64,000 nucleotides of DNA, taken from contig CANJZE010000012.1 of the NCBI GenBank assembly GCA_947479455.1, positions 1 to 64,000 on the forward strand. Reading direction: 5' to 3'. Position numbers and translations under genes: made by a program. The DNA is from Bacteroidota bacterium. GTDB lineage: Bacteria > Bacteroidota > Bacteroidia > Chitinophagales > LD1. The notes below the pieces were generated by a model that had not been told where the DNA came from, made no database searches, and saw only the letters and a program-made list of their open reading frames with translations. Below are positions 1 to 64,000 of this stretch, piece after piece. Each line of letters begins with the position of its first letter. Position 1 is the stretch's first letter.

Positions 1-102
1 AATGCCGTCTTTACCCTCTAACTTTTTGCCTGAACGTAATTGTTCAATGGCATCTGATTCAAACTTCTTGAAGTCGAATCCTTCTTTGTTTTTTTCTTCC
101 AT
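1..102 (-). CDS. IS256-family transposase, N-terminal fragment
   Basis: Thirty-four codons run in frame from an ATG at 102 to the left window edge without a stop. The visible protein has the pattern FDFKKFESDAIEQL followed by a Gly-Lys-Lys-Leu-x-Gly-Lys-Asp-Gly stretch, which matches the usual N-terminus of Bacteroidota IS256 (Mutator-type) transposases, where it precedes the DDE catalytic domain. The catalytic part is not in the window, so integrity is unknown. The enzyme would cut and paste the element in which it lies. The start is chosen because it is the first ATG inside the presumed IS end. Too short to be certain, but the motif is distinctive. Confidence 0.65.
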   Translation of the reverse strand, partial: MEEKNKEGFDFKKFESDAIEQLRSGKKLEGKDGI

Positions 103-150
103 GCTGTATCAAATTTAATTTTTGACACAGTTTGTTGAACAGACTCCTAA
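1..150 (-). mobile_element. IS256-family insertion sequence, 5' end (continues beyond window)
   Basis: The element carries the start of a Mutator/IS256-type transposase reading toward the left edge. The outer end is placed near 145-150, where the reading frame of a secreted protein gene stops resembling its family and a stretch typical of IS256-family ends follows (minus strand CTGTTCAACAAACTGTGTC). The exact terminal base, the other inverted repeat and the target-site duplication lie outside the window or cannot be fixed. The family assignment is inferred from the transposase N-terminus. Confidence 0.6.
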
Positions 151-385
151 TGGTATCCTGAAAAACGTGCAAGCTCAAGTTCGTTGCACTCATCACCGCA
201 TTACAAGTCGTATCCATCTGCCACCCTACTGCATTATTTCCCTGCAAGCAAGCTGAATAACCATTTGTATTTAACCATGTTCCAAAATTACTATCCGGTA
301 TACTCACCCACTGCGCCTTGCAATTGCTAATTGAAAATTGAAGTAGTAATATTGAAATGCAAATGCGGAGGAGATGTTTCTTCAT
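150..385 (-). pseudogene. Secreted leucine-rich-repeat-type protein, truncated by IS insertion
   Basis: The first 24 residues form a signal peptide (MKKHLLRICISILLLQFSIS, cleavage near CKAQ). The mature part begins with the pattern IPDSNFGTWLNTNGYSAC and then LDTTCNAV-like spacing, which I recognise as the N-terminal cap of Bacteroidota secreted leucine-rich-repeat proteins that normally end in a T9SS sorting domain. About 70 residues in, the frame runs into the IS256-like end at about 150 and becomes meaningless. The rest of the gene should lie on the far side of the element, to the left of the window. Expression would give only a short secreted fragment. The hydrophobic core of the signal peptide is encoded by a 7-base-period repeat (321-355). 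Confidence 0.55.
321..355. repeat. Degenerate heptanucleotide tandem repeat
   Basis: Five consecutive 7-base units can be laid out as CAATTGC, TAATTGA, AAATTGA, AGTAGTA, ATATTGA. They fall inside the signal-peptide codons of the truncated LRR-type gene. The same 7-base periodicity recurs elsewhere in the window (for example 34673-34707 and 40507-40534). Confidence 0.45.
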
Positions 386-482
386 GGTGAATGAATGTGT
401 AGTAAAAGTAAATGCTTAATTGAAAAGAAGAAAAATAAGTTTTTGCAGCAGCAATTGAATTTCTCATTCTGTTTTAAAATTG

Positions 483-497
483 TTTTACTTTGTAAAA
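483..497. promoter_or_regulatory. Putative operator of toxin-antitoxin operon
   Basis: A perfect inverted repeat, TTTTAC-TTT-GTAAAA, lies 15 bases before the antitoxin start codon. Type II antitoxins usually repress their own promoter through such short palindromes, so this is a plausible binding site. That role is inferred from position and symmetry only. Confidence 0.35.
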
Positions 498-511
498 TAA
501 AACCAGAAAAC

Positions 512-709
512 ATGAAAGGCGTTGACGTAGTTACGGACGAAAAGAAAAACAAAAAATATTTGCAAATTGATATTGCAAAAGTGCAGAAATACAGCGATGC
601 CATGTGGGAAGACCTCTATGATGTGCTTATAGCCAGTTTAAGAAAAGGACAGCCATCGAGCAGTTTAGCGGCTGTAGAAAAACGCCTCATTAAAGCAGGC
701 AAATTATAA
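512..709 (+). CDS. Antitoxin of RelE/ParE-type toxin-antitoxin pair
   Basis: A 65-residue protein without membrane segments, rich in Lys and Asp/Glu, ending in an amphipathic stretch (SLAAVEKRLIKAGKL). It lies three bases upstream of a recognisable RelE/ParE toxin in the same direction, the standard antitoxin-first order. The reading frame is open upstream to 395, but the ATG at 512 is preferred because it gives the typical small antitoxin and leaves the palindrome at 483-497 upstream as a control site. I cannot name the antitoxin family with confidence. Expected role: bind and neutralise the adjacent toxin and repress the operon. Confidence 0.6.
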   Translation: MKGVDVVTDEKKNKKYLQIDIAKVQKYSDAMWEDLYDVLIASLRKGQPSSSLAAVEKRLIKAGKL

Positions 710-712
710 ACC

Positions 713-970
713 ATGTTTGTCGTTCGCATTCTGCGCGATGCTGAAAAAGATTTAGCTAAAATTCCTTCTTCGGCTTTAAAGAAAATATTTCCTGCTATTA
801 AAGCGCTTGCTGTTAATCCCCGTCCGCATGGTTGCAAAAAACTAAAAGGTATGGATGAATACCTCTGGCGCATTCGCATTGGCGATTACCGCGTTGTTTA
901 TTCTATTGATGATGAGATTAAACTCGTAGAGGTGCGGAAAGCGGGACATAGAAAAGATATTTACGAATAG
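713..970 (+). CDS. RelE/ParE-family toxin
   Basis: This 85-residue protein has the RelE/ParE superfamily layout: MFVVRILRDAEKDLAKIP at the start, a central NPRPHGCKKLKG turn, then LWRIRIGDYRVVYSID and a C-terminal VRKAGHRKDIYE. The GDYRVVY strand and terminal HRxDIY are typical family features. Such toxins either cleave ribosome-bound mRNA (RelE) or poison gyrase (ParE); sequence reading cannot decide which. It starts three bases after the antitoxin stop, so the pair is one operon. Length is normal and no disrupting mutation is seen. It converges on the methyltransferase gene that ends at 975. Confidence 0.8.
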   Translation: MFVVRILRDAEKDLAKIPSSALKKIFPAIKALAVNPRPHGCKKLKGMDEYLWRIRIGDYRVVYSIDDEIKLVEVRKAGHRKDIYE

Positions 971-974
971 CCAA

Positions 975-1790
975 CTACGACTTTCTCCCTCGCATCTCAT
1001 ACATCCCCACCACCTTGAACACATCCGGCAGGTTTCCTGCAATGTAGTTGTCTTCGTTGTGTTGTGTGGCGGTATGAAAGCCCGAAACCTTTTCAAAATT
1101 ATCGTGCGTGTAGCTAACGGACTGAATCATTTCGGTTTCAAAACCCGCTTTACTCAGCAAAGCACGCATACCCGTTGGTGAATTTTGCTGCGTGGTGAAT
1201 TTGAATTTGTAGAACTGATTGATGTTCTCCAGAATTTCGGCAAAACGATTTTCTGCGAAACCGTTCAACGATTCATTCACTAAATAATCTTTGATATAAA
1301 TAAAGCCACCCGGCTTTAAGACTTTATGCGCTTCGCGCAAAACCTTTTCGTAATCGTAAGCATGGCAGAAGGATTCGAAAAAATAAATGCCATCATAAGT
1401 TTGAGCAGGAAAGTATTTCGATAGAAAATGAAAATCTCCTTGGCGCACCGTAACTTTTTGCGAAAGATTTTGTTCCGCAATCTTCGTTTGTGTAATCGCG
1501 CGCTGCTCTTCATTAATCGTAAGCGCATCAATATTTACACCATAGTTCTCCGCAAAAAACAAAGCCGGTCCACCGAAACCGCTGCCGGCATCAATCAATT
1601 TTTGCCCGGGCTTTAATTGCATGCTTTGCGCGAGATAGTTCAGCAAATCTTTTTCATCTACCGTGCGCGAACCCTGAATTACATCGCCCAAATGGGTTTG
1701 GTAAGTCTTATTATAAGTATCGTAATGCGCACTCACTTTGCTGGTGTGCCGCCCAATAAAATAGTTGCGAAGGAAGTTTGGCAGCTTCAT
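975..1790 (-). CDS. Class I SAM-dependent methyltransferase
   Basis: A 271-residue soluble enzyme with a Rossmann methyltransferase core. Motif I (LIDAGSGFGG) is at residues 65-74, an acidic post-motif follows, and LKPGGFIYIKDY near residue 157 is the usual motif III region. It resembles sterol/cyclopropane-type small-molecule methyltransferases in general layout, but the substrate is not evident. Its start overlaps the stop of the next upstream methyltransferase gene by four bases (ATGA), and that gene overlaps the exporter ATPase in the same way. I therefore infer a role in modifying the polysaccharide or its lipid carrier handled by the exporter, possibly a terminal methyl cap. It is last in the operon. 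Confidence 0.75.
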   Translation of the reverse strand: MKLPNFLRNYFIGRHTSKVSAHYDTYNKTYQTHLGDVIQGSRTVDEKDLLNYLAQSMQLKPGQKLIDAGSGFGGPALFFAENYGVNIDALTINEEQRAITQTKIAEQNLSQKVTVRQGDFHFLSKYFPAQTYDGIYFFESFCHAYDYEKVLREAHKVLKPGGFIYIKDYLVNESLNGFAENRFAEILENINQFYKFKFTTQQNSPTGMRALLSKAGFETEMIQSVSYTHDNFEKVSGFHTATQHNEDNYIAGNLPDVFKVVGMYEMRGRKS

Positions 1791-2569
1791 AATTTCTGAA
1801 GCAGGGTGTTATAACATTGTGTAACCGGAAAGTCGGGCACCGTAAAATTGAAATTTTTAATCGCGCTGTTCGCCACTTCTACATTTGCATTGCTCGAACG
1901 GTAATCATCTGTACTAATAGAAGGCAGTTTTATCAGTTTCAACTGAAAGCCGATGCTTTCGCAAAGCTTGATGTATTCATGCAAAGCGAGGTGAGTGAAA
2001 ATGCGCATACTGTCGGTTTCGCTTTGCAGCGTTTTCTTAAACGCCTCTTCGCGACCTTCGGCATTCTTCCACAACACAAAATGATATTTAATGAAAAGAA
2101 AACCACCGGGTTTTAAAATATCAAAAGCATCGCGCAATACTTTCTCTTTATCATACACATGCTCAAACGATTCCAGAAACATTACCATATCGAATGTCTC
2201 ATTCGAAAAAATATTTTTCATGAAATGAAAATCTGCCTGCTGATAATGCAGATTTCCTTTGGTTGATTTCTCTCCGTATGTTTTTTGTGCTGTGGCAAAT
2301 TCAGTTTCGCTGAAAGTAATTGCCGTTACATCGCAATTCTTTTTCTGTGCGAGATAAGCCGCAAAGGCACCGAGTCCGCAACCAGAATCGAGAACCTTCA
2401 TATTATCACCTACCGAAGAATCACGAATAATGTCTTCATACGTTTCTGCAATATCTGTAGCGCGATAACTCTGCACCGAGTTATCAGGAAAGGTAATTAC
2501 CTGATGCACGCGATTGTAAAAATCCGCTACCTCTTTCGATATGCTTTTCAATTTATCTGTTTCGTTCAT
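1787..2569 (-). CDS. Class I SAM-dependent methyltransferase
   Basis: A 260-residue methyltransferase with motif [13 protein letters not shown] at residues 59-70 and the [13 protein letters not shown] strand typical of motif III. It shares overall design with the downstream neighbour (for example FHFMKNIF against FHFLSKYF, then a Phe-Glu-Ser-Phe segment and a Tyr-Glu/Lys-Lys-Val-Leu-Arg helix), so the two probably arose by duplication. It overlaps the Wzt-type ATPase gene by four bases and the next methyltransferase by four, so translation is likely coupled. Substrate unknown; context suggests exported glycan. Confidence 0.75.
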
Positions 2570-3798
2570 TGTATTTTTTGCAGTAACGATTCTAAAACCG
2601 GTTTTAAAATTCCCGGCATCAGCACCGGAATTAAATTCTCTTTCCCTTCCGAAATTTTCAGTGTAATCAGTTTGTCAATTTTGAGCAACACTTTCTTTTC
2701 ACCCACAAACCTAAAGTTTACGGCATACATTTTTTCGTTGAGCAAATTGGCAGGCACAATAAATTCAATTCTGTATTTGCCTTGCTCAATGGTGGTTGAA
2801 ATAGTTGCCTGTTGCAGAGTAGACGAAGTAAAAGCAATCACTCCCGTTATATCACAAACCTGCACACTAAAACTTCCATTGATTGACTTTGGAATTTCTG
2901 CTTCGCAAAAAATGCGGAACGCTTTTTTGTTGCTGATGCCTTCTGCTTCTTCGGCATAATCTGCCAAACCGTAATTCAGTATTTTAATTTCTTCGGTAGA
3001 TGAAACCTCTTCCTTCTTCTTCAAATGAAAATGTTTGCCACCATCAAACGAAAAATATTCGGGAATAGCAATCGTGTAATATTTCTGAATGGCATCGCTG
3101 CTGCCCGTGTCGAGAATCTTTCCGTTTTCCATCAACACAATTCTATTGCACAAAGAAGAAATCTCATTCAGATTATGACTCGCAATTAAAAGCGTTTTGC
3201 CCTGCGCAATCAACTCTTCAATTTTGGTTTTGCACTTCATTTGAAAGTTCGCATCGCCCACATTGATGACTTCATCAATCAAATAGATGTCGGCTTCTAA
3301 ACAAGTAATAATCGAAAACGCCAAACGCAGATACATGCCCGCGCTGTAGTTCTTTACTGGCTCATCAATAAAATTCTCCACCCCGCTGAAATCAACAATC
3401 TCCTGATAATTTTCTACAATCTTCTCTTTGGTAAAATTGTAAAGCGAAGCAGAAAGAAAAATATTTTCTCTGCCCGAAAGCTCGGGATGAAAACCCGCGC
3501 CCACATCCAAAATGGAAACGGGCTTGCCGTAGAAATTTATTTCACCGCTGTCGGGCTGCATAATGCCGCTGAGTATTCTGAGCAATGTAGATTTACCCGC
3601 TCCGTTTCTTCCGATAATGCCGACCGCTTCTCCTCTCCTAACTTCAATTGAAACATCATCGAGTGCCTGAAAAACCGCAGCAGAGTTTTTCTTTGATGAA
3701 AACAAACCCGCCATGTTTTCTTTCAAACTATCGGCACGGTTCTCATGAATCTGAAAACTCTTCGAAACATTTTTTATTTCTAATGCTAACTCGCTCAT
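2566..3798 (-). CDS. Polysaccharide ABC exporter, ATP-binding subunit (Wzt type)
   Basis: The first 240 residues are an ABC ATPase: Walker [10 protein letters not shown] at 63-71, signature NYSAGM at about 150-155, Walker B DIYLIDEV at 170-177, and a switch His in LLIASHNL. The NYSAGM signature is typical of O-antigen and teichoic acid exporters. Residues about 250-410 form an extra beta-rich C-terminal domain, as in Wzt proteins that recognise the modified end of the glycan. It would energise export of a lipid-linked polysaccharide across the inner membrane together with the permease six bases upstream. Two methyltransferases follow with four-base overlaps. Confidence 0.85.
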
Positions 3799-3804
3799 GG
3801 TGCT

Positions 3805-4626
3805 TTATAAATGGTCGGCAATAAATTTTTCATTCCTCACAAAAAACACCAGACCGCTCACAAACAAAACAGACGCCAAAGCTAACGAAACAATTACCTG
3901 CATTTCGTTCACCGCAGTTCCTATGAATATCCAGCGATACAGCGCAATCACATTTGCCACGGGATGGAAATAATAAATGAAGTTGAACTCCTGAGGCACT
4001 ACTGTAGTCGGATAAAAAACAGGTGTGAGCCATATTCCAAAACCCACTAAAAAAGGAATGATATGATGCAAATCGCGGAAGCGCACCGTAAGCCCACTCA
4101 ACCATATTCCTCCCGATAAACCTGTAATTACATTCGCCAGCACCACCAACGGAAGAAAAAGAATGCGCCACGAAAACGGACAACCCATAATCAGCATTAG
4201 TATTACGAGCAACACAATTGAAATACTAAACTCAATTAAACCCGTGAGCGCTTTTGACAGCGGCAACACCAAACGAGGAAACTGAATTTTCTTAATCAAC
4301 TGTTGATTATTCATGAGCACGGTTCCCGCCTGACCTATGAGCGAGGTAAAATAAAACCAACCTATAATTCCGGTAAAAGCAAATACAGAATAAGGCACAT
4401 CAAGATGCAGCGGCATAACGCGCTGAAAAAAGAAACTGAAAATAATTAAGCCCGTTAGTGGCTGTATGACCGACCACAAAAGTCCCAGATAGGTTTGCGC
4501 ATACTGCACTTTCAAATCGCGCTTGGCAAAAGTGTAAATCAAATGCCGCACTTGCCACACTTCGCGCAAGTATGTAACAAGAGAAATTTGTCCGCCCTGA
4601 ATAGTTTTATAAATGCGTTGTTCCAC
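3805..4626 (-). CDS. Polysaccharide ABC exporter, permease subunit (Wzm type)
   Basis: A 273-residue ABC-2 type permease. The N-terminal cytoplasmic stretch ends in FAKRDLKVQYAQTYLGLLWSV, the usual amphipathic entry of O-antigen/teichoic acid export permeases, followed by about six hydrophobic segments. It is the first gene of a four-gene minus-strand operon (permease, ATPase, two methyltransferases). No glycosyltransferase or polymerase gene lies nearby: pckA is upstream and a toxin-antitoxin pair downstream. The glycan must therefore be built by genes elsewhere. Confidence 0.85.
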   Translation of the reverse strand: MEQRIYKTIQGGQISLVTYLREVWQVRHLIYTFAKRDLKVQYAQTYLGLLWSVIQPLTGLIIFSFFFQRVMPLHLDVPYSVFAFTGIIGWFYFTSLIGQAGTVLMNNQQLIKKIQFPRLVLPLSKALTGLIEFSISIVLLVILMLIMGCPFSWRILFLPLVVLANVITGLSGGIWLSGLTVRFRDLHHIIPFLVGFGIWLTPVFYPTTVVPQEFNFIYYFHPVANVIALYRWIFIGTAVNEMQVIVSLALASVLFVSGLVFFVRNEKFIADHL

Positions 4627-4715
4627 TTAGTATGTAAGAGTAACGAAAAAAATGTGGCGATGTATAAAACGCAACACCATGCCAAGGCGAAGACAAACAT
4701 TTTTAAAATAACTGC

Positions 4716-6329
4716 TTAGGCATTTTGCATCACCTTTGGTGCAGCATCTAAAATTTCTTTTTCGGCTTTGGCCGCAAACCGTTCGAAATTTTTGTTGAAC
4801 GCCACCGCTAGTTCATTAGCCTTAGCATCGTAAGCTTCTTTATTGCTCCAGGTATTGCGCGGGTTCAAAATTTCTGCAGGAACATTTGGACAACTTGTTG
4901 GCATAGCCACACCAAATACCGGGTGTATTTCGTATTCCACTTTATCTAAATTTCCATTGAGGGCTTCGGTAATCAATGCGCGTGTATGAGGCAGACTCAT
5001 TCTTTTGCCCACACCATAAACACCGCCTGTGTAACCGGTGTTCAAGAGCCAAACACGAATGTTGGAGTTGCGCAATTTTTCTCCGAGTAACGAAGCATAC
5101 TTGGTAGGATGCAGCGGCAGAAAGGGTGCACCAAAACAAGTGCTGAAAGTAGTTTGCGGTTCAGTTACTCCCGCTTCGGTTCCCGCAACTTTAGAAGTGA
5201 AACCCGAAAGAAAAAAATACATGGCTTGCCCAACACTCAATTTTGAAATGGGCGGCAACACACCAAATGCATCGTAGGTTAAAAAGAAAATATTTTTGGG
5301 TTCGCCACCAACTGATTTAGGAAGCGCGTTATCAATGTAGTTGATAGGATAGCTAACGCGTGTGTTTTCTGTTTTAGCTTTGTATGCAAAATCAACGGTG
5401 TTGGTTCCCTCCACAAAACCAACGTTCTCGAGAATAGCACCCGGACGAATAGCGCGATAAATATCCGGCTCCTTTTCGGCCGAAAGGTCAATTACTTTTG
5501 CATAACAGCCACCTTCGAAATTGAAAACAGAATTTTTTGTCCAGCCATGTTCATCGTCACCAATCAATGGGCGATTAGGGTCGGCACTCAACGTTGTTTT
5601 TCCGGTTCCACTCAAACCAAAAAACAAAGCCACATCGCCATCTTTACCACTATTAGCCGAGCAATGCATAGCCAACACATTTTTTTCGTGCGGCAAAACA
5701 TAATTCAACACCGTAAAAATCCCTTTCTTGATTTCGCCTGTGTAAGCTGAGCCACCAATAATGGCAATCTTCTTCGTAAAATTCAGAATAGAAAAATTGT
5801 GTTGACGAACACCATCAGCAACACCATCGCATTTTAAACCCGGTGCTTGCAACACTAACCAATCGGGTTCTATAGCATTCAATTCTTCTGCTTCGGGGCG
5901 AAGGAACATATTGTAAGCAAAAAGATTTGCCCAAGGGTATTCTGTCACCACACGCACATTTAAACGATAAGCATCATCGGCACAGGCGTAGCAATCGCGC
6001 ACAAAAATATCTTTGCCCGCAAAGTAGTTTACTACTTTGTTATAGAGGTTTTCAAAAACTTCCGATGAAACAGGATTGTTGAAGCCACCCCAATCTACAC
6101 TGTGTTCAGTGTTGGCATCCTTTACAATAAATTTATCTTTTGGTGCGCGGCCGGTAAATTCTCCGGTATCAACAGCAAGAGCTCCTGTATCGTTCAGCAC
6201 ACCTTGCTTTCTGCTCAGCGTTTCCTCCACTAATTTTTCAGGAGAAAGATTCCAATACTGCGTTCCGGTATTTTTAATGCCAATAGTTTCTAGATCTGCA
6301 TTAGGATTCTTGGGACCAACAACATTCAT
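4716..6329 (-). CDS. pckA: Phosphoenolpyruvate carboxykinase (ATP)
   Basis: Catalyses oxaloacetate + ATP to phosphoenolpyruvate + CO2 + ADP, the entry step of gluconeogenesis in the cytosol. The P-loop GLSGTGKTT (residues 238-246), GDDEHGW, the substrate-binding VDTGEFTGRAPKDKF stretch and LNTGYTGG are all present. The frame is open to 6401, but I use the ATG at 6329. That gives 537 residues, the usual family length, and a promoter-like TTTG-N18-TAGGTTTG pair lies inside the extra 5' codons (6366-6395). No neighbour is functionally linked; it appears to be a single-gene unit. Confidence 0.95.
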   Translation of the reverse strand: MNVVGPKNPNADLETIGIKNTGTQYWNLSPEKLVEETLSRKQGVLNDTGALAVDTGEFTGRAPKDKFIVKDANTEHSVDWGGFNNPVSSEVFENLYNKVVNYFAGKDIFVRDCYACADDAYRLNVRVVTEYPWANLFAYNMFLRPEAEELNAIEPDWLVLQAPGLKCDGVADGVRQHNFSILNFTKKIAIIGGSAYTGEIKKGIFTVLNYVLPHEKNVLAMHCSANSGKDGDVALFFGLSGTGKTTLSADPNRPLIGDDEHGWTKNSVFNFEGGCYAKVIDLSAEKEPDIYRAIRPGAILENVGFVEGTNTVDFAYKAKTENTRVSYPINYIDNALPKSVGGEPKNIFFLTYDAFGVLPPISKLSVGQAMYFFLSGFTSKVAGTEAGVTEPQTTFSTCFGAPFLPLHPTKYASLLGEKLRNSNIRVWLLNTGYTGGVYGVGKRMSLPHTRALITEALNGNLDKVEYEIHPVFGVAMPTSCPNVPAEILNPRNTWSNKEAYDAKANELAVAFNKNFERFAAKAEKEILDAAPKVMQNA

Positions 6330-6365
6330 AATTCGCAATTTTTTGTTCTGAAAATTTTGGGAGCG

Positions 6366-6395
6366 CAAACCTAAATTATTCCGCTTTAAAACAAA
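6366..6395 (-). promoter_or_regulatory. Bacteroidota-type promoter of pckA
   Basis: On the minus strand TTTG (6392-6395), 18 bases, then TAGGTTTG (6366-6373) fits the Bacteroidota sigma-A pattern TTTG / TAnnTTTG. Transcription would start near 6361, about 30 bases before the preferred pckA start codon. Confidence 0.6.
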
Positions 6396-6509
6396 GGGCA
6401 TTAAATAGGTTCTGTTTTTGAACCGATAAGATAATCGATCGGTCTAAAACAAAAAAAGTCCTCTGCACTCTTTCCCTTAAAAATTTACTTTTACTCAAAA
6501 TCTATTTAC

Positions 6510-6911
6510 ATGAAATACATTCTTCTACTTCTGTTTTCTGCCACCATCATTTTTGGTGATGCTGCAAATTTAAATTCATCGCAATTAATCGGCTCTTGGA
6601 AAATGACTGATGTAAAAATTACCAAGCGTGGTAAAACCGCTACCGCCAAAGCAAAAACCGATTGCGATTTATGCGACCTTTACATTGACAAATTGGGCTT
6701 AACTTTTTCGGCCGATGGCAAAGTCAACTACAGCAATTTCGGCAACTCCGGTGATGTAAATTTTGAAATCAACGGAAACGTGGTTTCACTTTATACCTTG
6801 GTTAACGGTGTTCGTAACGCATTCGATTTTTCTGCCGTTTTAAAAAATGAAACCCTTACGCTCACTCATATTTCTCCTGAATCTGTTGAAACCTATACCC
6901 TCACTAAATAA
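6510..6911 (+). CDS. Secreted lipocalin-like small protein, unknown function
   Basis: A 133-residue protein with an N-terminal signal peptide (MKYILLLLFSATIIFGDA). The mature part starts with QLIGSWKMTDVKI and has alternating short beta-strand-like segments ending in LTHISPESVETYTLTK. This resembles the lipocalin-like domains common in Bacteroidota secreted proteins, but I cannot assign a specific family. A Cys pair in DCDLCDLY may form a disulfide. It ends 10 bases before the start of the giant surface protein, so the two may be co-transcribed. No T9SS sorting domain, so it is probably periplasmic. Confidence 0.6.
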   Translation: MKYILLLLFSATIIFGDAANLNSSQLIGSWKMTDVKITKRGKTATAKAKTDCDLCDLYIDKLGLTFSADGKVNYSNFGNSGDVNFEINGNVVSLYTLVNGVRNAFDFSAVLKNETLTLTHISPESVETYTLTK

Positions 6912-6921
6912 TTTTTCCTTT

Positions 6922-9900
6922 ATGAAAAAGCTCTACTTTTTAATTGCGCTATTCTGCTGCACATCGCTCCTTTCATTGGCACAAAATGTAAACCTGCAAG
7001 TAGTGGTTACCAAATTGGAACGCACTGCTTACGTTGATTGCGGTCTTTGCGGAGATCCTGATCCTACCTGGAAAATTCAAGGAACACACAATGGGGTAGG
7101 CGCACTTACTTACGGTCCTTACTGCTGGCATTATGCCGATATGAATCCTACTGTTTGGGATATTGCCGATAACACCATCATGAATATTGTAAACACCAAC
7201 GCCACTACTTTCACACTTGGTTTCAACGATGCGTTTGAAAAAAGTTGCAGCAACAACAACTGTACGTATGAGTCGTATAATTTTTTCACCTGCTTTCCTT
7301 CGGTAAATGGCGATAGCAGAAGATGCCAGAATACTTCGCTTGTTAATTCAAATTTCAGAACTACTGCGCCTTGCCAATGGCATACACAAAACTCTGCTTT
7401 CTGTGGCGACTACCGTTTCGAATATTCTTATTTCTGGTCGTTCAATTACGCGCCTTCGTTAGTCATTCAGCCCGCTCCAAGTGCGCTTCTTTGTCTAGGA
7501 ACTACAACCACACTTACCGTAGTTGCAGCAACTGATATTAACGGGTGGAACACAGGCGTAAATTACCAATGGCAAATGTCAACCAGTACCGCTTGCCCCG
7601 GCACCGGATGGACAGATATACTAGGAGCTACATCAAATATTTTTACGCCTTCCGAAATTCCGGGCACGCGATTGTATCGCTGCAAAGTAACGTCTAATTG
7701 TAATCCCGATTTTTCAAGCAACACCACTATCTCAAATTGTTCGGTAGTCACATATAATCCCATTGGTTCACCCGGAGATTTAGTGCCTGATATTGTTTCG
7801 GGTATTTGCGGCTCTACCGTTTTGCCCGGCTCGGTACATCAATTAGGAATTCTTACACCGCCAAATGCCGGTGCTGTTTTAGGTGCTACTGATTATGCCT
7901 GGTCGGCCGATGGCGGTTCACCCTTATCTTTCAACGGACAAAATTTTACATGGACAGCGCCAACCAATCCCGGCACTTACACCATCAACTTAACTTACAT
8001 TGATAACTGTCCGCAGCCCGATGCCCAAGCAAATGCCTGTGTAGTGAATGTAGGTTCTGCCACTTGCGATTTTGCTTATGTGGCTATCTACGGTCAAGAT
8101 TCTGTTTATCGTGGCGGGCCCGATAATCCATACAAAACGTTGGAGTATACATTGACTCAACTCAACGGCAGAAAATACATACGCATGGCTACAGGCGTTT
8201 ATAACGAAACCAATGCTTTGCACTTGCAAAACGATTTAGTTATTGAAGGCGGATATAAAGTAGTTGGAAATATTTGGTCGAAAAACAATTCAGATTCTAC
8301 AACCATCATTGGAAACGGATTAGAAACTATTAGTGGCGATGTAGCACACCGCGTTTGTTTTATTTCTGATGCAAACACCAATTGGCGTTTGCAGGACTTA
8401 GTCATCCAAACTTCCGATGTTTCGTTTACTACTACCAACGGAAAAGGATATTCCAATTACGCCTTGCTCGCAATAAATAGTTCTTCGGGCTTCGAAATTG
8501 TTCGTTGTAAAATTACTTCGGGCAATTCGGCCAAAGGAGTAAATGGAACAACTCCCGGTGGTGCAGGTGGTGCAGGTGGCGCAGGAACAGGAGGTAGTGG
8601 TGGTGGTGGTAGCACACAAGCGTGTAATGGAAGTGGCAATAACGGAGTAGGAGGAACTGTTGGAAACGGTGGGGCATCGGCAGGTGGTGCAGGAAGCGCC
8701 TGCGGTGGAAGCGGTTGCAATTTTTTTGGATGTAACGCAAGTGGATGTAACGCAGGTGGCGGAAGCGGTGGTGGTAACGGAGCGGCTGGTGCTGGATACG
8801 CGGCAGGGGTTCGACCTTTAACTCCGGCTGTAGCTTCGCCTTATTATATTCCGGCTGGTCAATCGCCATCGGGTTCGAATGGTTTTGGCGGTGGCGGTGG
8901 CGGTGGCGGTGGTGGTGGTGATGTAGGTACATGTTGCACTTGCGGTTGCGGCTCTGGCGCACCCAATGGAGGCGGTGGTGGAAATGGCGGTGCAGGTGGA
9001 CTGCCGGGTAGCGGAGGATTTGGTGGTGGTGGTACATTCGGAATTTTTGCCTCAGGTGGTTCTGCAGGAACATTAACCACAACTTTAGTTACTGCAGGTA
9101 ATTTTGGACTAGGTGGTGATGGTGCGGCTGGCCAATCAGGTGCAGGCGGACAGCCCGGTGCTAACGGAGTGAACCACGGTGGTTGCGATGGCGGTGTAGG
9201 AGGTAATGGTGGTGCAGGAGGTACTGGCGGCAATGGCGGAAGAGGACAAGATGGTGCCAATGGGTTGAGTCAAAATATTGCCACAGCAGGCGGTGCGGTT
9301 ATCACCGGTTCTTCAACAGGAGTGCCGAATACTTTTGTAATAGGCATCAATTATCAAAACGCAAAAGCTTGTATCAATTCAGAAATTGAATTAACAAAAT
9401 CTTCAGGCGTATGGACCCTCCCCGGTGGAATGAATTTCGTGAACGACATGCGCGATAATCCTGCGGGCTTTCCTATTTCAAGTTACAATGCTTCCAGCAG
9501 TCCGCTCTTGGTTTATGTAACTACGCCTTCGGTTACTTACGATTTAACTATCAACGGAAACGTGTATGCAAAATATATTTCTATCGCAAGTGATAACCGC
9601 GCATTGCCTGCTATTTCAAATTCTTCATCTATCATTTGTTTAGACGGAACTGATTCGCTCACTGCTACACATTGGGGAACCGAGGTGGAATACGATTGGA
9701 GAATTTATCAGGGAACCAACGTCAACTCTCCGCTTTATCAATCTTCATTGCCGGGCCCTGTAATTAATTTTTATGGTTTTGCTGCGGGACTTTATACCAT
9801 TCGCTATCGCGTGCGCGAAAGCTGTTGCGGTTGGAGCAAACCTGTTTTTGATACCCTTCGCATTATGCCGTTGCCTACTTTGTATAATGTTTATGGTGGA

Positions 9901-12174
9901 GGATATTATTGCCCGGGTTCAACAGGTGCAGTAGTAAATCTCAGCGGCTCGGAGCCGGGAGTAAAATATATTTTGTTGTATAACGGCAATGCAGTTGACT
10001 CACTTATTGGCAGCGGTGGACCATTAGCTTTTGCTGCGCAAACGGGCATTGGAAATTACACCGTTGTTGCGGTTCGCTTTACGGGTTGCGCGGCAGATAT
10101 GTTCGGCACAGCAAGTATTGGAATGTATCCGGCACCGCAGGCATTTAATGTCTCGGGTAATGATACACTTTGCATACAGGGAGCTAATCTTTCAGCTACG
10201 GTTACACTCGATGGTTCTGAATTAGGAACCAATTATCAATTAATTAGAAACGGAATTATTCCGGTGGGTGCGCCAATACCCGGAAGCGGTTTGGCTTTAC
10301 AATTCACCAACATAACTTCCATAGGAGTTTATACAGTCTTTGCTTCGAACCCAACTACCGGTTGCACAGCATCAATGAACGACAGTGCAGTAATTGATTA
10401 TGCTCCGCCTATTACTGCTGCAAATGTAGTGGGTGGTGGTGCATATTGCGCGGGCGATTCAGGTGTGGTGATAGGATTAGATGCTTCGGAATTAGGAACA
10501 GTTTATCAATTGTTGCAAGGTGGGGTATTGCCTTCTGCCACTCCTATTTTTGGAACGGGTAGCGCAATCAATTTTAATCGCGTAACCGTTGCAGGATATT
10601 ACAAAGTGAAAGCAACAAGCGCATTTGGTTGCGAAAGCTGGATGACCGATTCGGCATGGGTAAAAGTGTTGACCTTGCCAACGATTACTTCGGTGAGCGC
10701 TAACGATGTGGTGTGTGCAGGAAATTCAAACGGAGTAATTACCGTTGGTGCAGTAACCCAAAATGGTTCGCTTGTTTATTCCATTGACAGTACCACTTCT
10801 TATTCTGCCAATAATGTTTTTGTTGGTCTTGCTGTTTCTTCTTACAACGTATTTGTAAAAGATGATAGCGGATGTGTGGCGCGTTATGTGGTTAATCCGG
10901 TACAGGTAAAAAATCCAATCACGGTACCGCTGGTCATTACTTCGGTTATCGTTAGCGATTTAAAATGCGCTGGCGATTCAAGCGGCACTATTACCATTCA
11001 TGCCCTTACACCAAACGGTTCTATCATTTACTCAATTGACAGCGCCTTGAATTATTCAGCCAATAATGTTTTCACTTCGCTTCCTGCTGCTTACTACAAT
11101 GTAGTGGTAAAAGACGATAGTGGATGTATAGCGCGTTATGTTGGCAATCCGGTGGAGTTAGCGAGCCCTTCGGCACTCGTGCTTTCGATGCACGGTGTTA
11201 GCCCCGATTGTTTTGGTAACCGCACTGGTTCGGCAACGGTGGTGGCAAGTGGAGGAACTCCCGGTTATTCTTATACATGGAACACTTCGCCTTCCGACAT
11301 TGATTTTACCATTGATAATTTAGGTGGTAATTCTACCTACTCGGTTACCGTTATGGACAGAAATAATTGCACTGCCGAAAAATCGGTAACACTTACTGAA
11401 CCGAGTGAGGTAGTAGTAAATGTTTTTCCGAGCAACGTAAAATGTTTTGAAGGAAACAACGGCTCAGTCATTATTAGTGCTACCGGAGGTTTATCGCCTT
11501 ACGATTATTACCTCAATGGCATTTATCAGTTCGATAGTGTTTACACAGGATTGACAGCAGGAAATTATTTAGCTACTGCGCAAGATGCCAACCATTGTGT
11601 GGGCTCAGCAACTTTCTCTATTACCCAACCTCAAGCATTCACGGTTTTTGCTGGCGTTGATATTCTTTCATCGCATGGGCAAACCGTGCAGTTGCTTGGT
11701 ACGGCTTTTTCGCTCAATGGAATTAGTAGCTATCATTGGTCACCAAACTTCCACATTGATTGCGACACCTGCGCGCAACCAATGGTTAGTCCCGATACTA
11801 CCACTACTTATATTCTTACAGTTATGGATGGTGATAGTTGTGTGGGTTACGATTCGGTAATTGTTTTTGTAAAACACAACGGCCCCTATTTTATTCCTAC
11901 AGCCTTTACACCAAACGATGATAAGTTGAACGACTATTTTGAATTTAATATTCTAGGTGCAGAAGTAGTAGAGGTGAGCATTTTTAATCGTTGGGGCGAG
12001 CAAGAATATTTCAATGCCAACCAACACAACGGTATTGAGAATAATGGCGATGCCTGGGACGGAAAAAAGAACAACAAGTTCATGCCGTTTGATACATATA
12101 CCTATCAACTTAAGATTCATTACTACGATGGCACCGATGATATGATTAGCGGAACGGTGACGTTGATGAAGTAA
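6922..12174 (+). CDS. Giant T9SS surface protein with Gly-rich domain, SprB repeats and type B sorting domain
   Basis: A 1750-residue protein with signal peptide MKKLYFLIALFCC...SLAQ. The frame is open upstream to 6847 but the ATG at 6922 is directly followed by the signal peptide. Rough order: Cys-rich N-terminal beta region (20-390); a beta-helix-like segment (390-540) with the QDSVYRGGPDNPYKTLEY start seen in pectate-lyase-type repeats; a Gly-rich tract (540-780) with scattered Cys; three Ig-like modules of about 90 residues (985-1250); four SprB-type repeats (1253-1573); and a C-terminal gliding-type (CHU_C, T9SS type B) domain beginning FIPTAFTPNDDKLNDYFEF (about 1655-1750). It is expected to be secreted across the outer membrane and act as an adhesin or matrix protein. 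Function is inferred. Confidence 0.85.
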   Translation: MKKLYFLIALFCCTSLLSLAQNVNLQVVVTKLERTAYVDCGLCGDPDPTWKIQGTHNGVGALTYGPYCWHYADMNPTVWDIADNTIMNIVNTNATTFTLGFNDAFEKSCSNNNCTYESYNFFTCFPSVNGDSRRCQNTSLVNSNFRTTAPCQWHTQNSAFCGDYRFEYSYFWSFNYAPSLVIQPAPSALLCLGTTTTLTVVAATDINGWNTGVNYQWQMSTSTACPGTGWTDILGATSNIFTPSEIPGTRLYRCKVTSNCNPDFSSNTTISNCSVVTYNPIGSPGDLVPDIVSGICGSTVLPGSVHQLGILTPPNAGAVLGATDYAWSADGGSPLSFNGQNFTWTAPTNPGTYTINLTYIDNCPQPDAQANACVVNVGSATCDFAYVAIYGQDSVYRGGPDNPYKTLEYTLTQLNGRKYIRMATGVYNETNALHLQNDLVIEGGYKVVGNIWSKNNSDSTTIIGNGLETISGDVAHRVCFISDANTNWRLQDLVIQTSDVSFTTTNGKGYSNYALLAINSSSGFEIVRCKITSGNSAKGVNGTTPGGAGGAGGAGTGGSGGGGSTQACNGSGNNGVGGTVGNGGASAGGAGSACGGSGCNFFGCNASGCNAGGGSGGGNGAAGAGYAAGVRPLTPAVASPYYIPAGQSPSGSNGFGGGGGGGGGGGDVGTCCTCGCGSGAPNGGGGGNGGAGGLPGSGGFGGGGTFGIFASGGSAGTLTTTLVTAGNFGLGGDGAAGQSGAGGQPGANGVNHGGCDGGVGGNGGAGGTGGNGGRGQDGANGLSQNIATAGGAVITGSSTGVPNTFVIGINYQNAKACINSEIELTKSSGVWTLPGGMNFVNDMRDNPAGFPISSYNASSSPLLVYVTTPSVTYDLTINGNVYAKYISIASDNRALPAISNSSSIICLDGTDSLTATHWGTEVEYDWRIYQGTNVNSPLYQSSLPGPVINFYGFAAGLYTIRYRVRESCCGWSKPVFDTLRIMPLPTLYNVYGGGYYCPGSTGAVVNLSGSEPGVKYILLYNGNAVDSLIGSGGPLAFAAQTGIGNYTVVAVRFTGCAADMFGTASIGMYPAPQAFNVSGNDTLCIQGANLSATVTLDGSELGTNYQLIRNGIIPVGAPIPGSGLALQFTNITSIGVYTVFASNPTTGCTASMNDSAVIDYAPPITAANVVGGGAYCAGDSGVVIGLDASELGTVYQLLQGGVLPSATPIFGTGSAINFNRVTVAGYYKVKATSAFGCESWMTDSAWVKVLTLPTITSVSANDVVCAGNSNGVITVGAVTQNGSLVYSIDSTTSYSANNVFVGLAVSSYNVFVKDDSGCVARYVVNPVQVKNPITVPLVITSVIVSDLKCAGDSSGTITIHALTPNGSIIYSIDSALNYSANNVFTSLPAAYYNVVVKDDSGCIARYVGNPVELASPSALVLSMHGVSPDCFGNRTGSATVVASGGTPGYSYTWNTSPSDIDFTIDNLGGNSTYSVTVMDRNNCTAEKSVTLTEPSEVVVNVFPSNVKCFEGNNGSVIISATGGLSPYDYYLNGIYQFDSVYTGLTAGNYLATAQDANHCVGSATFSITQPQAFTVFAGVDILSSHGQTVQLLGTAFSLNGISSYHWSPNFHIDCDTCAQPMVSPDTTTTYILTVMDGDSCVGYDSVIVFVKHNGPYFIPTAFTPNDDKLNDYFEFNILGAEVVEVSIFNRWGEQEYFNANQHNGIENNGDAWDGKKNNKFMPFDTYTYQLKIHYYDGTDDMISGTVTLMK

Positions 12175-12196
12175 TGCGGAATGCAGAATTAAAAAT

Positions 12197-12232
12197 AAAA
12201 GCCCTTCGCATTTGCGAGGGGCTTTTGTTTTT
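12197..12232 (+). terminator. Rho-independent terminator of giant surface protein gene
   Basis: Stem GCCCTTCGCA / TGCGAGGGGC with one G-T pair and a 2-base loop, flanked by AAAA and TTTTGTTTTT, 23 bases after the stop codon. Confidence 0.75.
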
Positions 12233-12273
12233 GCACAACAATAGATTTATGTTTGGATTAAAATTGAAGCACT

Positions 12274-12474
12274 ATGGAAACGCTGTTATTGCAAAGCAAA
12301 TCGAAAAAAGACATGGTCATGTTTGCCGAGTTGGCAAAGAAAGTAGGTTTAGCTGCCAAGTTTATTGATAACGAATATATAGAGGATATATCGCTGGCAA
12401 ACGCTATGAAGACAGGGCGCACTGGAGAACATGTTGACACTAAAGCTTATCTCGCCAAACTGAAAAAGGCATGA
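12274..12474 (+). CDS. Antitoxin of second RelE-type locus
   Basis: A 66-residue protein (METLLLQSKSKKDMVMFAEL at the start) with an N-terminal strand and a lysine-rich C-terminal helix, as in small antitoxins paired with RelE-type toxins in Bacteroidota. Its stop codon overlaps the start of the broken toxin gene by ATGA. The reading frame itself is intact. Because the toxin has a premature stop, this antitoxin may be retained only by recent decay of its partner, or it may neutralise related toxins elsewhere. The exact antitoxin family is not recognised. Confidence 0.6.
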   Translation: METLLLQSKSKKDMVMFAELAKKVGLAAKFIDNEYIEDISLANAMKTGRTGEHVDTKAYLAKLKKA

Positions 12475-12740
12475 ATCTTTTAGTAGATAAAAGCTTTGAA
12501 AAAGATACCGATAAAATCAAAGACAAAAAACTTCTTGATAAAGTAGCTGCCTGTATCGAACAGGTAATGGCTGCAAAAAATAGCAGCGAAATTTAAAACA
12601 TAAAAAAACTCCAGGGGTTCAAAAATCATTATCGTATTCGAATAGGGGAATACCGTGTTGGTTTAAGAATTGAAAAAGGGCAAGTAATCTTCGAGAGGTT
12701 TCTCAATCGAAAAGACATTTACAAATTCTATCCTCGATAA
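12471..12740 (+). pseudogene. RelE/ParE-family toxin with single in-frame stop
   Basis: Reading in one frame from the ATG at 12471 gives 41 residues (MNLLVDKSFEKDTDKIKDKK...), a TAA at 12594-12596, then 47 more residues with no frame change. The second half contains KKLQGFKNHYRIRIGEYRVG and ends NRKDIYKFYPR, the conserved strand and C-terminal motif of RelE/ParE toxins. The codon position expected to be Lys (family pattern I-K-x-I-K-K-L) reads TAA, so one A-to-T change explains it. The full frame of 89 sense positions is normal toxin length. It follows its antitoxin with a four-base overlap and was probably inactivated recently, unless the stop is read through. Confidence 0.8.
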
Positions 12741-12744
12741 AAAA

Positions 12745-12794
12745 GAGTAAAATACATAGCCCTTCGCATTTGCGAGAAGCTATGTATTTTACTC
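12745..12794. terminator. Bidirectional terminator between convergent genes
   Basis: Perfect 16-base arms (GAGTAAAATACATAGC at 12745-12760 and its complement at 12779-12794) enclose an 18-base loop that can itself pair (CTTCGCA with TGCGAG). It lies between the toxin remnant and the DUF423 gene, which converge here. The loop shares the 17-base core CCCTTCGCATTTGCGAG with the terminator at 12197-12232. Confidence 0.75.
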
Positions 12795-12806
12795 AACCAA
12801 AAATTT

Positions 12807-13217
12807 TTACTCCTTCATATTTTTCTCAGCACTTCCATTTCTCAAAAAGTGAAACAACAAAAGTGCCCAGCCGACAATAAAAAACATTCCACCCAATGGA
12901 GTAACAGGACCAATAAGGGCAGTAGAGATTTGGGTTAACTCACGAGTGGCTAATAAATAAAGCGAACCTGAAAAACAAAATATACCCAGCATAAAAAATA
13001 GAGCTGCGCTGCGAACACGAACCGATTGTTGCTGTTGCAAATACAGCGCGCAAAAAAGCAAAACAAGCGTGTGATAGAATTGGTACTGAATTCCCTTTTC
13101 CCAAATCAAAATTGAATCGGCTGAAACCACGGTGCGCAAAGTGTGCGCGCCAAAAGCCCCGAGCGCAACTGCCAGTAGCCCTGATACCGATGCGGACACT
13201 ATAATTGTTTTGTTCAT
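12807..13217 (-). CDS. DUF423-family small inner-membrane protein
   Basis: A 136-residue protein with four hydrophobic segments. The start contains SGLLAVALGAFGAHTLR and the end TPLGGMFFIVGWALLLF, both strongly conserved features of the DUF423 (YwdK/YgdD) family of unknown function. Length is normal. It stands alone between a terminator hairpin and a divergent MarR-family regulator starting at 13329, so the regulator could act on it, but no operator was recognised. Function cannot be inferred beyond inner-membrane location. Confidence 0.85.
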   Translation of the reverse strand: MNKTIIVSASVSGLLAVALGAFGAHTLRTVVSADSILIWEKGIQYQFYHTLVLLFCALYLQQQQSVRVRSAALFFMLGIFCFSGSLYLLATRELTQISTALIGPVTPLGGMFFIVGWALLLFHFLRNGSAEKNMKE

Positions 13218-13328
13218 GAAATAATTTTAAGAAGCGCATAAATAAAAAATTGTTCATGGCTGAAGGAGCAAATGAACCCGAACTGTTACTTAAGGTTTTT
13301 TATTTTAGCGTTAACGAACATAGCAGAT

Positions 13329-13796
13329 ATGCCAACTATAGAAAGCCTGATAAAACAATCGAAGTTTAAAGACGAGCAGCAGAAGGCTATGATTAGTGTG
13401 ATTTACACGGCAAACGCTCTGGCTAATTTTCATGAAAATTATTTTAGCCAGCATAAACTTACCTTACAACAATTTAATGCCCTGCGTATTTTAAGAGGGC
13501 AGCATCCTAAACCCGCTACAGTTAACCTCATTCGCGAAAGGCTGATGGATAAAATGAGCGATGCTTCGCGCATTGTAGAACGGTTGCGCAAAGGAGGTTT
13601 TGTAGAACGATTGGCAAGCAAGGTTGATAGAAGGGCTGTAGATGTAATTATTACACAGAAAGGATTGGATGTACTTGCTCTTGTAGATTTGGATTCCGAA
13701 AAAATGGAAATACCTACTAAATATCTCAATGAAGAAGAGGCCAAAGAATTAAGCCGGTTGGTGGGTAAAATGATAGATGCTTTAGTGGAGCCGTAA
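13329..13796 (+). CDS. MarR-family transcriptional regulator
   Basis: A 155-residue winged-helix regulator. Residues 20-60 hold the dimer helix (HENYFSQHKLTLQQFNALRIL), followed by the recognition region (LMDKMSDASRIVERLRKGG) and a wing rich in Arg/Asp (ASKVDRRAVDVIITQKGLDVL), the standard MarR signature. The frame opens at 13272 but the ATG at 13329 gives normal family length and lacks the odd hydrophobic extension. It is divergent from the DUF423 gene and converges on the methyltransferase gene ending at 13801, with only four bases between stops. The ligand and targets are unknown. Confidence 0.85.
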   Translation: MPTIESLIKQSKFKDEQQKAMISVIYTANALANFHENYFSQHKLTLQQFNALRILRGQHPKPATVNLIRERLMDKMSDASRIVERLRKGGFVERLASKVDRRAVDVIITQKGLDVLALVDLDSEKMEIPTKYLNEEEAKELSRLVGKMIDALVEP

Positions 13797-13800
13797 TAGC

Positions 13801-14685
13801 CTACTTAATTTTAGCCAACCTTACAAAAGCTCCCAACGGAAGTTTCTTTTTGAAATTATCTTCCAGGTATAACTCTCCAATTTCTAAATTTTCAGGTTTA
13901 AATTTTTGACGAACCAGATTTTCTAAAATCATAGAAGAAAAGCCGAGTGAGTACGCATTGAGAATTAAGAAATGCTCTTCGTCATTCAACAATTGCAAAA
14001 CGAGTTGCATCATTTCGTTGATGTTGTCTTCCAGTTTCCACTTTTCACCATCAGGTCCATGCCCAAATGCAGGTGGGTCGAGTATGATACCGTGATATTT
14101 GTTGCCACGTTTTACTTCGCGCCTCACAAACTTCAGTGCATCTTCTATTACCCATCTAATATTTTCCTGTTTGCTCAACTCCATATTTTCCTTAGCCCAG
14201 GTAACTACTTGTTTAATGGAATCGAGGTGCCAAGTATCGGCACCGGCTGCACGTGCAGCAAGTGATGCGCCACCTGTATAAGCAAACAGATTCAGAAATT
14301 TAGGAACTGGAGATTTTAACTTTTTGGTGCTGCTAAAAATGTAATTCCAGTTAACCGCCTGCTCTGGAAAAATGCCCACATGCTTGAAAGAAGTAAGCCC
14401 TAGGCGAAATTTAATTTCCTGTTTCGTGTTTCGCAATTCGTATTTAATCTGCCATTGGTCGGGCATTTGTTTTAGTTTTTTCCAATCGCCACTCGAAGAA
14501 GATTTAGGAACGAACTGAACATGTGCACGCTTTTCCCATTCGTTCATGTTCATGCTGCTATCCCACACGGCTTGCGGCTCTGGTCGAATGGTGATGAAGT
14601 TTCCGAAACGTTCCAATTTCAAAAAGTTACCGCAGTCAATGAGTTCGTAATCGGAAAAATTTTCAGGGGTAAGCGAAAGAATCAT
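13801..14685 (-). CDS. RlmI-like (COG1092) SAM-dependent methyltransferase
   Basis: A 294-residue class I methyltransferase. The core has LNLFAYTGGASLAARAAGA (SAM-binding motif I), the acidic DSIKQVVTWAKEN motif, and ILDPPAFGHGP, the (D/N)PPxF motif of 23S rRNA C5-cytosine/N2-guanine methyltransferases such as RlmI and RlmK/L. The PUA domain seen at the N-terminus of E. coli RlmI is not obvious. rRNA methylation is therefore likely but the target base is not known. It lies 15 bases downstream of the FtsB-like gene and is probably co-transcribed with it. Confidence 0.75.
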   Translation of the reverse strand: MILSLTPENFSDYELIDCGNFLKLERFGNFITIRPEPQAVWDSSMNMNEWEKRAHVQFVPKSSSSGDWKKLKQMPDQWQIKYELRNTKQEIKFRLGLTSFKHVGIFPEQAVNWNYIFSSTKKLKSPVPKFLNLFAYTGGASLAARAAGADTWHLDSIKQVVTWAKENMELSKQENIRWVIEDALKFVRREVKRGNKYHGIILDPPAFGHGPDGEKWKLEDNINEMMQLVLQLLNDEEHFLILNAYSLGFSSMILENLVRQKFKPENLEIGELYLEDNFKKKLPLGAFVRLAKIK

Positions 14686-14700
14686 GCAGCGAAGTAAGTT

Positions 14701-15027
14701 CTAATTTTTCGATTGGTTATCGACTATCACAAAAACATCTTCGTTATCTTTTTTCATCCAATAATGTTCGCGTGCAAATTTTTCTTGCGATTGGGGATTG
14801 GAAGTAAGTTCTGAATACGCTTTGTTTGTGGTAGCTATTTGTTGCAGGTAGAACGATTTCTTTTCGTGCAAATCTCTAAGTTGAGCATGCAAACGATATT
14901 GATTCATCACATTGTCTTCGTCAAAAAAAATCATCCAGGCGGCAAACAAAGTAGCAGCAATGAAATACGGATCTTTAAAAAGTGCAGGAATGTTTTTGAA
15001 ATTTTTCTTGGTCGCTTTCCACATCAT
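14701..15027 (-). CDS. FtsB/DivIC-family septum formation initiator
   Basis: A 108-residue bitopic protein: a short basic cytoplasmic start, one membrane helix (about residues 24-36, FIAATLFAAWMIFF), then a coiled-coil (NQYRLHAQLRDLHEKKSFYLQQI) and a short C-terminal globular end with FAREHYWMKKDNEDVFVI, the conserved FtsB/DivIC tail. It would join FtsL and FtsQ/DivIB in the divisome and regulate septal peptidoglycan synthesis. The first two codons are both ATG; either could be used. It is followed at 15 bases by the RlmI-like gene. Confidence 0.8.
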   Translation of the reverse strand: MMWKATKKNFKNIPALFKDPYFIAATLFAAWMIFFDEDNVMNQYRLHAQLRDLHEKKSFYLQQIATTNKAYSELTSNPQSQEKFAREHYWMKKDNEDVFVIVDNQSKN

Positions 15028-15111
15028 AAAGCTAAGGTGAAACTATTGTTTTGTGGTTTCAAGTTTCGCAAAGAAAGAATGTAAACAGCAGTATGGTAAA
15101 AAAGACAACGC

Positions 15112-16416
15112 TTATCCCTTGCGTAGCAGGAAATCTAAACTCACCGGAATGTATTTTGGATTAACACGAACAATAAATGCAAACAGGAAGAGCACAAGCA
15201 AAGGTGCTTTATAGCGAACAAGATTGCCTAGAACCGGTGTGCATACTCCTATAATGGCAAAGTAGGCGAGAGAAACTGTCAGTAAAAAAAAGAAGAGATT
15301 AAGATGGGTGTATTGCTTTCGATTTCTAAAAGCGATACACATGATTAAGAAAGGAATGATGAAAAAATTTTCAGCGGCACTTGCCATCATCATTATGTTT
15401 TTTGCTTCCCAGATATAAGGACGAGTAATGGTGTTCCAAACTCCCACACAGGAAGTTTTAAAAATATTTAAAGCATCATCTTTCAATTCAGGAATTTCAA
15501 TTCTGCTGCCTGCTTTAAAATATTCCGCCTCTTTAACCGAGTGCGTTTGCTTATTAATCAGCATTTGCTGCAAATTTATTTTGGGAACGATGTAGCGAAT
15601 GTTGAATGCCAAGAGCAACAAAACCAAATTGACGAACACGTATTTCACCAGAATAAATGTGGGTGTTTCTCTTTTTCTAAAAAGCAGAAAGGCGATAGTT
15701 GCAGGAAGCAAACAGGCGAGAACGAAAAATTTGGTAAAGAGAATGAGCAGCGCGCCTGCAAAGAGTGCAGCTAATGAACTACGCGTTCTATAATTTGTAA
15801 CGCCATAAACGAAAAGACCAAGCCCTAAAATTAAAACCGGCTCTTTCATAACTCCGCTTGTCCAGAATAAAACAGATGGGAGAACCAAGACAGGAATAGC
15901 GAGAAGAGAATTTTTGACATCGGTAAAACTCAAAATGGCGTTAGTGATGAGAATGAAACCAAAAAGCGAAATGAAACACATGAACAGAATGTGCACGAAA
16001 TAAGTTTTGAATGAAACAAACATCAACAGCACGTTGATTCGAATAATAGTTTTGTTTTCATTCACGGGTGCTTCATCAAAATTGCGCTCCCAGTTTTTCA
16101 TTTGCGAAGTGAAGGGCACGGTGGTTTCGTCTTCCTTTCCTATCAGCAATTGAAAAAATGCTTTCGGGTTTTCATTAGCTGTGTGGCGAAGTATTAAAGC
16201 ATCGTTATAAAATTTATGCACGTCATTGTTTTGGACATCCTTATAGTAGAAAGTATAGATGAACCAGATAAAAATACCCACTACAAATTTCAGATTGAAT
16301 AAAACGTGCGTAACGAGCGGTTTGTAATTTTTGAATTGAAAAATTTTAAACCGAAAAATGAGCAGGTTGAAAAGCACGAAATAAAATGCGGTAAGAAAAA
16401 TTTCTTTAGCAGCCAT
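15112..16416 (-). CDS. Multi-pass inner-membrane protein, unknown function
   Basis: A protein of about 434 residues with around ten hydrophobic segments and a long loop after the second (KDVQNNDVHKFYNDALILRH ... NENKTIIRINVLLMF). The spacing of helices and the Tyr/Asp-containing loop are reminiscent of membrane glycosyltransferase or polymerase-like proteins, but no catalytic motif is clear and I do not assign a function. The frame is open to 16500, which would overlap the divergent HhH gene by 22 bases; the ATG at 16416 (MAAKEIFLTAFYF) avoids this and begins directly before the first membrane helix. Confidence 0.6.
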   Translation of the reverse strand: MAAKEIFLTAFYFVLFNLLIFRFKIFQFKNYKPLVTHVLFNLKFVVGIFIWFIYTFYYKDVQNNDVHKFYNDALILRHTANENPKAFFQLLIGKEDETTVPFTSQMKNWERNFDEAPVNENKTIIRINVLLMFVSFKTYFVHILFMCFISLFGFILITNAILSFTDVKNSLLAIPVLVLPSVLFWTSGVMKEPVLILGLGLFVYGVTNYRTRSSLAALFAGALLILFTKFFVLACLLPATIAFLLFRKRETPTFILVKYVFVNLVLLLLAFNIRYIVPKINLQQMLINKQTHSVKEAEYFKAGSRIEIPELKDDALNIFKTSCVGVWNTITRPYIWEAKNIMMMASAAENFFIIPFLIMCIAFRNRKQYTHLNLFFFLLTVSLAYFAIIGVCTPVLGNLVRYKAPLLVLFLFAFIVRVNPKYIPVSLDFLLRKG

Positions 16417-16478
16417 TACATCGAAAGTAAAAAATAAGGGAGTTTTAAAGCAGCAAAGAGTTTTTTTTAAATTGCAGT

Positions 16479-17441
16479 ATGTGGCGTTGGCTAGAAACAT
16501 ACTTCACTTTTACAAGTAGCGAAAAGGCGGGAATCATTTTTCTGGTTCTTGCATCTTTGCTTGCTTTTATTGTTCCCGCAACTTATCTTTATTACAAACC
16601 AATTGAACATATCGATAATTCTCCTTACCTAGTGGAAGTTGATTCCTTTATCGTTGAATTCAACGAAAAGAAACAACTTGCTTTGTTGGCCGATAGCATT
16701 CGTAAAGACAGTCTTCTTTTTGCCCGCAGAGATTCAACTTCAGATTCAAGTTTAACTTTCACAAACAAAACACTTCGTCAGATTGCTTATTTCGAATTTG
16801 ACCCGAACAAAATTGGAATGGCTGAATGGATGAAACTTGGTTTTAGCGAAAAACAAGCAGCTAGCATTGAAAAATTAAAACAGAAAGGGTATAAATTTCG
16901 CAAGCCCGAAGATTTGAAGAGCGTTTTTGTAGTGGGGGCAGAAAATTACAATCGTCTTGCCGCTTACATAAAAATTGACCAGAACGATTTTCCTAAAAAG
17001 GAATTTCCAAAAACAGTTTATCCCGAAAAGCTGAAAGAAAAATATGTGGTAGATATCAACGCAGCTGATTCATCTTTGTTTGAAAGACAGAGAGGAATTG
17101 GGCCATCATTGGCAAGTCGTATCATTAAATACCGCGAGCGTTTAGGTGGTTTCGTTTCAGCCGAACAGATTAGAGAAGTTTGGAATTTTCCTGACAGCAC
17201 CTATCAAAGTTTGAAAGACAAATTTGTAGTGAATGAAATTGTGGTGAAGAAATTGAAACTTAATACCGATGATTTTGAAACGCTGCGTAAGCATCCTTAT
17301 ATCAATTACTCTTTTGCAAAAGTTTTTATGGCTTACAAAAAGGAGCACGGTAATTTTAAAACCATAGAAGACCTCAGAAAAATTTCGGTAATAAACGACA
17401 GCATTTTCAGAAAAATGCAGCCGTATCTTTCAGCCGAGTAG
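16479..17441 (+). CDS. Helix-hairpin-helix (ComEA-like) membrane-anchored protein
   Basis: A 320-residue protein with one N-terminal membrane helix (about residues 18-38, GIIFLVLASLLAFIVPATYL) and several helix-hairpin-helix units after it: near FDPNKIGMAEWMKLGFSEKQ, then INAADSSLFERQRGIGPSLA with IIKYRERLGGFVSAEQI, then YINYSFAKVFMAYKKEHGNF. The middle unit is the classical ComEA DNA-binding pair (NAA..L..l.GIG...A..I...R...G.F). It probably binds double-stranded DNA in the periplasm, as in natural uptake, but other competence genes are not in view. It converges on the transglutaminase gene with two bases between stops. Confidence 0.8.
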   Translation: MWRWLETYFTFTSSEKAGIIFLVLASLLAFIVPATYLYYKPIEHIDNSPYLVEVDSFIVEFNEKKQLALLADSIRKDSLLFARRDSTSDSSLTFTNKTLRQIAYFEFDPNKIGMAEWMKLGFSEKQAASIEKLKQKGYKFRKPEDLKSVFVVGAENYNRLAAYIKIDQNDFPKKEFPKTVYPEKLKEKYVVDINAADSSLFERQRGIGPSLASRIIKYRERLGGFVSAEQIREVWNFPDSTYQSLKDKFVVNEIVVKKLKLNTDDFETLRKHPYINYSFAKVFMAYKKEHGNFKTIEDLRKISVINDSIFRKMQPYLSAE

Positions 17442-17443
17442 GT

Positions 17444-18166
17444 CTATTGGCCCCATGCAAAAGCATCGGCATTGGCTTCATCAAACAAATGTGGGTAGTG
17501 CACTTTCAATTCCGCCACAAACAAATCGTAAGGAAAATCATCGAACTGCCCGTACTCATGCAGGTAGTTCATGTATTTTTTGCCTCCATTAAACTCTTGA
17601 AAAATGGAATCGCTATGTCCATCAAAATCAAGTGCGTTTGTTCCAAATTTTTCGCACAAACTTTTATTGAAGGCAGGTGTGCATTTCACCCATTTGCCAT
17701 CGAGCCAAAATTCGTTGTAGCCGTGAAAAACAAACTTGTCGGTGCGAAGCATTTCCACAAATTTTTTAGTAGAAAGGTGGTTCTGCACAATAGAAAAACC
17801 CAAGCGCGAAGGAATATTGTGAACTCGTCCAACGGCACACAACAACAATGATTTTTCTATACAATAACCCTCACCACGCGCCAAAGTTTTAGACGCAGAA
17901 ATTTCTTCCGGAATTAAAATGAGGTTATATGGATTGTATAGAATTTCATCGCGCACAGCCACATAGAGGTCTACGACTTTTTGATTATCTGTTTTACTAG
18001 CAGCGGTTTTCTTGTGCGCGTATTCAATTACTTTGGAGTGATCGCTATCAATAAACTTTGTAGGACGGAGATAGATTTCAAAATCATTTGTTGCCACAGA
18101 TTTCACCGATTTGTTTTGTATTTCATTTTCGATTTTCGATGTTTCTACATTTTCTTCTTGCAACAC
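17444..18166 (-). CDS. Transglutaminase-like cysteine protease-fold protein
   Basis: A 240-residue protein with the transglutaminase core: the nucleophile Cys in LARGEGYCIEKSLLLCAVGR, the His in VFHGYNEFWLDGKWVKCTP and a following Thr/Pro/Ala stretch where the third catalytic residue normally sits. Such bacterial proteins can be proteases, peptidoglycan amidases or crosslinking enzymes; the substrate is unknown. No signal peptide is seen, so it may be cytosolic. The first codons overlap the last 22 bases of the Cys-rich membrane-protein gene, suggesting one operon with coupled translation, though a shared role is not obvious. Confidence 0.75.
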   Translation of the reverse strand: MLQEENVETSKIENEIQNKSVKSVATNDFEIYLRPTKFIDSDHSKVIEYAHKKTAASKTDNQKVVDLYVAVRDEILYNPYNLILIPEEISASKTLARGEGYCIEKSLLLCAVGRVHNIPSRLGFSIVQNHLSTKKFVEMLRTDKFVFHGYNEFWLDGKWVKCTPAFNKSLCEKFGTNALDFDGHSDSIFQEFNGGKKYMNYLHEYGQFDDFPYDLFVAELKVHYPHLFDEANADAFAWGQ

Positions 18167-18663
18167 TCTTTCTTTTCACCGTCACATTTTTTTGCGCATT
18201 GCGGTTCTGTTTTTTCGGCACAACAAGGTTTGCCCGCTGCGTGACACATACTCATGCATTCTTCTTTGCTCATAATGCAACGACCGCGTTCCTTGCACAT
18301 CGCTTCGCATTTTTCCGCACCCATCATCTTGCTACACATTTCTTTATCCATTACTACACTGTCGCCTTCCATTTTGCAACCGCCCATAGTACAAGTGGTC
18401 GAACTTTCTTTTGTGCAATGCCCCATGCCATCCTCTTTAATAATAATTTCCTTTTCAATTTTGCATTTCCGTTTACTTTCGCAATGATTGAAACAATAAC
18501 GCTGACAAGCACGAGTGCCAATCAAGCCAATATTTACCAGCGAAAGCCCTATTACCAACCAGGCAAGCACCGTAAAAAGCGTGCCCATAAATTCGCGTTG
18601 AACTTTAATTAATAAATATACACCGGCTGCTAAAGCCAGAATAGAAAGTGGTAGTGCTATCAT
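18145..18663 (-). CDS. Cys/Met-rich two-helix membrane protein, putative metal binder
   Basis: A 172-residue protein with two N-terminal membrane helices (residues 1-19 and about 28-48), then a soluble tail of about 120 residues that contains 19 Cys, roughly a dozen Met and many Lys. Cys occur in spaced and paired patterns (KCKIEK, CTMGGC, EMCSKMM, EKCEAMC, KPCC, ECCKKKM) without a recognised family spacing. The composition suggests binding of soft metals such as Cu(I), but this is inference. I do not recognise the family. It overlaps the transglutaminase gene by 22 bases. A TATATTCG box lies 22 bases before the start (18685-18692). Confidence 0.6.
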   Translation of the reverse strand: MIALPLSILALAAGVYLLIKVQREFMGTLFTVLAWLVIGLSLVNIGLIGTRACQRYCFNHCESKRKCKIEKEIIIKEDGMGHCTKESSTTCTMGGCKMEGDSVVMDKEMCSKMMGAEKCEAMCKERGRCIMSKEECMSMCHAAGKPCCAEKTEPQCAKKCDGEKKECCKKKM

Positions 18664-18699
18664 TATTTTTGTTTTTTGTTGAAGCGAATATAATCGCCT

Positions 18700-18729
18700 T
18701 TTGTCAATAGCGTTTTGCGATTACATTCG
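18700..18729 (+). promoter_or_regulatory. Bacteroidota-type promoter of thioesterase/YrdC operon
   Basis: TTTG (18700-18703), 18 bases, TACATTCG (18722-18729); one base differs from TAnnTTTG. Start codon of the thioesterase lies 28 bases downstream. A divergent TATATTCG box at 18685-18692 serves the opposite gene. Confidence 0.5.
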
Positions 18730-18757
18730 CCCCCGTTTCGTAATTAAAATTAATGCT

Positions 18758-19198
18758 ATGCTCCCGCTGGAAGAAGAAAAACTTAAATTTCGTTTTAAGA
18801 TGAAACTTGATATACGCTGGAGCGATATGGATGAAATGCGGCACGTGAACAACGCGGTTTATCATACTTATACTGAGCAGGCAAGAATTTATTACTTCCA
18901 CGATACTTTGCAGTTAGATTGGACTAAGGCGAGTTTTATTCTTGCCAGTGCTCATATCGATTATTTGAAATCTCTCGTTTTCCCATGTGAAGCGTATGTG
19001 TATTTACGATGCACAAAGTTTGGAACCAAAAGTTTTGAGTTGCAATATTTAATTACCATGGTTGAAAAGGGGGTTGAGACCCTTTGTGCCGCTGTGTCAA
19101 CAACGCTCGTGATGTTCGATTACAAAACAAATACAACCATGGTTATGCCGGAAAGTATTAAGGAGATTATAAGGAATTACGAAACGATAAAACCTTAA
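18758..19198 (+). CDS. Acyl-CoA thioesterase, 4HBT (YbgC/FadM) family
   Basis: A 146-residue hotdog-fold protein. The N-terminal KLDIRWSDMDEMRHVNNAVY holds the family motif with catalytic Asp (WSDMD) and the HVNNAVY turn, followed by the hotdog helix (YTEQARIYYFHDTLQ). It should hydrolyse acyl-CoA or acyl-ACP thioesters in the cytosol. The frame opens at 18701, but the ATG at 18758 matches family length and leaves the promoter-like pair at 18700-18729 upstream. It ends two bases before the GTG start of the YrdC-type gene; the two are an operon. Confidence 0.8.
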   Translation: MLPLEEEKLKFRFKMKLDIRWSDMDEMRHVNNAVYHTYTEQARIYYFHDTLQLDWTKASFILASAHIDYLKSLVFPCEAYVYLRCTKFGTKSFELQYLITMVEKGVETLCAAVSTTLVMFDYKTNTTMVMPESIKEIIRNYETIKP

Positions 19199-19200
19199 TC

Positions 19201-19815
19201 GTGCTTCTAAGAATAAATCCCGATAACATTGATGACCGCCTCATTTTTCAGGTGGTAAATTGTTTACGGAAAGGCGGAGTAATTATTTATCCCACCGATA
19301 CGGTTTATACGCTCGGTTGCGATTTGACTCATCGCGATGCTTACGAAAAGGTTTGCAAACTGAAAGACATTAAATCGAACAAGGCCAATTTTTCTATTGT
19401 GTGCTACGACCTTAGCCACATCACTGATTTTACAATGAACGTGCCTACGCCTGTTTACAAGATGATGAAAAAATGTTTGCCCGGACCATACACTTTTATT
19501 CTCAACGGCAACAATAACCTCTCAAAAATTTACGGCTACAATAAAAAGACGGTGGGCATTCGTGTGCCAGACAACACGATTGCGCGAGCCATTGTTGATG
19601 AATTGGGTGCGCCTATTCTTTCAGCTTCCATAAAAAACACCGATACTATTCTTGAATACATTACCGACCCAGAAGAATTGTATGAAGCCTACGAAAGCAT
19701 GGTTGATATTGTAATTGATGGCGGTGTTGGTGGCAATATTGCTTCCACCGTAATCGATTATACAAGTAATGAGCCTTTGCTGGTGCGCGAAGGTGCGGGA
19801 GAATTTCCCCTTTAA
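19201..19815 (+). CDS. Sua5/YciO/YrdC-family protein (threonylcarbamoyl-AMP synthase-like)
   Basis: A 204-residue YrdC-domain protein. Near the start are CLRKGGVIIYPTDTVYTLGC and KRKxR-like KLKDIKSNKANFSIVC, later LPGPYTFIL, VGIRVPDN and APILSASIKN, all standard YrdC landmarks. Members make L-threonylcarbamoyladenylate for the tRNA t6A modification; the shorter YciO branch has a less certain role, and this sequence (Lys-Ser-Asn-Lys in place of Lys-x-Arg-x-x-x-Lys-Pro) looks closer to YciO. The start is GTG at 19201, two bases after the thioesterase stop; no ATG fits. Follows in one operon. Confidence 0.8.
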   Translation: MLLRINPDNIDDRLIFQVVNCLRKGGVIIYPTDTVYTLGCDLTHRDAYEKVCKLKDIKSNKANFSIVCYDLSHITDFTMNVPTPVYKMMKKCLPGPYTFILNGNNNLSKIYGYNKKTVGIRVPDNTIARAIVDELGAPILSASIKNTDTILEYITDPEELYEAYESMVDIVIDGGVGGNIASTVIDYTSNEPLLVREGAGEFPL

Positions 19816-19866
19816 GTTTTAAAACTTCTGTTCGCTTAAATTTTATAGAAGCTATATTCACATTGC

Positions 19867-22134
19867 TTGAAAAGCTTATTACCCATATTATTTCTCTCCT
19901 TCCTTTTTCAGAATGTTTCTGCTCAAAACACTTTTCGGGCAATTGTAAAAAGTGAAGGAGAAGAAGCTGAATTACTTGCGGGAACAACTGTTCATGTCGT
20001 AGATACCACAATTGCGGCAGTTGCCGATTCAAATGGATTGATAGTTCTTGAAAATATTCCGAATGGAGAAAAAACAATTGAGTTTTCCATTCTCGGATAT
20101 TTTAAAAAGAGAATTAAAATAAGTTTTCCTCAACCAAAAAATTCTGCTCTTACTGAAATAAAATTGCAAACACAAGCAGAAGAAATTGATGAAGTGGTTG
20201 TTACATCCACACGCAATTATCAGAAACCTGAATACCTCCCTACCAGAGTAGAAGTGGTAGCGGAAGAAGAAGTAGAAGAGCGTTCGCACGATAAACCTTC
20301 CGATGTTTCACATGTGGTGCGTGAGCAACCGGGTGTACAAGTACAACGCACATCGGCCACCGCAGGCACTATGAGCATTCGCTTACAGGGTTTGAACAGT
20401 CGCTACGTGCAAATTTTAAAAGATGGATTTCCGCTCTTTGGTGGTTTCTCGAATGTAATTGGCATTACTCAAATTCCACCACTAGATTTGAAGCAAGTGG
20501 AAATTATCAAGGGTCCGTCATCAACACTTTATGGTGGTGATGCAATTGCAGGAGTCATCAATTTGATTTCGAAAGAGCCATCAGAAAACCCGATTTACGA
20601 TATTATGTTTAATGGTGAAAGTTCCTTTGCCTTCGATGGCGGTTTATATGCCAGCCAAAAAATAAAATGGTTTGCATTTTCACTCACCGGCATTTATCGT
20701 TATCAAAAAGAAAAAGATTGGAGCGGTTATGGGTTTTCAGAAACACCTCGATTGAGTCGTTATAATATTTCGCCTCAATTGTTTTTCGATTTATCAAAAC
20801 ATGCGAAACTGAATATTGGCGGAACCTATACTTATGAAAATCGTTTTGGTGGAGCCATGAAATACTTAAGAAACGAAGTTGACAGTAACTATAACTATTT
20901 CGAAAAAAATATTTCTACTCACGCTTCTTCTAACTTCAAATTTGATTACGATTTTGAAAAGAACGGAAAGTTAACGGCAAAAACTTCGTTCAATTATTTC
21001 ATTCGCGATTTAAAAATTCCTTACTATTTTTTTAAAGGGACGCAGTTGGCTTCGGCTTCGGAAATTAATTACCACCTCACCCGCAAAAAGCATGATGCCG
21101 TTATTGGTGTTGATTTTCGCACCGATAGATTTACCGAAGACGATGATTCTGCTTTGGTAAAACGCAGTTATAGTTTTTATACGGTTGGTTGGTTTGCGCA
21201 ATACCTTTACAACTTCAATGAAAAAACAACTATTGAAGGTGGTGTGCGAATTGACTACAACAACATTTACAAAGTAAATGTGCTGCCGCATCTCGCGCTT
21301 CGTCAAAAATGGAATGAAGCTTTTTCAACGCGGTTAAATTTTGGAATGGGTTACAAACTGCCCACCGTTTTTCAGGATGAAAGTGAAGAGGCACGGTTCA
21401 TTAATGTGCAACCAATTGCGGTTGGTGTAAAACCTGAACTTTCATTGGGCGGAACGGTAGATTTGCAAATTAAACTTCCCAATTTCAACGGCTTGAATAT
21501 TACTCTTCATCAACTTTATTTCTACACGCATATCCTTCATCCGCTCCTGCCTCTGGAAACTGCTGACCCGCTAAATCATTCCCTTGATTCCATCAATATC
21601 AGCTATACCAATGGAAACGGTTTTATTAGAAGTGGCGGAGTAGAAACGGGAATCAAAATCAGTTATCGTGGTATAGGTGCATCCTTGGTTTATTCTTACA
21701 CCGATAACAACAGACAGATTAACAATGTAAGAAGTATAGCCCCGCTAACTTCAAAACATATTGTTTCCATTCTTGCTGGCTACGAAATCAAAAATTTTTT
21801 TGCCGGCATTGATGTGTATTACTATAGCCCAGTGAAATTGAGCGATGGCAGAGTTGGTAAATCAATTTGGGAAATCGGACTGAATCTTCAGTATGCTTTC
21901 AAATACTTAATTCTGTTTTCAAATTTTGAAAACATAGCAAACATCCGTCAAACATCTTATGGTCCTGTGGTGTATCCTAACCCGGGTTATTCTCATCCGC
22001 GGTTTTCTGAAATCTATGCTCCTCTTGAGGGCCGTTTGATTAATGTTGGTTTTAAACTGCGCCTAGGTGCTTTTTCTAAAAAGAGTAAGGACGATGACGG
22101 CTTGGAGCGTTTGAAGAAAAAAGACAACAATTGA
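19867..22134 (+). CDS. TonB-dependent outer-membrane receptor
   Basis: A 755-residue receptor using a TTG start. Signal peptide 1-19 (MKSLLPILFLSFLFQNVSA), then a carboxypeptidase-regulatory-like domain (about 22-100) typical of Bacteroidota receptors, a TonB-box-like EVVVTSTR, the plug domain (about 120-235, with VQVQRTSATAGTMSIRLQGL and VEIIKGPSSTLYGGDAIAGV) and a 22-strand-type barrel to the C-terminus. The plug resembles vitamin/siderophore-type (BtuB/Cir) rather than SusC-type receptors, which are longer. No SusD partner is adjacent. Ligand unknown. It follows the YrdC gene by 51 bases. Confidence 0.85.
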   Translation: MKSLLPILFLSFLFQNVSAQNTFRAIVKSEGEEAELLAGTTVHVVDTTIAAVADSNGLIVLENIPNGEKTIEFSILGYFKKRIKISFPQPKNSALTEIKLQTQAEEIDEVVVTSTRNYQKPEYLPTRVEVVAEEEVEERSHDKPSDVSHVVREQPGVQVQRTSATAGTMSIRLQGLNSRYVQILKDGFPLFGGFSNVIGITQIPPLDLKQVEIIKGPSSTLYGGDAIAGVINLISKEPSENPIYDIMFNGESSFAFDGGLYASQKIKWFAFSLTGIYRYQKEKDWSGYGFSETPRLSRYNISPQLFFDLSKHAKLNIGGTYTYENRFGGAMKYLRNEVDSNYNYFEKNISTHASSNFKFDYDFEKNGKLTAKTSFNYFIRDLKIPYYFFKGTQLASASEINYHLTRKKHDAVIGVDFRTDRFTEDDDSALVKRSYSFYTVGWFAQYLYNFNEKTTIEGGVRIDYNNIYKVNVLPHLALRQKWNEAFSTRLNFGMGYKLPTVFQDESEEARFINVQPIAVGVKPELSLGGTVDLQIKLPNFNGLNITLHQLYFYTHILHPLLPLETADPLNHSLDSINISYTNGNGFIRSGGVETGIKISYRGIGASLVYSYTDNNRQINNVRSIAPLTSKHIVSILAGYEIKNFFAGIDVYYYSPVKLSDGRVGKSIWEIGLNLQYAFKYLILFSNFENIANIRQTSYGPVVYPNPGYSHPRFSEIYAPLEGRLINVGFKLRLGAFSKKSKDDDGLERLKKKDNN

Positions 22135-22159
22135 TTTTTGTTAGAACAACCTGTTTTAC

Positions 22160-22190
22160 ATAATTCCTGTCTTCCAAAGGCGGGAATTAT
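22160..22190 (+). terminator. Terminator of TonB receptor gene
   Basis: ATAATTCCTG and CGGGAATTAT pair (one G-T) around an 11-base loop, 25 bases after the stop, followed by TGTTT. Weak T tract, so moderate confidence. Confidence 0.5.
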
Positions 22191-22230
22191 TGTTTCCTCC
22201 AAAAATGTATCTTCGACCCCGTTTTTACCA

Positions 22231-25200
22231 ATGAAAAAAATATTCCCGTTCTCATTTATTTTTCTCTTCTGTTTAGTAGCACTTCAATCGTATTCTCAAA
22301 TTTGGAATTACTATGGAAACACGATTCAGCAAAGTTGCCAGTGTTATCAATTGACAGATAATGTAGGAAGTCAATCAGGTTCAATGTGGAATCTGAATCA
22401 ATTGAATTTGAATAATCCTTTCGATTTTACTTTCGATGTTTTTTTAGGAACGCATGATGATGGTGCTGATGGAATTGTTTTTGTTCTTCAAAACACAAAC
22501 AACACGGCTCCGCCTTCTATGGGTGGTGGTTTAGGTTATTCGGGTTTCCCTAATCAATCGATAGGTGTGGAGTTAGATACTTACGATAACAGTGGTGCAG
22601 GTGAAATTTCGCAAGATCATCTCGCGCTGGACCTAAATGGAAATACCGTTACGCCCACCGCAGGTCCTGTGCAAATGAGTGGTACTTCGGCCGATGTAGA
22701 AGACGGTGCATGGCACACGGTTCGTTTTGTGTGGAATCCAACGACTCAAACTTTGTCGGTTTACTTTGACGGGGTCTTCCGTTTTCAATACACTTTCCCC
22801 GGTGGTTTAGCAAATTCCGTTTTTGCAGGTAACCCGAATGTTTACTGGGGTTGGACTGGTGCAACCGGTGGCTCCTTCAACACACAATCGGTTTGTGTTC
22901 ACTTCACTTCCGATTTTTTAGCCGGAACAAATTATAGTGCATGTGGGGTAGACACCGTTCACTTTCAAAGCACTGCAACTTCGGGTTTGAGTAACATAGT
23001 TGATTATGCCTGGGATTTTGGTGATGGTACTCCTGTGGTTCATGCACAAAATCCAATTCACACTTTTCCGAACATTGGAACGTTTGATGTATTGCTTACC
23101 ATCACCGACCAAAGTTTGTGCACAGCTACGCAAACACGTCAAGTAGTTATTTATCCTGTGCCTGTGATTACGCCTACGCACACAAACGTAGCTTGCAATG
23201 GCGGGTTAACAGGGAATGCAACGGCAACAGCTTCTATTGGAACACAGCCATATACTGCTTTGTGGAGTTCAGTGCCATCGGCAGTCAATCCAAACGGACC
23301 AACTCTTTTTACCAATACAAATTTAAGTGCGGGAAATTACACCGTAACAATTACTGATTTCAATTCGTGTTCCACTTCGGCTAGTTATAACATTACCCAA
23401 CCTGCAACTGCCTTAAGCGCAACAGCAACTTCAACTAACGTTACCTGCTTTGGTGCTAACGATGGAACTGCTGCAATTACAATTGGTGGCGGAACAACGC
23501 CATATACTTATCTCGGTATTGGAATTTCTGCAGGGGTCACAAACCTAACTGCACTTGCTCCGAATAATTATGGAGGAACTGTGTTGGATGCAAATGGATG
23601 TAGTCAGGCAATTGCCTTTGTAATTACAGAGCCTACAGATATTGTAATCAATCAAACACACACGAACATTGCTTGCTTTGGCAATGCAACAGGTGACATA
23701 ACTTTAAACGTGAGCGGTGGAGTAGGACCAATGTATTCTTACAATTGGAATCCGAACGTGAGTTTGTCGAACATTGCGACTTCGCTTGCAGCAAATACTT
23801 ACAACGTTACTGTGATTGACCAAACTAATTGTCAGAAAACAATTTCGGTTACACTTACACAACCTGCACAGCCACTTACCATCAATGTTTCTTCTACCAA
23901 CGTAAGTTGTTTTGGTTTTAATAACGGCACTATCACTATTGCAACTTCGGGTGGTACACCAAATTATACTTACACATGGAATCCAAATGTAAGCACCACA
24001 AATTCTGCAACAGGGTTGACACCAAATTCATATTCAATAACCGTTGCTGATGCCAACAATTGCAGTGTAGTTCCTAACGTTGTAATTTCTCAACCTAACC
24101 AGCCGCTTACACTCGATACTGTTGCTACTGACTTAACTTGTTTTCAAAGTAGCGATGGAACGGTGGCTACCAACGCAACTGGAGGAACTTTTCCTTATAC
24201 CTACAACTGGAATCCGAATATTGGTTTAGTTGGATCTGCTTCGTCATTGCCTATTGGAACTTATCTGGTTACGGTAACTGATAACAACGGATGCAGTGGC
24301 ACTGCCAGTTTTGGATTAACACAACCCCCATTACTTACCAGTTCTGAAACGCATGTAGATGTATTGTGTAATGGCAATAGCACGGGCTCAATAGACATTA
24401 CGGTAAATGGTGGCACGCCAATTTATTCTTACGCTTGGAATCCGAATGTATCCGCTACAAATACTGTTGCAAATATTCCTGCTGCTTTGTATAACGTAAC
24501 TATTACCGATGCGCATGGTTGCTCGTTGATTCAAACAGCAAATGTTACCGAGCCACCTGCTATAATTTTATTTACAACTGAAACCGATGTGCTTTGCAAT
24601 GGCGATAACACCGGAACAATTACTGCAACAGGTTCGGGTGGAGTATTACCTTATAATTTTTCTGCAACGCCCGATGGTGTAAATATTCTCAACGCGGCAT
24701 CTGGACAATTTCAAAATCTTTTTGCAGGAAATTATTCGGTGAGTGTTACCGACCAACATGCTTGCGTTACTACAGGAACAATTATGGTGAACGAGCCACC
24801 TATTTTAACTGATATTACAACACCAACTCCAACTACTTGTTATCATTATTCCGATGGTAGAGTTAGTGTAGCTGTTGCAGGCGGAGTGCCGCAATATTCA
24901 TTCGAATTTTCTACTGGCTTGATAGGAGACACAGGATTGCTCACCGGATTAATTGCCGGAACATATTCGGTTACCGTTACCGATGCGAATGGCTGCACCA
25001 TTACAGATTCTGCAATTGTAACTCAACCCGATTCGGTTTTAATTGATATTACACCTAACCCAACAGAAGTGAAACTGGGAGATGAATTGCAACTTGCTTC
25101 AACTACAAACCAAAGCGGCAATGTTTATTTTGATTGGAGTCCGAAATTTGGTTTGACTTGTTACGATTGCAATGCACCTCTTTTCAGCGGAGTTTATTCG

Positions 25201-25560
25201 CAAGATTATTTGGTAATAGCAACGAATGACGCAGGCTGCATTGGCACTTTTAATTTTACGGCAAAAGTGATTCCCATCTACGATGTATTTTTACCAAACG
25301 CCTTTACACCAAACGGTGATGGCGTAAACGATTTCTGGCAAATGTTCGGGAGGTTTAAAGGAATGAAACAAGTGGAAGTAGCGGTGTTTAATCGCATTGG
25401 CGAAAAAGTTTTTCAGAGCAACGAACTCGATTTTAAATGGGACGGAAATTATAAAGGAGTGCATTCGCCACCCGGAGTTTATACCTACTACGCAAAATTT
25501 GTGTGGATGAACAACCACAGCGATTCAGATTATAAAGGAACAATTACGCTGTTGCAATAA
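22231..25560 (+). CDS. T9SS surface protein: L-type lectin, PKD, eight SprB repeats, type B sorting domain
   Basis: A 1109-residue exported protein (signal peptide MKKIFPFSFIFLFCLVALQS). Residues about 26-228 form a legume-type lectin domain (PFDFTFDVFLGTHDDGADGIVFVL, IGVELDTYDNSG, WHTVRFVWNP), suggesting glycan binding. A PKD domain follows (about 243-308, AWDFGDGTPVVHAQNPIHTF). Eight SprB-type repeats of about 75 residues fill 310-933, each with an N-terminal Cys motif (TNVxCFG or similar) and ending in a TQP/TEP signature. The C-terminus (about 1013-1109, FLPNAFTPNGDGVNDFW) is the gliding/type B sorting domain. The frame is open to 22138, but the ATG at 22231 begins the signal peptide. Likely a secreted adhesin. 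Confidence 0.88.
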   Translation: MKKIFPFSFIFLFCLVALQSYSQIWNYYGNTIQQSCQCYQLTDNVGSQSGSMWNLNQLNLNNPFDFTFDVFLGTHDDGADGIVFVLQNTNNTAPPSMGGGLGYSGFPNQSIGVELDTYDNSGAGEISQDHLALDLNGNTVTPTAGPVQMSGTSADVEDGAWHTVRFVWNPTTQTLSVYFDGVFRFQYTFPGGLANSVFAGNPNVYWGWTGATGGSFNTQSVCVHFTSDFLAGTNYSACGVDTVHFQSTATSGLSNIVDYAWDFGDGTPVVHAQNPIHTFPNIGTFDVLLTITDQSLCTATQTRQVVIYPVPVITPTHTNVACNGGLTGNATATASIGTQPYTALWSSVPSAVNPNGPTLFTNTNLSAGNYTVTITDFNSCSTSASYNITQPATALSATATSTNVTCFGANDGTAAITIGGGTTPYTYLGIGISAGVTNLTALAPNNYGGTVLDANGCSQAIAFVITEPTDIVINQTHTNIACFGNATGDITLNVSGGVGPMYSYNWNPNVSLSNIATSLAANTYNVTVIDQTNCQKTISVTLTQPAQPLTINVSSTNVSCFGFNNGTITIATSGGTPNYTYTWNPNVSTTNSATGLTPNSYSITVADANNCSVVPNVVISQPNQPLTLDTVATDLTCFQSSDGTVATNATGGTFPYTYNWNPNIGLVGSASSLPIGTYLVTVTDNNGCSGTASFGLTQPPLLTSSETHVDVLCNGNSTGSIDITVNGGTPIYSYAWNPNVSATNTVANIPAALYNVTITDAHGCSLIQTANVTEPPAIILFTTETDVLCNGDNTGTITATGSGGVLPYNFSATPDGVNILNAASGQFQNLFAGNYSVSVTDQHACVTTGTIMVNEPPILTDITTPTPTTCYHYSDGRVSVAVAGGVPQYSFEFSTGLIGDTGLLTGLIAGTYSVTVTDANGCTITDSAIVTQPDSVLIDITPNPTEVKLGDELQLASTTNQSGNVYFDWSPKFGLTCYDCNAPLFSGVYSQDYLVIATNDAGCIGTFNFTAKVIPIYDVFLPNAFTPNGDGVNDFWQMFGRFKGMKQVEVAVFNRIGEKVFQSNELDFKWDGNYKGVHSPPGVYTYYAKFVWMNNHSDSDYKGTITLLQ

Positions 25561-25569
25561 AAACAAAAC

Positions 25570-25632
25570 TGTCATACTGAGCTTGTCGAAGCATCTTCTC
25601 TTTCAAAACCCTTCGACAAGCTCAGCGTGACA
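25570..25632. repeat. Palindromic intergenic repeat (CTGAGCTTGTCGAAG type)
   Basis: Two 22-base arms (25570-25591 and 25611-25632) are inverted complements at 20 of 22 positions around a 19-base loop. The core CTGAGCTTGTCGAAG recurs at 48016-48067. It lies 10 bases after the lectin-protein stop codon and may also end transcription there. Confidence 0.75.
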
Positions 25633-25652
25633 ATCCCTAAAACAACAATCAC

Positions 25653-25865
25653 ATGGAAGAATATACCGAACAAGAGAAAAAAGATTTTGCGACCATTCAG
25701 TTAAAGCCGCGCGGGCCTGTAACTATTACAGGAAATTTTGAAATAATTTTAGAAGACGGAACTGTTTTAGAAAAACGTGAAAAGGTTTCGATTTGTCGCT
25801 GTGGTATGAGCCAAAAAATGCCGATTTGTGATGGTGCGCACAAAGCACTGGCAAGCATCATTTAG
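25653..25865 (+). CDS. CDGSH iron-sulfur domain protein
   Basis: A 70-residue protein with the motif C-x-C-x2-S-x3-P-x-C-D-G-x-H at residues 48-63 (Cys48, Cys50, Cys59, His63), which binds a redox-active [2Fe-2S] cluster with three Cys and one His. The N-terminal half (TIQLKPRGPVTITGNFEIIL) forms the beta cradle seen in bacterial stand-alone CDGSH proteins. Single domain, no export signal. The physiological partner is unknown. It converges on acs with six bases between the stops. Confidence 0.9.
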   Translation: MEEYTEQEKKDFATIQLKPRGPVTITGNFEIILEDGTVLEKREKVSICRCGMSQKMPICDGAHKALASII

Positions 25866-25871
25866 AAAAAC

Positions 25872-27764
25872 TTAAAGCGCTCCGGCTTTAATCAGTTCCA
25901 CTACCCCCGGGTCGAGCAACGTAGTTGTATCGCCAAGATTTGAAGTATCTCCCTCTGCAATTTTCCGAAGTATTCTGCGCATAATTTTTCCGCTTCGCGT
26001 TTTAGGTAAGCCGGCAACAATTTGAATTTTATCGGGTCGTGCAAAAGCACCAATGCGTTCGGTTACGTGTTTTTTAATTTCAGTTCGAAGGGTTTCTTCA
26101 TCCTCAATTTTTTTACTGCAAATAACAAAAGCATAAATGCCTTGTCCTTTTATATCGTGAGGGAAACCCACCACTGCTGTTTCAATTACATGTTCATGCA
26201 CGTCAATGGCATCTTCCACTTCACCCGTTCCAATTCGATGTCCCGAAACATTGATAACATCATCTACTCTTCCCGTAATTCTATAGTAACCGTTTTCATC
26301 TCTTCGGCAACCGTCACCTGTAAAGTAATAACCGTGATAAGTAGAAAAATAAGTTTGACGAAATCGTTCATGCGCACCGTAAAGTGTTCGTGCCATTCCG
26401 GGCCAGGGAAATTTGATGCAGAGATTTCCTTCAACATTATTCCCATCAATCTCCTCTCCTTTTTCGTTTAGCAAAACAGGTTGAATACCCGGAAGCGGCA
26501 ATGTTGCAAAAGCAGGTTTGAGTGGAGTAACATTAGCAATTGGCGAGATGAGCACTCCGCCAGTTTCTGTTTGCCACCAGGTATCAACAATGTCGCAATT
26601 TTCTTTGCCCACATTTTTGTGATACCAATGCCATGCTTCTTCGTTGATAGGCTCACCCACGGTGCCCAACACGCGCAGCGATGAAAGACTTTTTGTTTTA
26701 AAAATTTCTTCGCCATATGTTTGAAGCGAACGAATAGCGGTAGGGGCGGTATAAAAAATATTCACGCGGTGCTTGTCTATAATATCCCAAAATCTTCCGT
26801 GGTCAGGATGTGTGGGAACACCTTCGAACATAACTGTTGTTGCCCCATTTAACAGCGGTCCGTAAACAATGTATGAATGCCCTGTTACCCAGCCCACATC
26901 AGCGGTGCAGAAAAAGATTTCTTTCTCCTTGTAATTAAAAACGTTCAGAAAAGTGTAAGCCGAATAAACCATGTAGCCCGCAGTGGTATGTAATACGCCT
27001 TTGGGTTTTCCGGTAGAGCCCGAAGTGTAAAGAATGAAAAGCGAGTCTTCGGCATTCATGCTCTCCGCATCGTTTTGGTTCGAAACATTTTCAACCGCAT
27101 CACTCCAAAAAATATCTCTTCCGCCTTTCATCTCAATGTCGGAGTTGCGATGATTCAGCACTACACATTTTTCAATGCACGGGGTTTGCAGCATGGCATC
27201 GTCAGCAATTTTTTTCAAATCAATTTTCTTTTCTCCACGATAAACTGCATCGGCTGTAAGTAAAACTTTACAGGCACTATCATTAATTCTATCAGCAAGT
27301 GAGGAAGAAGAAAAACCGGCAAACACCACCGAATGCACTGCACCAACGCGCGCGCAGGCGAGCATGGCAATAGCCGCCTCGGGAACCATAGGCAGATAAA
27401 TGCAAACGCGGTCGCCACGATTTACGCCTAATCTTTTAAGCGCGTTTGCAAACTGGCAAACTTCTGCATGTAACTCTTTGTAAGTAAGTGTTCTGAAATT
27501 TTCGTTCGGGTGATTTGGTTCCCAGATAATGGCGATTTGATTTCCGCGGGTTTCTAAATGGCGGTCTAAACAATTCTCGGTGATGTTGCATTCACCTCCA
27601 TCAAACCATTTTACTTTCGGCTCAGTGAAATTCCAATCAAGAACCTTGTTCCATTTTTTTCGCCAAAAAAAACTGTCAGCTACTTCGCTCCAAAACGTTT
27701 CGGGTTGTTGAACGCTGCGTGCATATTCTTTTTTGTATTGTTCGAAAGAGGTGATTTGAAGCAT
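25872..27764 (-). CDS. acs: Acetyl-CoA synthetase
   Basis: A 630-residue AMP-forming ligase: acetate + ATP + CoA to acetyl-CoA + AMP + PPi. The ATP/AMP motif YTSGSTGKPKGV, the aryl-binding WWQTETGG, the DVINVSGHRIGT hinge and the C-terminal PKTRSGKIMRRILRKI with the acetylatable Lys are all present. The frame opens at 27836, but that would overlap the upstream DUF2442 gene; the ATG at 27764 gives the usual start LQITSFEQYKKEY and a length typical for Acs. It starts 11 bases after DUF2442 ends, so it may share the promoter of the DUF4160/DUF2442 pair. Confidence 0.95.
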   Translation of the reverse strand: MLQITSFEQYKKEYARSVQQPETFWSEVADSFFWRKKWNKVLDWNFTEPKVKWFDGGECNITENCLDRHLETRGNQIAIIWEPNHPNENFRTLTYKELHAEVCQFANALKRLGVNRGDRVCIYLPMVPEAAIAMLACARVGAVHSVVFAGFSSSSLADRINDSACKVLLTADAVYRGEKKIDLKKIADDAMLQTPCIEKCVVLNHRNSDIEMKGGRDIFWSDAVENVSNQNDAESMNAEDSLFILYTSGSTGKPKGVLHTTAGYMVYSAYTFLNVFNYKEKEIFFCTADVGWVTGHSYIVYGPLLNGATTVMFEGVPTHPDHGRFWDIIDKHRVNIFYTAPTAIRSLQTYGEEIFKTKSLSSLRVLGTVGEPINEEAWHWYHKNVGKENCDIVDTWWQTETGGVLISPIANVTPLKPAFATLPLPGIQPVLLNEKGEEIDGNNVEGNLCIKFPWPGMARTLYGAHERFRQTYFSTYHGYYFTGDGCRRDENGYYRITGRVDDVINVSGHRIGTGEVEDAIDVHEHVIETAVVGFPHDIKGQGIYAFVICSKKIEDEETLRTEIKKHVTERIGAFARPDKIQIVAGLPKTRSGKIMRRILRKIAEGDTSNLGDTTTLLDPGVVELIKAGAL

Positions 27765-27775
27765 ACAAGCTTTAT

Positions 27776-28075
27776 TTAAAAACTTGCATGAAAGATATCG
27801 TTCACCGGAAAAATCAAATCCCAGTTTTTGCCCCAAACTATATTGCCATTTTCAACTGAGAATTTCTTGAAATGTTTTGCTTGACTGTATAAACTGTAAT
27901 CGCCTTTTGCAAATTTTTTAATTGCCTGCGAAAAATCAATCACCTTCATTCGGTCGTTGCTAAACAGAACCAATATTTCATAACCACGCAAATGAACCGC
28001 GGCAGTTATTTTAATATTTTCTTGTTTACTTTTTCGCAGCTTACTTTTTGATGCTGTATGAATACTTGTTGCCAT
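27776..28075 (-). CDS. DUF2442 domain protein
   Basis: A 99-residue protein whose second half shows the DUF2442 signature: a short beta region (LRGYEILVLFSNDRMKVIDF) and the end VENGNIVWGKNWDLIFPV. The family is small, widespread, usually paired with DUF4160, and of unknown function; a toxin-antitoxin or regulatory role has been suggested from the pairing alone. The first 23 codons (28006-28075) overlap the end of the DUF4160 gene in another frame, longer than usual, so a later non-ATG start is possible. acs follows 11 bases downstream. Confidence 0.75.
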   Translation of the reverse strand: MATSIHTASKSKLRKSKQENIKITAAVHLRGYEILVLFSNDRMKVIDFSQAIKKFAKGDYSLYSQAKHFKKFSVENGNIVWGKNWDLIFPVNDIFHASF

Positions 28076-28311
28076 TTTTTTAAAATTTCCGGGTGATACT
28101 TTTCTATAAACGCACCTGCTTCTAATTTTTCTTTACCTACTAACTCCGGTTTTCCTTTTACCTTTTTCCATTGTAGTTCTAATTTCCCTTCATTAAATAT
28201 CAACTCACATTTCGATTCAAATTCGCCTCTGTTTACATACACATGAACAGGTAAATGGTCATTGGTGTAAAAGAAAAAAAAAAAACCAAGGTATTCGTAA
28301 ATTTTAGGCAT
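28006..28311 (-). CDS. DUF4160 domain protein
   Basis: A 101-residue protein starting MPKIYEYLGFFFFFYTNDHLPVHVYV, the conserved DUF4160 beginning (Tyr-Thr/Ser-Asn-Asp-His-x-Pro-x-His-Val), and containing KCELIFNEGKLELQW. Function unknown. The Phe run is encoded by 12 consecutive A/T pairs (28274-28285), prone to slippage that would switch the gene off. It overlaps the DUF2442 gene by 70 bases. A TATATTCG promoter-like box lies at 28327-28334, 16 bases before the start. Confidence 0.75.
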   Translation of the reverse strand: MPKIYEYLGFFFFFYTNDHLPVHVYVNRGEFESKCELIFNEGKLELQWKKVKGKPELVGKEKLEAGAFIEKYHPEILKKWQQVFIQHQKVSCEKVNKKILK

Positions 28312-28364
28312 GCTGCTTTTGCTAAGCGAATATAAATGTTTCTGTAACTGAGATAAGCATGAAA

Positions 28365-31300
28365 CTAAAACACTGCTCTTATCTCTGCTCTTCCTGTGTG
28401 AATCGGTTTCATAGTTGATTTATCACCAGCTGTAAAACCTGTCATGCGTCCATCGTAACTAATCGTGAGTTGAATATTGTTGAGTAAGGTTTGCGAGTAG
28501 CTCAAGTTCCAAACTAAATTATTTCCATTTCGCAAACCTTCGAGCATAGCGTATTCCAATTGCTGGTTCGGAAAGTTTTTGTCGTTGTATTTTATGGAAG
28601 CGTAAGAAAGATTTGCCTCCACTGCATTTTTGCCCTGACGATTGTATCTTCCATGCAAGGTGAGTTTGTGTTGTTGTGCTGTTTGTTTGCCAACAGTATC
28701 AGTTGGATTTACCTTCATGCTGAAATCGTATTTCAAACCAATGCGCAAAAATGTTTTGAGCTGATAAGTCAAATCTAAATTAGCATCGTTGTATGTGAAG
28801 CGGTATTTAAGGTCCCTGTAAAAATCAGATTGATTCGATTTCATACCGTTGGTATAAGTGCTTTGAATGTTGAACGATTTAAACGCATTCCAACGAACCG
28901 TAACTCCCTGCGATTGTATCACACGATTCTCATAACCCGAAGTAAGCAGTGTTCGATTGCGCGCGTAATTAAAATCAAATTGAAATCCATACTTAGGATC
29001 AAGGCGATTAAAGAAAAGTGAATTGCGGCTGCTGACAGCAGTAGAAACCAACTGGTCGTTTTCCTTTTTCAACGGAATTGGATTGAAGTAATCACCCACT
29101 TTTTTATTCTTATCGGCAAAGGTTTTTTTGGTGATAGAAATACTCCCAAACAAACTGAATCTGGCTACAAAGCCGCGCACCCCGCCTTTGTTCTTCCACA
29201 CCGCAGCGGGATTTATGTTGAGCACTTCGTTGAATTGATTGGTATTTACTGACACAAATTCAGGAGTAACAATAAAAGTTCGAAAGTAAGACGAGTCATA
29301 GGTAAATCCTGATGGCCGAAGAACAAACTCCGAAATATCCTTTACGCTATTTCCATTTTTATCCCCATCGGTCGGATAAATAAAATCTCCTTGATTAGTT
29401 GGAGAGGCGATATAAATAACCTGTGTTTTCTGCTGCCGTCCTGTGCCTATTTCATATAAAGTTGTCGAGCGAATCACTCCTTTAAGAATAGTGAAGTTGT
29501 AATCTACCCTTCCCAAATAAAAATGCTCGGGCTGTTGTGTGTTGAGCGAATCAAGATTTTTTGCGTGGCGATAAGTAAAACTGTAATTGAGCGTTTGGTT
29601 TTTTAGTGAATTGATTTGTCCGTTTACATTGATAGACTGTGCGCCATAAAATGCCTTTGCAAAACTGTTACCTAATGCACGATGCTCATAACGCATGGTA
29701 AATTCAATGCCGAATTTATTCACCGATGAATCGGCATTGTTCGCGTACACTTTATAATTCTGCCATAGGTAACTGTTCGAAGAAAGCGTATCGGCATTTT
29801 TGTTTTTGAGCATGTTTATTTCGTGGTCATATAGCACACCCACGCGCCAGCCTTTCATTTTTTGCGAAGCATAAAACAAATCAACTTTCGGGCGTATGTA
29901 GTTTGATTTGTTGGTAGTGGAAGAAGAATTCAAGTAAGAATTCACGAAGGAAATATTGAAACCGTTCTTCGAAAAATTTCCGTTGAAGCCGTTTTCGAAA
30001 CCGCGATAAACAGAATCCTGAATAAAGGTTTTGAAACGATAATTAATACTGCCCAAACCATTCCACAAATAACCAACTGATGCTGTGCCGAGATGTTCGT
30101 TGTATCGTTTTTCCTGTGTTGTCAAATTCCAATCGCGGTTAAACTCTACGTTTCGAAAGCGTTCAATGGTGTTAAATTTATTTTGGATGAACTCGTAATT
30201 CAAATCATAAATGATGCTTTGATTTTTTCTTAGCACCGAATCATTTTTAGTAACCACCGCACCGTGATAATTAGCACGTGCTGCAAAACCGAGATGCGAG
30301 TTATTGTCCTTAGTCGAAAACATATTTGGGTCGGTGTTGCTCATGGCTACTGAAGTTGAGAGCGTATTCGATTTATTGATTCTGAAATCGGCACCCACTT
30401 CATACATCTGCTGATATTTTGGAGTAACCAGAAAAATTACGGGCTCATAAGAACCCTGCAAATATTTTTTTCCGGTACTGTCAATGTAAGGTGCTACCCA
30501 TTGGTAAACTCTTCCGTTAGCAGTAGAAGAAGAGAGATAATAATTTCCGTTTCCATCGCCTTTGTAAGTAAAGTTGACCGAGTATTTTGCTTTAGTGGTA
30601 TCGGTGCTGTAAATAAAAACAGTGTACAGCGAATCGAGTAGTGTATCTTTCTTTTCATACAAAACGCGGTTCGCATCATACGTTACGCTATCCCAACCCT
30701 GGTAAAAAGCATTTTGAATACTGTCGCCCAGAGTGGAGAGAAAAAGTTTTTTATCGGCATTCAAACTTTGTTGCACGCTTTGATTTTTGCTGTCCTGCTC
30801 GCTGTAAAGACTAAAATGCACATCGGCATATTTGGTTAACAACTGTGTATTTGCAAAAGCGGCAGAGCGCAAATAATTTCTTTCACTGTACTCAAACTCC
30901 GTCACAATGCGAAGGTCTTTTGAAATTACCCTACGTGGCATAAAAGTGATTTCGCCAAGGTTGTAGTCGATAATGTAATCGCGATTAGCACCGCGTTCCA
31001 TTTTTGCTCCGTTAATAAAAACCTCTTCGCTGTTTGCCAAAATCACAATAAAGGTTTCGCCATTCGCGCCTGATAATTTGTAGGGTCCCTGATTGCCTTC
31101 TTTTACCACGAGCGTATTGCGCGCAAATTTTCCTTTTGAAATTCCCCCCGCAACTGCTGTTTTTACCACACCAACTTTCTTTATATCAAACGAGCCGCTG
31201 TAACTTCCGCCCTGATATTTTTTAGAAAACTTCATGAAGTAATCTTTGTCGGGATTGAACAAATCAAAATCGCCTACAATTACTTTGTGCTGGTCTTTAC

Positions 31301-31934
31301 GTATCTGAATAAAAATTTTGTCGAATTCCTGAATTTGTTGCGTGTTACCTTCAGGTTGAATGGGAATATTGCTATCGGTGATTGCGGCAGTAATTTCCAA
31401 ATCCTTGGTGAGCATGCCACTCAACTGCAAATTAAAAAGCGAGTTAAGCACCACATTCTGATTGCTGCCAAAAGCAATACTGCGAGCAAAACTTCCGTTG
31501 TAGTCGAGGTTTCCGAAGTCAATCAATTTGATTCCTACTTCATCGGGATTGTAGACAAAGGGACGAACGATTGAGTTTGAGTTCGCATCTAAATATTTTT
31601 GATAACTCTTGTTATAGGTTTCGTGTGCCAGCGCAAACGGATAAACACGAAAAAATATTTTCACCGAATCGGAAGCAGGTTTCTTCTTCCAAATCAATTT
31701 CGATTCAAACGCTTTAATGACATACGTTGAAGAGTCCAGAATTTCATTGCCGCTACTGCGAACTGCGATTGTACTAGGCACTACGCTCAAGCTATCAAGC
31801 AGTAGCGTATCGCTTTGGGTAGAAAAGCTTTTGAAGCGAATGTTAGAAAGAGATTGTGCATTAACCGCTGACCATTGGCTCTGGATAAGGAGCAATGCAA
31901 GAAATAACCGCGTAACTATCTTGAAACGATTCAC
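28365..31934 (-). CDS. Large outer-membrane beta-barrel protein, unknown function
   Basis: A 1189-residue protein with a signal peptide (MNRFKIVTRLFLALLLIQ, cleavage near VNAQ). The N-terminal third includes GNTQQIQEFDKIFIQIRKDQ and VGDFDLFNPDKDYFMKFSKK, a pattern I associate with a conserved, uncharacterised Bacteroidota outer-membrane family. After about residue 340 the protein is a long series of alternating amphipathic strands with aromatic girdles, ending in a strand with a terminal Phe, as in barrels. It is much shorter than SprA (over 2000 residues) and I do not call it SprA. No T9SS sorting domain. Transport or scaffold role is conceivable, but unproven. Confidence 0.65.
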   Translation of the reverse strand: MNRFKIVTRLFLALLLIQSQWSAVNAQSLSNIRFKSFSTQSDTLLLDSLSVVPSTIAVRSSGNEILDSSTYVIKAFESKLIWKKKPASDSVKIFFRVYPFALAHETYNKSYQKYLDANSNSIVRPFVYNPDEVGIKLIDFGNLDYNGSFARSIAFGSNQNVVLNSLFNLQLSGMLTKDLEITAAITDSNIPIQPEGNTQQIQEFDKIFIQIRKDQHKVIVGDFDLFNPDKDYFMKFSKKYQGGSYSGSFDIKKVGVVKTAVAGGISKGKFARNTLVVKEGNQGPYKLSGANGETFIVILANSEEVFINGAKMERGANRDYIIDYNLGEITFMPRRVISKDLRIVTEFEYSERNYLRSAAFANTQLLTKYADVHFSLYSEQDSKNQSVQQSLNADKKLFLSTLGDSIQNAFYQGWDSVTYDANRVLYEKKDTLLDSLYTVFIYSTDTTKAKYSVNFTYKGDGNGNYYLSSSTANGRVYQWVAPYIDSTGKKYLQGSYEPVIFLVTPKYQQMYEVGADFRINKSNTLSTSVAMSNTDPNMFSTKDNNSHLGFAARANYHGAVVTKNDSVLRKNQSIIYDLNYEFIQNKFNTIERFRNVEFNRDWNLTTQEKRYNEHLGTASVGYLWNGLGSINYRFKTFIQDSVYRGFENGFNGNFSKNGFNISFVNSYLNSSSTTNKSNYIRPKVDLFYASQKMKGWRVGVLYDHEINMLKNKNADTLSSNSYLWQNYKVYANNADSSVNKFGIEFTMRYEHRALGNSFAKAFYGAQSINVNGQINSLKNQTLNYSFTYRHAKNLDSLNTQQPEHFYLGRVDYNFTILKGVIRSTTLYEIGTGRQQKTQVIYIASPTNQGDFIYPTDGDKNGNSVKDISEFVLRPSGFTYDSSYFRTFIVTPEFVSVNTNQFNEVLNINPAAVWKNKGGVRGFVARFSLFGSISITKKTFADKNKKVGDYFNPIPLKKENDQLVSTAVSSRNSLFFNRLDPKYGFQFDFNYARNRTLLTSGYENRVIQSQGVTVRWNAFKSFNIQSTYTNGMKSNQSDFYRDLKYRFTYNDANLDLTYQLKTFLRIGLKYDFSMKVNPTDTVGKQTAQQHKLTLHGRYNRQGKNAVEANLSYASIKYNDKNFPNQQLEYAMLEGLRNGNNLVWNLSYSQTLLNNIQLTISYDGRMTGFTAGDKSTMKPIHTGRAEIRAVF

Positions 31935-32002
31935 CGTTGTAAAGAAAGTATAATGACCGAAGGGGGAAAATATTGTGGAAGAAGTGGGATATGTACAAAA
32001 TA

Positions 32003-32034
32003 ATAAGAGCCGGGCCCTGACCCCCGACTCTTAT
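32003..32034 (-). terminator. Terminator of B12-binding subunit gene
   Basis: ATAAGAGCCGGG and CCCGACTCTTAT pair with one mismatch around an 8-base loop; the minus strand continues into TTATTTTG. It lies 80 bases after the stop. Confidence 0.65.
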
Positions 32035-32113
32035 AAACTTAAGCACTATGGTATCTTCTTTTACGGCAGGTTTCCGGAAAAGGTTACACAGTTTCGAAAA
32101 AAAGTTTTTGGGA

Positions 32114-32521
32114 CTAAAAACTACGATGATCTTTCACCCAGTTTTGAATGTATCCTGCTATTTGAGCGGTAGGTGTGCCAGGAGGAAAAAGCTCTCCGCA
32201 ACCTTTGGCGCGAAGTTGTTGCATATCGTCATCGGGAATAATGCCGCCACCTGTAAGCAGCACATCGTTCATGCCTTTTTGTTTCATGAGTGTAAGCACT
32301 TTCGGGAAAACGGTATTGTGCGCTCCGCTTAAAATAGAAATGCCAATAGCATCTACATCTTCCTGCAATGCAGCGGTCACCACCATTTCGGGCGTTTGAC
32401 GCAAGCCGGTATAAATTACTTCCATACCTGCATCGCGCAAAGCCGAAGCAATCACTTTTGCTCCACGGTCGTGGCCGTCAAGTCCCACTTTTGCCACAAG
32501 AATTCTAATTGGTCTTTTCAT
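32114..32521 (-). CDS. Stand-alone cobalamin-binding domain of methylmalonyl-CoA mutase type
   Basis: A 135-residue protein that is a complete B12-binding domain: the lower-ligand loop [12 protein letters not shown] (Asp15-x-His17-x-x-Gly20), a SILSGAH strand and [12 protein letters not shown]. In acyl-CoA mutases this domain binds adenosylcobalamin and pairs with a separate catalytic chain when it is stand-alone, as in isobutyryl-CoA mutase or archaeal methylmalonyl-CoA mutase. The catalytic chain is not in the window. Length is normal for the small subunit. Flanked by terminators on both sides (32003-32034 and 32542-32574), so it is a single-gene unit. Confidence 0.88.
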
Positions 32522-32541
32522 AATTATTTAGTAAAAATAAA

Positions 32542-32574
32542 AATGCGGAATGAACTTACGTTTCATTCCGCATT
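32542..32574 (-). terminator. Terminator of hyperacidic protein gene
   Basis: Perfect 13-base arms (AATGCGGAATGAA and complement) with a 7-base loop; the minus strand continues into TTTATTTTTAC. It starts 22 bases past the stop codon at 32596. Confidence 0.75.
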
Positions 32575-32599
32575 CTGAATTCTTAATACCGCATTTTAA
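32565..32599. repeat. Degenerate heptanucleotide tandem repeat
   Basis: Units ATTCCGC, ATTCTGA, ATTCTTA, ATACCGC, ATTTTAA follow directly, the last including the stop codon of the hyperacidic protein gene. It overlaps the right arm of the terminator. Confidence 0.45.
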
Positions 32600-32994
32600 T
32601 AGTCGTCATCTAAAGGACTAGTCTTACCGAAGTCATCTTCATCATCTTCACCAAAGTCATCAAAATCTTCAAAGTCTTCATCGTCATACTCATCCTGCTT
32701 AGAGGCTTTTCTCCCCTTGCCGGAAGATTTCTTTTCAATGATATCTTCAAACTCTTCCATGCCCTCCATGCTCGCAATGTCATCTTCCGATGGCTCAACT
32801 TCCGGCTCTTCATCAGTTGCTGCTACTTCTTCTTCCAATTCCAAATCGTCATCGTCATCTTCATCTTCATTCGATTTTTTCTTTGAAGCTTTAACGGGAA
32901 TATCATCGTCATCATCATCGTCAACAACTTTTTTTGCTGCCGATTTTTTTAGCGGCTTGTCCTCTTCTTCATCGTTCTTTTTTTTGCGTGCCAT
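32596..32994 (-). CDS. Hyperacidic low-complexity protein
   Basis: A 132-residue protein with about 57 Asp/Glu residues, interspersed with Lys clusters (MARKKKNDEEEDKPLKKSAA, then runs of seven and five Asp). No folded domain, membrane segment or export signal is visible; it should be disordered. Acid blocks with Lys patches resemble histone-chaperone-like or ribosome-associated tails, but this is only a resemblance. Similar small acidic proteins occur in many Bacteroidota and are sometimes mislabelled. The gene stands alone between gltX and the B12 gene, with its own terminator (32542-32574). Confidence 0.7.
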   Translation of the reverse strand: MARKKKNDEEEDKPLKKSAAKKVVDDDDDDDIPVKASKKKSNEDEDDDDDLELEEEVAATDEEPEVEPSEDDIASMEGMEEFEDIIEKKSSGKGRKASKQDEYDDEDFEDFDDFGEDDEDDFGKTSPLDDDY

Positions 32995-33105
32995 AGTTTT
33001 CGGTTTTTAAAAGGGTTAAAAGATTTTATGGTAAATGTAATTTGACTTTAAACTAGCTGAGATTTTTCTGGAAATTTTATTTCAATAGGAAAGGTAAAAC
33101 CAATT

Positions 33106-34641
33106 TTATAATGAATCAAAATAATTGAACGATTTTTTTAAGCGCGCCACCGATTTTTCTTTGCCCAGCAAATTCATCATGTCGAACACCGGAGGCCCTT
33201 GCATGGTTCCTGCCAATGCCAAACGCAACACGGGCATAATTTCCCCAATCTTAATTGCATTTGTGGTAGCAAAATCCTTTATCGTCTTTTCAATTTCAGT
33301 TGTTCTAAAATCGGAAACAGAATTAACAACCTCTATCACCGAATCAAAACGCGTACGATTTTCTTTACTGTATTTCTTTTTAATTGTTTCAGTATCGTAA
33401 ACTTTTATGTCTTCGAAAAAGTAATAACCCATTTCGAGCAAGTCGTTGGTGAACGTAGCGCGCTCTTTCATTAAACGGCAAAATTCTTTTGCGTAATCGA
33501 AATTGAATTCGTAGCCCTTCGAAATAATTTGCTCTTTAATAATGGTAGCTAATTCTTCATCGCCCTTTGCTTTCAAATAATGATGATTGAACCATTTTGC
33601 CTTTTCGTAATCGTAACGCGCTCCGGCTTTGTGTACTTTCTCCAAAGTGAAAAGCTGAATCATTTCCTCCATGCTCAACACTTCTCCGTTATCACCGGGG
33701 TTCCATCCTAGCAACACCAAGAAGTTCATAAACGCTTCAGGAAAAAATCCTTTTTCGCGGTAGCCTTCATTTATTTCTCCTGTTTCAGGGCTCTTCCAAT
33801 TAATAGCGTAAAACGGAAATCCCAAGCGGTCGCCATCACGCTTGCTTAGTTTTCCATTTCCATCAGGTTTCAATAACAAAGGCAAGTGTGCGAACTTCGG
33901 CATCACATCTTCAATACCGAGTGCGCGATACAACAACACATGTAATGGCGCAGAGCTCAACCACTCTTCTCCTCGAATAACGTGTGTTATCTGCATCATG
34001 TAATCGTCACTCACGTTGGCTAAATGATAAGTGGGCATTCCATCGCTCTTCAGCAAAACGGCATCGGCTAATTGTGAAGTATTGAACGAAACCCACTCGC
34101 GTATTTCGTCATAAAATTTCACCTCTTCATTGCGCGGCATTTTAAAACGAATAACGTAAGGCGCACCACTTGCCAATCGTTTTTCCACTTCATCTTGCGG
34201 AAGCGAAAGCGAGTTCTTCATATACTGCCGTGTAATCGAATTGTAAGAAGGACTCGGATTGCCTTGCGCCTGCAAATCGGTTCTCATTTTCTCAATGTCT
34301 TCTTCGGTATCAAAAGCGTAGTATGCATTTCCGCTTGCTAAAAGTTTATCGGCATACTCGCGATACAAATGCTTGCGCTCACTTTGACGGTAAGGCGCAT
34401 GAGGTCCGTCACCAAAACCAACACCTTCATTTGGTTCAATGCCGCACCACTTCAATGCGCTAATGATAAATTCTTCGGCACCCGGAACAAAACGATTTTG
34501 GTCAGTGTCTTCCACACGCAAAATAAAATCGCCTCCCAATTGTTTAGCCAATAAATAATTATACAAGGCGGTGCGAATTCCTCCAGGATGTAAAGGGCCT
34601 GTAGGTGATGGTGCAAATCGAACTCTTACTCTTCTGCTCAT
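33106..34641 (-). CDS. gltX: Glutamyl-tRNA synthetase
   Basis: A 511-residue class I aminoacyl-tRNA synthetase that charges tRNA-Glu. The N-terminus reads VRVRFAPSPTGPLHPGGIRT, with the HIGH motif as HPGG (residues 18-21), usual in this phylum, and the KMSKS loop is KLSKRDG near residue 262. The anticodon-binding domain follows. The frame is open to 34680, but the ATG at 34641 begins the conserved MSRRVRV start. Upstream lies a five-unit heptanucleotide repeat (34673-34707). Cytosolic, essential. Confidence 0.97.
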   Translation of the reverse strand: MSRRVRVRFAPSPTGPLHPGGIRTALYNYLLAKQLGGDFILRVEDTDQNRFVPGAEEFIISALKWCGIEPNEGVGFGDGPHAPYRQSERKHLYREYADKLLASGNAYYAFDTEEDIEKMRTDLQAQGNPSPSYNSITRQYMKNSLSLPQDEVEKRLASGAPYVIRFKMPRNEEVKFYDEIREWVSFNTSQLADAVLLKSDGMPTYHLANVSDDYMMQITHVIRGEEWLSSAPLHVLLYRALGIEDVMPKFAHLPLLLKPDGNGKLSKRDGDRLGFPFYAINWKSPETGEINEGYREKGFFPEAFMNFLVLLGWNPGDNGEVLSMEEMIQLFTLEKVHKAGARYDYEKAKWFNHHYLKAKGDEELATIIKEQIISKGYEFNFDYAKEFCRLMKERATFTNDLLEMGYYFFEDIKVYDTETIKKKYSKENRTRFDSVIEVVNSVSDFRTTEIEKTIKDFATTNAIKIGEIMPVLRLALAGTMQGPPVFDMMNLLGKEKSVARLKKSFNYFDSL

Positions 34642-34672
34642 AATATTTCTGTGTGGTGGCGAAAATATAAAT

Positions 34673-34707
34673 AGTTGCAAGTTACAGGTTACGAGTTGCG
34701 AGTTGAT
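34673..34707. repeat. Degenerate heptanucleotide tandem repeat
   Basis: Five units: AGTTGCA, AGTTACA, GGTTACG, AGTTGCG, AGTTGAT. It lies in the 89-base gap between the divergent gltX and NodB genes, where it may sit in one or both promoters. Confidence 0.6.
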
Positions 34708-34729
34708 TACAATTTTGCTACTTCGCTAA

Positions 34730-35398
34730 ATGTTAGATGCGTTGTTATTTACTAAAACATCTCCGCTGCTCAGTGCGGTTTATCGCGACTGTTTATGGCG
34801 AGTAAATACGAAAGAAAAAATCCTCTATCTAACTTTTGATGATGGACCAATTGCTGAAATAACTCCCTTTGTTTTAGATGAACTGAAAAGATGGAAGGCT
34901 AAGGCGACTTTCTTTTGTATTGGAAAAAACGTTGAAGCCAATTCTGAAATTTTTCAACGAATAATAAATGAAGGACACAGCATTGGCAATCACACTTACG
35001 ATCATTTGAACGGATGGAATTATAGTGACAAAGAATATTTTGAAAACATAGAGAAATGTGCGGCTGTTCTCAATCTTCAATCTTCTCCCGTTGATAGGAA
35101 CGGGATGAAACAAATCTTCAATCTTCAATTGTTTCGTCCTCCTTATGGGAAATTGAAACCTTCTCAATACGCAAAACTTAAACTGCAATACAAGTTAGTT
35201 ATGTGGGACGTGCTAAGTTTTGATTTCGATTTAAAAATGGAAGAAGAAAAAATGTTGCAGAATGTTTTGAAAAATACTGAAACAGGTAGCATTATAGTAA
35301 TGCACGATAGCTTGAAAGCAAAACCAAAAGTTGAATATGCACTTCCGAAAATCTTGGAATATTTTTCGGAGAAAGGATTTGTGTTTAATGCGCTGTAA
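34730..35398 (+). CDS. NodB-domain polysaccharide deacetylase
   Basis: A 222-residue deacetylase. Motif 1 TFDDGP (residues 35-40, catalytic and metal Asp), motif 2 HTYDH (metal His pair), motif 3 LFRPPYGKL, motif 4 WDVLSFDFD and motif 5 IIVMHDS are all present. It should remove acetyl groups from GlcNAc-type residues. Between motifs 2 and 3 there is an insertion encoded by a palindrome (35086-35105) flanked by CAATCTT heptamer repeats, giving LNLQSSPVDRNGMKQIFNLQ; this lies just before a conserved strand and is unusual. No clear signal peptide; export status unclear. Confidence 0.85.
   Translation: MLDALLFTKTSPLLSAVYRDCLWRVNTKEKILYLTFDDGPIAEITPFVLDELKRWKAKATFFCIGKNVEANSEIFQRIINEGHSIGNHTYDHLNGWNYSDKEYFENIEKCAAVLNLQSSPVDRNGMKQIFNLQLFRPPYGKLKPSQYAKLKLQYKLVMWDVLSFDFDLKMEEEKMLQNVLKNTETGSIIVMHDSLKAKPKVEYALPKILEYFSEKGFVFNAL
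35071..35132. repeat. Palindrome flanked by heptamer repeats inside deacetylase gene
   Basis: CAATCTT twice (35071-35084), then the inverted repeat TCCCGTT-GATAGG-AACGGGA (35086-35105), then AAATCTT, CAATCTT, CAATTGT (35112-35132). The block is in frame with the NodB gene. Confidence 0.6.
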
Positions 35399-35404
35399 AG
35401 AAAT

Positions 35405-36244
35405 CTATTTCTCGTTTTTCAAATGCCAATCGAGCAATCGGTAAACAGGATTTTTATCTACCACTCCTAATTCGCAACCAAACTTGTCAGCTACTTTTTG
35501 TAATTCATTCTTAAAATGAAAAGCAATAGAGCCAACAAAGTGAACAGGATAATTTTTGTATTCCTTATAACAACAAACATGGTGGCTGAAAAAATCGGTG
35601 AATCCTTCAGCAGCCAATTGATCCATGAATTCTTTGTCGGGGGAATCAGTTAATGCCTTTGCAAATGAAGCGAGGTAAACATTAGCATGTGGCTTTTTAT
35701 ATACCGCATCAAAGATATTTTCTCTCTCTAATCCGTAATCGTCTCGCAATAATTTCATAGTTGCTTCAGGCAATTCATGATAAAGAAATTTCGCCAACAG
35801 CTTTTTGCCGAAGTAAGCTCCGCTGCCTTCATCGCCCAACACATAACCCAGCGCAGGAACTTCTTCGTAAACTTCTTTGCCATCGTATAAACAAGAATTA
35901 CTTCCTGTGCCGAGAATACAAGCAATACTCGGTCGTCCATCATAAGTGGCAAGTGCAGCAGCTTTTAAATCGTGGTCAACTTTTATTTCAGAAGCATTTT
36001 CAAAAAATCTTTTCATAGCCACCACCACAATGTTATTGCGTTCATCGCTTGAGCAACTTGCTCCATAGAAAAAAACCTTTTTCACTTTTCCGCGCATCGC
36101 ACAAAGCGGTTCATGTTTCAGCATTTCAGCATAAATATCTTGCGATGAAAAAAACAAAGGATTGAACCCAATGGTCTCAAATAATTCTTTGTTTTCTGTT
36201 AACCAGTTAGTTTTGGTAGACCCGCTTTCGGCAATAATGAGCAT
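35405..36244 (-). CDS. N-acetylglucosamine kinase family (BadF/BadG ATPase fold)
   Basis: A 279-residue sugar kinase of the ASKHA fold. The N-terminal phosphate loop MLIIAESGSTKTNWL, the central CILGTGSNSCLYDG and ALGYVLGDEGSGAYFG are typical of GlcNAc kinase/BadF-type ATPases. It probably phosphorylates N-acetylglucosamine or a related amino sugar recovered from the cell wall. It converges on the NodB deacetylase gene (seven bases apart), so both act on amino sugars but are not co-transcribed. A TATATTCG box (36273-36280) precedes the start. Confidence 0.8.
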   Translation of the reverse strand: MLIIAESGSTKTNWLTENKELFETIGFNPLFFSSQDIYAEMLKHEPLCAMRGKVKKVFFYGASCSSDERNNIVVVAMKRFFENASEIKVDHDLKAAALATYDGRPSIACILGTGSNSCLYDGKEVYEEVPALGYVLGDEGSGAYFGKKLLAKFLYHELPEATMKLLRDDYGLERENIFDAVYKKPHANVYLASFAKALTDSPDKEFMDQLAAEGFTDFFSHHVCCYKEYKNYPVHFVGSIAFHFKNELQKVADKFGCELGVVDKNPVYRLLDWHLKNEK

Positions 36245-36339
36245 GTGTAATCTATTTAAGAATTGATTTAAGCGAATATAATTTCATTTAGAAAAGATGT
36301 GTTTTCAGTTTACATTCGAATCCAAAAATATTTCAAGCC

Positions 36340-38181
36340 ATGAAAAAAAGTTTACTCTTTCTACTTCTATTTTCTTCCTCATTTCTCTTTTCTCAAAATC
36401 ACAATTCGCCTTCGCGTTCGCAAGTAGATGCAGCTCTTGCTCCATTCTATCATGGTGTAGCTTCGGGCGATCCACTAAGCGACCGGGTAATACTTTGGAC
36501 CAGAATAACTACCGATAATGCCAGTGAAACAATAGGCTGGCAAATTGCTACTGATACTACTTTTTCTACGATTATAAATTCGGGAACCACCACCACCGAC
36601 TCTACAAAAGATTTTACAGTTAAAGTAGATGCTACAGGGTTACAACAGAACACTTGGTATTACTATCGTTTCAGTAACAACGGAATTTATTCCATCATGG
36701 GTAGAACTAAAACTTCACCTACAGGAAATGTTTCTGATTTGCGTTTTGCAGTTGTGGCCTGTTCTAATTATCAGGACGGATTTTTTAATGCCTACAACGA
36801 CATTGCTACAAAAAACGATGTAGATGCTGTTATACATTTGGGCGATTATTACTATGAATACGGTCCCGATGATTTCACACCAGGGGTAGATTCATCGCGC
36901 TTACAGGAGCCATTCAAAGAAGTGTGGACACTTGCCGATTACCGTCAGCGTCATTCGTTTTACAAACTTGACCCAGATTTGCGAATGGTGCATCAACAAT
37001 ATCCGTTTATAACTGTTTGGGATGATCATGAAACAGCAAACGATAGTTGGAAAGGCGGTGCGCAAAATCATACAGACAGCGTTGAAGGTTATTGGGTAGA
37101 CCGTGAGGCTTTTTCGCACAAAGCATATTTTGAGTGGATGCCTATTCGCGATACGCATAATAGTGTGGATACGATTCACCGGGTAATACCAATGGGAAAT
37201 TTGGCTGATTTAATTATGGTTGAAACGCGAACAGAAGGAAGAGAAATACAAGCGGGCACAACAGGCGCTGTTGTTACTGATACGAATAGAACCATGATGG
37301 GACATAATGAGTTAGAGTGGTACAAGCAACAACTTTCTGCTTCAACTGCTAAGTGGAAAATAGTCGGTAATCAGGTAATGTTTGCTCCACTTAAAGTTTT
37401 TGGCACTGCATTAAATCAAGACCAATGGGATGGTTATCCGGCAGAGCGCGATAAAATTATTCGTCACATCACTTCGAACCATATTAATAACGTGGCTATT
37501 CTCACTGGTGATATTCATACCTCTTGGGCAAACGACATTCCTGACCCTGATGCAACTTATAACGGAAGTACAGGCGCGGGTTCAGCCATGGTAGAGTTTG
37601 TTTGTACTAGTGTTACGAGCGGCAGCTTTATCACTTTCCCGGTTCCTGCTAACATCATCACAGCGTTGATTCCTCATATAAAATATGCTGAGTTGTCGAA
37701 ACGCGGTTATTTACTTTTTGATGTTACCGAACCAAAAGTACAGGGCGATTGGATTTATGTAAACACGATTACCTCGCGTACGTTTACTTCTTCTGTTGGT
37801 GCATCGTGGTGCGATTTAGATGGCGCCAAGCACATGACGCAATGTGGCAGTGCACTTAGTCCGCGCGGAACAAATCCGACTCTGGCACCCATGTTTACAG
37901 GAATTAAGAATTTAGCAAACGATGATATGGTGATGATTTCATGTTATCCGAACCCAACAGAAAATGAAGTGCGCATTCAATATTACATCTACAAACCTAC
38001 CGATGTAAATATCCAAATGACCGACATGAGCGGAAAGGTTATTTACACACACAAAACCAAACACAGCGACTACGGTTTATTTAATGACGAAGCCGATATG
38101 AGTTCACTCGCTAAAGGAATTTATCTGATGAGTGTAACTGCCGGTGGAAAGATTTATAGCAAGAGAGTAGTGAAGAATTAA
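36340..38181 (+). CDS. PhoD-like alkaline phosphatase with T9SS type A sorting domain
   Basis: A 613-residue secreted enzyme: signal peptide (MKKSLLFLLLFSSSFLFS), an N-terminal Ig-like PhoD domain (FYHGVASGDPLSDRVILWTR), then the metallophosphatase core with HLGDYYYEYG, WDDHETANDSWKGGAQNH and the ILTGDIHTSW metal-binding motifs, as in PhoD phosphodiesterase/alkaline phosphatases. The last 80 residues (SCYPNPTENEVRIQYYIYK to SKRVVKN) form a type A sorting domain, so the enzyme should be released to or anchored on the outer face of the cell. Followed by a bidirectional terminator at 38208-38234. Confidence 0.9.
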   Translation: MKKSLLFLLLFSSSFLFSQNHNSPSRSQVDAALAPFYHGVASGDPLSDRVILWTRITTDNASETIGWQIATDTTFSTIINSGTTTTDSTKDFTVKVDATGLQQNTWYYYRFSNNGIYSIMGRTKTSPTGNVSDLRFAVVACSNYQDGFFNAYNDIATKNDVDAVIHLGDYYYEYGPDDFTPGVDSSRLQEPFKEVWTLADYRQRHSFYKLDPDLRMVHQQYPFITVWDDHETANDSWKGGAQNHTDSVEGYWVDREAFSHKAYFEWMPIRDTHNSVDTIHRVIPMGNLADLIMVETRTEGREIQAGTTGAVVTDTNRTMMGHNELEWYKQQLSASTAKWKIVGNQVMFAPLKVFGTALNQDQWDGYPAERDKIIRHITSNHINNVAILTGDIHTSWANDIPDPDATYNGSTGAGSAMVEFVCTSVTSGSFITFPVPANIITALIPHIKYAELSKRGYLLFDVTEPKVQGDWIYVNTITSRTFTSSVGASWCDLDGAKHMTQCGSALSPRGTNPTLAPMFTGIKNLANDDMVMISCYPNPTENEVRIQYYIYKPTDVNIQMTDMSGKVIYTHKTKHSDYGLFNDEADMSSLAKGIYLMSVTAGGKIYSKRVVKN

Positions 38182-38207
38182 AGTTTGAAATTGAAAAAGA
38201 CAAAAGG

Positions 38208-38234
38208 AAACTGCAGTAAAACCTACTGCAGTTT
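38208..38234. terminator. Bidirectional terminator between phoD-like and MFS genes
   Basis: Perfect 11-base arms AAACTGCAGTA / TACTGCAGTTT with a 5-base loop, followed by T's on the plus strand. It separates two convergent genes (stops at 38181 and 38237). Confidence 0.8.
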
Positions 38235-38236
38235 TT

Positions 38237-39478
38237 TTATGCCAATATTTTATCAGTTTTCATTCTTTTTTCGTGTGCTTTAATCAAACCATAATACCAC
38301 ACTACGCCAACAATGTAAAGTGCTACGGTTATGAAAATAATATTGGAGTAAGCCACATCAGCCTCGCGCAACACCGAAAATATTTTAGCACTCACAAACC
38401 AACAGCCACTCCAAATACTCGCATTGATAGCCGACATCATTTCGCGATTGCGTTCGCCTACATAATTTAAAGTGAGTTCGCTTGTGAGTGGTCCAGCCAT
38501 GTTCATAAAAGGTTGGCGCAAAGTAAAGGCAGTGGCTGCAATAATAAGTCCGTATGAAGTATGACTATACCATTCCGTAGTTGCCATAATAAAAAGCAAC
38601 ACAATAGCAATGGATTGCATAAACGTAATGGCGAACTGATAGCCCATTCTTCTTTTAATTTCAGGAATAGCCAAGGCGGTTATCACCACCAGCGTAAACG
38701 CTACAGAATTCATCATAGAAAATGCAGGTGCTTCCATTCCATGCACATCGTGAAAAAAAAGATTGATTACCGGAATTGTAAATCCTGCACCTAACGCAAT
38801 TAAAAAAGAAGGAACCACTGCCTGTGCTATCAAACGCCAATCATAATCGGAATGAATATTAGCCAATGGAATTTTCGATCCCACATTTTCGTTATTGGGC
38901 AATTGTTGAACAAAATAAACTCCCAAGAAACCAAGTGCTGAATAGAAAATCAATAAAAACTCGGTGGTGAAAAAATTACTTATGAACGGCAGAAAAAAAC
39001 CAAGCATACCAACAAATATGGTAGTAAAATTCCCTGCTGAAAAGAACAACGCAATACTTTCGGTTTCGTGTTCTTTACTTCCATTCAACAAAATATATGG
39101 CATCACTAAAATTTGCAACAGCGAAAAACTAATGCCCCAAAGCGACATGAGTATGCGAATGAGTTCAGTGTTATGGGTATGAATTCCGAAGATTAAAAGC
39201 AACGCAACAACAGGAGATGATATTGCTCCGGCCATCATAAAAGGTTTCAACCTTTTTCCTTTTACTAACAATGCAAGGGGAACAGAACAAAGCAACACCG
39301 TGAGATACCGGTTGCCAATCATACTTGCAATTTGAAAATCTTTAAAGCCATGATCAAGCATCAAATAATTCAAGAGCAAGGTGAATGCTGAATTGATGAG
39401 TTGTAGAAATACATCAGCCAACATCAAATTGATGATTACGCTGGGGATGGAGAAGTATTTATTTATAGCATGCTTCAC
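38237..39478 (-). CDS. MFS-superfamily transporter
   Basis: A 413-residue protein with about twelve membrane helices, a long central loop (LPNNENVGSKIPLANIHSDYDW) dividing two six-helix halves, and a basic stretch LLVKGKRLKPFMM after helix 2, consistent with the major facilitator superfamily. No motif identifies the substrate. It lies downstream of miaA with a 91-base gap containing a heptanucleotide repeat (39491-39525), so it may have its own promoter. Confidence 0.75.
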   Translation of the reverse strand: MKHAINKYFSIPSVIINLMLADVFLQLINSAFTLLLNYLMLDHGFKDFQIASMIGNRYLTVLLCSVPLALLVKGKRLKPFMMAGAISSPVVALLLIFGIHTHNTELIRILMSLWGISFSLLQILVMPYILLNGSKEHETESIALFFSAGNFTTIFVGMLGFFLPFISNFFTTEFLLIFYSALGFLGVYFVQQLPNNENVGSKIPLANIHSDYDWRLIAQAVVPSFLIALGAGFTIPVINLFFHDVHGMEAPAFSMMNSVAFTLVVITALAIPEIKRRMGYQFAITFMQSIAIVLLFIMATTEWYSHTSYGLIIAATAFTLRQPFMNMAGPLTSELTLNYVGERNREMMSAINASIWSGCWFVSAKIFSVLREADVAYSNIIFITVALYIVGVVWYYGLIKAHEKRMKTDKILA

Positions 39479-39490
39479 AAGACGAAAATG

Positions 39491-39525
39491 AATTACTATT
39501 TACAGAATTACTAATTACTATTTAA
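39491..39525. repeat. Degenerate heptanucleotide tandem repeat
   Basis: Units AATTACT, ATTTACA, GAATTAC, TAATTAC, TATTTAA in the gap between miaA and the MFS gene. Confidence 0.55.
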
Positions 39526-39569
39526 TACCGCCAGAACGGAAAGTGCGTCAAGTAGTAATTAGCAACTAG

Positions 39570-40508
39570 TCAATTTGCAATTTTAGAACCGATTAAAGCT
39601 GCTATTTCATCATACTGATTAGGTTGAAACCATTGAACGCCATCATCCTTTTTAAACCAAGTCATTTGTCGTTTGGCGTAATTGCGAGTGTTTTGTTTGA
39701 TAAGTGCAACAGCATCTTCGAAAGAAATTTTGTCTTCTATAAAATTAAACAACTCGGTATATCCAACCGTTTCCAGTGCCTGCAATTTCTTGTTGATGTA
39801 AAGTTCTTTAACTTCTTCAAGCAATCCTTGCCCGAACATTTCATCCACTCTGTTATTGATTCGCCCATTGAGAATTTCTCTCGGCAAATTCAAACCAATC
39901 TTGATGATGTTGAAGGGTCGTTCCGTTTTTTTTCCAATACGCTGTTCAGAATACTTTTTGCCAGTGGTGTAGATTATTTCGAGCGCACGTTTCAGGCGAA
40001 CAGGGTTTTTTTTGTCCACCTTTTCGAAATATTCAGGATCGAGTCGTTCTACTTCTTGTTGTAACCAATCCAAGTTTTTCTCATTTAGAAATTTGCGGGT
40101 AACATAAAGTTGATTGTCATCTTCCTTTTCAAATTTATCGAAGCCACTGCAAACTGCATTGATAAATAATCCTGAGCCACCGACCATAACTGCAATATTT
40201 TTTTCTTGAAAATATTTTTCGAGAAACTCTAACACTTCAAATTCATACTTGCCTGCGCTGTAATGTTTGGTGTGAATAGAAATGTTGTTGATGAAGTGAT
40301 GAGGCACTTCTGCCACCTGTTCTTCAGTTGGTTTTGCAGTGCCTATCTTCATCTCTTTATAGAACTGTCTTGAGTCAGCGGAGATAATTTCAGCATTATA
40401 TTGCTTGGCAATTTCAATAGCCAAAGAAGTTTTACCAATGGCTGTGGGGCCACAAATTACAATTAGTTGTTTCGAGTTACGTGATACGGGTTGCGAGTTT
40501 GAATCCAT
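39570..40508 (-). CDS. miaA: tRNA dimethylallyltransferase
   Basis: A 312-residue enzyme that transfers a dimethylallyl group to A37 of UNN-decoding tRNAs. P-loop GPTAIGKTS (residues 20-28), SADSRQFYKEMKIGTAKPT (substrate site) and the GGSGLFINA / NTRNYAKRQMTWFKKDD C-terminal motifs are intact. The first 13 residues (MDSNSQPVSRNSK) are encoded by heptanucleotide repeats (40465-40506), so the native start may have been altered by repeat expansion. It follows cca with three bases between stop and start, one operon of tRNA-processing genes. Confidence 0.95.
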   Translation of the reverse strand: MDSNSQPVSRNSKQLIVICGPTAIGKTSLAIEIAKQYNAEIISADSRQFYKEMKIGTAKPTEEQVAEVPHHFINNISIHTKHYSAGKYEFEVLEFLEKYFQEKNIAVMVGGSGLFINAVCSGFDKFEKEDDNQLYVTRKFLNEKNLDWLQQEVERLDPEYFEKVDKKNPVRLKRALEIIYTTGKKYSEQRIGKKTERPFNIIKIGLNLPREILNGRINNRVDEMFGQGLLEEVKELYINKKLQALETVGYTELFNFIEDKISFEDAVALIKQNTRNYAKRQMTWFKKDDGVQWFQPNQYDEIAALIGSKIAN

Positions 40509-40534
40509 TGCCTATTTACTATTGCCTATTGCCT
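40465..40534. repeat. Two adjacent heptanucleotide repeat arrays at cca-miaA junction
   Basis: First array 40465-40506 (AGTTGTT, TCGAGTT, ACGTGAT, ACGGGTT, GCGAGTT, TGAATCC), within miaA 5' codons. Second array 40507-40534 (ATTGCCT, ATTTACT, ATTGCCT, ATTGCCT), spanning the junction and the last codons of cca, whose C-terminus reads AIGNSK. Confidence 0.6.
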
Positions 40535-41936
40535 TTAATCCTAATTTCTCTCCTAACTGCACCATCATCTTAAACGCTTCTTCGTAATCGTTTCTGATTT
40601 TCCCTTCGAGAATTGCTTCCTTAATTTCTTCCTTTATCACTCCTATTTCTCGCGAGGGACCGATGCCAAAAGTTTCCATAATCAACTCGCCAGTAACAGG
40701 CGGTTGAAAATTTCTCACTTGGTCTTTCTCTTCTACTTCTTTCAACTTTTCGCGCACCACTTCAAAACGTGTGAGATAGCGTTTTACTTTCTCGCGGTTC
40801 TTCGAAGTAATATCTGCTTCGCAAAGCGAAAGCAAATTTTCAATGTCGTCACCGGCTTCAAACAATAATCTTCGCAAAGCCGAATCAGTAATTTCTTCTT
40901 TGGTCAATGCAATAGGTCGCAAGTGCAGGTAAACCATTTTGCGAACAAATTTCATTTCGTTACCCATCGGCAACTTCATTCGTCCGAAAATTTTCGGCAC
41001 CCATTTACTACCCAGAACTTCATGTCCATGAAAGGTCCATCCTGTTCCGTCTACAAATTTTTTTGTTGGCGGCTTGGCGATATCGTGCAACACTGCCGCC
41101 CAGCGTAACCACAAATCACTTGTTGCTTTAGTAATATTATCCAGCACTTGCAGTGTGTGATAGAAATTGTCTTTGTGTCCTTTGCCCTCGTAGTTTTCTA
41201 CACCTTTCAATTTTTGAAATTCAGGAAAAATAATTTCAAGCAAACCACATTCTTCCAATAGAATAAAACCAATGCTCGGAGTTTTAGCGAGAATAATTTT
41301 GTTCAGCTCGTCTGTAATTCTCTCCTGCGAAATTATTTTGATGCGCTCTTTGTTTCGTTTAATCGCATCAAATGTTTCGGGAAGAATTTTAAAATCTAAT
41401 TGAGTGGCGAAACGAATTGCACGCATCATGCGCAAAGGGTCATCGTTGAAAGTAATATCAGGGTCGAGTGGTGTGCGAATCAGTTTCTCTTCTAAATCTT
41501 TTACTCCGTTAAACGGGTCAACCAACTCACCCAAAGAATTCTTGTTGAGCGAAATTGCCATGGCATTGATCGTAAAATCTCTGCGGTTCTGGTCGTCTTC
41601 TAAAGTTCCGTCTTCCACAACAGGTTTACGAGAATTTCTATCGTAGCTTTCTTTGCGCGCACCTACAAATTCAAAATCAAATTCATTCCAACGAAATTGT
41701 GCGGTGCCAAAATTTTTGAAATAACTAACGTGTGGTTTGTCAGAAATCTTTTCCGCGGTTCTTTGCGCTAACTCAATTCCGCTTCCCACACAAACAAAAT
41801 CAATGTCCTTGCAATTTCTCCCAAGCAATTGGTCGCGCACAAAACCGCCAACTGTATAGGTTTCGAAACTCAATTCGCCTGCGGCTTCGGAAATAATTTT
41901 AAAAATAGGATGAGCTAAATCGAATTGTTTGTTCAC
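40512..41936 (-). CDS. cca: CCA tRNA nucleotidyltransferase with HD domain
   Basis: A 474-residue nucleotidyltransferase that adds or repairs the 3' CCA of tRNA. The GGFVRD (30-35) and DIDFV (44-48) catalytic motifs, RRDFTINAMA and the ERITDELNKI region are present. A downstream HD domain (WAAVLHDIAKPPTKK) is common in Bacteroidota members. The start is GTG at 41936 with a TAGGTTTG box only five bases upstream (41942-41949), so the transcript may be nearly leaderless. miaA follows three bases downstream. The C-terminal six residues lie in a heptamer repeat. Confidence 0.93.
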   Translation of the reverse strand: MNKQFDLAHPIFKIISEAAGELSFETYTVGGFVRDQLLGRNCKDIDFVCVGSGIELAQRTAEKISDKPHVSYFKNFGTAQFRWNEFDFEFVGARKESYDRNSRKPVVEDGTLEDDQNRRDFTINAMAISLNKNSLGELVDPFNGVKDLEEKLIRTPLDPDITFNDDPLRMMRAIRFATQLDFKILPETFDAIKRNKERIKIISQERITDELNKIILAKTPSIGFILLEECGLLEIIFPEFQKLKGVENYEGKGHKDNFYHTLQVLDNITKATSDLWLRWAAVLHDIAKPPTKKFVDGTGWTFHGHEVLGSKWVPKIFGRMKLPMGNEMKFVRKMVYLHLRPIALTKEEITDSALRRLLFEAGDDIENLLSLCEADITSKNREKVKRYLTRFEVVREKLKEVEEKDQVRNFQPPVTGELIMETFGIGPSREIGVIKEEIKEAILEGKIRNDYEEAFKMMVQLGEKLGLKAIGNSK

Positions 41937-42056
41937 GTGCCAAACCTAGTCCAAAAACAAAAAAGAAAAAGTGATGATTAAATAAAAAATAGTGCACTTA
42001 TCTTCTGTGTCGGATGGAAGCATCCGCCACCACCTCCGCTTAAATCAGAATTTTGA

Positions 42057-43331
42057 TTATCGAAAAATAATCATGGCAGGTTTTCGCGCATCAACGGGGC
42101 GCAAACTTTGTAAGTGTTGGGCAGAAACAAAATTCAAATTAGGTGTAACACGCAATTTTGATTGTAGCGATGTTTTAATTTTCTGCTCTGCGGTATCTAA
42201 ACTACCCGCAAGTGCTATATGAATTTGAATTTCATCCGTATTTAAATCGTTCTTGGTTATTTCAACAACGTAATCTTTCACTTCTGCCACCGCGCTTAGC
42301 GCATCATAAATTGATGGTGGGAAAATAGTAGTGCCTTTATACTTTATCATTTGGTTTTTTCTGCCAACAACAGGCGATAGACGAATAGTATTTCTTCCGC
42401 AAGCGCATGGCTCATCGAAATAACAACAAACATCACCGGTGCGATAACGCAGTAACGGCATTCCTTCAATCCCCAAACTTGTAATAGTTACTTCGCCAAA
42501 CTCTCCTGACTTCAACTGCTTTCCTTCATCATCCAAAATTTCGACAATCAACAATTCGGGGTTGTGATGTCCCCCTTTTCCGTGTTCGCATTCAGTGAAA
42601 GCCGTTTGCATTTCGGTTGAAGCGTAAGTAGAAAACAGTTTCAAATTCCATTTCTCCTGAATTCTTTTTGCCAAAGTATTCGCAGATAAATCTGCATGGC
42701 GAACGGGTTCGCCAATACAAATAGCGCGTTCTATTCCCGATTTGTTTACATCAATGTTGTTTGCTTCTGCGTAATCAATCAACTTTAAAATAAATGAAGG
42801 CACAGCAACAATTGCATTTGGTTTAAAGCGGTGAATGTTTTCCCATTGCATTTGCGGAGAGATAGGACCAACACGAACAGCAGCGGCACCCAATTTTCTT
42901 ATACCAAGGTAATACGCCATCCCCGCCATAAATTGGCGATCAAGAGTTAGCATTAACTGATAAACATCCGTTGGTTTTCCATTGGCAGAGATGAACGATT
43001 GCTCTTCATTATAAGCTAAACGTTGCAAATCATTTTCGGTTAAAGCAATTGTAACCGGAGAACCAGTTGTGCCCGAAGTAGTGGAGTAATCAATGATTTT
43101 ATTTTTCGGCACACAGAGGAAATCATAATTGTGGTTACTGAAATCATCTTTGGTTGTAGTTGGCAGCTGAGCTAAATCTTCAAACGTGTTTATGTTTTCG
43201 AATTCAATTTTGTTTTCTGCAAACAGCTTTTTGTAGTAAAGAGAATTAGCTTGTAGATAAGCTAATTGCTCTTTCAGCTTTTCTTCTTGAAAAATTTTTA
43301 TGGCTGAAAGAGAATGCGTTTCTGATTTCAT
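42057..43331 (-). CDS. PaaK-like AMP-forming adenylate ligase
   Basis: A 424-residue adenylate-forming enzyme resembling phenylacetate-CoA ligase/coenzyme F390 synthetase family members. The ATP motif TTSGTTGSPVTIAL, a LFSTYASTEMQTAFTECEHG acceptor region and LLRYRTGDVCCYFDEPCACG are typical. It should activate an aromatic or fatty acid as its AMP derivative and pass it to CoA or an acyl carrier protein. It overlaps the acpS-like gene by four bases and is last of a four-gene operon. The substrate is unknown; the CACG Cys pair can bind a metal or be structural. Downstream hairpin at 42011-42026 has no T tract. Confidence 0.85.
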   Translation of the reverse strand: MKSETHSLSAIKIFQEEKLKEQLAYLQANSLYYKKLFAENKIEFENINTFEDLAQLPTTTKDDFSNHNYDFLCVPKNKIIDYSTTSGTTGSPVTIALTENDLQRLAYNEEQSFISANGKPTDVYQLMLTLDRQFMAGMAYYLGIRKLGAAAVRVGPISPQMQWENIHRFKPNAIVAVPSFILKLIDYAEANNIDVNKSGIERAICIGEPVRHADLSANTLAKRIQEKWNLKLFSTYASTEMQTAFTECEHGKGGHHNPELLIVEILDDEGKQLKSGEFGEVTITSLGIEGMPLLRYRTGDVCCYFDEPCACGRNTIRLSPVVGRKNQMIKYKGTTIFPPSIYDALSAVAEVKDYVVEITKNDLNTDEIQIHIALAGSLDTAEQKIKTSLQSKLRVTPNLNFVSAQHLQSLRPVDARKPAMIIFR

Positions 43332-43699
43332 TTAGTTTCAATTATTACAAATGCTATGGCTGTTTCATTAATGTGCGAAAGAGAAACGTGAATTAGTCCT
43401 CCGCCTTTTTGTTCAAATAATTTTAATGTTTCTCCGCTAAGTTCAATGAATGGTTTTCCTAATTCATCATTCAGAATTTCTACTTCATTGATATTCATTT
43501 TATCTCTCCATCCGGTACCGAGTGCTTTGAAAAAAGCTTCTTTACCTGCTGCACGCACTGCAAAACTTTGACACGATTTATCTTTATCGCAATATTCTAT
43601 TTCGCGTTTTGAAAATGCTTTTTCTTTCAACGAAACATTTTCAATTGCCTTTTTAACTCGAGCTACTTCTATTATGTCTGTGCCTGTTCCCAATATCAT
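43328..43699 (-). CDS. acpS: Holo-ACP synthase (AcpS-type phosphopantetheinyl transferase)
   Basis: A 123-residue AcpS. The N-terminal MILGTGTDIIEVARVKK holds the Mg-binding Asp8, and FAVRAAGKEAFFKALGTGW holds the second Mg ligand Glu; LIHVSLSHINETAIAFVII is the C-terminal strand pair. It transfers 4'-phosphopantetheine from CoA to a carrier-protein Ser. It sits between a C45-type acyltransferase and a PaaK-like ligase, overlapping each by four bases, so it could activate the carrier used by this pathway as well as, or instead of, housekeeping ACP. No ACP gene is in the window. Confidence 0.93.
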   Translation of the reverse strand: MILGTGTDIIEVARVKKAIENVSLKEKAFSKREIEYCDKDKSCQSFAVRAAGKEAFFKALGTGWRDKMNINEVEILNDELGKPFIELSGETLKLFEQKGGGLIHVSLSHINETAIAFVIIETK

Positions 43700-45372
43700 T
43701 GCAACACTTTTATTTCTTCTCGCATTTTATCGGCTTCATGTGTGTCATTAATCTCTTTGGTAAGTGCCATTTCATAATACTTTCTTGAATTACCTTTATT
43801 TTTTCTGTATTTAAAATAATCGCCAAGCAATTTATAAGTTTCCCAAAATTCAGGATTAGCATCAACAAAAATTGCCTGAAACGCATACTCGTTATCAAAT
43901 GGTTGATCGTTTTTTATTGCATTAATCAAATGCTTTTTACAGTCTCTCCAGCGTTGAAAATCTTTCCACTGAAAAGAAAATAAAAATGTATCGGCAGGAA
44001 TAGTTAAACCGATTTCTTTCAACTCACGATTATCCTTTAAGTTCGGTGCTTCCGCAAACACTTTCTTCAAATCGTAACAAACAAACTCTCCTAATTGGTA
44101 TGGATTTGCTGTTACCCAAAAACGCAACTTCTCCGGCTGAAAAATAATGGCGTGATGAGAGATTAATTGATTCAATGCTTTCTCGTTTCCAATTCCTATG
44201 TTTTTATCGTGCAATCCTTTTTGGTCGCGAAGAATTGAAGCTACGTTTTTATAATTGAGTTTGCCGTTGCGATTCATCAGTTCCCCCAAGCGATGAAAGC
44301 GATACATGGATGCGCTCGTTTCAATATTTTCAATGTTGTTCTTATCGTTTTTGAAACTGTCGCTTTGATAATGATTTGCACAAAGAATAAAGTCAGTATC
44401 GCTGTTAAATAGAACAGTTTTAGTGATGCTCTTTTCTATCAATGCTGTTTTATGGTCGGGTGCAGAGCCAATCATCAAAGTTTCGCAGACAAATGTTTTC
44501 CGCTTTTTTGCAATGGCAAATGCTTCATCAATATTGTTAGCGTATTGCAAAACTTCTCTGGCAAGAATTGAAATAGGCATTGTAGCTCCATTCGGAATAT
44601 CACTCTTAGCCGCATTGATAGTAACGGTAATTCCTTTTTCGTTCATACCCGAAACACAACCCATAAAACCCGCCCAAGTTATCATCGCGAATTTGTTTCC
44701 CTGTTTCGGATTGCAGAAGTAAACGATTTTGTTTTCAGCAAATTTATCGCCCAAATAAAAATCAAGATTGCGACCTATAATCATAGATGAATCAGTACTT
44801 CGCTCATTCCATGCCGCAAATGAAGTGCAACCAACCAGCGCCAAACTTTGCAGTGCATGGCCAATGTCATGCGCGGCATGATAGTTCAACATTCTATCGT
44901 AAGCGGGATTGATAAAATCAAATTCGTGCGGAGCAGAAAATGATTCACCGTAAATCTCGAGCTTATTTTCCTCCGGAAAATTTTCATCTAAATGGCGGTT
45001 GAATACACGCGTAAACCAGCCAAGAAATTTTAAGTAAGAATTATTGAGAACGAGATTGTGAATCTGGTCAACGAAGGCAACTTCCTGAGAGTAGAGCAAT
45101 TCCTTTTCGAGTTTGCCGGTAATTACTCCACGCTCAAAAGGTTCGCCTTCTACATATTCTTCCCACAAACCACTTTCGCTTTTACGCAACCAATTATTGC
45201 CAATGCGATAAAAATTGTCTCCAACTTTTTCGCGCTGTAAATTCAAACATGATTTATCTTTTACCTCTGGAATATGCGGAGCTAAACCGTATTGAATATA
45301 TAGCCCGCCCAAAAGCAAAAGCAGCAGAACAAAACCAAATAAGTATGCAATTGCTTTAAGCAGTTTGCGCAT
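43696..45372 (-). CDS. C45-family (penicillin-acylase-like) Ntn acyltransferase/hydrolase
   Basis: A 558-residue protein with one N-terminal membrane helix (about 5-27) and a large domain of the C45 acyl-CoA:6-aminopenicillanate acyltransferase type. The nucleophile Cys is in ALVGCTSFAAWNERST, where self-cleavage normally exposes Cys as the new N-terminus; then IIGRNLDFYLGD and GCVSGMNEKGITVTINAAKS follow as in the family. A TPR-like tail is present (ENFW... KLLGDYFKYRKNKGNSRKYYEMALT). Anchored to the membrane, it probably cleaves or forms an amide/ester with an acyl chain. Overlaps: 17 bases with the FAD enzyme gene, four with acpS. Confidence 0.8.
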   Translation of the reverse strand: MRKLLKAIAYLFGFVLLLLLLGGLYIQYGLAPHIPEVKDKSCLNLQREKVGDNFYRIGNNWLRKSESGLWEEYVEGEPFERGVITGKLEKELLYSQEVAFVDQIHNLVLNNSYLKFLGWFTRVFNRHLDENFPEENKLEIYGESFSAPHEFDFINPAYDRMLNYHAAHDIGHALQSLALVGCTSFAAWNERSTDSSMIIGRNLDFYLGDKFAENKIVYFCNPKQGNKFAMITWAGFMGCVSGMNEKGITVTINAAKSDIPNGATMPISILAREVLQYANNIDEAFAIAKKRKTFVCETLMIGSAPDHKTALIEKSITKTVLFNSDTDFILCANHYQSDSFKNDKNNIENIETSASMYRFHRLGELMNRNGKLNYKNVASILRDQKGLHDKNIGIGNEKALNQLISHHAIIFQPEKLRFWVTANPYQLGEFVCYDLKKVFAEAPNLKDNRELKEIGLTIPADTFLFSFQWKDFQRWRDCKKHLINAIKNDQPFDNEYAFQAIFVDANPEFWETYKLLGDYFKYRKNKGNSRKYYEMALTKEINDTHEADKMREEIKVLQ

Positions 45373-46885
45373 TCGCTTCTAAAATTTTATTCAACAAATA
45401 TTCTTTACCAACAATTGCACCGCAAGTTACCAAGGCACTTTCCGTAACGCCTAACACGCCATGCAAATTTACATTCTGCCCTGTCAACAACAGATTGGGC
45501 ACTTTTGTTTTTACTGAAATCATTGTCTTCACGGGTTCGTTAAAGTCTTTCACAATGCCATACATATTGCCATCATCTGTTCCCATATAATCGCGATAAG
45601 AAAGAGGCGAAGAAGTATAATACGACTGAACGCATTCGCGAATATTCGGAAACTTAATTGCGATTGTATCCAAAAGTTTTTCCGCTTTCTGTTTTTTAAA
45701 TACCTGATACTCTTCGTTGCGATTATTTTCTTCTAACGTTGTGTGAAAAGTATCTTTCCATTTTTCAACTTCTTCAAAACGCATGTAAGTCATCACTGTA
45801 ATTGCTTCGGCAAATTCATTTTGCTTTTCGGGAACTTCTTCGAACATAGCATACATCATAGGCCAGTTGTCGTTGGTATGATTCGCACTCTCCCAAACAT
45901 TCTCTTGATTGAAGTAATAATAATTGCGATTGCGAAACGGAATGGTGTTTGGCTTTAAAATTAAATACAAAACAAAAGTGGAAATTGAATTCTCTAATGA
46001 ATTAATCCGATTACGATAAGCGGGGCGAATAGCATCCGTCTCCGTCAACTCTAAAGTTTTTGCCGGATGAATGTTAGAGATAAAAAGTTCTGCCTCTATC
46101 TTTTCCCTATTGCTTAGTGTTACAGATTTTGCAATTCCGTTTTCTACATCAATGCTTTTTACTTCGTTTTTGCGAAGAATCTCTCCGCCATTTTCTTTGA
46201 TGATACGCGCCATCAGTTTCACAATTTGGTCGCCACCGTTTTTAATTTTGTAAGCGCTTTCGATATAACTGTTTACTACTAAAGCATGAACATAGAGCGG
46301 AGTTTTTTCTGTTCCAGCATACAAGAGATTCGTTCCTGCTAAAACATTTTGCAATTTTTTGTTCGCTGTCAATTTTTCGAAATAATCTTTCGCACCAATT
46401 GTAAGCGGACTCATATCCTCCGGTTCTCCTTCTCGAAGATTGTATAATGGAATGCTATCGCAAATACGTTGCATATCCATGCAATATTTTTCAATTGCAA
46501 TTTCTTCTTCAGGAAATTTTGAAATCAGAATACGTTTAAAATTTTCGTAGCCCATTCCATAGGCGTATTCTTCTGCATCTTCTTTAAAAAATACCATATC
46601 AAATCCTTCTTCATCCATGCGCACAGTTTCTAATCGTTCCATGATGCCGAGATAGTTGAAGATCTTATAGAGAGAATTTTCTTTCGACAAACCACCGATG
46701 TAGTGAACACCGGTATCGAAGGTCACGCCTTCGCGTCTGAATGTTTGAAGCGAACCGCCTATCTGCTCGTTTTTTTCAATAATGCAAACACGCTTACCTT
46801 CTTTGCTCAGGATAGTGCCGCACACCATTCCGCCTAAACCACTGCCGATGATGACAACATCAAAATGTTTTTTGCTGATTTCCAT
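45356..46885 (-). CDS. NAD(P)/FAD-dependent oxidoreductase, phytoene desaturase/retinol saturase-like
   Basis: A 509-residue flavoprotein. The dinucleotide fold VVIIGSGLGGMVCGTILSKE (residues 10-29) with Glu then IIEKNEQIGGSLQTF matches the CrtI/RetSat family, and the C-terminal NLLLTGQNVNLHGVLGVTESALVTCG closes the FAD site. Relatives desaturate or saturate polyunsaturated chains (carotenoids, retinol, aryl polyenes). It is the first gene of the overlapping operon with the C45 enzyme (17-base overlap), AcpS and PaaK-like ligase. It begins 31 bases downstream of the cytochrome c gene and may be transcribed from its promoter. Confidence 0.82.
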   Translation of the reverse strand: MEISKKHFDVVIIGSGLGGMVCGTILSKEGKRVCIIEKNEQIGGSLQTFRREGVTFDTGVHYIGGLSKENSLYKIFNYLGIMERLETVRMDEEGFDMVFFKEDAEEYAYGMGYENFKRILISKFPEEEIAIEKYCMDMQRICDSIPLYNLREGEPEDMSPLTIGAKDYFEKLTANKKLQNVLAGTNLLYAGTEKTPLYVHALVVNSYIESAYKIKNGGDQIVKLMARIIKENGGEILRKNEVKSIDVENGIAKSVTLSNREKIEAELFISNIHPAKTLELTETDAIRPAYRNRINSLENSISTFVLYLILKPNTIPFRNRNYYYFNQENVWESANHTNDNWPMMYAMFEEVPEKQNEFAEAITVMTYMRFEEVEKWKDTFHTTLEENNRNEEYQVFKKQKAEKLLDTIAIKFPNIRECVQSYYTSSPLSYRDYMGTDDGNMYGIVKDFNEPVKTMISVKTKVPNLLLTGQNVNLHGVLGVTESALVTCGAIVGKEYLLNKILEANAQTA

Positions 46886-46916
46886 TAGATGGAAGGATGA
46901 AAAAAGCCCGGTTAAT

Positions 46917-47540
46917 TTACTGCTTTAATGTAGCCACGTATTGAACTACTGCATTTAAATCTGCATCGGTCAAAACATCTTCCTTAAAGCCAGGCATAGC
47001 GTTTTTGCCCGAGCGTATGAAAAGTCTTTGTTCTGTATCGGTCAGTTTTGAGAGCGACAAATCTTTAGCCCCACTAATACCCCCATTACCTATTTGCCCG
47101 TGGCATTGTGCGCACTTGTTCGTGTAAATTAATTTGCCCGCAATTATCGGGTCTTCGATAGCAGAGGTGTCAACCTTAGCACCTGTCTTCGCTTTCTTGT
47201 TCATTTCAGCCAAACCATAACTCATCACAATCAGGAACACCGCAACAAAAGCGAGAATTTTATTTCCCTTCTTAAAACCAATTATTGCCAATGGAATAGA
47301 AGCGACAACGCAAATTACTTTTACCGTAAGCAATGTAGAAAGTGCCGCTCCGCCAACCAACATGCCGATTCCTGTAGCTAAAAATCCGAAACTCAAAATC
47401 ATTTCCGGAACCTTAGTAATTTTTGAATACTTAGCCAACAGTTCGTTGCGGTTCAAAATCAAGAGAACCAATTTAACAACGTAGTGAAGCAAAAAGAGAA
47501 GGACAAAAAGTTTGTGGCTGTGGAGTAGACCTGTATACAT
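46917..47540 (-). CDS. Membrane domain fused to c-type cytochrome
   Basis: A 207-residue fusion. Residues 1-125 hold four membrane helices (first LLHSHKLFVLLFLLHYVVKL) resembling SirB-type small membrane proteins. The C-terminal domain (about 135-207) is a cytochrome c: haem motif CAQCH, GNGGISGAKDLS and a distal Met in NAMPGFKEDVL. It should be an electron carrier anchored to the inner membrane with its haem in the periplasm. The redox partner is unknown. Downstream FAD oxidoreductase (31-base gap) may be co-transcribed. A TATATTCG box (47559-47566) lies 18 bases upstream of the start. Confidence 0.75.
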   Translation of the reverse strand: MYTGLLHSHKLFVLLFLLHYVVKLVLLILNRNELLAKYSKITKVPEMILSFGFLATGIGMLVGGAALSTLLTVKVICVVASIPLAIIGFKKGNKILAFVAVFLIVMSYGLAEMNKKAKTGAKVDTSAIEDPIIAGKLIYTNKCAQCHGQIGNGGISGAKDLSLSKLTDTEQRLFIRSGKNAMPGFKEDVLTDADLNAVVQYVATLKQ

Positions 47541-47584
47541 AGTTTATTTTTTGTGCTGCGAATATAGAGGGAAAAGCGAAGCGA

Positions 47585-47992
47585 TTACAAATACTCAATC
47601 TTCACTTTAAGGTCGGCAAATTTTTTAATCATGGCGCTTACACCGCAATATTTTTCTTGTGAAAGATTGACCGCTTTCTCCATTTTGCTTTTGTCTTCCT
47701 CTTTTAAGTTGATGAAGTAAGTAAGATGAATAGTGTGATACGTTTTCGGATGCGCTTCGGTCAGTTCACCTTCTACATCAATTTTAAAATCAGAAAACTC
47801 AACGCGCATTTTCCGCAGCAGGTCAACCACATCAATGGCGGTGCAGCCGGCAAGTGATGAAAGAATCAATGCTTTGGGTCTTACGCCTGTCGAAATGCTT
47901 TCTTCAGCTGCATCAATACGAATTGTCTTTCCGTTTTGAAGTGCATCGAATTTTTCTTCGCCAAGATGTGTCAATGAAATTTTGTGGCTCAT
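47585..47992 (-). CDS. OsmC/Ohr-family protein
   Basis: A 135-residue peroxiredoxin-like protein. The two reactive Cys lie in ILSSLAGCTAIDVVDLLRKM and SQEKYCGVSAMI, the expected OsmC positions, and the central strand region (IDVEGELTEAHPKTYHTIHL) is typical. It would reduce organic hydroperoxides or act in a wider sulfur-handling role; the OsmC branch with a CxxC-free, Glu-rich core is mainly uncharacterised. It lies 44 bases upstream of the cytochrome c fusion in the same direction. Confidence 0.85.
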   Translation of the reverse strand: MSHKISLTHLGEEKFDALQNGKTIRIDAAEESISTGVRPKALILSSLAGCTAIDVVDLLRKMRVEFSDFKIDVEGELTEAHPKTYHTIHLTYFINLKEEDKSKMEKAVNLSQEKYCGVSAMIKKFADLKVKIEYL

Positions 47993-48015
47993 AGATTTGT
48001 TTCTTTCTGTTTACC

Positions 48016-48067
48016 CTTCGAGAAGCTCAGGGGGACAACTTGCGTTGTCATGCTGAGCTTGTCGAAG
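48016..48067. repeat. Palindromic intergenic repeat (CTGAGCTTGTCGAAG type), second copy
   Basis: Arms 48016-48037 and 48046-48067 are inverted complements at 18 of 22 positions around an 8-base loop. The right arm repeats the left arm of the copy at 25570-25632 with one difference and is followed by the same GCATCTT. It lies immediately after the M1 peptidase stop on the minus strand. Confidence 0.75.
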
Positions 48068-48071
48068 CATC

Positions 48072-49769
48072 TTACATTAATTTCTTCACTTCAATATACA
48101 TCAGGTCTTCATTCACTTTAAAGTCAGTTTCCTTTTTCAGTTTGACCGTAGTGGTTTGAAATTCATTGGTGCCTTTTAAAACCTGTTTCGGATTTTCTAT
48201 TGTAGAAACAAACACTGGCATTTTGAAATCTTTTGCATCAACCGCCCAGCGATAGCTCAATTCAAATTCGCCTTTCTTCAACTTCTTCAGCTTGTATTCA
48301 AACACCGGAATTTTCGGGAACTTTAAATACTGTTCAAAAACAGGCAGTAAATCTTTTCCGGTTTTTCGGCAGAAATACATCGCTACATTTTCATAACTCA
48401 CATTCTTCATTTTGAAACTCGTGTCACACATGCCTTTGATAATGCTCCACCATTTTTCATCATCATTTACAATAGAGCGAAGTGTATTGATAAACAGCGC
48501 GCCTTTGCTATACATATCACCATCGCCCTCTTCGTTTACACCGTAAACACCTACCATGGGTTTTTTATTGCCGATGTGATTTTTCTTTTTGTTGATGTAT
48601 TGAATAGCCGTATCGTGACCGAACATGCACTCCACATAAATTGATTCGGTGTAAGTGCCGAAGCTTTCGTGAATCCACATGTCGGCAATGTCTTTACAAC
48701 TCACACTGTTGCCCCACCACTCGTGTGCGCTTTCGTGAATAATGATGTAATCGAAATCGAGACCCATGCCCGAGTAATCGTTACCCGCATAACCCGTTAG
48801 ATATTTATTGCCGTAAGCAATAGCACTCTGATGCTCCATGCCGAGATAAGGAGTTTCCACGAGCGCATATCCATCTTTCCAGAAAGGATATTTGCCGAGA
48901 TATTTTTCGTAGCACTTCAACATCGGTTTTACCTGCGTGAACTGCAATTTCGCTTTGTCGAGATTGTAGCGCATGACATAATAATCGAGAGCGAGTTTTG
49001 AATTATCATCTGCTACATACTCTTCACTGAACTGAACGTAGTCACCAATGCTAAGCGTAACGTTGTAGTTGTTGATGGGATAGTGAACGAACCAGTGAAA
49101 CGAAGTGGTGGTATCTTTTTCTTCGCGACTTTCCATTTCAGTGCCGTTCGAAATGCAACGCAAACCATCGGGCACATCACACCAAATGCTCATGCTGTCG
49201 GGTTCGTCACCCAAATAATCTTTGCAGGGCCACCAGCAACTTGCACCCATGCCTTCGCACGAAACGGCAATCCATGGCTTACCGTTTTTGTCTTGTGTCC
49301 AGGTGAAGCCGCCATCCCATGGTGCGCGTTTTGCAATGATTGGTTTTCCATTGTAGCGCACTTCTATCTCGCCATTCAAACCGCGCTTCATAAAATCATT
49401 CAAATCCACAAACACCGCGTTGAACTCTCTTCGGTATTTAACCGCTTCGCCATTTTGTTTTATAGAAACAATATTCAGGTTAGCGAACAAATCAATCTGC
49501 ATGGTTTTAAAATCCTCAATGGCTTTAAACACAATGCGGTTGGTGCCTGAAATTGATTGTGTGGCGGTGTCAATCTTCACTTTCAAATCATAGAAGGTAA
49601 CATCGTAACAAGTTCGCGCGTGACATAATCCTCCGCGTAAACTATCGGCACGGGTGTATTCTTTCTTTTGGTCAACGAGGGATTGAGCAAGTGATGATTG
49701 AAAATTGAAAATTGAAAAGTAAATACAGAGAGAAATAATCTTTATTGAGTTTGTTTTCATCGGGTTCAA
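48072..49769 (-). CDS. M1-family metallopeptidase, secreted
   Basis: A 565-residue zinc aminopeptidase-type enzyme. The zinc site HESAHEWWGNSV is near residue 345, with the third ligand Glu in DMWIHESFGTYTE, and the GxMEN-like exopeptidase motif is replaced by YLGMEHQSAIAY (GMEHQ), as in many Bacteroidota members. The N-terminus is a signal peptide whose core (FSIFNFQSSLAQ) is encoded by three ATTGAAA heptamers (49697-49717). It should act in the periplasm or outside the cell. The short C-terminal domain ends without a T9SS signal. The second Met (residue 4) is an alternative start. Confidence 0.9.
   Translation of the reverse strand: MNPMKTNSIKIISLCIYFSIFNFQSSLAQSLVDQKKEYTRADSLRGGLCHARTCYDVTFYDLKVKIDTATQSISGTNRIVFKAIEDFKTMQIDLFANLNIVSIKQNGEAVKYRREFNAVFVDLNDFMKRGLNGEIEVRYNGKPIIAKRAPWDGGFTWTQDKNGKPWIAVSCEGMGASCWWPCKDYLGDEPDSMSIWCDVPDGLRCISNGTEMESREEKDTTTSFHWFVHYPINNYNVTLSIGDYVQFSEEYVADDNSKLALDYYVMRYNLDKAKLQFTQVKPMLKCYEKYLGKYPFWKDGYALVETPYLGMEHQSAIAYGNKYLTGYAGNDYSGMGLDFDYIIIHESAHEWWGNSVSCKDIADMWIHESFGTYTESIYVECMFGHDTAIQYINKKKNHIGNKKPMVGVYGVNEEGDGDMYSKGALFINTLRSIVNDDEKWWSIIKGMCDTSFKMKNVSYENVAMYFCRKTGKDLLPVFEQYLKFPKIPVFEYKLKKLKKGEFELSYRWAVDAKDFKMPVFVSTIENPKQVLKGTNEFQTTTVKLKKETDFKVNEDLMYIEVKKLM
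49697..49717. repeat. Heptanucleotide tandem repeat in signal-peptide codons
   Basis: Three perfect ATTGAAA units (plus strand) within the M1 peptidase signal sequence. A gain or loss of one unit shifts the frame. Confidence 0.75.
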
Positions 49770-49774
49770 ATTTG

Positions 49775-49837
49775 CTACGCAACCTACTAACTTCCTAAAG
49801 GAAGAACCGCCACGCGTGAACAGCCGAGTTTGCGTAG
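49775..49837. repeat. Structured inverted repeat upstream of M1 gene
   Basis: CTACGCAACCT (49775-49785) and its near-complement AGTTTGCGTAG (49827-49837) enclose a smaller CTTCC-TAAA-GGAAG hairpin (49791-49804) and an ACGCGT core. It lies in the 167-base gap between the divergent M1 and metallophosphoesterase genes. Could be a repeat element or a 5' leader RNA structure; nothing identifies it. Confidence 0.45.
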
Positions 49838-49936
49838 TAGTTCTGTTTTGAAATTCGCAATTGCTAATTTGTTATTACAGTTTCGAAATTGAAATAAATT
49901 GCCGACTTATTCGTGTTCACTAAAATGATTTAAAAA

Positions 49937-51172
49937 ATGTTACAGTCAATAATCTTTTTCTCCATTGTATTTTCGGTGTATGGCGCTTTTGAATATTATG
50001 GATGGCAGGCGGTAAGAACTGCTTTTCAACCGCAAAATATTAAACAGGCGAAATGGATTTATTGGGGACTTTCGGCTGCACTGTTTATTCTGTTCGCTTC
50101 GTATCGTCCTTTGCTCTACAAGTATTTACCCAAAACAATTGCCACTTATTTTGCTTTGGTGTTTGTTTTGCTTTTGCTTTGCAAACTAATTGTGTTTTTA
50201 TTTCTGTTTCCCGAAGATGTGGTTCGTTTCTTCAAATTTATTGTTTCTAAATTTTCTTCTTCATCTCAAGCTGTGCCCGGTGGAATTTCGCGCAGCGAAT
50301 TCCTCAGCAGGTTTGCCTTGTTTGCCGCTGCAATTCCAGCGGCTACTTTGGTTTATGGTGTGGTGGTGAATGCCTACAATTATCGTTTTCGAAAAGAGGC
50401 TATCAAGTTCCCGAATTTGCCCGAAGCGTTTAACGGATTTAAAATTATTCAGCTCAGCGATATTCACTCGGGAAGTTTTACAAAGACAGAACCATTAGTA
50501 AAAGTGATTGAGAAAATAAATTCGCTCAATGCCGATGTAATTTTGTTCACCGGTGATTTAGTGAATAATGTGTCGAGCGAAATGGAGCCCTTTATGGAAG
50601 TGTTCAACAAACTAAAGGCAAAACACGGTGTATTTTCAATTACAGGGAATCACGATTATGGCGATTATGTTTCGTGGGATACCGAAGCCGAGAAGCGGAC
50701 CAACTTTGAAACCTTCAAATTCATTCATAAAAATCTAGGTTGGGATTTGTTGCTGAACGAAAACAGAATTCTGGAACGCAACGGGGAAAAAATAGCGATT
50801 ATAGGAGTAGAAAACTGGGGCGGTGGTCACTTTGCCAAATACGGAAAGTTTGATGTGGCGTATAAAGGCACAGAGGAAATTCCATTTAAGATTTTGATGA
50901 GTCACGACCCTTCGAGTTGGGATAACCGCGTTCGACCGGAATTTCCAGAAACAGATTTGACTGTAAGTGGGCACACCCATGGTGCGCAGTTTGGTGTAGA
51001 AAACAAATGGCTGCGTTGGAGCCCTTCGCAATACATTTATAAGCAGTGGGCAGGTTTGTATAATGAAGGCAAACAGTTTTTGTATGTGAACCGAGGTTTC
51101 GGATTTTTGTTTTACCCGGGCAGAGTGGGTATTTTGCCAGAGGTTACAGAGATTACGCTTTTAAGAGCTTGA
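49937..51172 (+). CDS. Membrane-anchored metallophosphoesterase (YkuE/YaeI type)
   Basis: A 411-residue protein with about four N-terminal membrane helices (residues 1-150) and a C-terminal calcineurin-like phosphoesterase domain: IIQLSDIHSGSF (Asp/His), LFTGDLVNN, ITGNHDYGDY, LMSHDPSSWD and SGHTHGAQFG are the five metal-binding blocks. YkuE-like enzymes are membrane-linked phosphoesterases acting on lipid-type or cell-envelope phosphoesters in the periplasm; the exact substrate is unknown. Single-gene unit, divergent from the M1 gene and convergent with the T9SS gene at 51202. Confidence 0.85.
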   Translation: MLQSIIFFSIVFSVYGAFEYYGWQAVRTAFQPQNIKQAKWIYWGLSAALFILFASYRPLLYKYLPKTIATYFALVFVLLLLCKLIVFLFLFPEDVVRFFKFIVSKFSSSSQAVPGGISRSEFLSRFALFAAAIPAATLVYGVVVNAYNYRFRKEAIKFPNLPEAFNGFKIIQLSDIHSGSFTKTEPLVKVIEKINSLNADVILFTGDLVNNVSSEMEPFMEVFNKLKAKHGVFSITGNHDYGDYVSWDTEAEKRTNFETFKFIHKNLGWDLLLNENRILERNGEKIAIIGVENWGGGHFAKYGKFDVAYKGTEEIPFKILMSHDPSSWDNRVRPEFPETDLTVSGHTHGAQFGVENKWLRWSPSQYIYKQWAGLYNEGKQFLYVNRGFGFLFYPGRVGILPEVTEITLLRA

Positions 51173-51201
51173 CCTAATTGACTCTATGAAAGTCAACCAA
51201 A

Positions 51202-51903
51202 CTAGTCCTTGATTAATTTTCTAGATGCTGTTCCATCGGCTGCTTCCAAGCGCATAAAATAGATTCCTGCGCTTAGCGTTGCCGTTTCGATAGTTATTGT
51301 ATTACCCGAAACAACGCAGGTTTCGTGCACACACGCTCCGTTTATATTAAGTAATTTGATGGATTTTATCGAAGCAGTTTCAATTCCTTCAACCGTAATG
51401 TAAGAACTGAAGTGGGCAGGAAACACTCTAATGTTTTCGTTTGCAGCTTCATTAATTCCTGTGCCGCAAACACCTGTGTAAGTAGCTAAGTAACGCGGGC
51501 GCACAACCGTACCGGCACTATCCGATTTAAGCCACATGGTTAACTCAATCATACCATCTCCCGCAGCACAATTTGGGGTGCAAAGGAAATGCAGCAGATC
51601 CTGCCCATGAGATGCAATATCAAACTTGTGTAACTCTCCAGTTTGATAAATAATATAGCAACTCACTTTGTCGCAAACGCTCATTTCCCAATCAACGGGG
51701 TGGTTGATATCACTTACGTACCAAAAAATACTGTCGGCTGAGTTGGTGTTGTTTATTACAAAACCCTCTTCTGTTACTTGGTCCATAAAATTAACCAAAG
51801 GCAAATTGCTTACGAAAGTATCGTTAGGTGTTACTAAAATAGCTTGAGAAAAAGCAGCACAAACAAAAAATGCAAAAAATAACGAGAGAAGAATTTTTTT
51901 CAT
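51202..51903 (-). CDS. Secreted protein with T9SS type A sorting domain
   Basis: A 233-residue protein with signal peptide (MKKILLSLFFAFFVCAAFSQ), a central beta-rich domain containing several Cys (VCDKVSC, LCTPNCAAGD) and a C-terminal sorting domain of about 75 residues (INEAANENIRVFPAHFSSYI to SRKLIKD). The first part has the beta-sandwich look of DUF1573-type domains, but I cannot assign it firmly. It is the last of three neighbouring minus-strand T9SS cargo genes, 57 bases downstream of the next. Confidence 0.8.
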   Translation of the reverse strand: MKKILLSLFFAFFVCAAFSQAILVTPNDTFVSNLPLVNFMDQVTEEGFVINNTNSADSIFWYVSDINHPVDWEMSVCDKVSCYIIYQTGELHKFDIASHGQDLLHFLCTPNCAAGDGMIELTMWLKSDSAGTVVRPRYLATYTGVCGTGINEAANENIRVFPAHFSSYITVEGIETASIKSIKLLNINGACVHETCVVSGNTITIETATLSAGIYFMRLEAADGTASRKLIKD

Positions 51904-51960
51904 GATGTGACAATTAAATTTAGTTCCGAAAATATTATTTATAGCCGTAGTTTAAAAAGA

Positions 51961-53379
51961 CTAGTACCCAATAAACTTTCCCGATTTCGAGTTTCCGTGT
52001 TCATCTTCTGCTCTCCAAAAAAAATAAGAAGTTTCGAAACAAGATAAATCAACGGAGAATAGCTTAGTAAATTGATTTTTGAATAGCAACCTTCCGCTCA
52101 TATCAAACAATTTAAACTCGGTGCTTGAAAACTTTTCGGGCGACATAATTTCCACCTTCAATTCTTCCTTCGATGCTTTAAAAACCTTTACTTCAAAAGC
52201 ATCAGCGGTTAAAGTTGAAACATCAGAAACCAAATCATGCTCAATAAAATTACTGTTATATCCCGAGTCGTTAGTGAGCACCATGTAAAAATTGCTGCCC
52301 GAGGTTCCCGCTAAAACAAAAGTGGAATCGTTAAGTAGAATTTCATCGTAACAAATGGTCAGGTCGGGTTGCGGATAATATTTTAAGCCAAGCGGGTGAA
52401 AGGCACTATCTAATTTAAGCAGATAAGCGGTATACGGTGCTCCGTTGTAAATTGAACTGGAATAGCCGGTAATAAAATACTGATGGTTGAGATTTTCGGT
52501 GATTGCAAAACCTGCATCGCTCCCATTTCCTCCCATATAACGGCTCCATAAAAAATTTCCTTGCGCACCAAAAGCCGCTAAATAAATATCAAATTCAAAA
52601 CCTCCAGCAGTAGTGGACTCACCACATAAAATAAAATCACCCGCATGGTTTATTAAAACGGTTTGATTTCCGTTGTCATAAACATCCCCTGCCACTCGAT
52701 TCCAAATTTCATTTCCAACCGAATCAATGAGCAAAAGATAAGTATCCATATCATGCCCATTATGTATGTCCCCCGAAACGATGTAGTTGCCGTTGCTTGT
52801 TCTTCGAAGCATTTGCGCATAGTCATTGTGGTTAGAGCCATAAGTTTTTTGCCATAATATGCTGCCACTGCTGTCGAACCGTACCACCAAAAAATCATTG
52901 GCCGCAAGATTTGTCTGTGTAGTATATCCGCAGCCTATAAATCCTTTGTCTGTGGTGGACTCAATATATTTCAACGATTCGTTTTTAGATGCTGTACCAT
53001 AACTGCGATTCCAAATCATGTTTCCGGAAGTATCAATCAATGTAATCTCATAATCAGTATTACTACCGCTTAATTTCTGTCCGGTTACTATTAATTCATT
53101 AGTAGCAGTCAGGTTTATGAAGGGCGAAACATGAATAGTTGAATCACCGTAGCTGTTCCACCAAACCACATTCCCGTCCTTATCCAATTTGGTGAGTATT
53201 GTTTTGGTGTTTCCTAAACTGTCATCGGCATTACCAATAAAATAAAAAGAGCCATTTAAGGCTTTTACCGAGCGCCCTTCGGCATTTTGCAATGAATCAT
53301 TAAACAAAAATTGCAAATCGTTTGATTGAACAAGCAAACACAAGTGCAAAAAAGTAAGCGTGGCATAATGTTTTATCAT
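51961..53379 (-). CDS. Secreted repeat-rich T9SS type A protein
   Basis: A 472-residue protein with a short signal-like start (MIKHYATLTFLHLCLLVQS). It contains about seven repeats of roughly 50 residues with patterns such as TKLDKDGNVVWWNSYGDSTI, LIDTSGNMIWNRSYGTASKN and RFDSSGSILWQKTYGSNHND, forming a beta-propeller-like fold often seen in Bacteroidota surface proteins, and a C-terminal sorting domain. The frame is open to 53418, but that start falls within the terminator hairpin of the upstream gene (53388-53415), so the ATG at 53379 is preferred. Role unknown. Confidence 0.8.
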   Translation of the reverse strand: MIKHYATLTFLHLCLLVQSNDLQFLFNDSLQNAEGRSVKALNGSFYFIGNADDSLGNTKTILTKLDKDGNVVWWNSYGDSTIHVSPFINLTATNELIVTGQKLSGSNTDYEITLIDTSGNMIWNRSYGTASKNESLKYIESTTDKGFIGCGYTTQTNLAANDFLVVRFDSSGSILWQKTYGSNHNDYAQMLRRTSNGNYIVSGDIHNGHDMDTYLLLIDSVGNEIWNRVAGDVYDNGNQTVLINHAGDFILCGESTTAGGFEFDIYLAAFGAQGNFLWSRYMGGNGSDAGFAITENLNHQYFITGYSSSIYNGAPYTAYLLKLDSAFHPLGLKYYPQPDLTICYDEILLNDSTFVLAGTSGSNFYMVLTNDSGYNSNFIEHDLVSDVSTLTADAFEVKVFKASKEELKVEIMSPEKFSSTEFKLFDMSGRLLFKNQFTKLFSVDLSCFETSYFFWRAEDEHGNSKSGKFIGY

Positions 53380-53387
53380 AGCAAAAA

Positions 53388-53415
53388 AAAGCAGCAACTT
53401 TTCGGTTGCTGCTTT
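53388..53415 (-). terminator. Terminator of Omp28-like gene
   Basis: Perfect 11-base arms AAAGCAGCAAC / GTTGCTGCTTT with a 6-base loop, followed on the minus strand by eight T's. It lies 22 bases after the Omp28-like stop codon (53437) and decides the start of the next gene. Confidence 0.85.
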
Positions 53416-53436
53416 CATTTTTATTAATGATTTAGG

Positions 53437-55341
53437 TTAGCGAACAATATTAAACTGTTTCACAGCGCGGCTGCCGTTGATAGTCAACTGCAGCACATAG
53501 CTGCCTTGTGCTAACTGCGAAGTATTAATAGCCACAGGATTTAAACCTGAGTTCATTTCGCTGTTCATACTAATTAGTTTTTGTCCCATCGTATTGAACA
53601 CTTCTAAAGAAACTTCTGAAGTAGAGCTCAACGCAATTTGCGTATTTAAAACATCGGTAGCAGGGTTTGGATAAACAGATATTAATTGTGCAGCAACCTC
53701 TTCAATACCTGAAACAACGGCACCGTATTGATAGATATTGATGTTATCGATAAACAGGTTGTTGCCAAAATCAGAAAGTCCTTTAAAACGAATCAACACA
53801 TCACCATTATTAGCCACTGAAGTAAGAGAGGCAGAATCTGCTCTCCATTGGTTTGCAGTTGGTGAGAAAACAGCCTTCGTTGTGTCTGCAGTTTTTAAAG
53901 CAGATCCATTTTTGCTATAAATCAATTGCCAAGTAGAACCGCAATTGGAGGAAACTTCAATATCGAGCTGGTCAACAGAAAAAACTGTTCCAGAATAAGG
54001 ATATTGCGCATGTGCTCGGTCAAACGTTATTTTAGCGTTGTTGTAACCACTCAAATTTACTCTTGGCACATAAAGATTATCTACTTGTGACGCTGCTGAA
54101 TTATAGAAATCCATTTTATAACTCTTCGAAGACCCGCTTCCTACTGATGCAATAGTCCAGGTAAATGTGTTATCTTGATTTTCTATCAACCAACCATTAG
54201 GACTGCCTGCTTCAAAACCTTCTACAATAGGCGCTACCGTTGGTGTTGTTCCTATCGCAAAGGCTGCTTTAGCAGTATCGTTACCATGATTCATATCGGG
54301 AGCACCGTTAGGATCGCGAACGATAATTTTCAAGGTGTGAGTACCTCCACTTATTCCTGAAAGAGCCGCGATAGTAATATTTGCTGAAGAACCCATAGCT
54401 AAAGCACCTACCCATGGATATGTAAATGAGAAAACGTTATCTACATAAATATCTAAGTTGGCATTCACCAACATTTGTGTTCCGTTATTGGTTAAAACAA
54501 CTGACGGTGCAAAATTTCCGGTGCAACTAATATAGCTGTTTGTAATTTGGGCAGGCTTTATATCATAAGTCAAACTCATTGGATTGCTTATTGCGGCTTG
54601 TTGTACCACTTTATTGCCATCATCTTGAATGAACACTACAAAACGAACTTTTGTTTTGTCGTAAATATATGCTGGAATTGGTCCGGAGAAATTAAAAGTC
54701 TGCGTACTGGTTCCTGTCCAAGAATCTGCTAATTGAGTTCCTAAAGCATTAGGATACATTTTACGCATCACGTGATGAAATTCAGTTTCGCCATTGTTTC
54801 CGGGAGGAGAAGCAAAATTTAAATCCTCAATCATGGCTACGCGTAATTTTAATTTTGTGGTAGCCGAAACTGTGAAATTGGTAGCCCCAGCAATAGTAAC
54901 TGTTGCATAAAATGAATCTGCATCAGCAGAAAATACAGGAGTAACATCTAAAGTAAACGGAGAAGAAACAGCAGTGCGATTAGTTAAGTATGACTGGTCA
55001 TTAACCCAGTAGTAAGGGTGTGTATCACCAGCGGTATTGCTGTTTACACCATCTTGTTCGCCCCATGGAGCGCTGTTGACACTATAATAACTTTTTCGTG
55101 CACCTGCATCGGTTGAGTTTTGATACCAGAGCGGCCCTGCAGAGGGTATGTTTACTTGGTATTTCAACAGCACTACATCATTGGGATATTGAGCAAGCAT
55201 GTCATTTACATCCGGATTAATAGCCGCACATGGACCACAATTTTCGCCTGAAAATTCTTCGTAAAGTACAAGCCTGGTAGCTTGAGAAAACGATACTAAA
55301 CTTAGGAAAGCAAGCAGAGAAATGAGTAAAAACTTTTTCAT
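53437..55341 (-). CDS. Omp28-related protein with thioredoxin-like domain and T9SS type A sorting domain
   Basis: A 634-residue secreted protein. After the signal peptide (1-20) comes a thioredoxin-like region with VLYEEFSGENCGPCAAINP (Cys35, Cys38), the Omp28 signature in Bacteroidota. Then Ig-like beta domains follow, a MAM/jelly-roll-like segment (about 380-540, EGFEAGSPNGWLIENQDNTF), and a C-terminal sorting domain (VYPNPATDVLNTQIALSSTS to VKQFNIVR). The CxxC pair may be a redox or structural disulfide. First of a run of three T9SS cargo genes; ends with a strong terminator. Confidence 0.85.
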   Translation of the reverse strand: MKKFLLISLLAFLSLVSFSQATRLVLYEEFSGENCGPCAAINPDVNDMLAQYPNDVVLLKYQVNIPSAGPLWYQNSTDAGARKSYYSVNSAPWGEQDGVNSNTAGDTHPYYWVNDQSYLTNRTAVSSPFTLDVTPVFSADADSFYATVTIAGATNFTVSATTKLKLRVAMIEDLNFASPPGNNGETEFHHVMRKMYPNALGTQLADSWTGTSTQTFNFSGPIPAYIYDKTKVRFVVFIQDDGNKVVQQAAISNPMSLTYDIKPAQITNSYISCTGNFAPSVVLTNNGTQMLVNANLDIYVDNVFSFTYPWVGALAMGSSANITIAALSGISGGTHTLKIIVRDPNGAPDMNHGNDTAKAAFAIGTTPTVAPIVEGFEAGSPNGWLIENQDNTFTWTIASVGSGSSKSYKMDFYNSAASQVDNLYVPRVNLSGYNNAKITFDRAHAQYPYSGTVFSVDQLDIEVSSNCGSTWQLIYSKNGSALKTADTTKAVFSPTANQWRADSASLTSVANNGDVLIRFKGLSDFGNNLFIDNINIYQYGAVVSGIEEVAAQLISVYPNPATDVLNTQIALSSTSEVSLEVFNTMGQKLISMNSEMNSGLNPVAINTSQLAQGSYVLQLTINGSRAVKQFNIVR

Positions 55342-55418
55342 GAGTATTTTGTTTTAGAATATTTTAATACCCGAAATTAGGAAGTATAAGGAGAAAATGA
55401 AATGCCTTAACAATAAAA

Positions 55419-56117
55419 TTAAAGCAACCCTTCATCAGCAAAACTCAGATAGTTTTTGTCTCCAATAATCAAGTGGTCAATTAAGGCAATGTCCATCAAG
55501 CTTGCGGCATCCTTTATGTTTCTCGTAAGTTTCTTGTCAGCTTCACTAGGTTGCAAATTTCCGGAAGGATGATTATGAACTGCAACTATGCCGGTTGCTA
55601 ATAATTCCAATGCATGTTTCAGAATTATTTTGGTGTCGGCAACAGTGCCTGTTACTCCACCCGAACTGATATTTTTAGAGCCAATAACCTGGTTTCGTCT
55701 GTTTAAATAGAGAACAAAAAACTCTTCGTGTTTTAAATCAGCAATTTCGAGATAGATGTAATCAAAGGAATCGCGACTGGTGCGAATAATTGGTTTTTCG
55801 CGTACCTCACTCGATTGCCTTCTTCTTCCTAATTCTAAAGCCGCTACGATGGTAATTGATTTGGTATCGCCCAAACCTCTTTCCATTTTTTTTAATTCAG
55901 CCACCGATAACTTTCCTAGTTCATTTAAATCACCATTTACGTGGTGAAGAATTTTTTTGGCAATATCTAAAGCTGAACTACCCACTACACCGGTTCGAAG
56001 TAGAATAGCAATCAATTCAGCATCACTCAAAGTAGATTTACCTTTTAGCAATAGCTTTTCGCGCGGGCGGTCTTCTTCTGCCCAACTTTTTATTGATAGA
56101 AAGTCCTTTTCTTCCAT
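55419..56117 (-). CDS. radC: RadC-family JAB/MPN protein
   Basis: A 232-residue protein: N-terminal helix-hairpin-helix region (RPREKLLLKGKSTLSDAELI), then a JAB/MPN domain with metal site HNHPSGN near residue 180 and the Ser/Asp context ATGIVAVHNHPSGNLQPSEAD. RadC was named for DNA repair, but its role is not settled; the JAMM motif suggests a metal-dependent hydrolase. The ATG at 56117 is preferred to the upstream one at 56144, which lies within the rpsT terminator. Single gene, downstream of rpsT. Confidence 0.9.
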   Translation of the reverse strand: MEEKDFLSIKSWAEEDRPREKLLLKGKSTLSDAELIAILLRTGVVGSSALDIAKKILHHVNGDLNELGKLSVAELKKMERGLGDTKSITIVAALELGRRRQSSEVREKPIIRTSRDSFDYIYLEIADLKHEEFFVLYLNRRNQVIGSKNISSGGVTGTVADTKIILKHALELLATGIVAVHNHPSGNLQPSEADKKLTRNIKDAASLMDIALIDHLIIGDKNYLSFADEGLL

Positions 56118-56132
56118 ACACCGAAAATAAAA

Positions 56133-56160
56133 AAGCCACCTCAATCAAGAGATGGCTTTG
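56133..56160 (-). terminator. Terminator of rpsT
   Basis: AAAGCCA/TGGCTTT arms (one internal mismatch then CTC/GAG) with a 6-base loop, followed on the minus strand by TTTTTTATTTT, 20 bases after the rpsT stop. Confidence 0.8.
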
Positions 56161-56179
56161 TAAATTATTTTTTGGGGAA

Positions 56180-56437
56180 TTACTTCTTTAACGAAGCAAC
56201 CTTCTTGGCTAAACCTGATTTCAGGTTACCCGCTTTATTCTTATGAATAAAACCACGTTTTGCTAATTTGTCAATAAGGGCAGCCACTTTAGGCAATGCT
56301 TTTTTTGCCTCACCCTCTGCTTTTTCAGCGCGTATATCACGAATTGAATTACGGGTTGTTTTTGCCCAATATCTGTTGAACAATCTGCGCTTTGCGTTCT
56401 GACGGCTGCGTTTTTCTGCCGATTTGTGATTTGCCAT
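56180..56437 (-). CDS. rpsT: 30S ribosomal protein S20
   Basis: An 85-residue, very basic protein (MANHKSAEKRSRQNAKRRLF at the start, then helices with KTTRNSIRDIRAEKAEGEAK and KRGFIHKNKAGNLKSGLAKK). This is the standard S20 layout. It binds 16S rRNA in the small subunit. The frame is open upstream to 56479, but the ATG at 56437 gives the canonical start, with a Bacteroidota promoter at 56463-56493. Confidence 0.97.
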   Translation of the reverse strand: MANHKSAEKRSRQNAKRRLFNRYWAKTTRNSIRDIRAEKAEGEAKKALPKVAALIDKLAKRGFIHKNKAGNLKSGLAKKVASLKK

Positions 56438-56462
56438 TGTATTATTTTTTAAAAAGGGAGTG

Positions 56463-56493
56463 CAAATATAGCCGCGCAAATCATATTTCCAAA
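56463..56493 (-). promoter_or_regulatory. Bacteroidota-type promoter of rpsT
   Basis: Minus strand TTTG (56490-56493), 19 bases, TATATTTG (56463-56470), a perfect match to TTTG / TAnnTTTG. Transcription should start near 56457, about 20 bases before the rpsT ATG. Confidence 0.75.
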
Positions 56494-56497
56494 CGGT

Positions 56498-56528
56498 TTT
56501 GCTTATTGCTACTTATCAGTTAGGTTCG
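56498..56528 (+). promoter_or_regulatory. Promoter of sucA-sucB
   Basis: TTTG (56498-56501), 19 bases, TAGGTTCG (56521-56528, one base off). The start codon is 19 bases further on. It lies back-to-back with the rpsT promoter (56463-56493). Confidence 0.55.
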
Positions 56529-56547
56529 CACCCCAATTTCAGCACTC

Positions 56548-59253
56548 ATGACCAGTTATAGTTTCCTATCCAATGCTACTCCCGAATACATAGAAAACTT
56601 GTATCGCGATTTTAAATCGAATCCCGATTCAGTAGATATTGAATTTAAAAAGTTCTTCGAAGGATTCGATTTTGCTTCTACTAACACCAATGGAAAAGCC
56701 GTAGGTGTTTCGCTCGATGAAATTAAAGTGTTTCGTTTGATTGAAGCGTATCGTGTAAAAGGACATTTAATTGCTCATACCAATCCCCTAAAGCCACGTA
56801 AAGACCGCCACGCAAATCTCGCACTAGAAAATTTCGGATTGAACGAAAAGGATTTAGAAAAAAAGTTTTTAATAGGAAGCGAAATAGGTTTGCCCAATGC
56901 AACGCTGAACGAAATTCTTACAAAACTGCATGCCGTTTATTGCGGTTCGCTTGGCTTTGAAATAGGTTATGTGCGCGATAAAACAGAAGCTGATTTTTTT
57001 AGAAGCAAGATTGAATCTGTTGAAAAAGTAGTTGACTATTCTATTGAGAAGAAGGAGCAAATTTTGCGCTCGTTGAATAGGGCTGTAGTTTTTGAAAAAT
57101 TCCTAGGCACAAAATATATTGGTGAAAAAAGATTTTCGTTGGAAGGTGGGGAAACCACTATACCTGCGCTTGACGCTATCATAAGAACCGCAGCAGGTTT
57201 GTCGGTTGAAGAGGTGGTGATAGGCATGGCGCATCGCGGAAGGTTAAATGTATTGGCCAACATTATGGGCAAAACCTATGAGGAAATTTTCAATGAGTTT
57301 GAGGGAAACGTGCAAGTTGATTTGACGATGGGCGATGGCGATGTAAAATATCATCTCGGGTTTTCATCGCAATATCCTATTGACGAAAAAAAATCTGTCT
57401 ATCTCCAGCTCATGCCCAATCCTTCGCATCTCGAAGCTGTGAATCCAATTGTTTCGGGATTTGCTAGAGCTAAGGCGGATGCTATTTACAAAAGCGATTT
57501 CGATAAAATTTTACCGGTACTTATTCATGGCGATGCAGCAGTTGCAGGTCAAGGAATTGTTTATGAAGTTTTACAAATGGCAAAGCTTGATGGTTATTAT
57601 TCAGGAGGCACCATTCATTTTGTAATCAATAATCAAATTGGTTTTACTACAGATTTTGATGAGGCGCGCTCTTCTGATTATTCCACTTCAATAGCTGCTA
57701 CTATTGAAGCTCCGGTTATTCATGTGAATGGTGACGATATTGAAGCGACCGTTTTTGCCGCTGAGTTAGCAGCTGAATACAGACAAAAATTCAACAAGGA
57801 TATTTTTATTGACATGGTATGTTACCGCAGATGGGGTCACAACGAAAGTGACGACCCGAAGTTTACCCAACCGGTGATGTATAAACTGATTGAGAAGCAT
57901 GCGAACCCGCGCGATGTTTATTCACAGAAATTAGAGAGCGAGGGAAGTGTTCACGCAGAAATGGTGAAGCGTTTAGAAAAAGAATTCTGGGGCGATTTGC
58001 AAGGAAGGTTAGATGCTGTGAAACAACATCCGTTGCCGTATAAAGCACAGAAAACAGAATTAGCTTGGCAAAAGTTGCATCAGGCAAGCATTGATGAATT
58101 TTTCGATTCCCCCGAAACTTTTGTGCCAAAAGAAAAAGTAGAAACGCTAATCGAAGGACTTAATAAAATTCCCGATGGTTTTGTGCCATTGAAAAAAGTA
58201 GCGAAATATTTAGGCGAGCGCAATAAGTTGATGCGTGAAGAAAGAAAGATTGACTGGGCGGCTGCGGAGTTGATGGCGTATGGTTCTATTCTTTTGGATG
58301 GAAAGGATATACGCTTAAGCGGTGAAGATGTTAAACGCGGAACATTCACACATCGCCATGCAGTTATCAGCGATGAAAATACAGATAAAGAATATTGCCG
58401 CCTATGCAATCTTGCAAAGAAGCAAGGACGTTTCTTCATTTACAATTCGCATTTGAGTGAGTATGGTGTGCTTGGTTTTGAATATGGTTATTCATTACCT
58501 TCACCTGAACCACTCGTAATTTGGGAAGCACAGTTTGGTGATTTTGTCAATGGTGCGCAGATTATCATTGACCAGTTTATTTCTTCTGGCGAAAGCAAAT
58601 GGCAACGCAGTTCAGGTATTGTTTTGTTGCTACCACACGGTTATGAAGGTCAGGGACCCGAGCATTCATCTGCCCGCTTGGAAAGATTTTTACAACAATG
58701 TGCCGAAATGAATATGGTGGTAGTCAACATTACCGACCCGGCAAATTATTTTCACGCATTGCGCAGACAACTTGCCTGGAATTTTAGAAAGCCATTGGTG
58801 GTTATGAGCCCGAAAAGTTTGTTACGCCATCCGTGCTGTGTTTCTCCAATAGAAAATGTAACCAAAGGAAAGTTTGAAGAATTAATTGTAGATGAGGTGA
58901 AAAGCAAATCGGTTCGCAAAATCATTTTCTGCTCGGGCAAAATTTATTTCGATTTGCTTGAACGTAAAGAGCGCGATAAGCATGATGACGTAATCTTAGC
59001 GCGTGTTGAACAGTTATATCCCACCCCGCAAGACAAAATGATTTCGCTCACAAAAAAATATCCGAAGGCAGAATTATTATGGGTGCAGGAAGAATCGGAG
59101 AATATGGGAGCATGGTATTTTATCCATGCGCGTTTGCATGAGAAACTGCATATCCGCGGTATTGCGCGAAAGAATTCTGCATCGCCTGCTACAGGATTTA
59201 AGAAAGTGCATTTGGAAGAACAGGAGATAATTTTACAACGCGCATTTGCATAA
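56548..59253 (+). CDS. sucA: 2-oxoglutarate dehydrogenase E1
   Basis: A 901-residue thiamine-diphosphate enzyme of the TCA cycle: decarboxylates 2-oxoglutarate and reductively succinylates the lipoyl group of E2. The N-terminal SNATPEYIENLYRDFKSNPD, a catalytic MAHRGRLNVL, HGDAAVAGQGIVYE (TPP region) and RRWGHNESDDPKFTQP (Mg/TPP) are present, and a C-terminal transketolase-like domain ends LEEQEIILQRAFA. Length is typical. sucB follows 132 bases downstream across a MITE-like inverted repeat (59255-59374), an unusual spacer between normally close E1 and E2 genes. Confidence 0.97.
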   Translation: MTSYSFLSNATPEYIENLYRDFKSNPDSVDIEFKKFFEGFDFASTNTNGKAVGVSLDEIKVFRLIEAYRVKGHLIAHTNPLKPRKDRHANLALENFGLNEKDLEKKFLIGSEIGLPNATLNEILTKLHAVYCGSLGFEIGYVRDKTEADFFRSKIESVEKVVDYSIEKKEQILRSLNRAVVFEKFLGTKYIGEKRFSLEGGETTIPALDAIIRTAAGLSVEEVVIGMAHRGRLNVLANIMGKTYEEIFNEFEGNVQVDLTMGDGDVKYHLGFSSQYPIDEKKSVYLQLMPNPSHLEAVNPIVSGFARAKADAIYKSDFDKILPVLIHGDAAVAGQGIVYEVLQMAKLDGYYSGGTIHFVINNQIGFTTDFDEARSSDYSTSIAATIEAPVIHVNGDDIEATVFAAELAAEYRQKFNKDIFIDMVCYRRWGHNESDDPKFTQPVMYKLIEKHANPRDVYSQKLESEGSVHAEMVKRLEKEFWGDLQGRLDAVKQHPLPYKAQKTELAWQKLHQASIDEFFDSPETFVPKEKVETLIEGLNKIPDGFVPLKKVAKYLGERNKLMREERKIDWAAAELMAYGSILLDGKDIRLSGEDVKRGTFTHRHAVISDENTDKEYCRLCNLAKKQGRFFIYNSHLSEYGVLGFEYGYSLPSPEPLVIWEAQFGDFVNGAQIIIDQFISSGESKWQRSSGIVLLLPHGYEGQGPEHSSARLERFLQQCAEMNMVVVNITDPANYFHALRRQLAWNFRKPLVVMSPKSLLRHPCCVSPIENVTKGKFEELIVDEVKSKSVRKIIFCSGKIYFDLLERKERDKHDDVILARVEQLYPTPQDKMISLTKKYPKAELLWVQEESENMGAWYFIHARLHEKLHIRGIARKNSASPATGFKKVHLEEQEIILQRAFA

Positions 59254-59254
59254 T

Positions 59255-59374
59255 AGCCCCATCTAAATCTTCCCCGAAGAGGAAGACTTTAAGAAACACT
59301 TAATTATGGAAAAGAGAAATTTTAAATTTTATCACTACCCAAGTTCCTCCCCTTCGGGGAAGTTAGGAGGGGCT
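59255..59374. repeat. MITE-like inverted repeat between sucA and sucB
   Basis: Terminal arms (about 34 bases each) beginning AGCCCC at 59255 and ending GGGGCT at 59374 are imperfect inverted complements; each contains a smaller CCCC-GAAG-type palindrome (CTCCCCTTCGGGGAAG on the right). The central 50 bases are AT-rich. Related sequences occur inside sucB (59621-59727) and upstream of parE (62522-62546). Confidence 0.7.
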
Positions 59375-59385
59375 AATATTATTTT

Positions 59386-60600
59386 ATGACCGAACTTAAA
59401 GTGCCCTCAGTAGCCGAATCAATAACCGAAGTAACACTATCGCGTTTCTTAGTAAAGGATGGCGATTATGTGGAACTCGACCAGCCCATTTGTGAATTAG
59501 AAACAGATAAAGCATCGCAGGAAATTCCAGCAAACGTTGCCGGAGTGGTTAAGTTTGTGGCGAAGGAAGGCGATGATTTGAAGGTGGGTGCAGTGATTTG
59601 CAACATTGACGAGAAAGCAACCCCTCCTAACCTCCCCGAAGGGGAGGAAAAAATACAGCCTCCGATTAACAAGAAAACTGAAATAAAAAAAGAACAAACT
59701 CAAGCCCCCTTCGGGGGTCTGGGGGCGGTTACTCCTATCGCTAAAAAAATTTTAGAAGAAGGCGCGGTGAAGATTACCGAAGTAAAAGGAAGTGGGGCAG
59801 GAGGAAAGATTACCAAGGATGATGCGCTAAAAGCGGTTCGTGCAAAAGCGGGTTTGCCAGCGCGTGAAGCATTTGGCAGAGGTGAACGCAGAGAAAAGAT
59901 GAGCCGTCTGCGCAAAACGATTGCCGAGCGATTGGTTTACTCGAAGAACTCCACCGCCATGCTCACTACGTTCAACGAAGTGGATATGACTGCTATCAAT
60001 AAAATTCGCGAGAAGTATGGCGATACCTTCAAAAAGAAGAATGAAGTATCGCTCGGTATGATGAGCTTTTTTGCGAAAGCGGTTTGCAATGCCTTGGAAA
60101 AATTTCCTGCGGTGAATTCTTCGATTGAAGAGAACGAAATTATTTATCACGACTATGCCGATATTTCTATTGCGGTTTCTACACCAAAAGGTTTGGTGGT
60201 GCCAGTGATTAGAAATGCAGAATCGCTTTCGTTAGTTGATATTGAAAAGAAAGTAAAAGAACTCGCCATTAAAGGCCGCGATGGTTTGCTGACGATGGAA
60301 GATATGACCGGTGGAACGTTTACTATTTCAAACGGTGGTGTGTTTGGCTCGCTGATGTCAACACCTATTATCAATCCTCCGCAAACGGCAATTCTTGGTA
60401 TGCATAAAGTACAAGACAGACCAGTGGTGATTGACGGAAACATAGTTGCCCGCCCTATGATGTATGTGGCGCTTTCTTACGACCACCGCATTATTGATGG
60501 TAAAGAATCGGTAAGTTTCTTAGTTGCCGTTAAGGACTTCTTAGAAAATCCGCACAAACTTTTATTGGGTGCTGACCCGGTGGAGTTGTTGTTGGGCTAA
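59386..60600 (+). CDS. sucB: Dihydrolipoyllysine succinyltransferase, E2 of 2-oxoglutarate dehydrogenase
   Basis: A 404-residue E2 that moves the succinyl group to CoA. The lipoyl domain (1-76) carries ETDKASQEI with lipoyl Lys42. A linker (about 77-115) is encoded partly by palindromic repeats: [14 protein letters not shown] (59621-59647) and APFGGLGAV (59704-59727). The E3-binding domain ([16 protein letters not shown]) follows, then the catalytic domain with His367 in SYDHRIIDG. It forms the core of the complex with SucA. The start ATG at 59386 follows the MITE-like spacer by 11 bases. It converges on parE (six bases apart). Confidence 0.95.
59621..59727. repeat. GC-rich palindromic repeats within sucB linker codons
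   Basis: A 27-base unit at 59621-59647 contains CCTCCCC-GAA-GGGGAGG; a second unit at 59704-59727 reads GCCCCCTTCGGGGGTCTG and GGGGGC. Both are in frame and code for proline- and glycine-rich linker, consistent with insertions tolerated in a flexible hinge. Confidence 0.7.
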
Positions 60601-60606
60601 GAAAAA

Positions 60607-62499
60607 TTAGGCAGCTTCTACCAACTCTGCTATAGCTTCTACTTCATCCTTATCGAAACGAAGATTTTCGATAATGAACTTTTGGCGGTCTTCGGTATTT
60701 TTACCCATGTAGTATTCGAGCAGCTTTTCAATTTTTATTTTGTCTTCCATTATCACCGGGCTCACGCGCATATCTTCTCCAATAAAACCATCAAACTCTT
60801 CGGGCGAAATTTCACCCAATCCTTTGAAGCGAGTTATCTCCGGATTTCCTTTCAACTCTTTTACAGCTGCGCGTTTCTCCTCTTCGTTGTAGCAGTAAAT
60901 TGTTTTCTGTTTGTTGCGCACACGGAAGAGAGGAGTTTCTAAAATTTTTACGTGACCGTTACGAACTGTATCAGGAAAAAACTGTAAGAAAAAAGTAAGC
61001 AACAGCAAACGAATGTGCATACCATCCACATCGGCATCCGTAGCTATTACAATGTTGTGATAACGCAAATCGTCCATTGAATCTTCAATGTTAAGCGCGT
61101 GTTGCAGCAGGTTGAATTCTTCGTTTTCGTAAACGACTTTCTTGGTCATGCCAAAACTATTCAACGGTTTACCGCGCAGTGAAAACACTGCCTGCAAATC
61201 AGGATTACGCGATTTTGTCAATGAGCCGCTGGCAGAATCTCCTTCGGTAATGAATAGGGTAGTGCGCAACTTTTGTTCGTCTTCTATTTTGCCACCATCG
61301 TTTAAATGGTGACGACAATCGCGCAGTTTTTTATTGTGAATGTTTGCCTTCTTGGCGCGTTCGTTGGCCAATTTCTTGATGCCCGCAATTTCTTTTCGCT
61401 CGCGCTCGCTTTGCAAAATTCTTTTGAGCAATGCTTCGGCAGTGGCTGAATTTTTATGCAAAAAATTATCCAAATGCTCTTTTACAAAATCTCCTACAAA
61501 CTGTTTCATGGTGCGTTCTTCGCCATGAAGTTTATCGGTTCCTAATCGCGTTTTAGTTTGCGATTCAAAAACGGGTTCCTGAATACGAACCGAAATAGCG
61601 GCAGCAATAGCTTCGCGAATATCTACGGTGTCAAAATCTTTTTTATAAAACTCGCGTACCGTTTTTACCACCGACTCACGAAAAGCCTGCAAGTGTGTTC
61701 CACCTAAAATGGTGTACTGACCATTCACAAAACTGTAATACTCCTCACCATAATGGTGATTGTGTGTCATTGCAATTTCAAGGTCTTCACCCATCAAGTG
61801 AATGATAGGGTAGCAAAGGTTCTCTACATCTTTTTTGCGCGAGAGCAAATCGTGCAAACCGTTTTGCGAAATATATTTTTGGCCGTTGTAATAAAACGCA
61901 AGACCGGTGTTGAGGTAAGTATAATTCTGCACCATCTGCTCCACATACTCATGCAAGTAGTGGTAGTTTTTAAAAATTTTATTGTCGGGCAAAAACTCAA
62001 TGTAAGTTCCGTTTGGCTCATCGGTTTTTTCGAGCTTGTGGTCTTTCATCAATTTACCACACTCAAAATCGGCAGTTTTCTTTTGCCCTTCGCGAACGGC
62101 CGATGCTTTGAAAAACGCAGATAACGCATTCACTGCTTTTGTACCCACACCATTCAATCCGACAGACTTCTTAAACGCCTTCGAATCAAACTTTGCTCCG
62201 GTGTTTACCTGCGAAACACAATCCACTAATTTGCCGAGGGGAATTCCCCGGCCGTAATCGCGCACGGTAACTTTTTCTTTGGTAACCGTGATGTCCACTT
62301 TTTTTCCGTAACCCATTTGGTATTCGTCAATGCAGTTATCAATGACCTCTTTTAGCAAAATATAAATACCATCATCCATTGACGAGCCATCGCCCGTTTT
62401 ACCTATGTACATTCCCGGTCGAATGCGGATGTGCTCTAACCAGTCGAGGGTTTTTACTTCGTCTTCGGTATAGCGCGCTTCTACTATTTCTTTTGCCAT
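60607..62499 (-). CDS. parE: DNA topoisomerase IV subunit B
   Basis: A 630-residue type IIA topoisomerase ATPase subunit. The GHKL ATP site ([37 protein letters not shown]), the transducer region and the TOPRIM motif ([18 protein letters not shown], with [15 protein letters not shown]) are intact. The N-terminal [20 protein letters not shown] points to ParE rather than GyrB, as does the length. With ParC it decatenates replicated chromosomes; parC is not in the window. Promoter-like boxes lie at 62562-62592. Converges on sucB with a six-base gap. Confidence 0.93.
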
Positions 62500-62521
62500 T
62501 ATGTGGTGTATTTTGTATTTA

Positions 62522-62546
62522 AGTCCCCTTCGGGGATTTAGGGGCT
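62522..62546. repeat. GC-rich palindromic repeat upstream of parE
   Basis: AGTCCCCTTCGGGGATTTAG followed by GGGCT (62522-62546) resembles the arms of the sucA-sucB element and the sucB linker units. It lies in the parE leader. Confidence 0.65.
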
Positions 62547-62561
62547 GAATTTAGCGAGGCG

Positions 62562-62592
62562 CGAATGTAGAATTGCGTTACTAATCAACAAG
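62562..62592 (-). promoter_or_regulatory. Promoter-like boxes upstream of parE
   Basis: Minus strand CTTG (62589-62592), 19 bases, TACATTCG (62562-62569), near TTTG / TAnnTTTG. The parE start is 62 bases downstream, beyond the palindromic repeat. Confidence 0.4.
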
Positions 62593-62652
62593 TGAACTTT
62601 GTTGATAAAAAAGAGGACAATAGGAAAATACAATAGAGTAAAAAAGCAAACA

Positions 62653-63792
62653 TTAATTTGCAAGTAACTGCAATACTTCTCCAGTTAATTCGCGCACATA
62701 TTGCGAATTGTCTTCACTAGTTTTGGGCAAATCTTTAGTGCCAAGTCGCACTATCACCAAATTATATTCCGGAACAGTAATGATGTACTGACCGCAAAAG
62801 CCCCATTGGTAAAAAACTTTTGTTCCCATCGAGTTTTCGAGCCAGAATGAATAGCCGTAGATAGGCGCTAGGGCGGGTGAAGTTGCCAATTGCACAAATG
62901 TAGAATCAAGAATTTGTGCTCCGTTAAAATTACCTTGATGCAACATCAGTTTTCCGAAGTGCGCAAAATCGCGAGCATTCGAATTGAAACAGCAATAGGC
63001 CAATTCCGTTCCATCATCATCGGTATGCCAGGTAGCTCCGTGCTTGGTTTGCATTGGTTTCCAAAGCCATTCTGAAGCAAGTTCAGCAAGTGATTTTCCG
63101 GTGGCTTGCATCAAGCACATGGCAAGCAGTTCAGTCGAACCACTTTGATAAATAAACTTCTTTCCCGGTTCATCTTTTATAGGAAGCGTGAGCATGACAT
63201 TGCGCACGTGATTGCCATAATATGTTTTTGCAGTAATGGTCCAGGGATTAGCGTAATCCTCATTCCAATCTAAACCCGAACTCATGGTACTGAGATGCCA
63301 AAGTTCCAATTCATCGGCATATTTGCCTGTAAGTTCCGGCAAAATAGTTTTTACCTTTTGATGCCAGCCGCTGAATACATTTTTTTGAACAGCAACTTGA
63401 GCCAGCATGGTCGTAATACTTTTTGCCATTGAAAAAGAATTAGTTCCGGCATCTTCTGCGTTTCGATCAACATAATGTTCGTGAAGAACACTGTCGTTAT
63501 GAATTACTAAAAAAGCAACGGTGCCCGTTTCGTCTAACACCTTTTGTAATTTTTCGGGCAACAATTGCTTATTGAAATCAGCACTTGCCGGAAAATCCCA
63601 AGGCGTGCTTGATGGTTCAATTCGATGCGTTTTAAAATGTTTTGCATCGTCAATAGTGGCTGAAGTTTCTCCGTGCAGATAAGTTGCCCAAAGCGCTTTG
63701 AATAAATATTCATCGCCCCTAATTTTAGTGATTACAAAAAGCGCAATCACAATTACTGCAATACCAATAAAAAATTTTGAAGATTTTTTCAT
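62653..63792 (-). CDS. Class C beta-lactamase-like serine hydrolase, membrane-anchored
   Basis: A 379-residue protein with an N-terminal membrane helix (about 7-24, FIGIAVIVIALFVITKI) and a beta-lactamase/DD-peptidase-like fold: catalytic SMAK (SxxK) in NSFSMAKSITTMLAQ, a Tyr-Gln-Ser motif (FIYQSGSTELLA) in the second position and WGFCGQYII near the third motif site. It is an esterase or peptidase of the AmpC/EstB group; whether it acts on beta-lactams is not shown. Anchored in the periplasm. It lies 41 bases downstream of a tiny membrane-protein gene in the same direction. Confidence 0.82.
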   Translation of the reverse strand: MKKSSKFFIGIAVIVIALFVITKIRGDEYLFKALWATYLHGETSATIDDAKHFKTHRIEPSSTPWDFPASADFNKQLLPEKLQKVLDETGTVAFLVIHNDSVLHEHYVDRNAEDAGTNSFSMAKSITTMLAQVAVQKNVFSGWHQKVKTILPELTGKYADELELWHLSTMSSGLDWNEDYANPWTITAKTYYGNHVRNVMLTLPIKDEPGKKFIYQSGSTELLAMCLMQATGKSLAELASEWLWKPMQTKHGATWHTDDDGTELAYCCFNSNARDFAHFGKLMLHQGNFNGAQILDSTFVQLATSPALAPIYGYSFWLENSMGTKVFYQWGFCGQYIITVPEYNLVIVRLGTKDLPKTSEDNSQYVRELTGEVLQLLAN

Positions 63793-63833
63793 TTGTGTAA
63801 ATTGATGAACAAATCAAATCAAATGCTTTTTAC

Positions 63834-63977
63834 CTAATCTTTTGCTGAATAGTAAGCTACAGCAGCAATACCAATCCAAACCAATCCTTTGATGAGGAAG
63901 AAAAAAAAGCCGGCAACTCCCATCCGCTTCAACCAAAGTTTTACTTTACTTTCCCCTGATGTTTGTTCGTTGTTCAT
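63834..63977 (-). CDS. Small single-helix membrane protein (47 residues)
   Basis: The minus strand has an ATG at 63977 and a TAG at 63834-63836. The 47-residue product has a charged start (MNNEQTSGESKVKLWLKRMG), then a hydrophobic stretch (VAGFFFFLIKGLVWIGIAAV) and a short YYSAKD end. Small proteins with this layout (a basic region, G-x-x-x-F-F-F-L-x-K-G-L-x-W) recur in Bacteroidota, without known function. It lies 41 bases before the serine hydrolase gene and may be co-transcribed. Bases 63978-64000 hold no visible gene. Confidence 0.6.
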   Translation of the reverse strand: MNNEQTSGESKVKLWLKRMGVAGFFFFLIKGLVWIGIAAVAYYSAKD

Positions 63978-64000
63978 CGTGATAAAACGTTGTAAGTTTT

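Follow-up and report, generated by a model that had tools for sequence, protein, structure and literature searches.

The locus raises the question of whether a long glycine-rich block within a predicted cell-surface protein is a folded domain or a flexible linker, and what such a domain might present. The window (the whole 64,000 nt stretch of DNA that was analysed) carries a 1775 aa ORF at 6847-12174 (+), and the segment 8541-9260, which is in frame with it, encodes the block (residues ~566-805). A signal-peptide-like stretch, read by eye, opens at Met26 (6922), which may be, and probably is, the ORF's true start. At the C-terminus, residues 1683-1774 (11893-12168) form a type B sorting domain of the type IX secretion system (T9SS), with a TIGR04131 score of 42.2 bits against a curated cut-off of 35 and a CHU_C match (PF13585) likewise above its cut-off. 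The protein also has four SprB-repeat stretches (PF13573), the best of them at residues 1452-1481 (11200-11289, E = 4.3e-18); apart from SprB and CHU_C, a Pfam scan of the whole protein lists just a PKD-like match below threshold, and no PE domain. The genome also encodes, at another location, the T9SS translocon protein SprA. Further, the whole protein has 208 matches within its own genome, mostly to the half containing the SprB repeats and the C-terminal domain; judged from these sequences, T9SS proteins with SprB repeats appear to be very numerous in this genome.

The initial annotation described about 240 residues of nearly half glycine with cysteine clusters, embedded in a T9SS protein, and proposed counting the glycines for periodicity; the composition, the clusters and the export assignment all hold, and the count exceeds chance. 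In particular, residues 566-805 contain 105 Gly among 241 residues (44%) and 10 Cys, including C624, C629 and C634 in GCNFFGCNASGCNAG and C696, C697, C699 and C701 in GTCCTCGCG. Glycines separated by three residues number 64, versus 44.9 ± 3.8 in shuffled sequences (z = 4.97; none of 5000 shuffles reached 64); the same shuffles give z = 3.0 at lag 6 and no increase at lags 1, 2 and 4. When the lengths of Gly runs and gaps are preserved (residues 561-815), the lag-3 count is 66 versus 53.2 (z = 4.55; 0 of 10,000). The signal sharpens when the count is restricted to glycines that 13 or more of 14 sequences share (46 versus 17.7, z = 9.1; lag 6, z = 5.6), and it is equally strong across 34 homologues, own copy included, at an 80% threshold (z = 9.2). 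Each of the 34 homologues taken singly has a lag-3 z above 4, these being mutually related and so not 34 independent trials. Overall, conserved glycine recurs at every third residue beyond what composition explains, which is the pattern sought for a bundle of polyproline-II (PPII) or polyglycine-II (PGII) helices. Only 7 of 255 core residues are charged, and the block has 10 aromatic residues, for example in PYYIP and NFFG.

Tandem-repeat slippage was considered as the source of this pattern and rejected. TRF lists five rows of short DNA repeats, none longer than 43 bases, which together account for little of the block, and synonymous sites have diverged strongly; with core pS values of 0.41 and 0.50 versus homologues L013 and L014, the repeats are not recent. 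Two long antisense ORFs overlie the block (8513-9082 and 8859-9260, both on the minus strand) and are probably a by-product of its glycine codons.

Homologues of the block are found in 36 of 60 near genomes (E ≤ 1e-8), in 66 of 298 genomes of the order, own genome included (E ≤ 1e-10), and in 1 of 296 genomes of the phylum, which is the own genome, where contigs 25, 3 and 15 carry additional copies. A DNA pattern for GCNxxGCNA finds 62 stretches in named genomes, 15 of which carry a homologue (E ≤ 1e-3), the remaining 47 being taken as chance hits. Homologue-bearing records beyond the near-genome, order and phylum samples include titles from Crocinitomicaceae and Bacteroidia bacterium KatS3mg025; two homologues' records bear the KatS3mg label, which we take to denote hot-spring metagenome-assembled genomes (MAGs; Katase hot spring). 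In the KatS3mg026 record, the homologue's reading frame is interrupted within the Gly block (~7150-7520 of that record) and the match continues in another frame, either a real change or an assembly error; this homologue (L088) was removed from the alignments before counts were made. The 34-sequence set leaves out homologues covering fewer than 380 model positions.

Across this set, the core is 252-279 aa long in 33 of 34 homologues and 224 aa in the remaining one, and orthologues at 62-96% identity have 0-3 gap columns in the core alignment. Conservation is concentrated on glycine: in an alignment of 14 sequences, invariant positions make up 49 of 108 core Gly versus 4 of 147 core non-Gly residues, while the flanks have 4 of 23 invariant Gly and 14 of 218 invariant non-Gly residues. 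The poly-Gly run (residues 679-691, GF followed by 11 Gly; 8881-8919) has a mean column entropy of 0.19 bits over residues 681-691 in the 14 sequences. Against the two closest orthologues, dN/dS is 0.043 and 0.056 in the core and 0.060 and 0.077 in the flank; with L015 and L016 as reference, the core values are 0.086 and 0.111 and the flank values 0.073 and 0.093, so constraint on the core does not exceed that on the flank in every comparison, and dS saturates in the core for relatives beyond these two. The constant length, the low dN/dS (about 0.04-0.09 versus closest orthologues) and the invariant glycines argue that the block is no linker, and its conservation together with the Gly periodicity speaks against disorder.

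An AlphaFold2 model of residues 403-915, built from only 15 aligned sequences, is of mixed confidence, with a mean pLDDT of 73 and a pTM of 0.65. Its N-terminal part (residues 405-557, 8059-8517; model 1-158, pLDDT mostly 85-94) is a predicted right-handed parallel beta-helix with beta-helix matches in the PDB, and the Ig-like tail falls below 50. From model residue 161 onward, the means of successive ten-residue blocks, which take in the rung between the two insertions described below, are 83, 69, 63, 63, 82, 74, 46, 61, 89, 79, 57, 84, 84, 57, 72, 90, 91, 90, 89, 92, 89, 66, 79, 92 and 90; values of 84-92 thus prevail in the later half of the Gly block, while model residues 225-234 lie below 50. 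The Gly block modelled alone (residues 557-818) has a pTM of 0.64 and a mean pLDDT of 69, with its Gly stretches at 82-91, so that the structure prediction called for by the initial annotation does not return a wholly disordered block. DSSP assigns almost no helix or strand to the Gly parts, as expected for PPII helices. The evidence supports a block that is folded rather than disordered.

The model also revises where the block sits. The initial annotation placed it between a beta-helix-like segment and Ig-like modules; the beta-helix neighbour is supported, and the block is instead split into two insertions lying inside the beta-helix. Insertion 1 (residues 558-729, 172 aa; 8518-9033) is 44% Gly, with the three-residue period and the majority of the cysteines, and insertion 2 (residues 750-807, 58 aa; 9094-9267) is 48% Gly and contains C780 and GGNGGAGGTGGNGGRGQDGANG. 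In the AlphaFold2 model the beta-helix resumes between them, in a rung at residues 730-749 (9034-9093; strands at model 328-333, 338-342 and 345-347), and again after insertion 2, in the last modelled rung at residues 808-825 (9268-9321; strands at model 406-411 and 416-419), structural matches stopping near model 423. The strands at model 328-347 and 406-419 thus belong to the beta-helix. By eye, across 14 sequences, the rung before insertion 1 (SNYALLAINSSSGFEIVRCKITSGNSAKGVNG) resembles the rung after it (GGTFGIFASGGSAGTLTTTLVTAGNFGLGGDG), and both enter a run of Gly triplets at an equivalent position. The model places the two insertions, with fair to good confidence, at the same corner of successive beta-helix rungs.

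Structural comparison of this predicted model finds that its rungs match those of solved right-handed parallel beta-helices, and that they do so across the insertions. In particular, residues 36-208 of 6kfn align with model 4-423 over 153 residues (Z = 15.7, rmsd 2.6); a solved span of 173 residues therefore covers model 4-423, leaving ~230-250 extra residues that are mainly the two insertions. Other strong solved matches are a phage tail fibre (9rkv) and pectate lyase Pel9A (1ru4), and viral DUF1565/beta-helix models match as well. The isolated Gly block has a single PDB match in Foldseek at E ≤ 10, a tail-tip chain of mycobacteriophage Bxb1, which is weak and non-significant (E = 0.19, prob 0.03, TM 0.11; realigned Z 2.7, VIA) and is no evidence of kinship. 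Known PPII bundles are not among the Foldseek matches listed for the 403-915 model or for the Gly block alone, which we take as uninformative; similar to the phage brush domains, for which the available text of PMC13243795 reports that DALI was 'blinded' by the beta helix, the Foldseek matches here are dominated by that fold.

The cysteines lie mainly in two sites of insertion 1: a loop with C619, C624, C629 and C634 (CGGSGCNFFGCNASGC, 8701-8748) and the CCTCGC cluster of C696, C697, C699 and C701 (8932-8949). Their gains and losses were followed on a tree of 33 sequences from which the Cys-rich columns were left out and L032 was dropped. Joint changes are seen for C619 with C634 on 3 of 3 branches, for C629 with C697 on 2 of 2, and for columns 611 and 680, where paralogues have Cys, on 2 of 2; columns 595 and 620 have two such branches in common, and one clade of four sequences without 619/634 carries 595/620 instead. 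The pairings 699/780 and 696/701 are weaker, with null frequencies of 0.06 and 0.10. These patterns suggest disulfides, and with few co-change events and many pairs compared, uncorrected for their number, they do so at most. An even cysteine count was tried as a test of disulfides and failed: just 18 of the 34 homologues have an even number in the core, which means that some Cys must lack a partner there. The Cys loops have column entropies of 0.82-0.88 bits, versus 1.39 for the non-Gly residues of insertion 1 and 1.26 for the PYYIP loop; being conserved among orthologues, they may be structural or may bind an invariant ligand.

The reading that we consider probable, with some reserve, is a T9SS surface protein whose beta-helix corner insertions form one disulfide-braced PPII/PGII bundle that presents recognition loops. 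T9SS would export a protein with a right-handed parallel beta-helix in which one corner loop, at the same place in two consecutive rungs, has expanded into Gly-rich insertions (172 and 58 residues). Both insertions would fold jointly into one bundle of left-handed, three-residue-per-turn PPII/PGII helices, with the glycine at every third position facing the packed core and disulfides cross-bracing the whole, and the bundle would jut sideways from the beta-helix. We infer the PPII geometry, the joint packing of the two insertions and the disulfides. Short, partly Cys-stapled loops (GCNxFGCNASGC, PYYIP and GTCCTCGCG) could then form a surface that recognises a ligand on cells or in the environment, in the manner of phage gp38 tips; the adhesive role and its ligand are a guess from the domains that accompany the block. 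The initial annotation's suggestion of ice, glycan or surface binding is unsupported. The gp38 proteins of phages PP01 and S16 show that a beta-helix with a PGII bundle can be built as a receptor-binding tip.

Several other readings account for part of these observations. A disordered, flexible Gly-rich linker or loop, tolerating glycine and separating domains, would suit the low-complexity composition, the scarcity of charge in the core and the part of the AlphaFold2 model with pLDDT below 50. We hold it to be distinctly improbable: the length is near-constant, the period-3 glycines are individually invariant, dN/dS is ~0.05 and the cysteines are conserved, and pLDDT is 84-92 over much of the block. 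An alternative role for a folded block, as a PGII 'sail' lying against a membrane or lipid surface with no specific receptor, follows from the Gly-triplet logic that it shares with PE_PGRS proteins; the sails have a hydrophobic edge in the available part of PMC9436101, and the block has its 10 aromatics, with PYYIP and NFFG among them. That the block is held inside a beta-helix, with a T9SS sorting domain and Cys loops present, makes such a sail unlikely.

Two further readings concern the residues on the scaffold. The close cysteine spacing, CCxCxC and CxxxxCxxxxC, could reflect a metal-binding module in which the clusters on a Gly scaffold hold metal rather than disulfides; the gain and loss of cysteines in pairs (619/634, 595/620, 629/697) suits disulfides in an exported protein and the block has no family match, which leaves metal binding very improbable. 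An ice-binding face is more improbable than any of these: the two homologues from KatS3mg-labelled MAGs, taken to be from a hot spring, argue against it as the family role, and no flat Ala/Thr face was identified. It would place the protein beside snow-flea antifreeze protein, and Gly-x-x repeats rich in Gly, Ala, Ser, Thr and Asn and containing Cys do resemble those of the collembolan antifreeze proteins, which combine Gly-x-x repeats with disulfides (PMC10235112, in its available part).

The preferred reading, a beta-helix-borne PPII/PGII bundle, has a close counterpart in phage gp38. The accessible portion of PMC12892980 describes the PP01 and S16 proteins as a beta-helix domain with a PGII sandwich and receptor recognition loops; the present protein resembles the gp38 tip (S16, 6F45; PP01) in combining a beta-helix, a poly-Gly II lattice and protruding loops, here as a prediction. 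The central helices of gp38 have six and seven Gly in the part of PMC8409303 available, compared to the 11-Gly run here. Unlike gp38, the present protein is a T9SS protein with Cys clusters, and its loops are conserved among orthologues where the receptor loops of gp38 are hypervariable. Phage brush domains (LSH1, mycobacteriophage Bxb1) likewise carry Gly-rich fingers on a beta-helix, according to the same excerpt of PMC13243795, and Bxb1 has polyglycine-rich domains (PMC13252515, available part); those are parts of the virion, whereas this is a cellular surface protein whose Bxb1 match is not significant. For mycobacterial PE_PGRS, surface-exposed bacterial proteins, a Gly-triplet PGII sandwich has been modelled (PMC9436101, as far as its text was available). 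The Gly-triplet pattern in a bacterial surface protein is common to both; here, however, the PE domain is absent, a T9SS sorting domain is present, the block is inserted in a beta-helix, and its length and sequence are conserved, unlike those of the polymorphic PE_PGRS. PPII bundles are reviewed in PMC8409303, and ALK/LTK are named among the Gly-rich ones in PMC13243192. With snow-flea antifreeze protein, Obg, acetophenone carboxylase and ALK/LTK the block has in common a glycine at every third position and, if the reading is right, the three-residue helix turn (available parts of PMC8409303 and PMC10235112), while the host fold and its location differ. If the reading is right, the fold type is already known and the T9SS-protein setting is an extension.

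Searches by sequence return little for the block. It has no Pfam, NCBIfam or PHROG family match, and an alignment-wide Pfam scan is likewise empty. A PDB search with the core profile gives only collagen IX (E = 0.25) and Drosophila CG11501 (E = 2.1), both taken as chance; the CNIFGCN motif (8701-8748) also occurs in CG11501 (3zzo), which we take as coincidence. No detectable sequence relation to Gly-rich PPII-bundle proteins was found among PDB chains. An alignment-based search of genome contigs and viral contigs gave no relative, with patterns that perhaps rested largely on poly-Gly, and a tblastn search of 50,697 phage records and a PHROGs search gave no match, low-complexity filtering weakening both. 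A literature search covering few subscription journals found no description of a comparable domain for T9SS proteins or for Bacteroidota.

A broader proposal, to which we give slightly less than an even chance, is that of an undescribed, order-wide Bacteroidota adhesin family in which beta-helix corner loops have turned into disulfide-stapled PGII bundles, a cellular counterpart of the phage tip; paralogues within one genome would share the Gly lattice and differ in their sets of Cys loops, yielding several recognition surfaces. PPII bundles rich in glycine are rare, and annotations frequently label them as disordered or low-complexity; the beta-helix-borne architecture is rare too, its best-known examples so far being the receptor-binding tips of phages and the PE_PGRS proteins of mycobacteria. 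If the reading is true, this large family of conserved sequence would take a fold known from phage tips, PE_PGRS, Obg and antifreeze proteins into the T9SS surface proteins of environmental bacteria, which suggests that recognition by a polyglycine bundle on a beta-helix has recurred as a design. Moreover, the family's many homologues would allow tests of how the Gly lattice tolerates substitution and of stabilisation by disulfides.

Elsewhere in the window, a second T9SS type B protein (22138-25557, +) has an L-type lectin domain, PKD, eight SprB-repeat stretches and CHU_C, and adjoins a TonB-dependent receptor (19867-22131). Two minus-strand ORFs, of 1189 aa (28365-31934) and 462 aa (15112-16500), have no Pfam match at E ≤ 0.001. 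Further, the minus-strand region 978-4626 encodes two methyltransferases next to an ABC transporter pair with a weak Wzt C-terminal match, which, on the gene content, is possibly a polysaccharide exporter.
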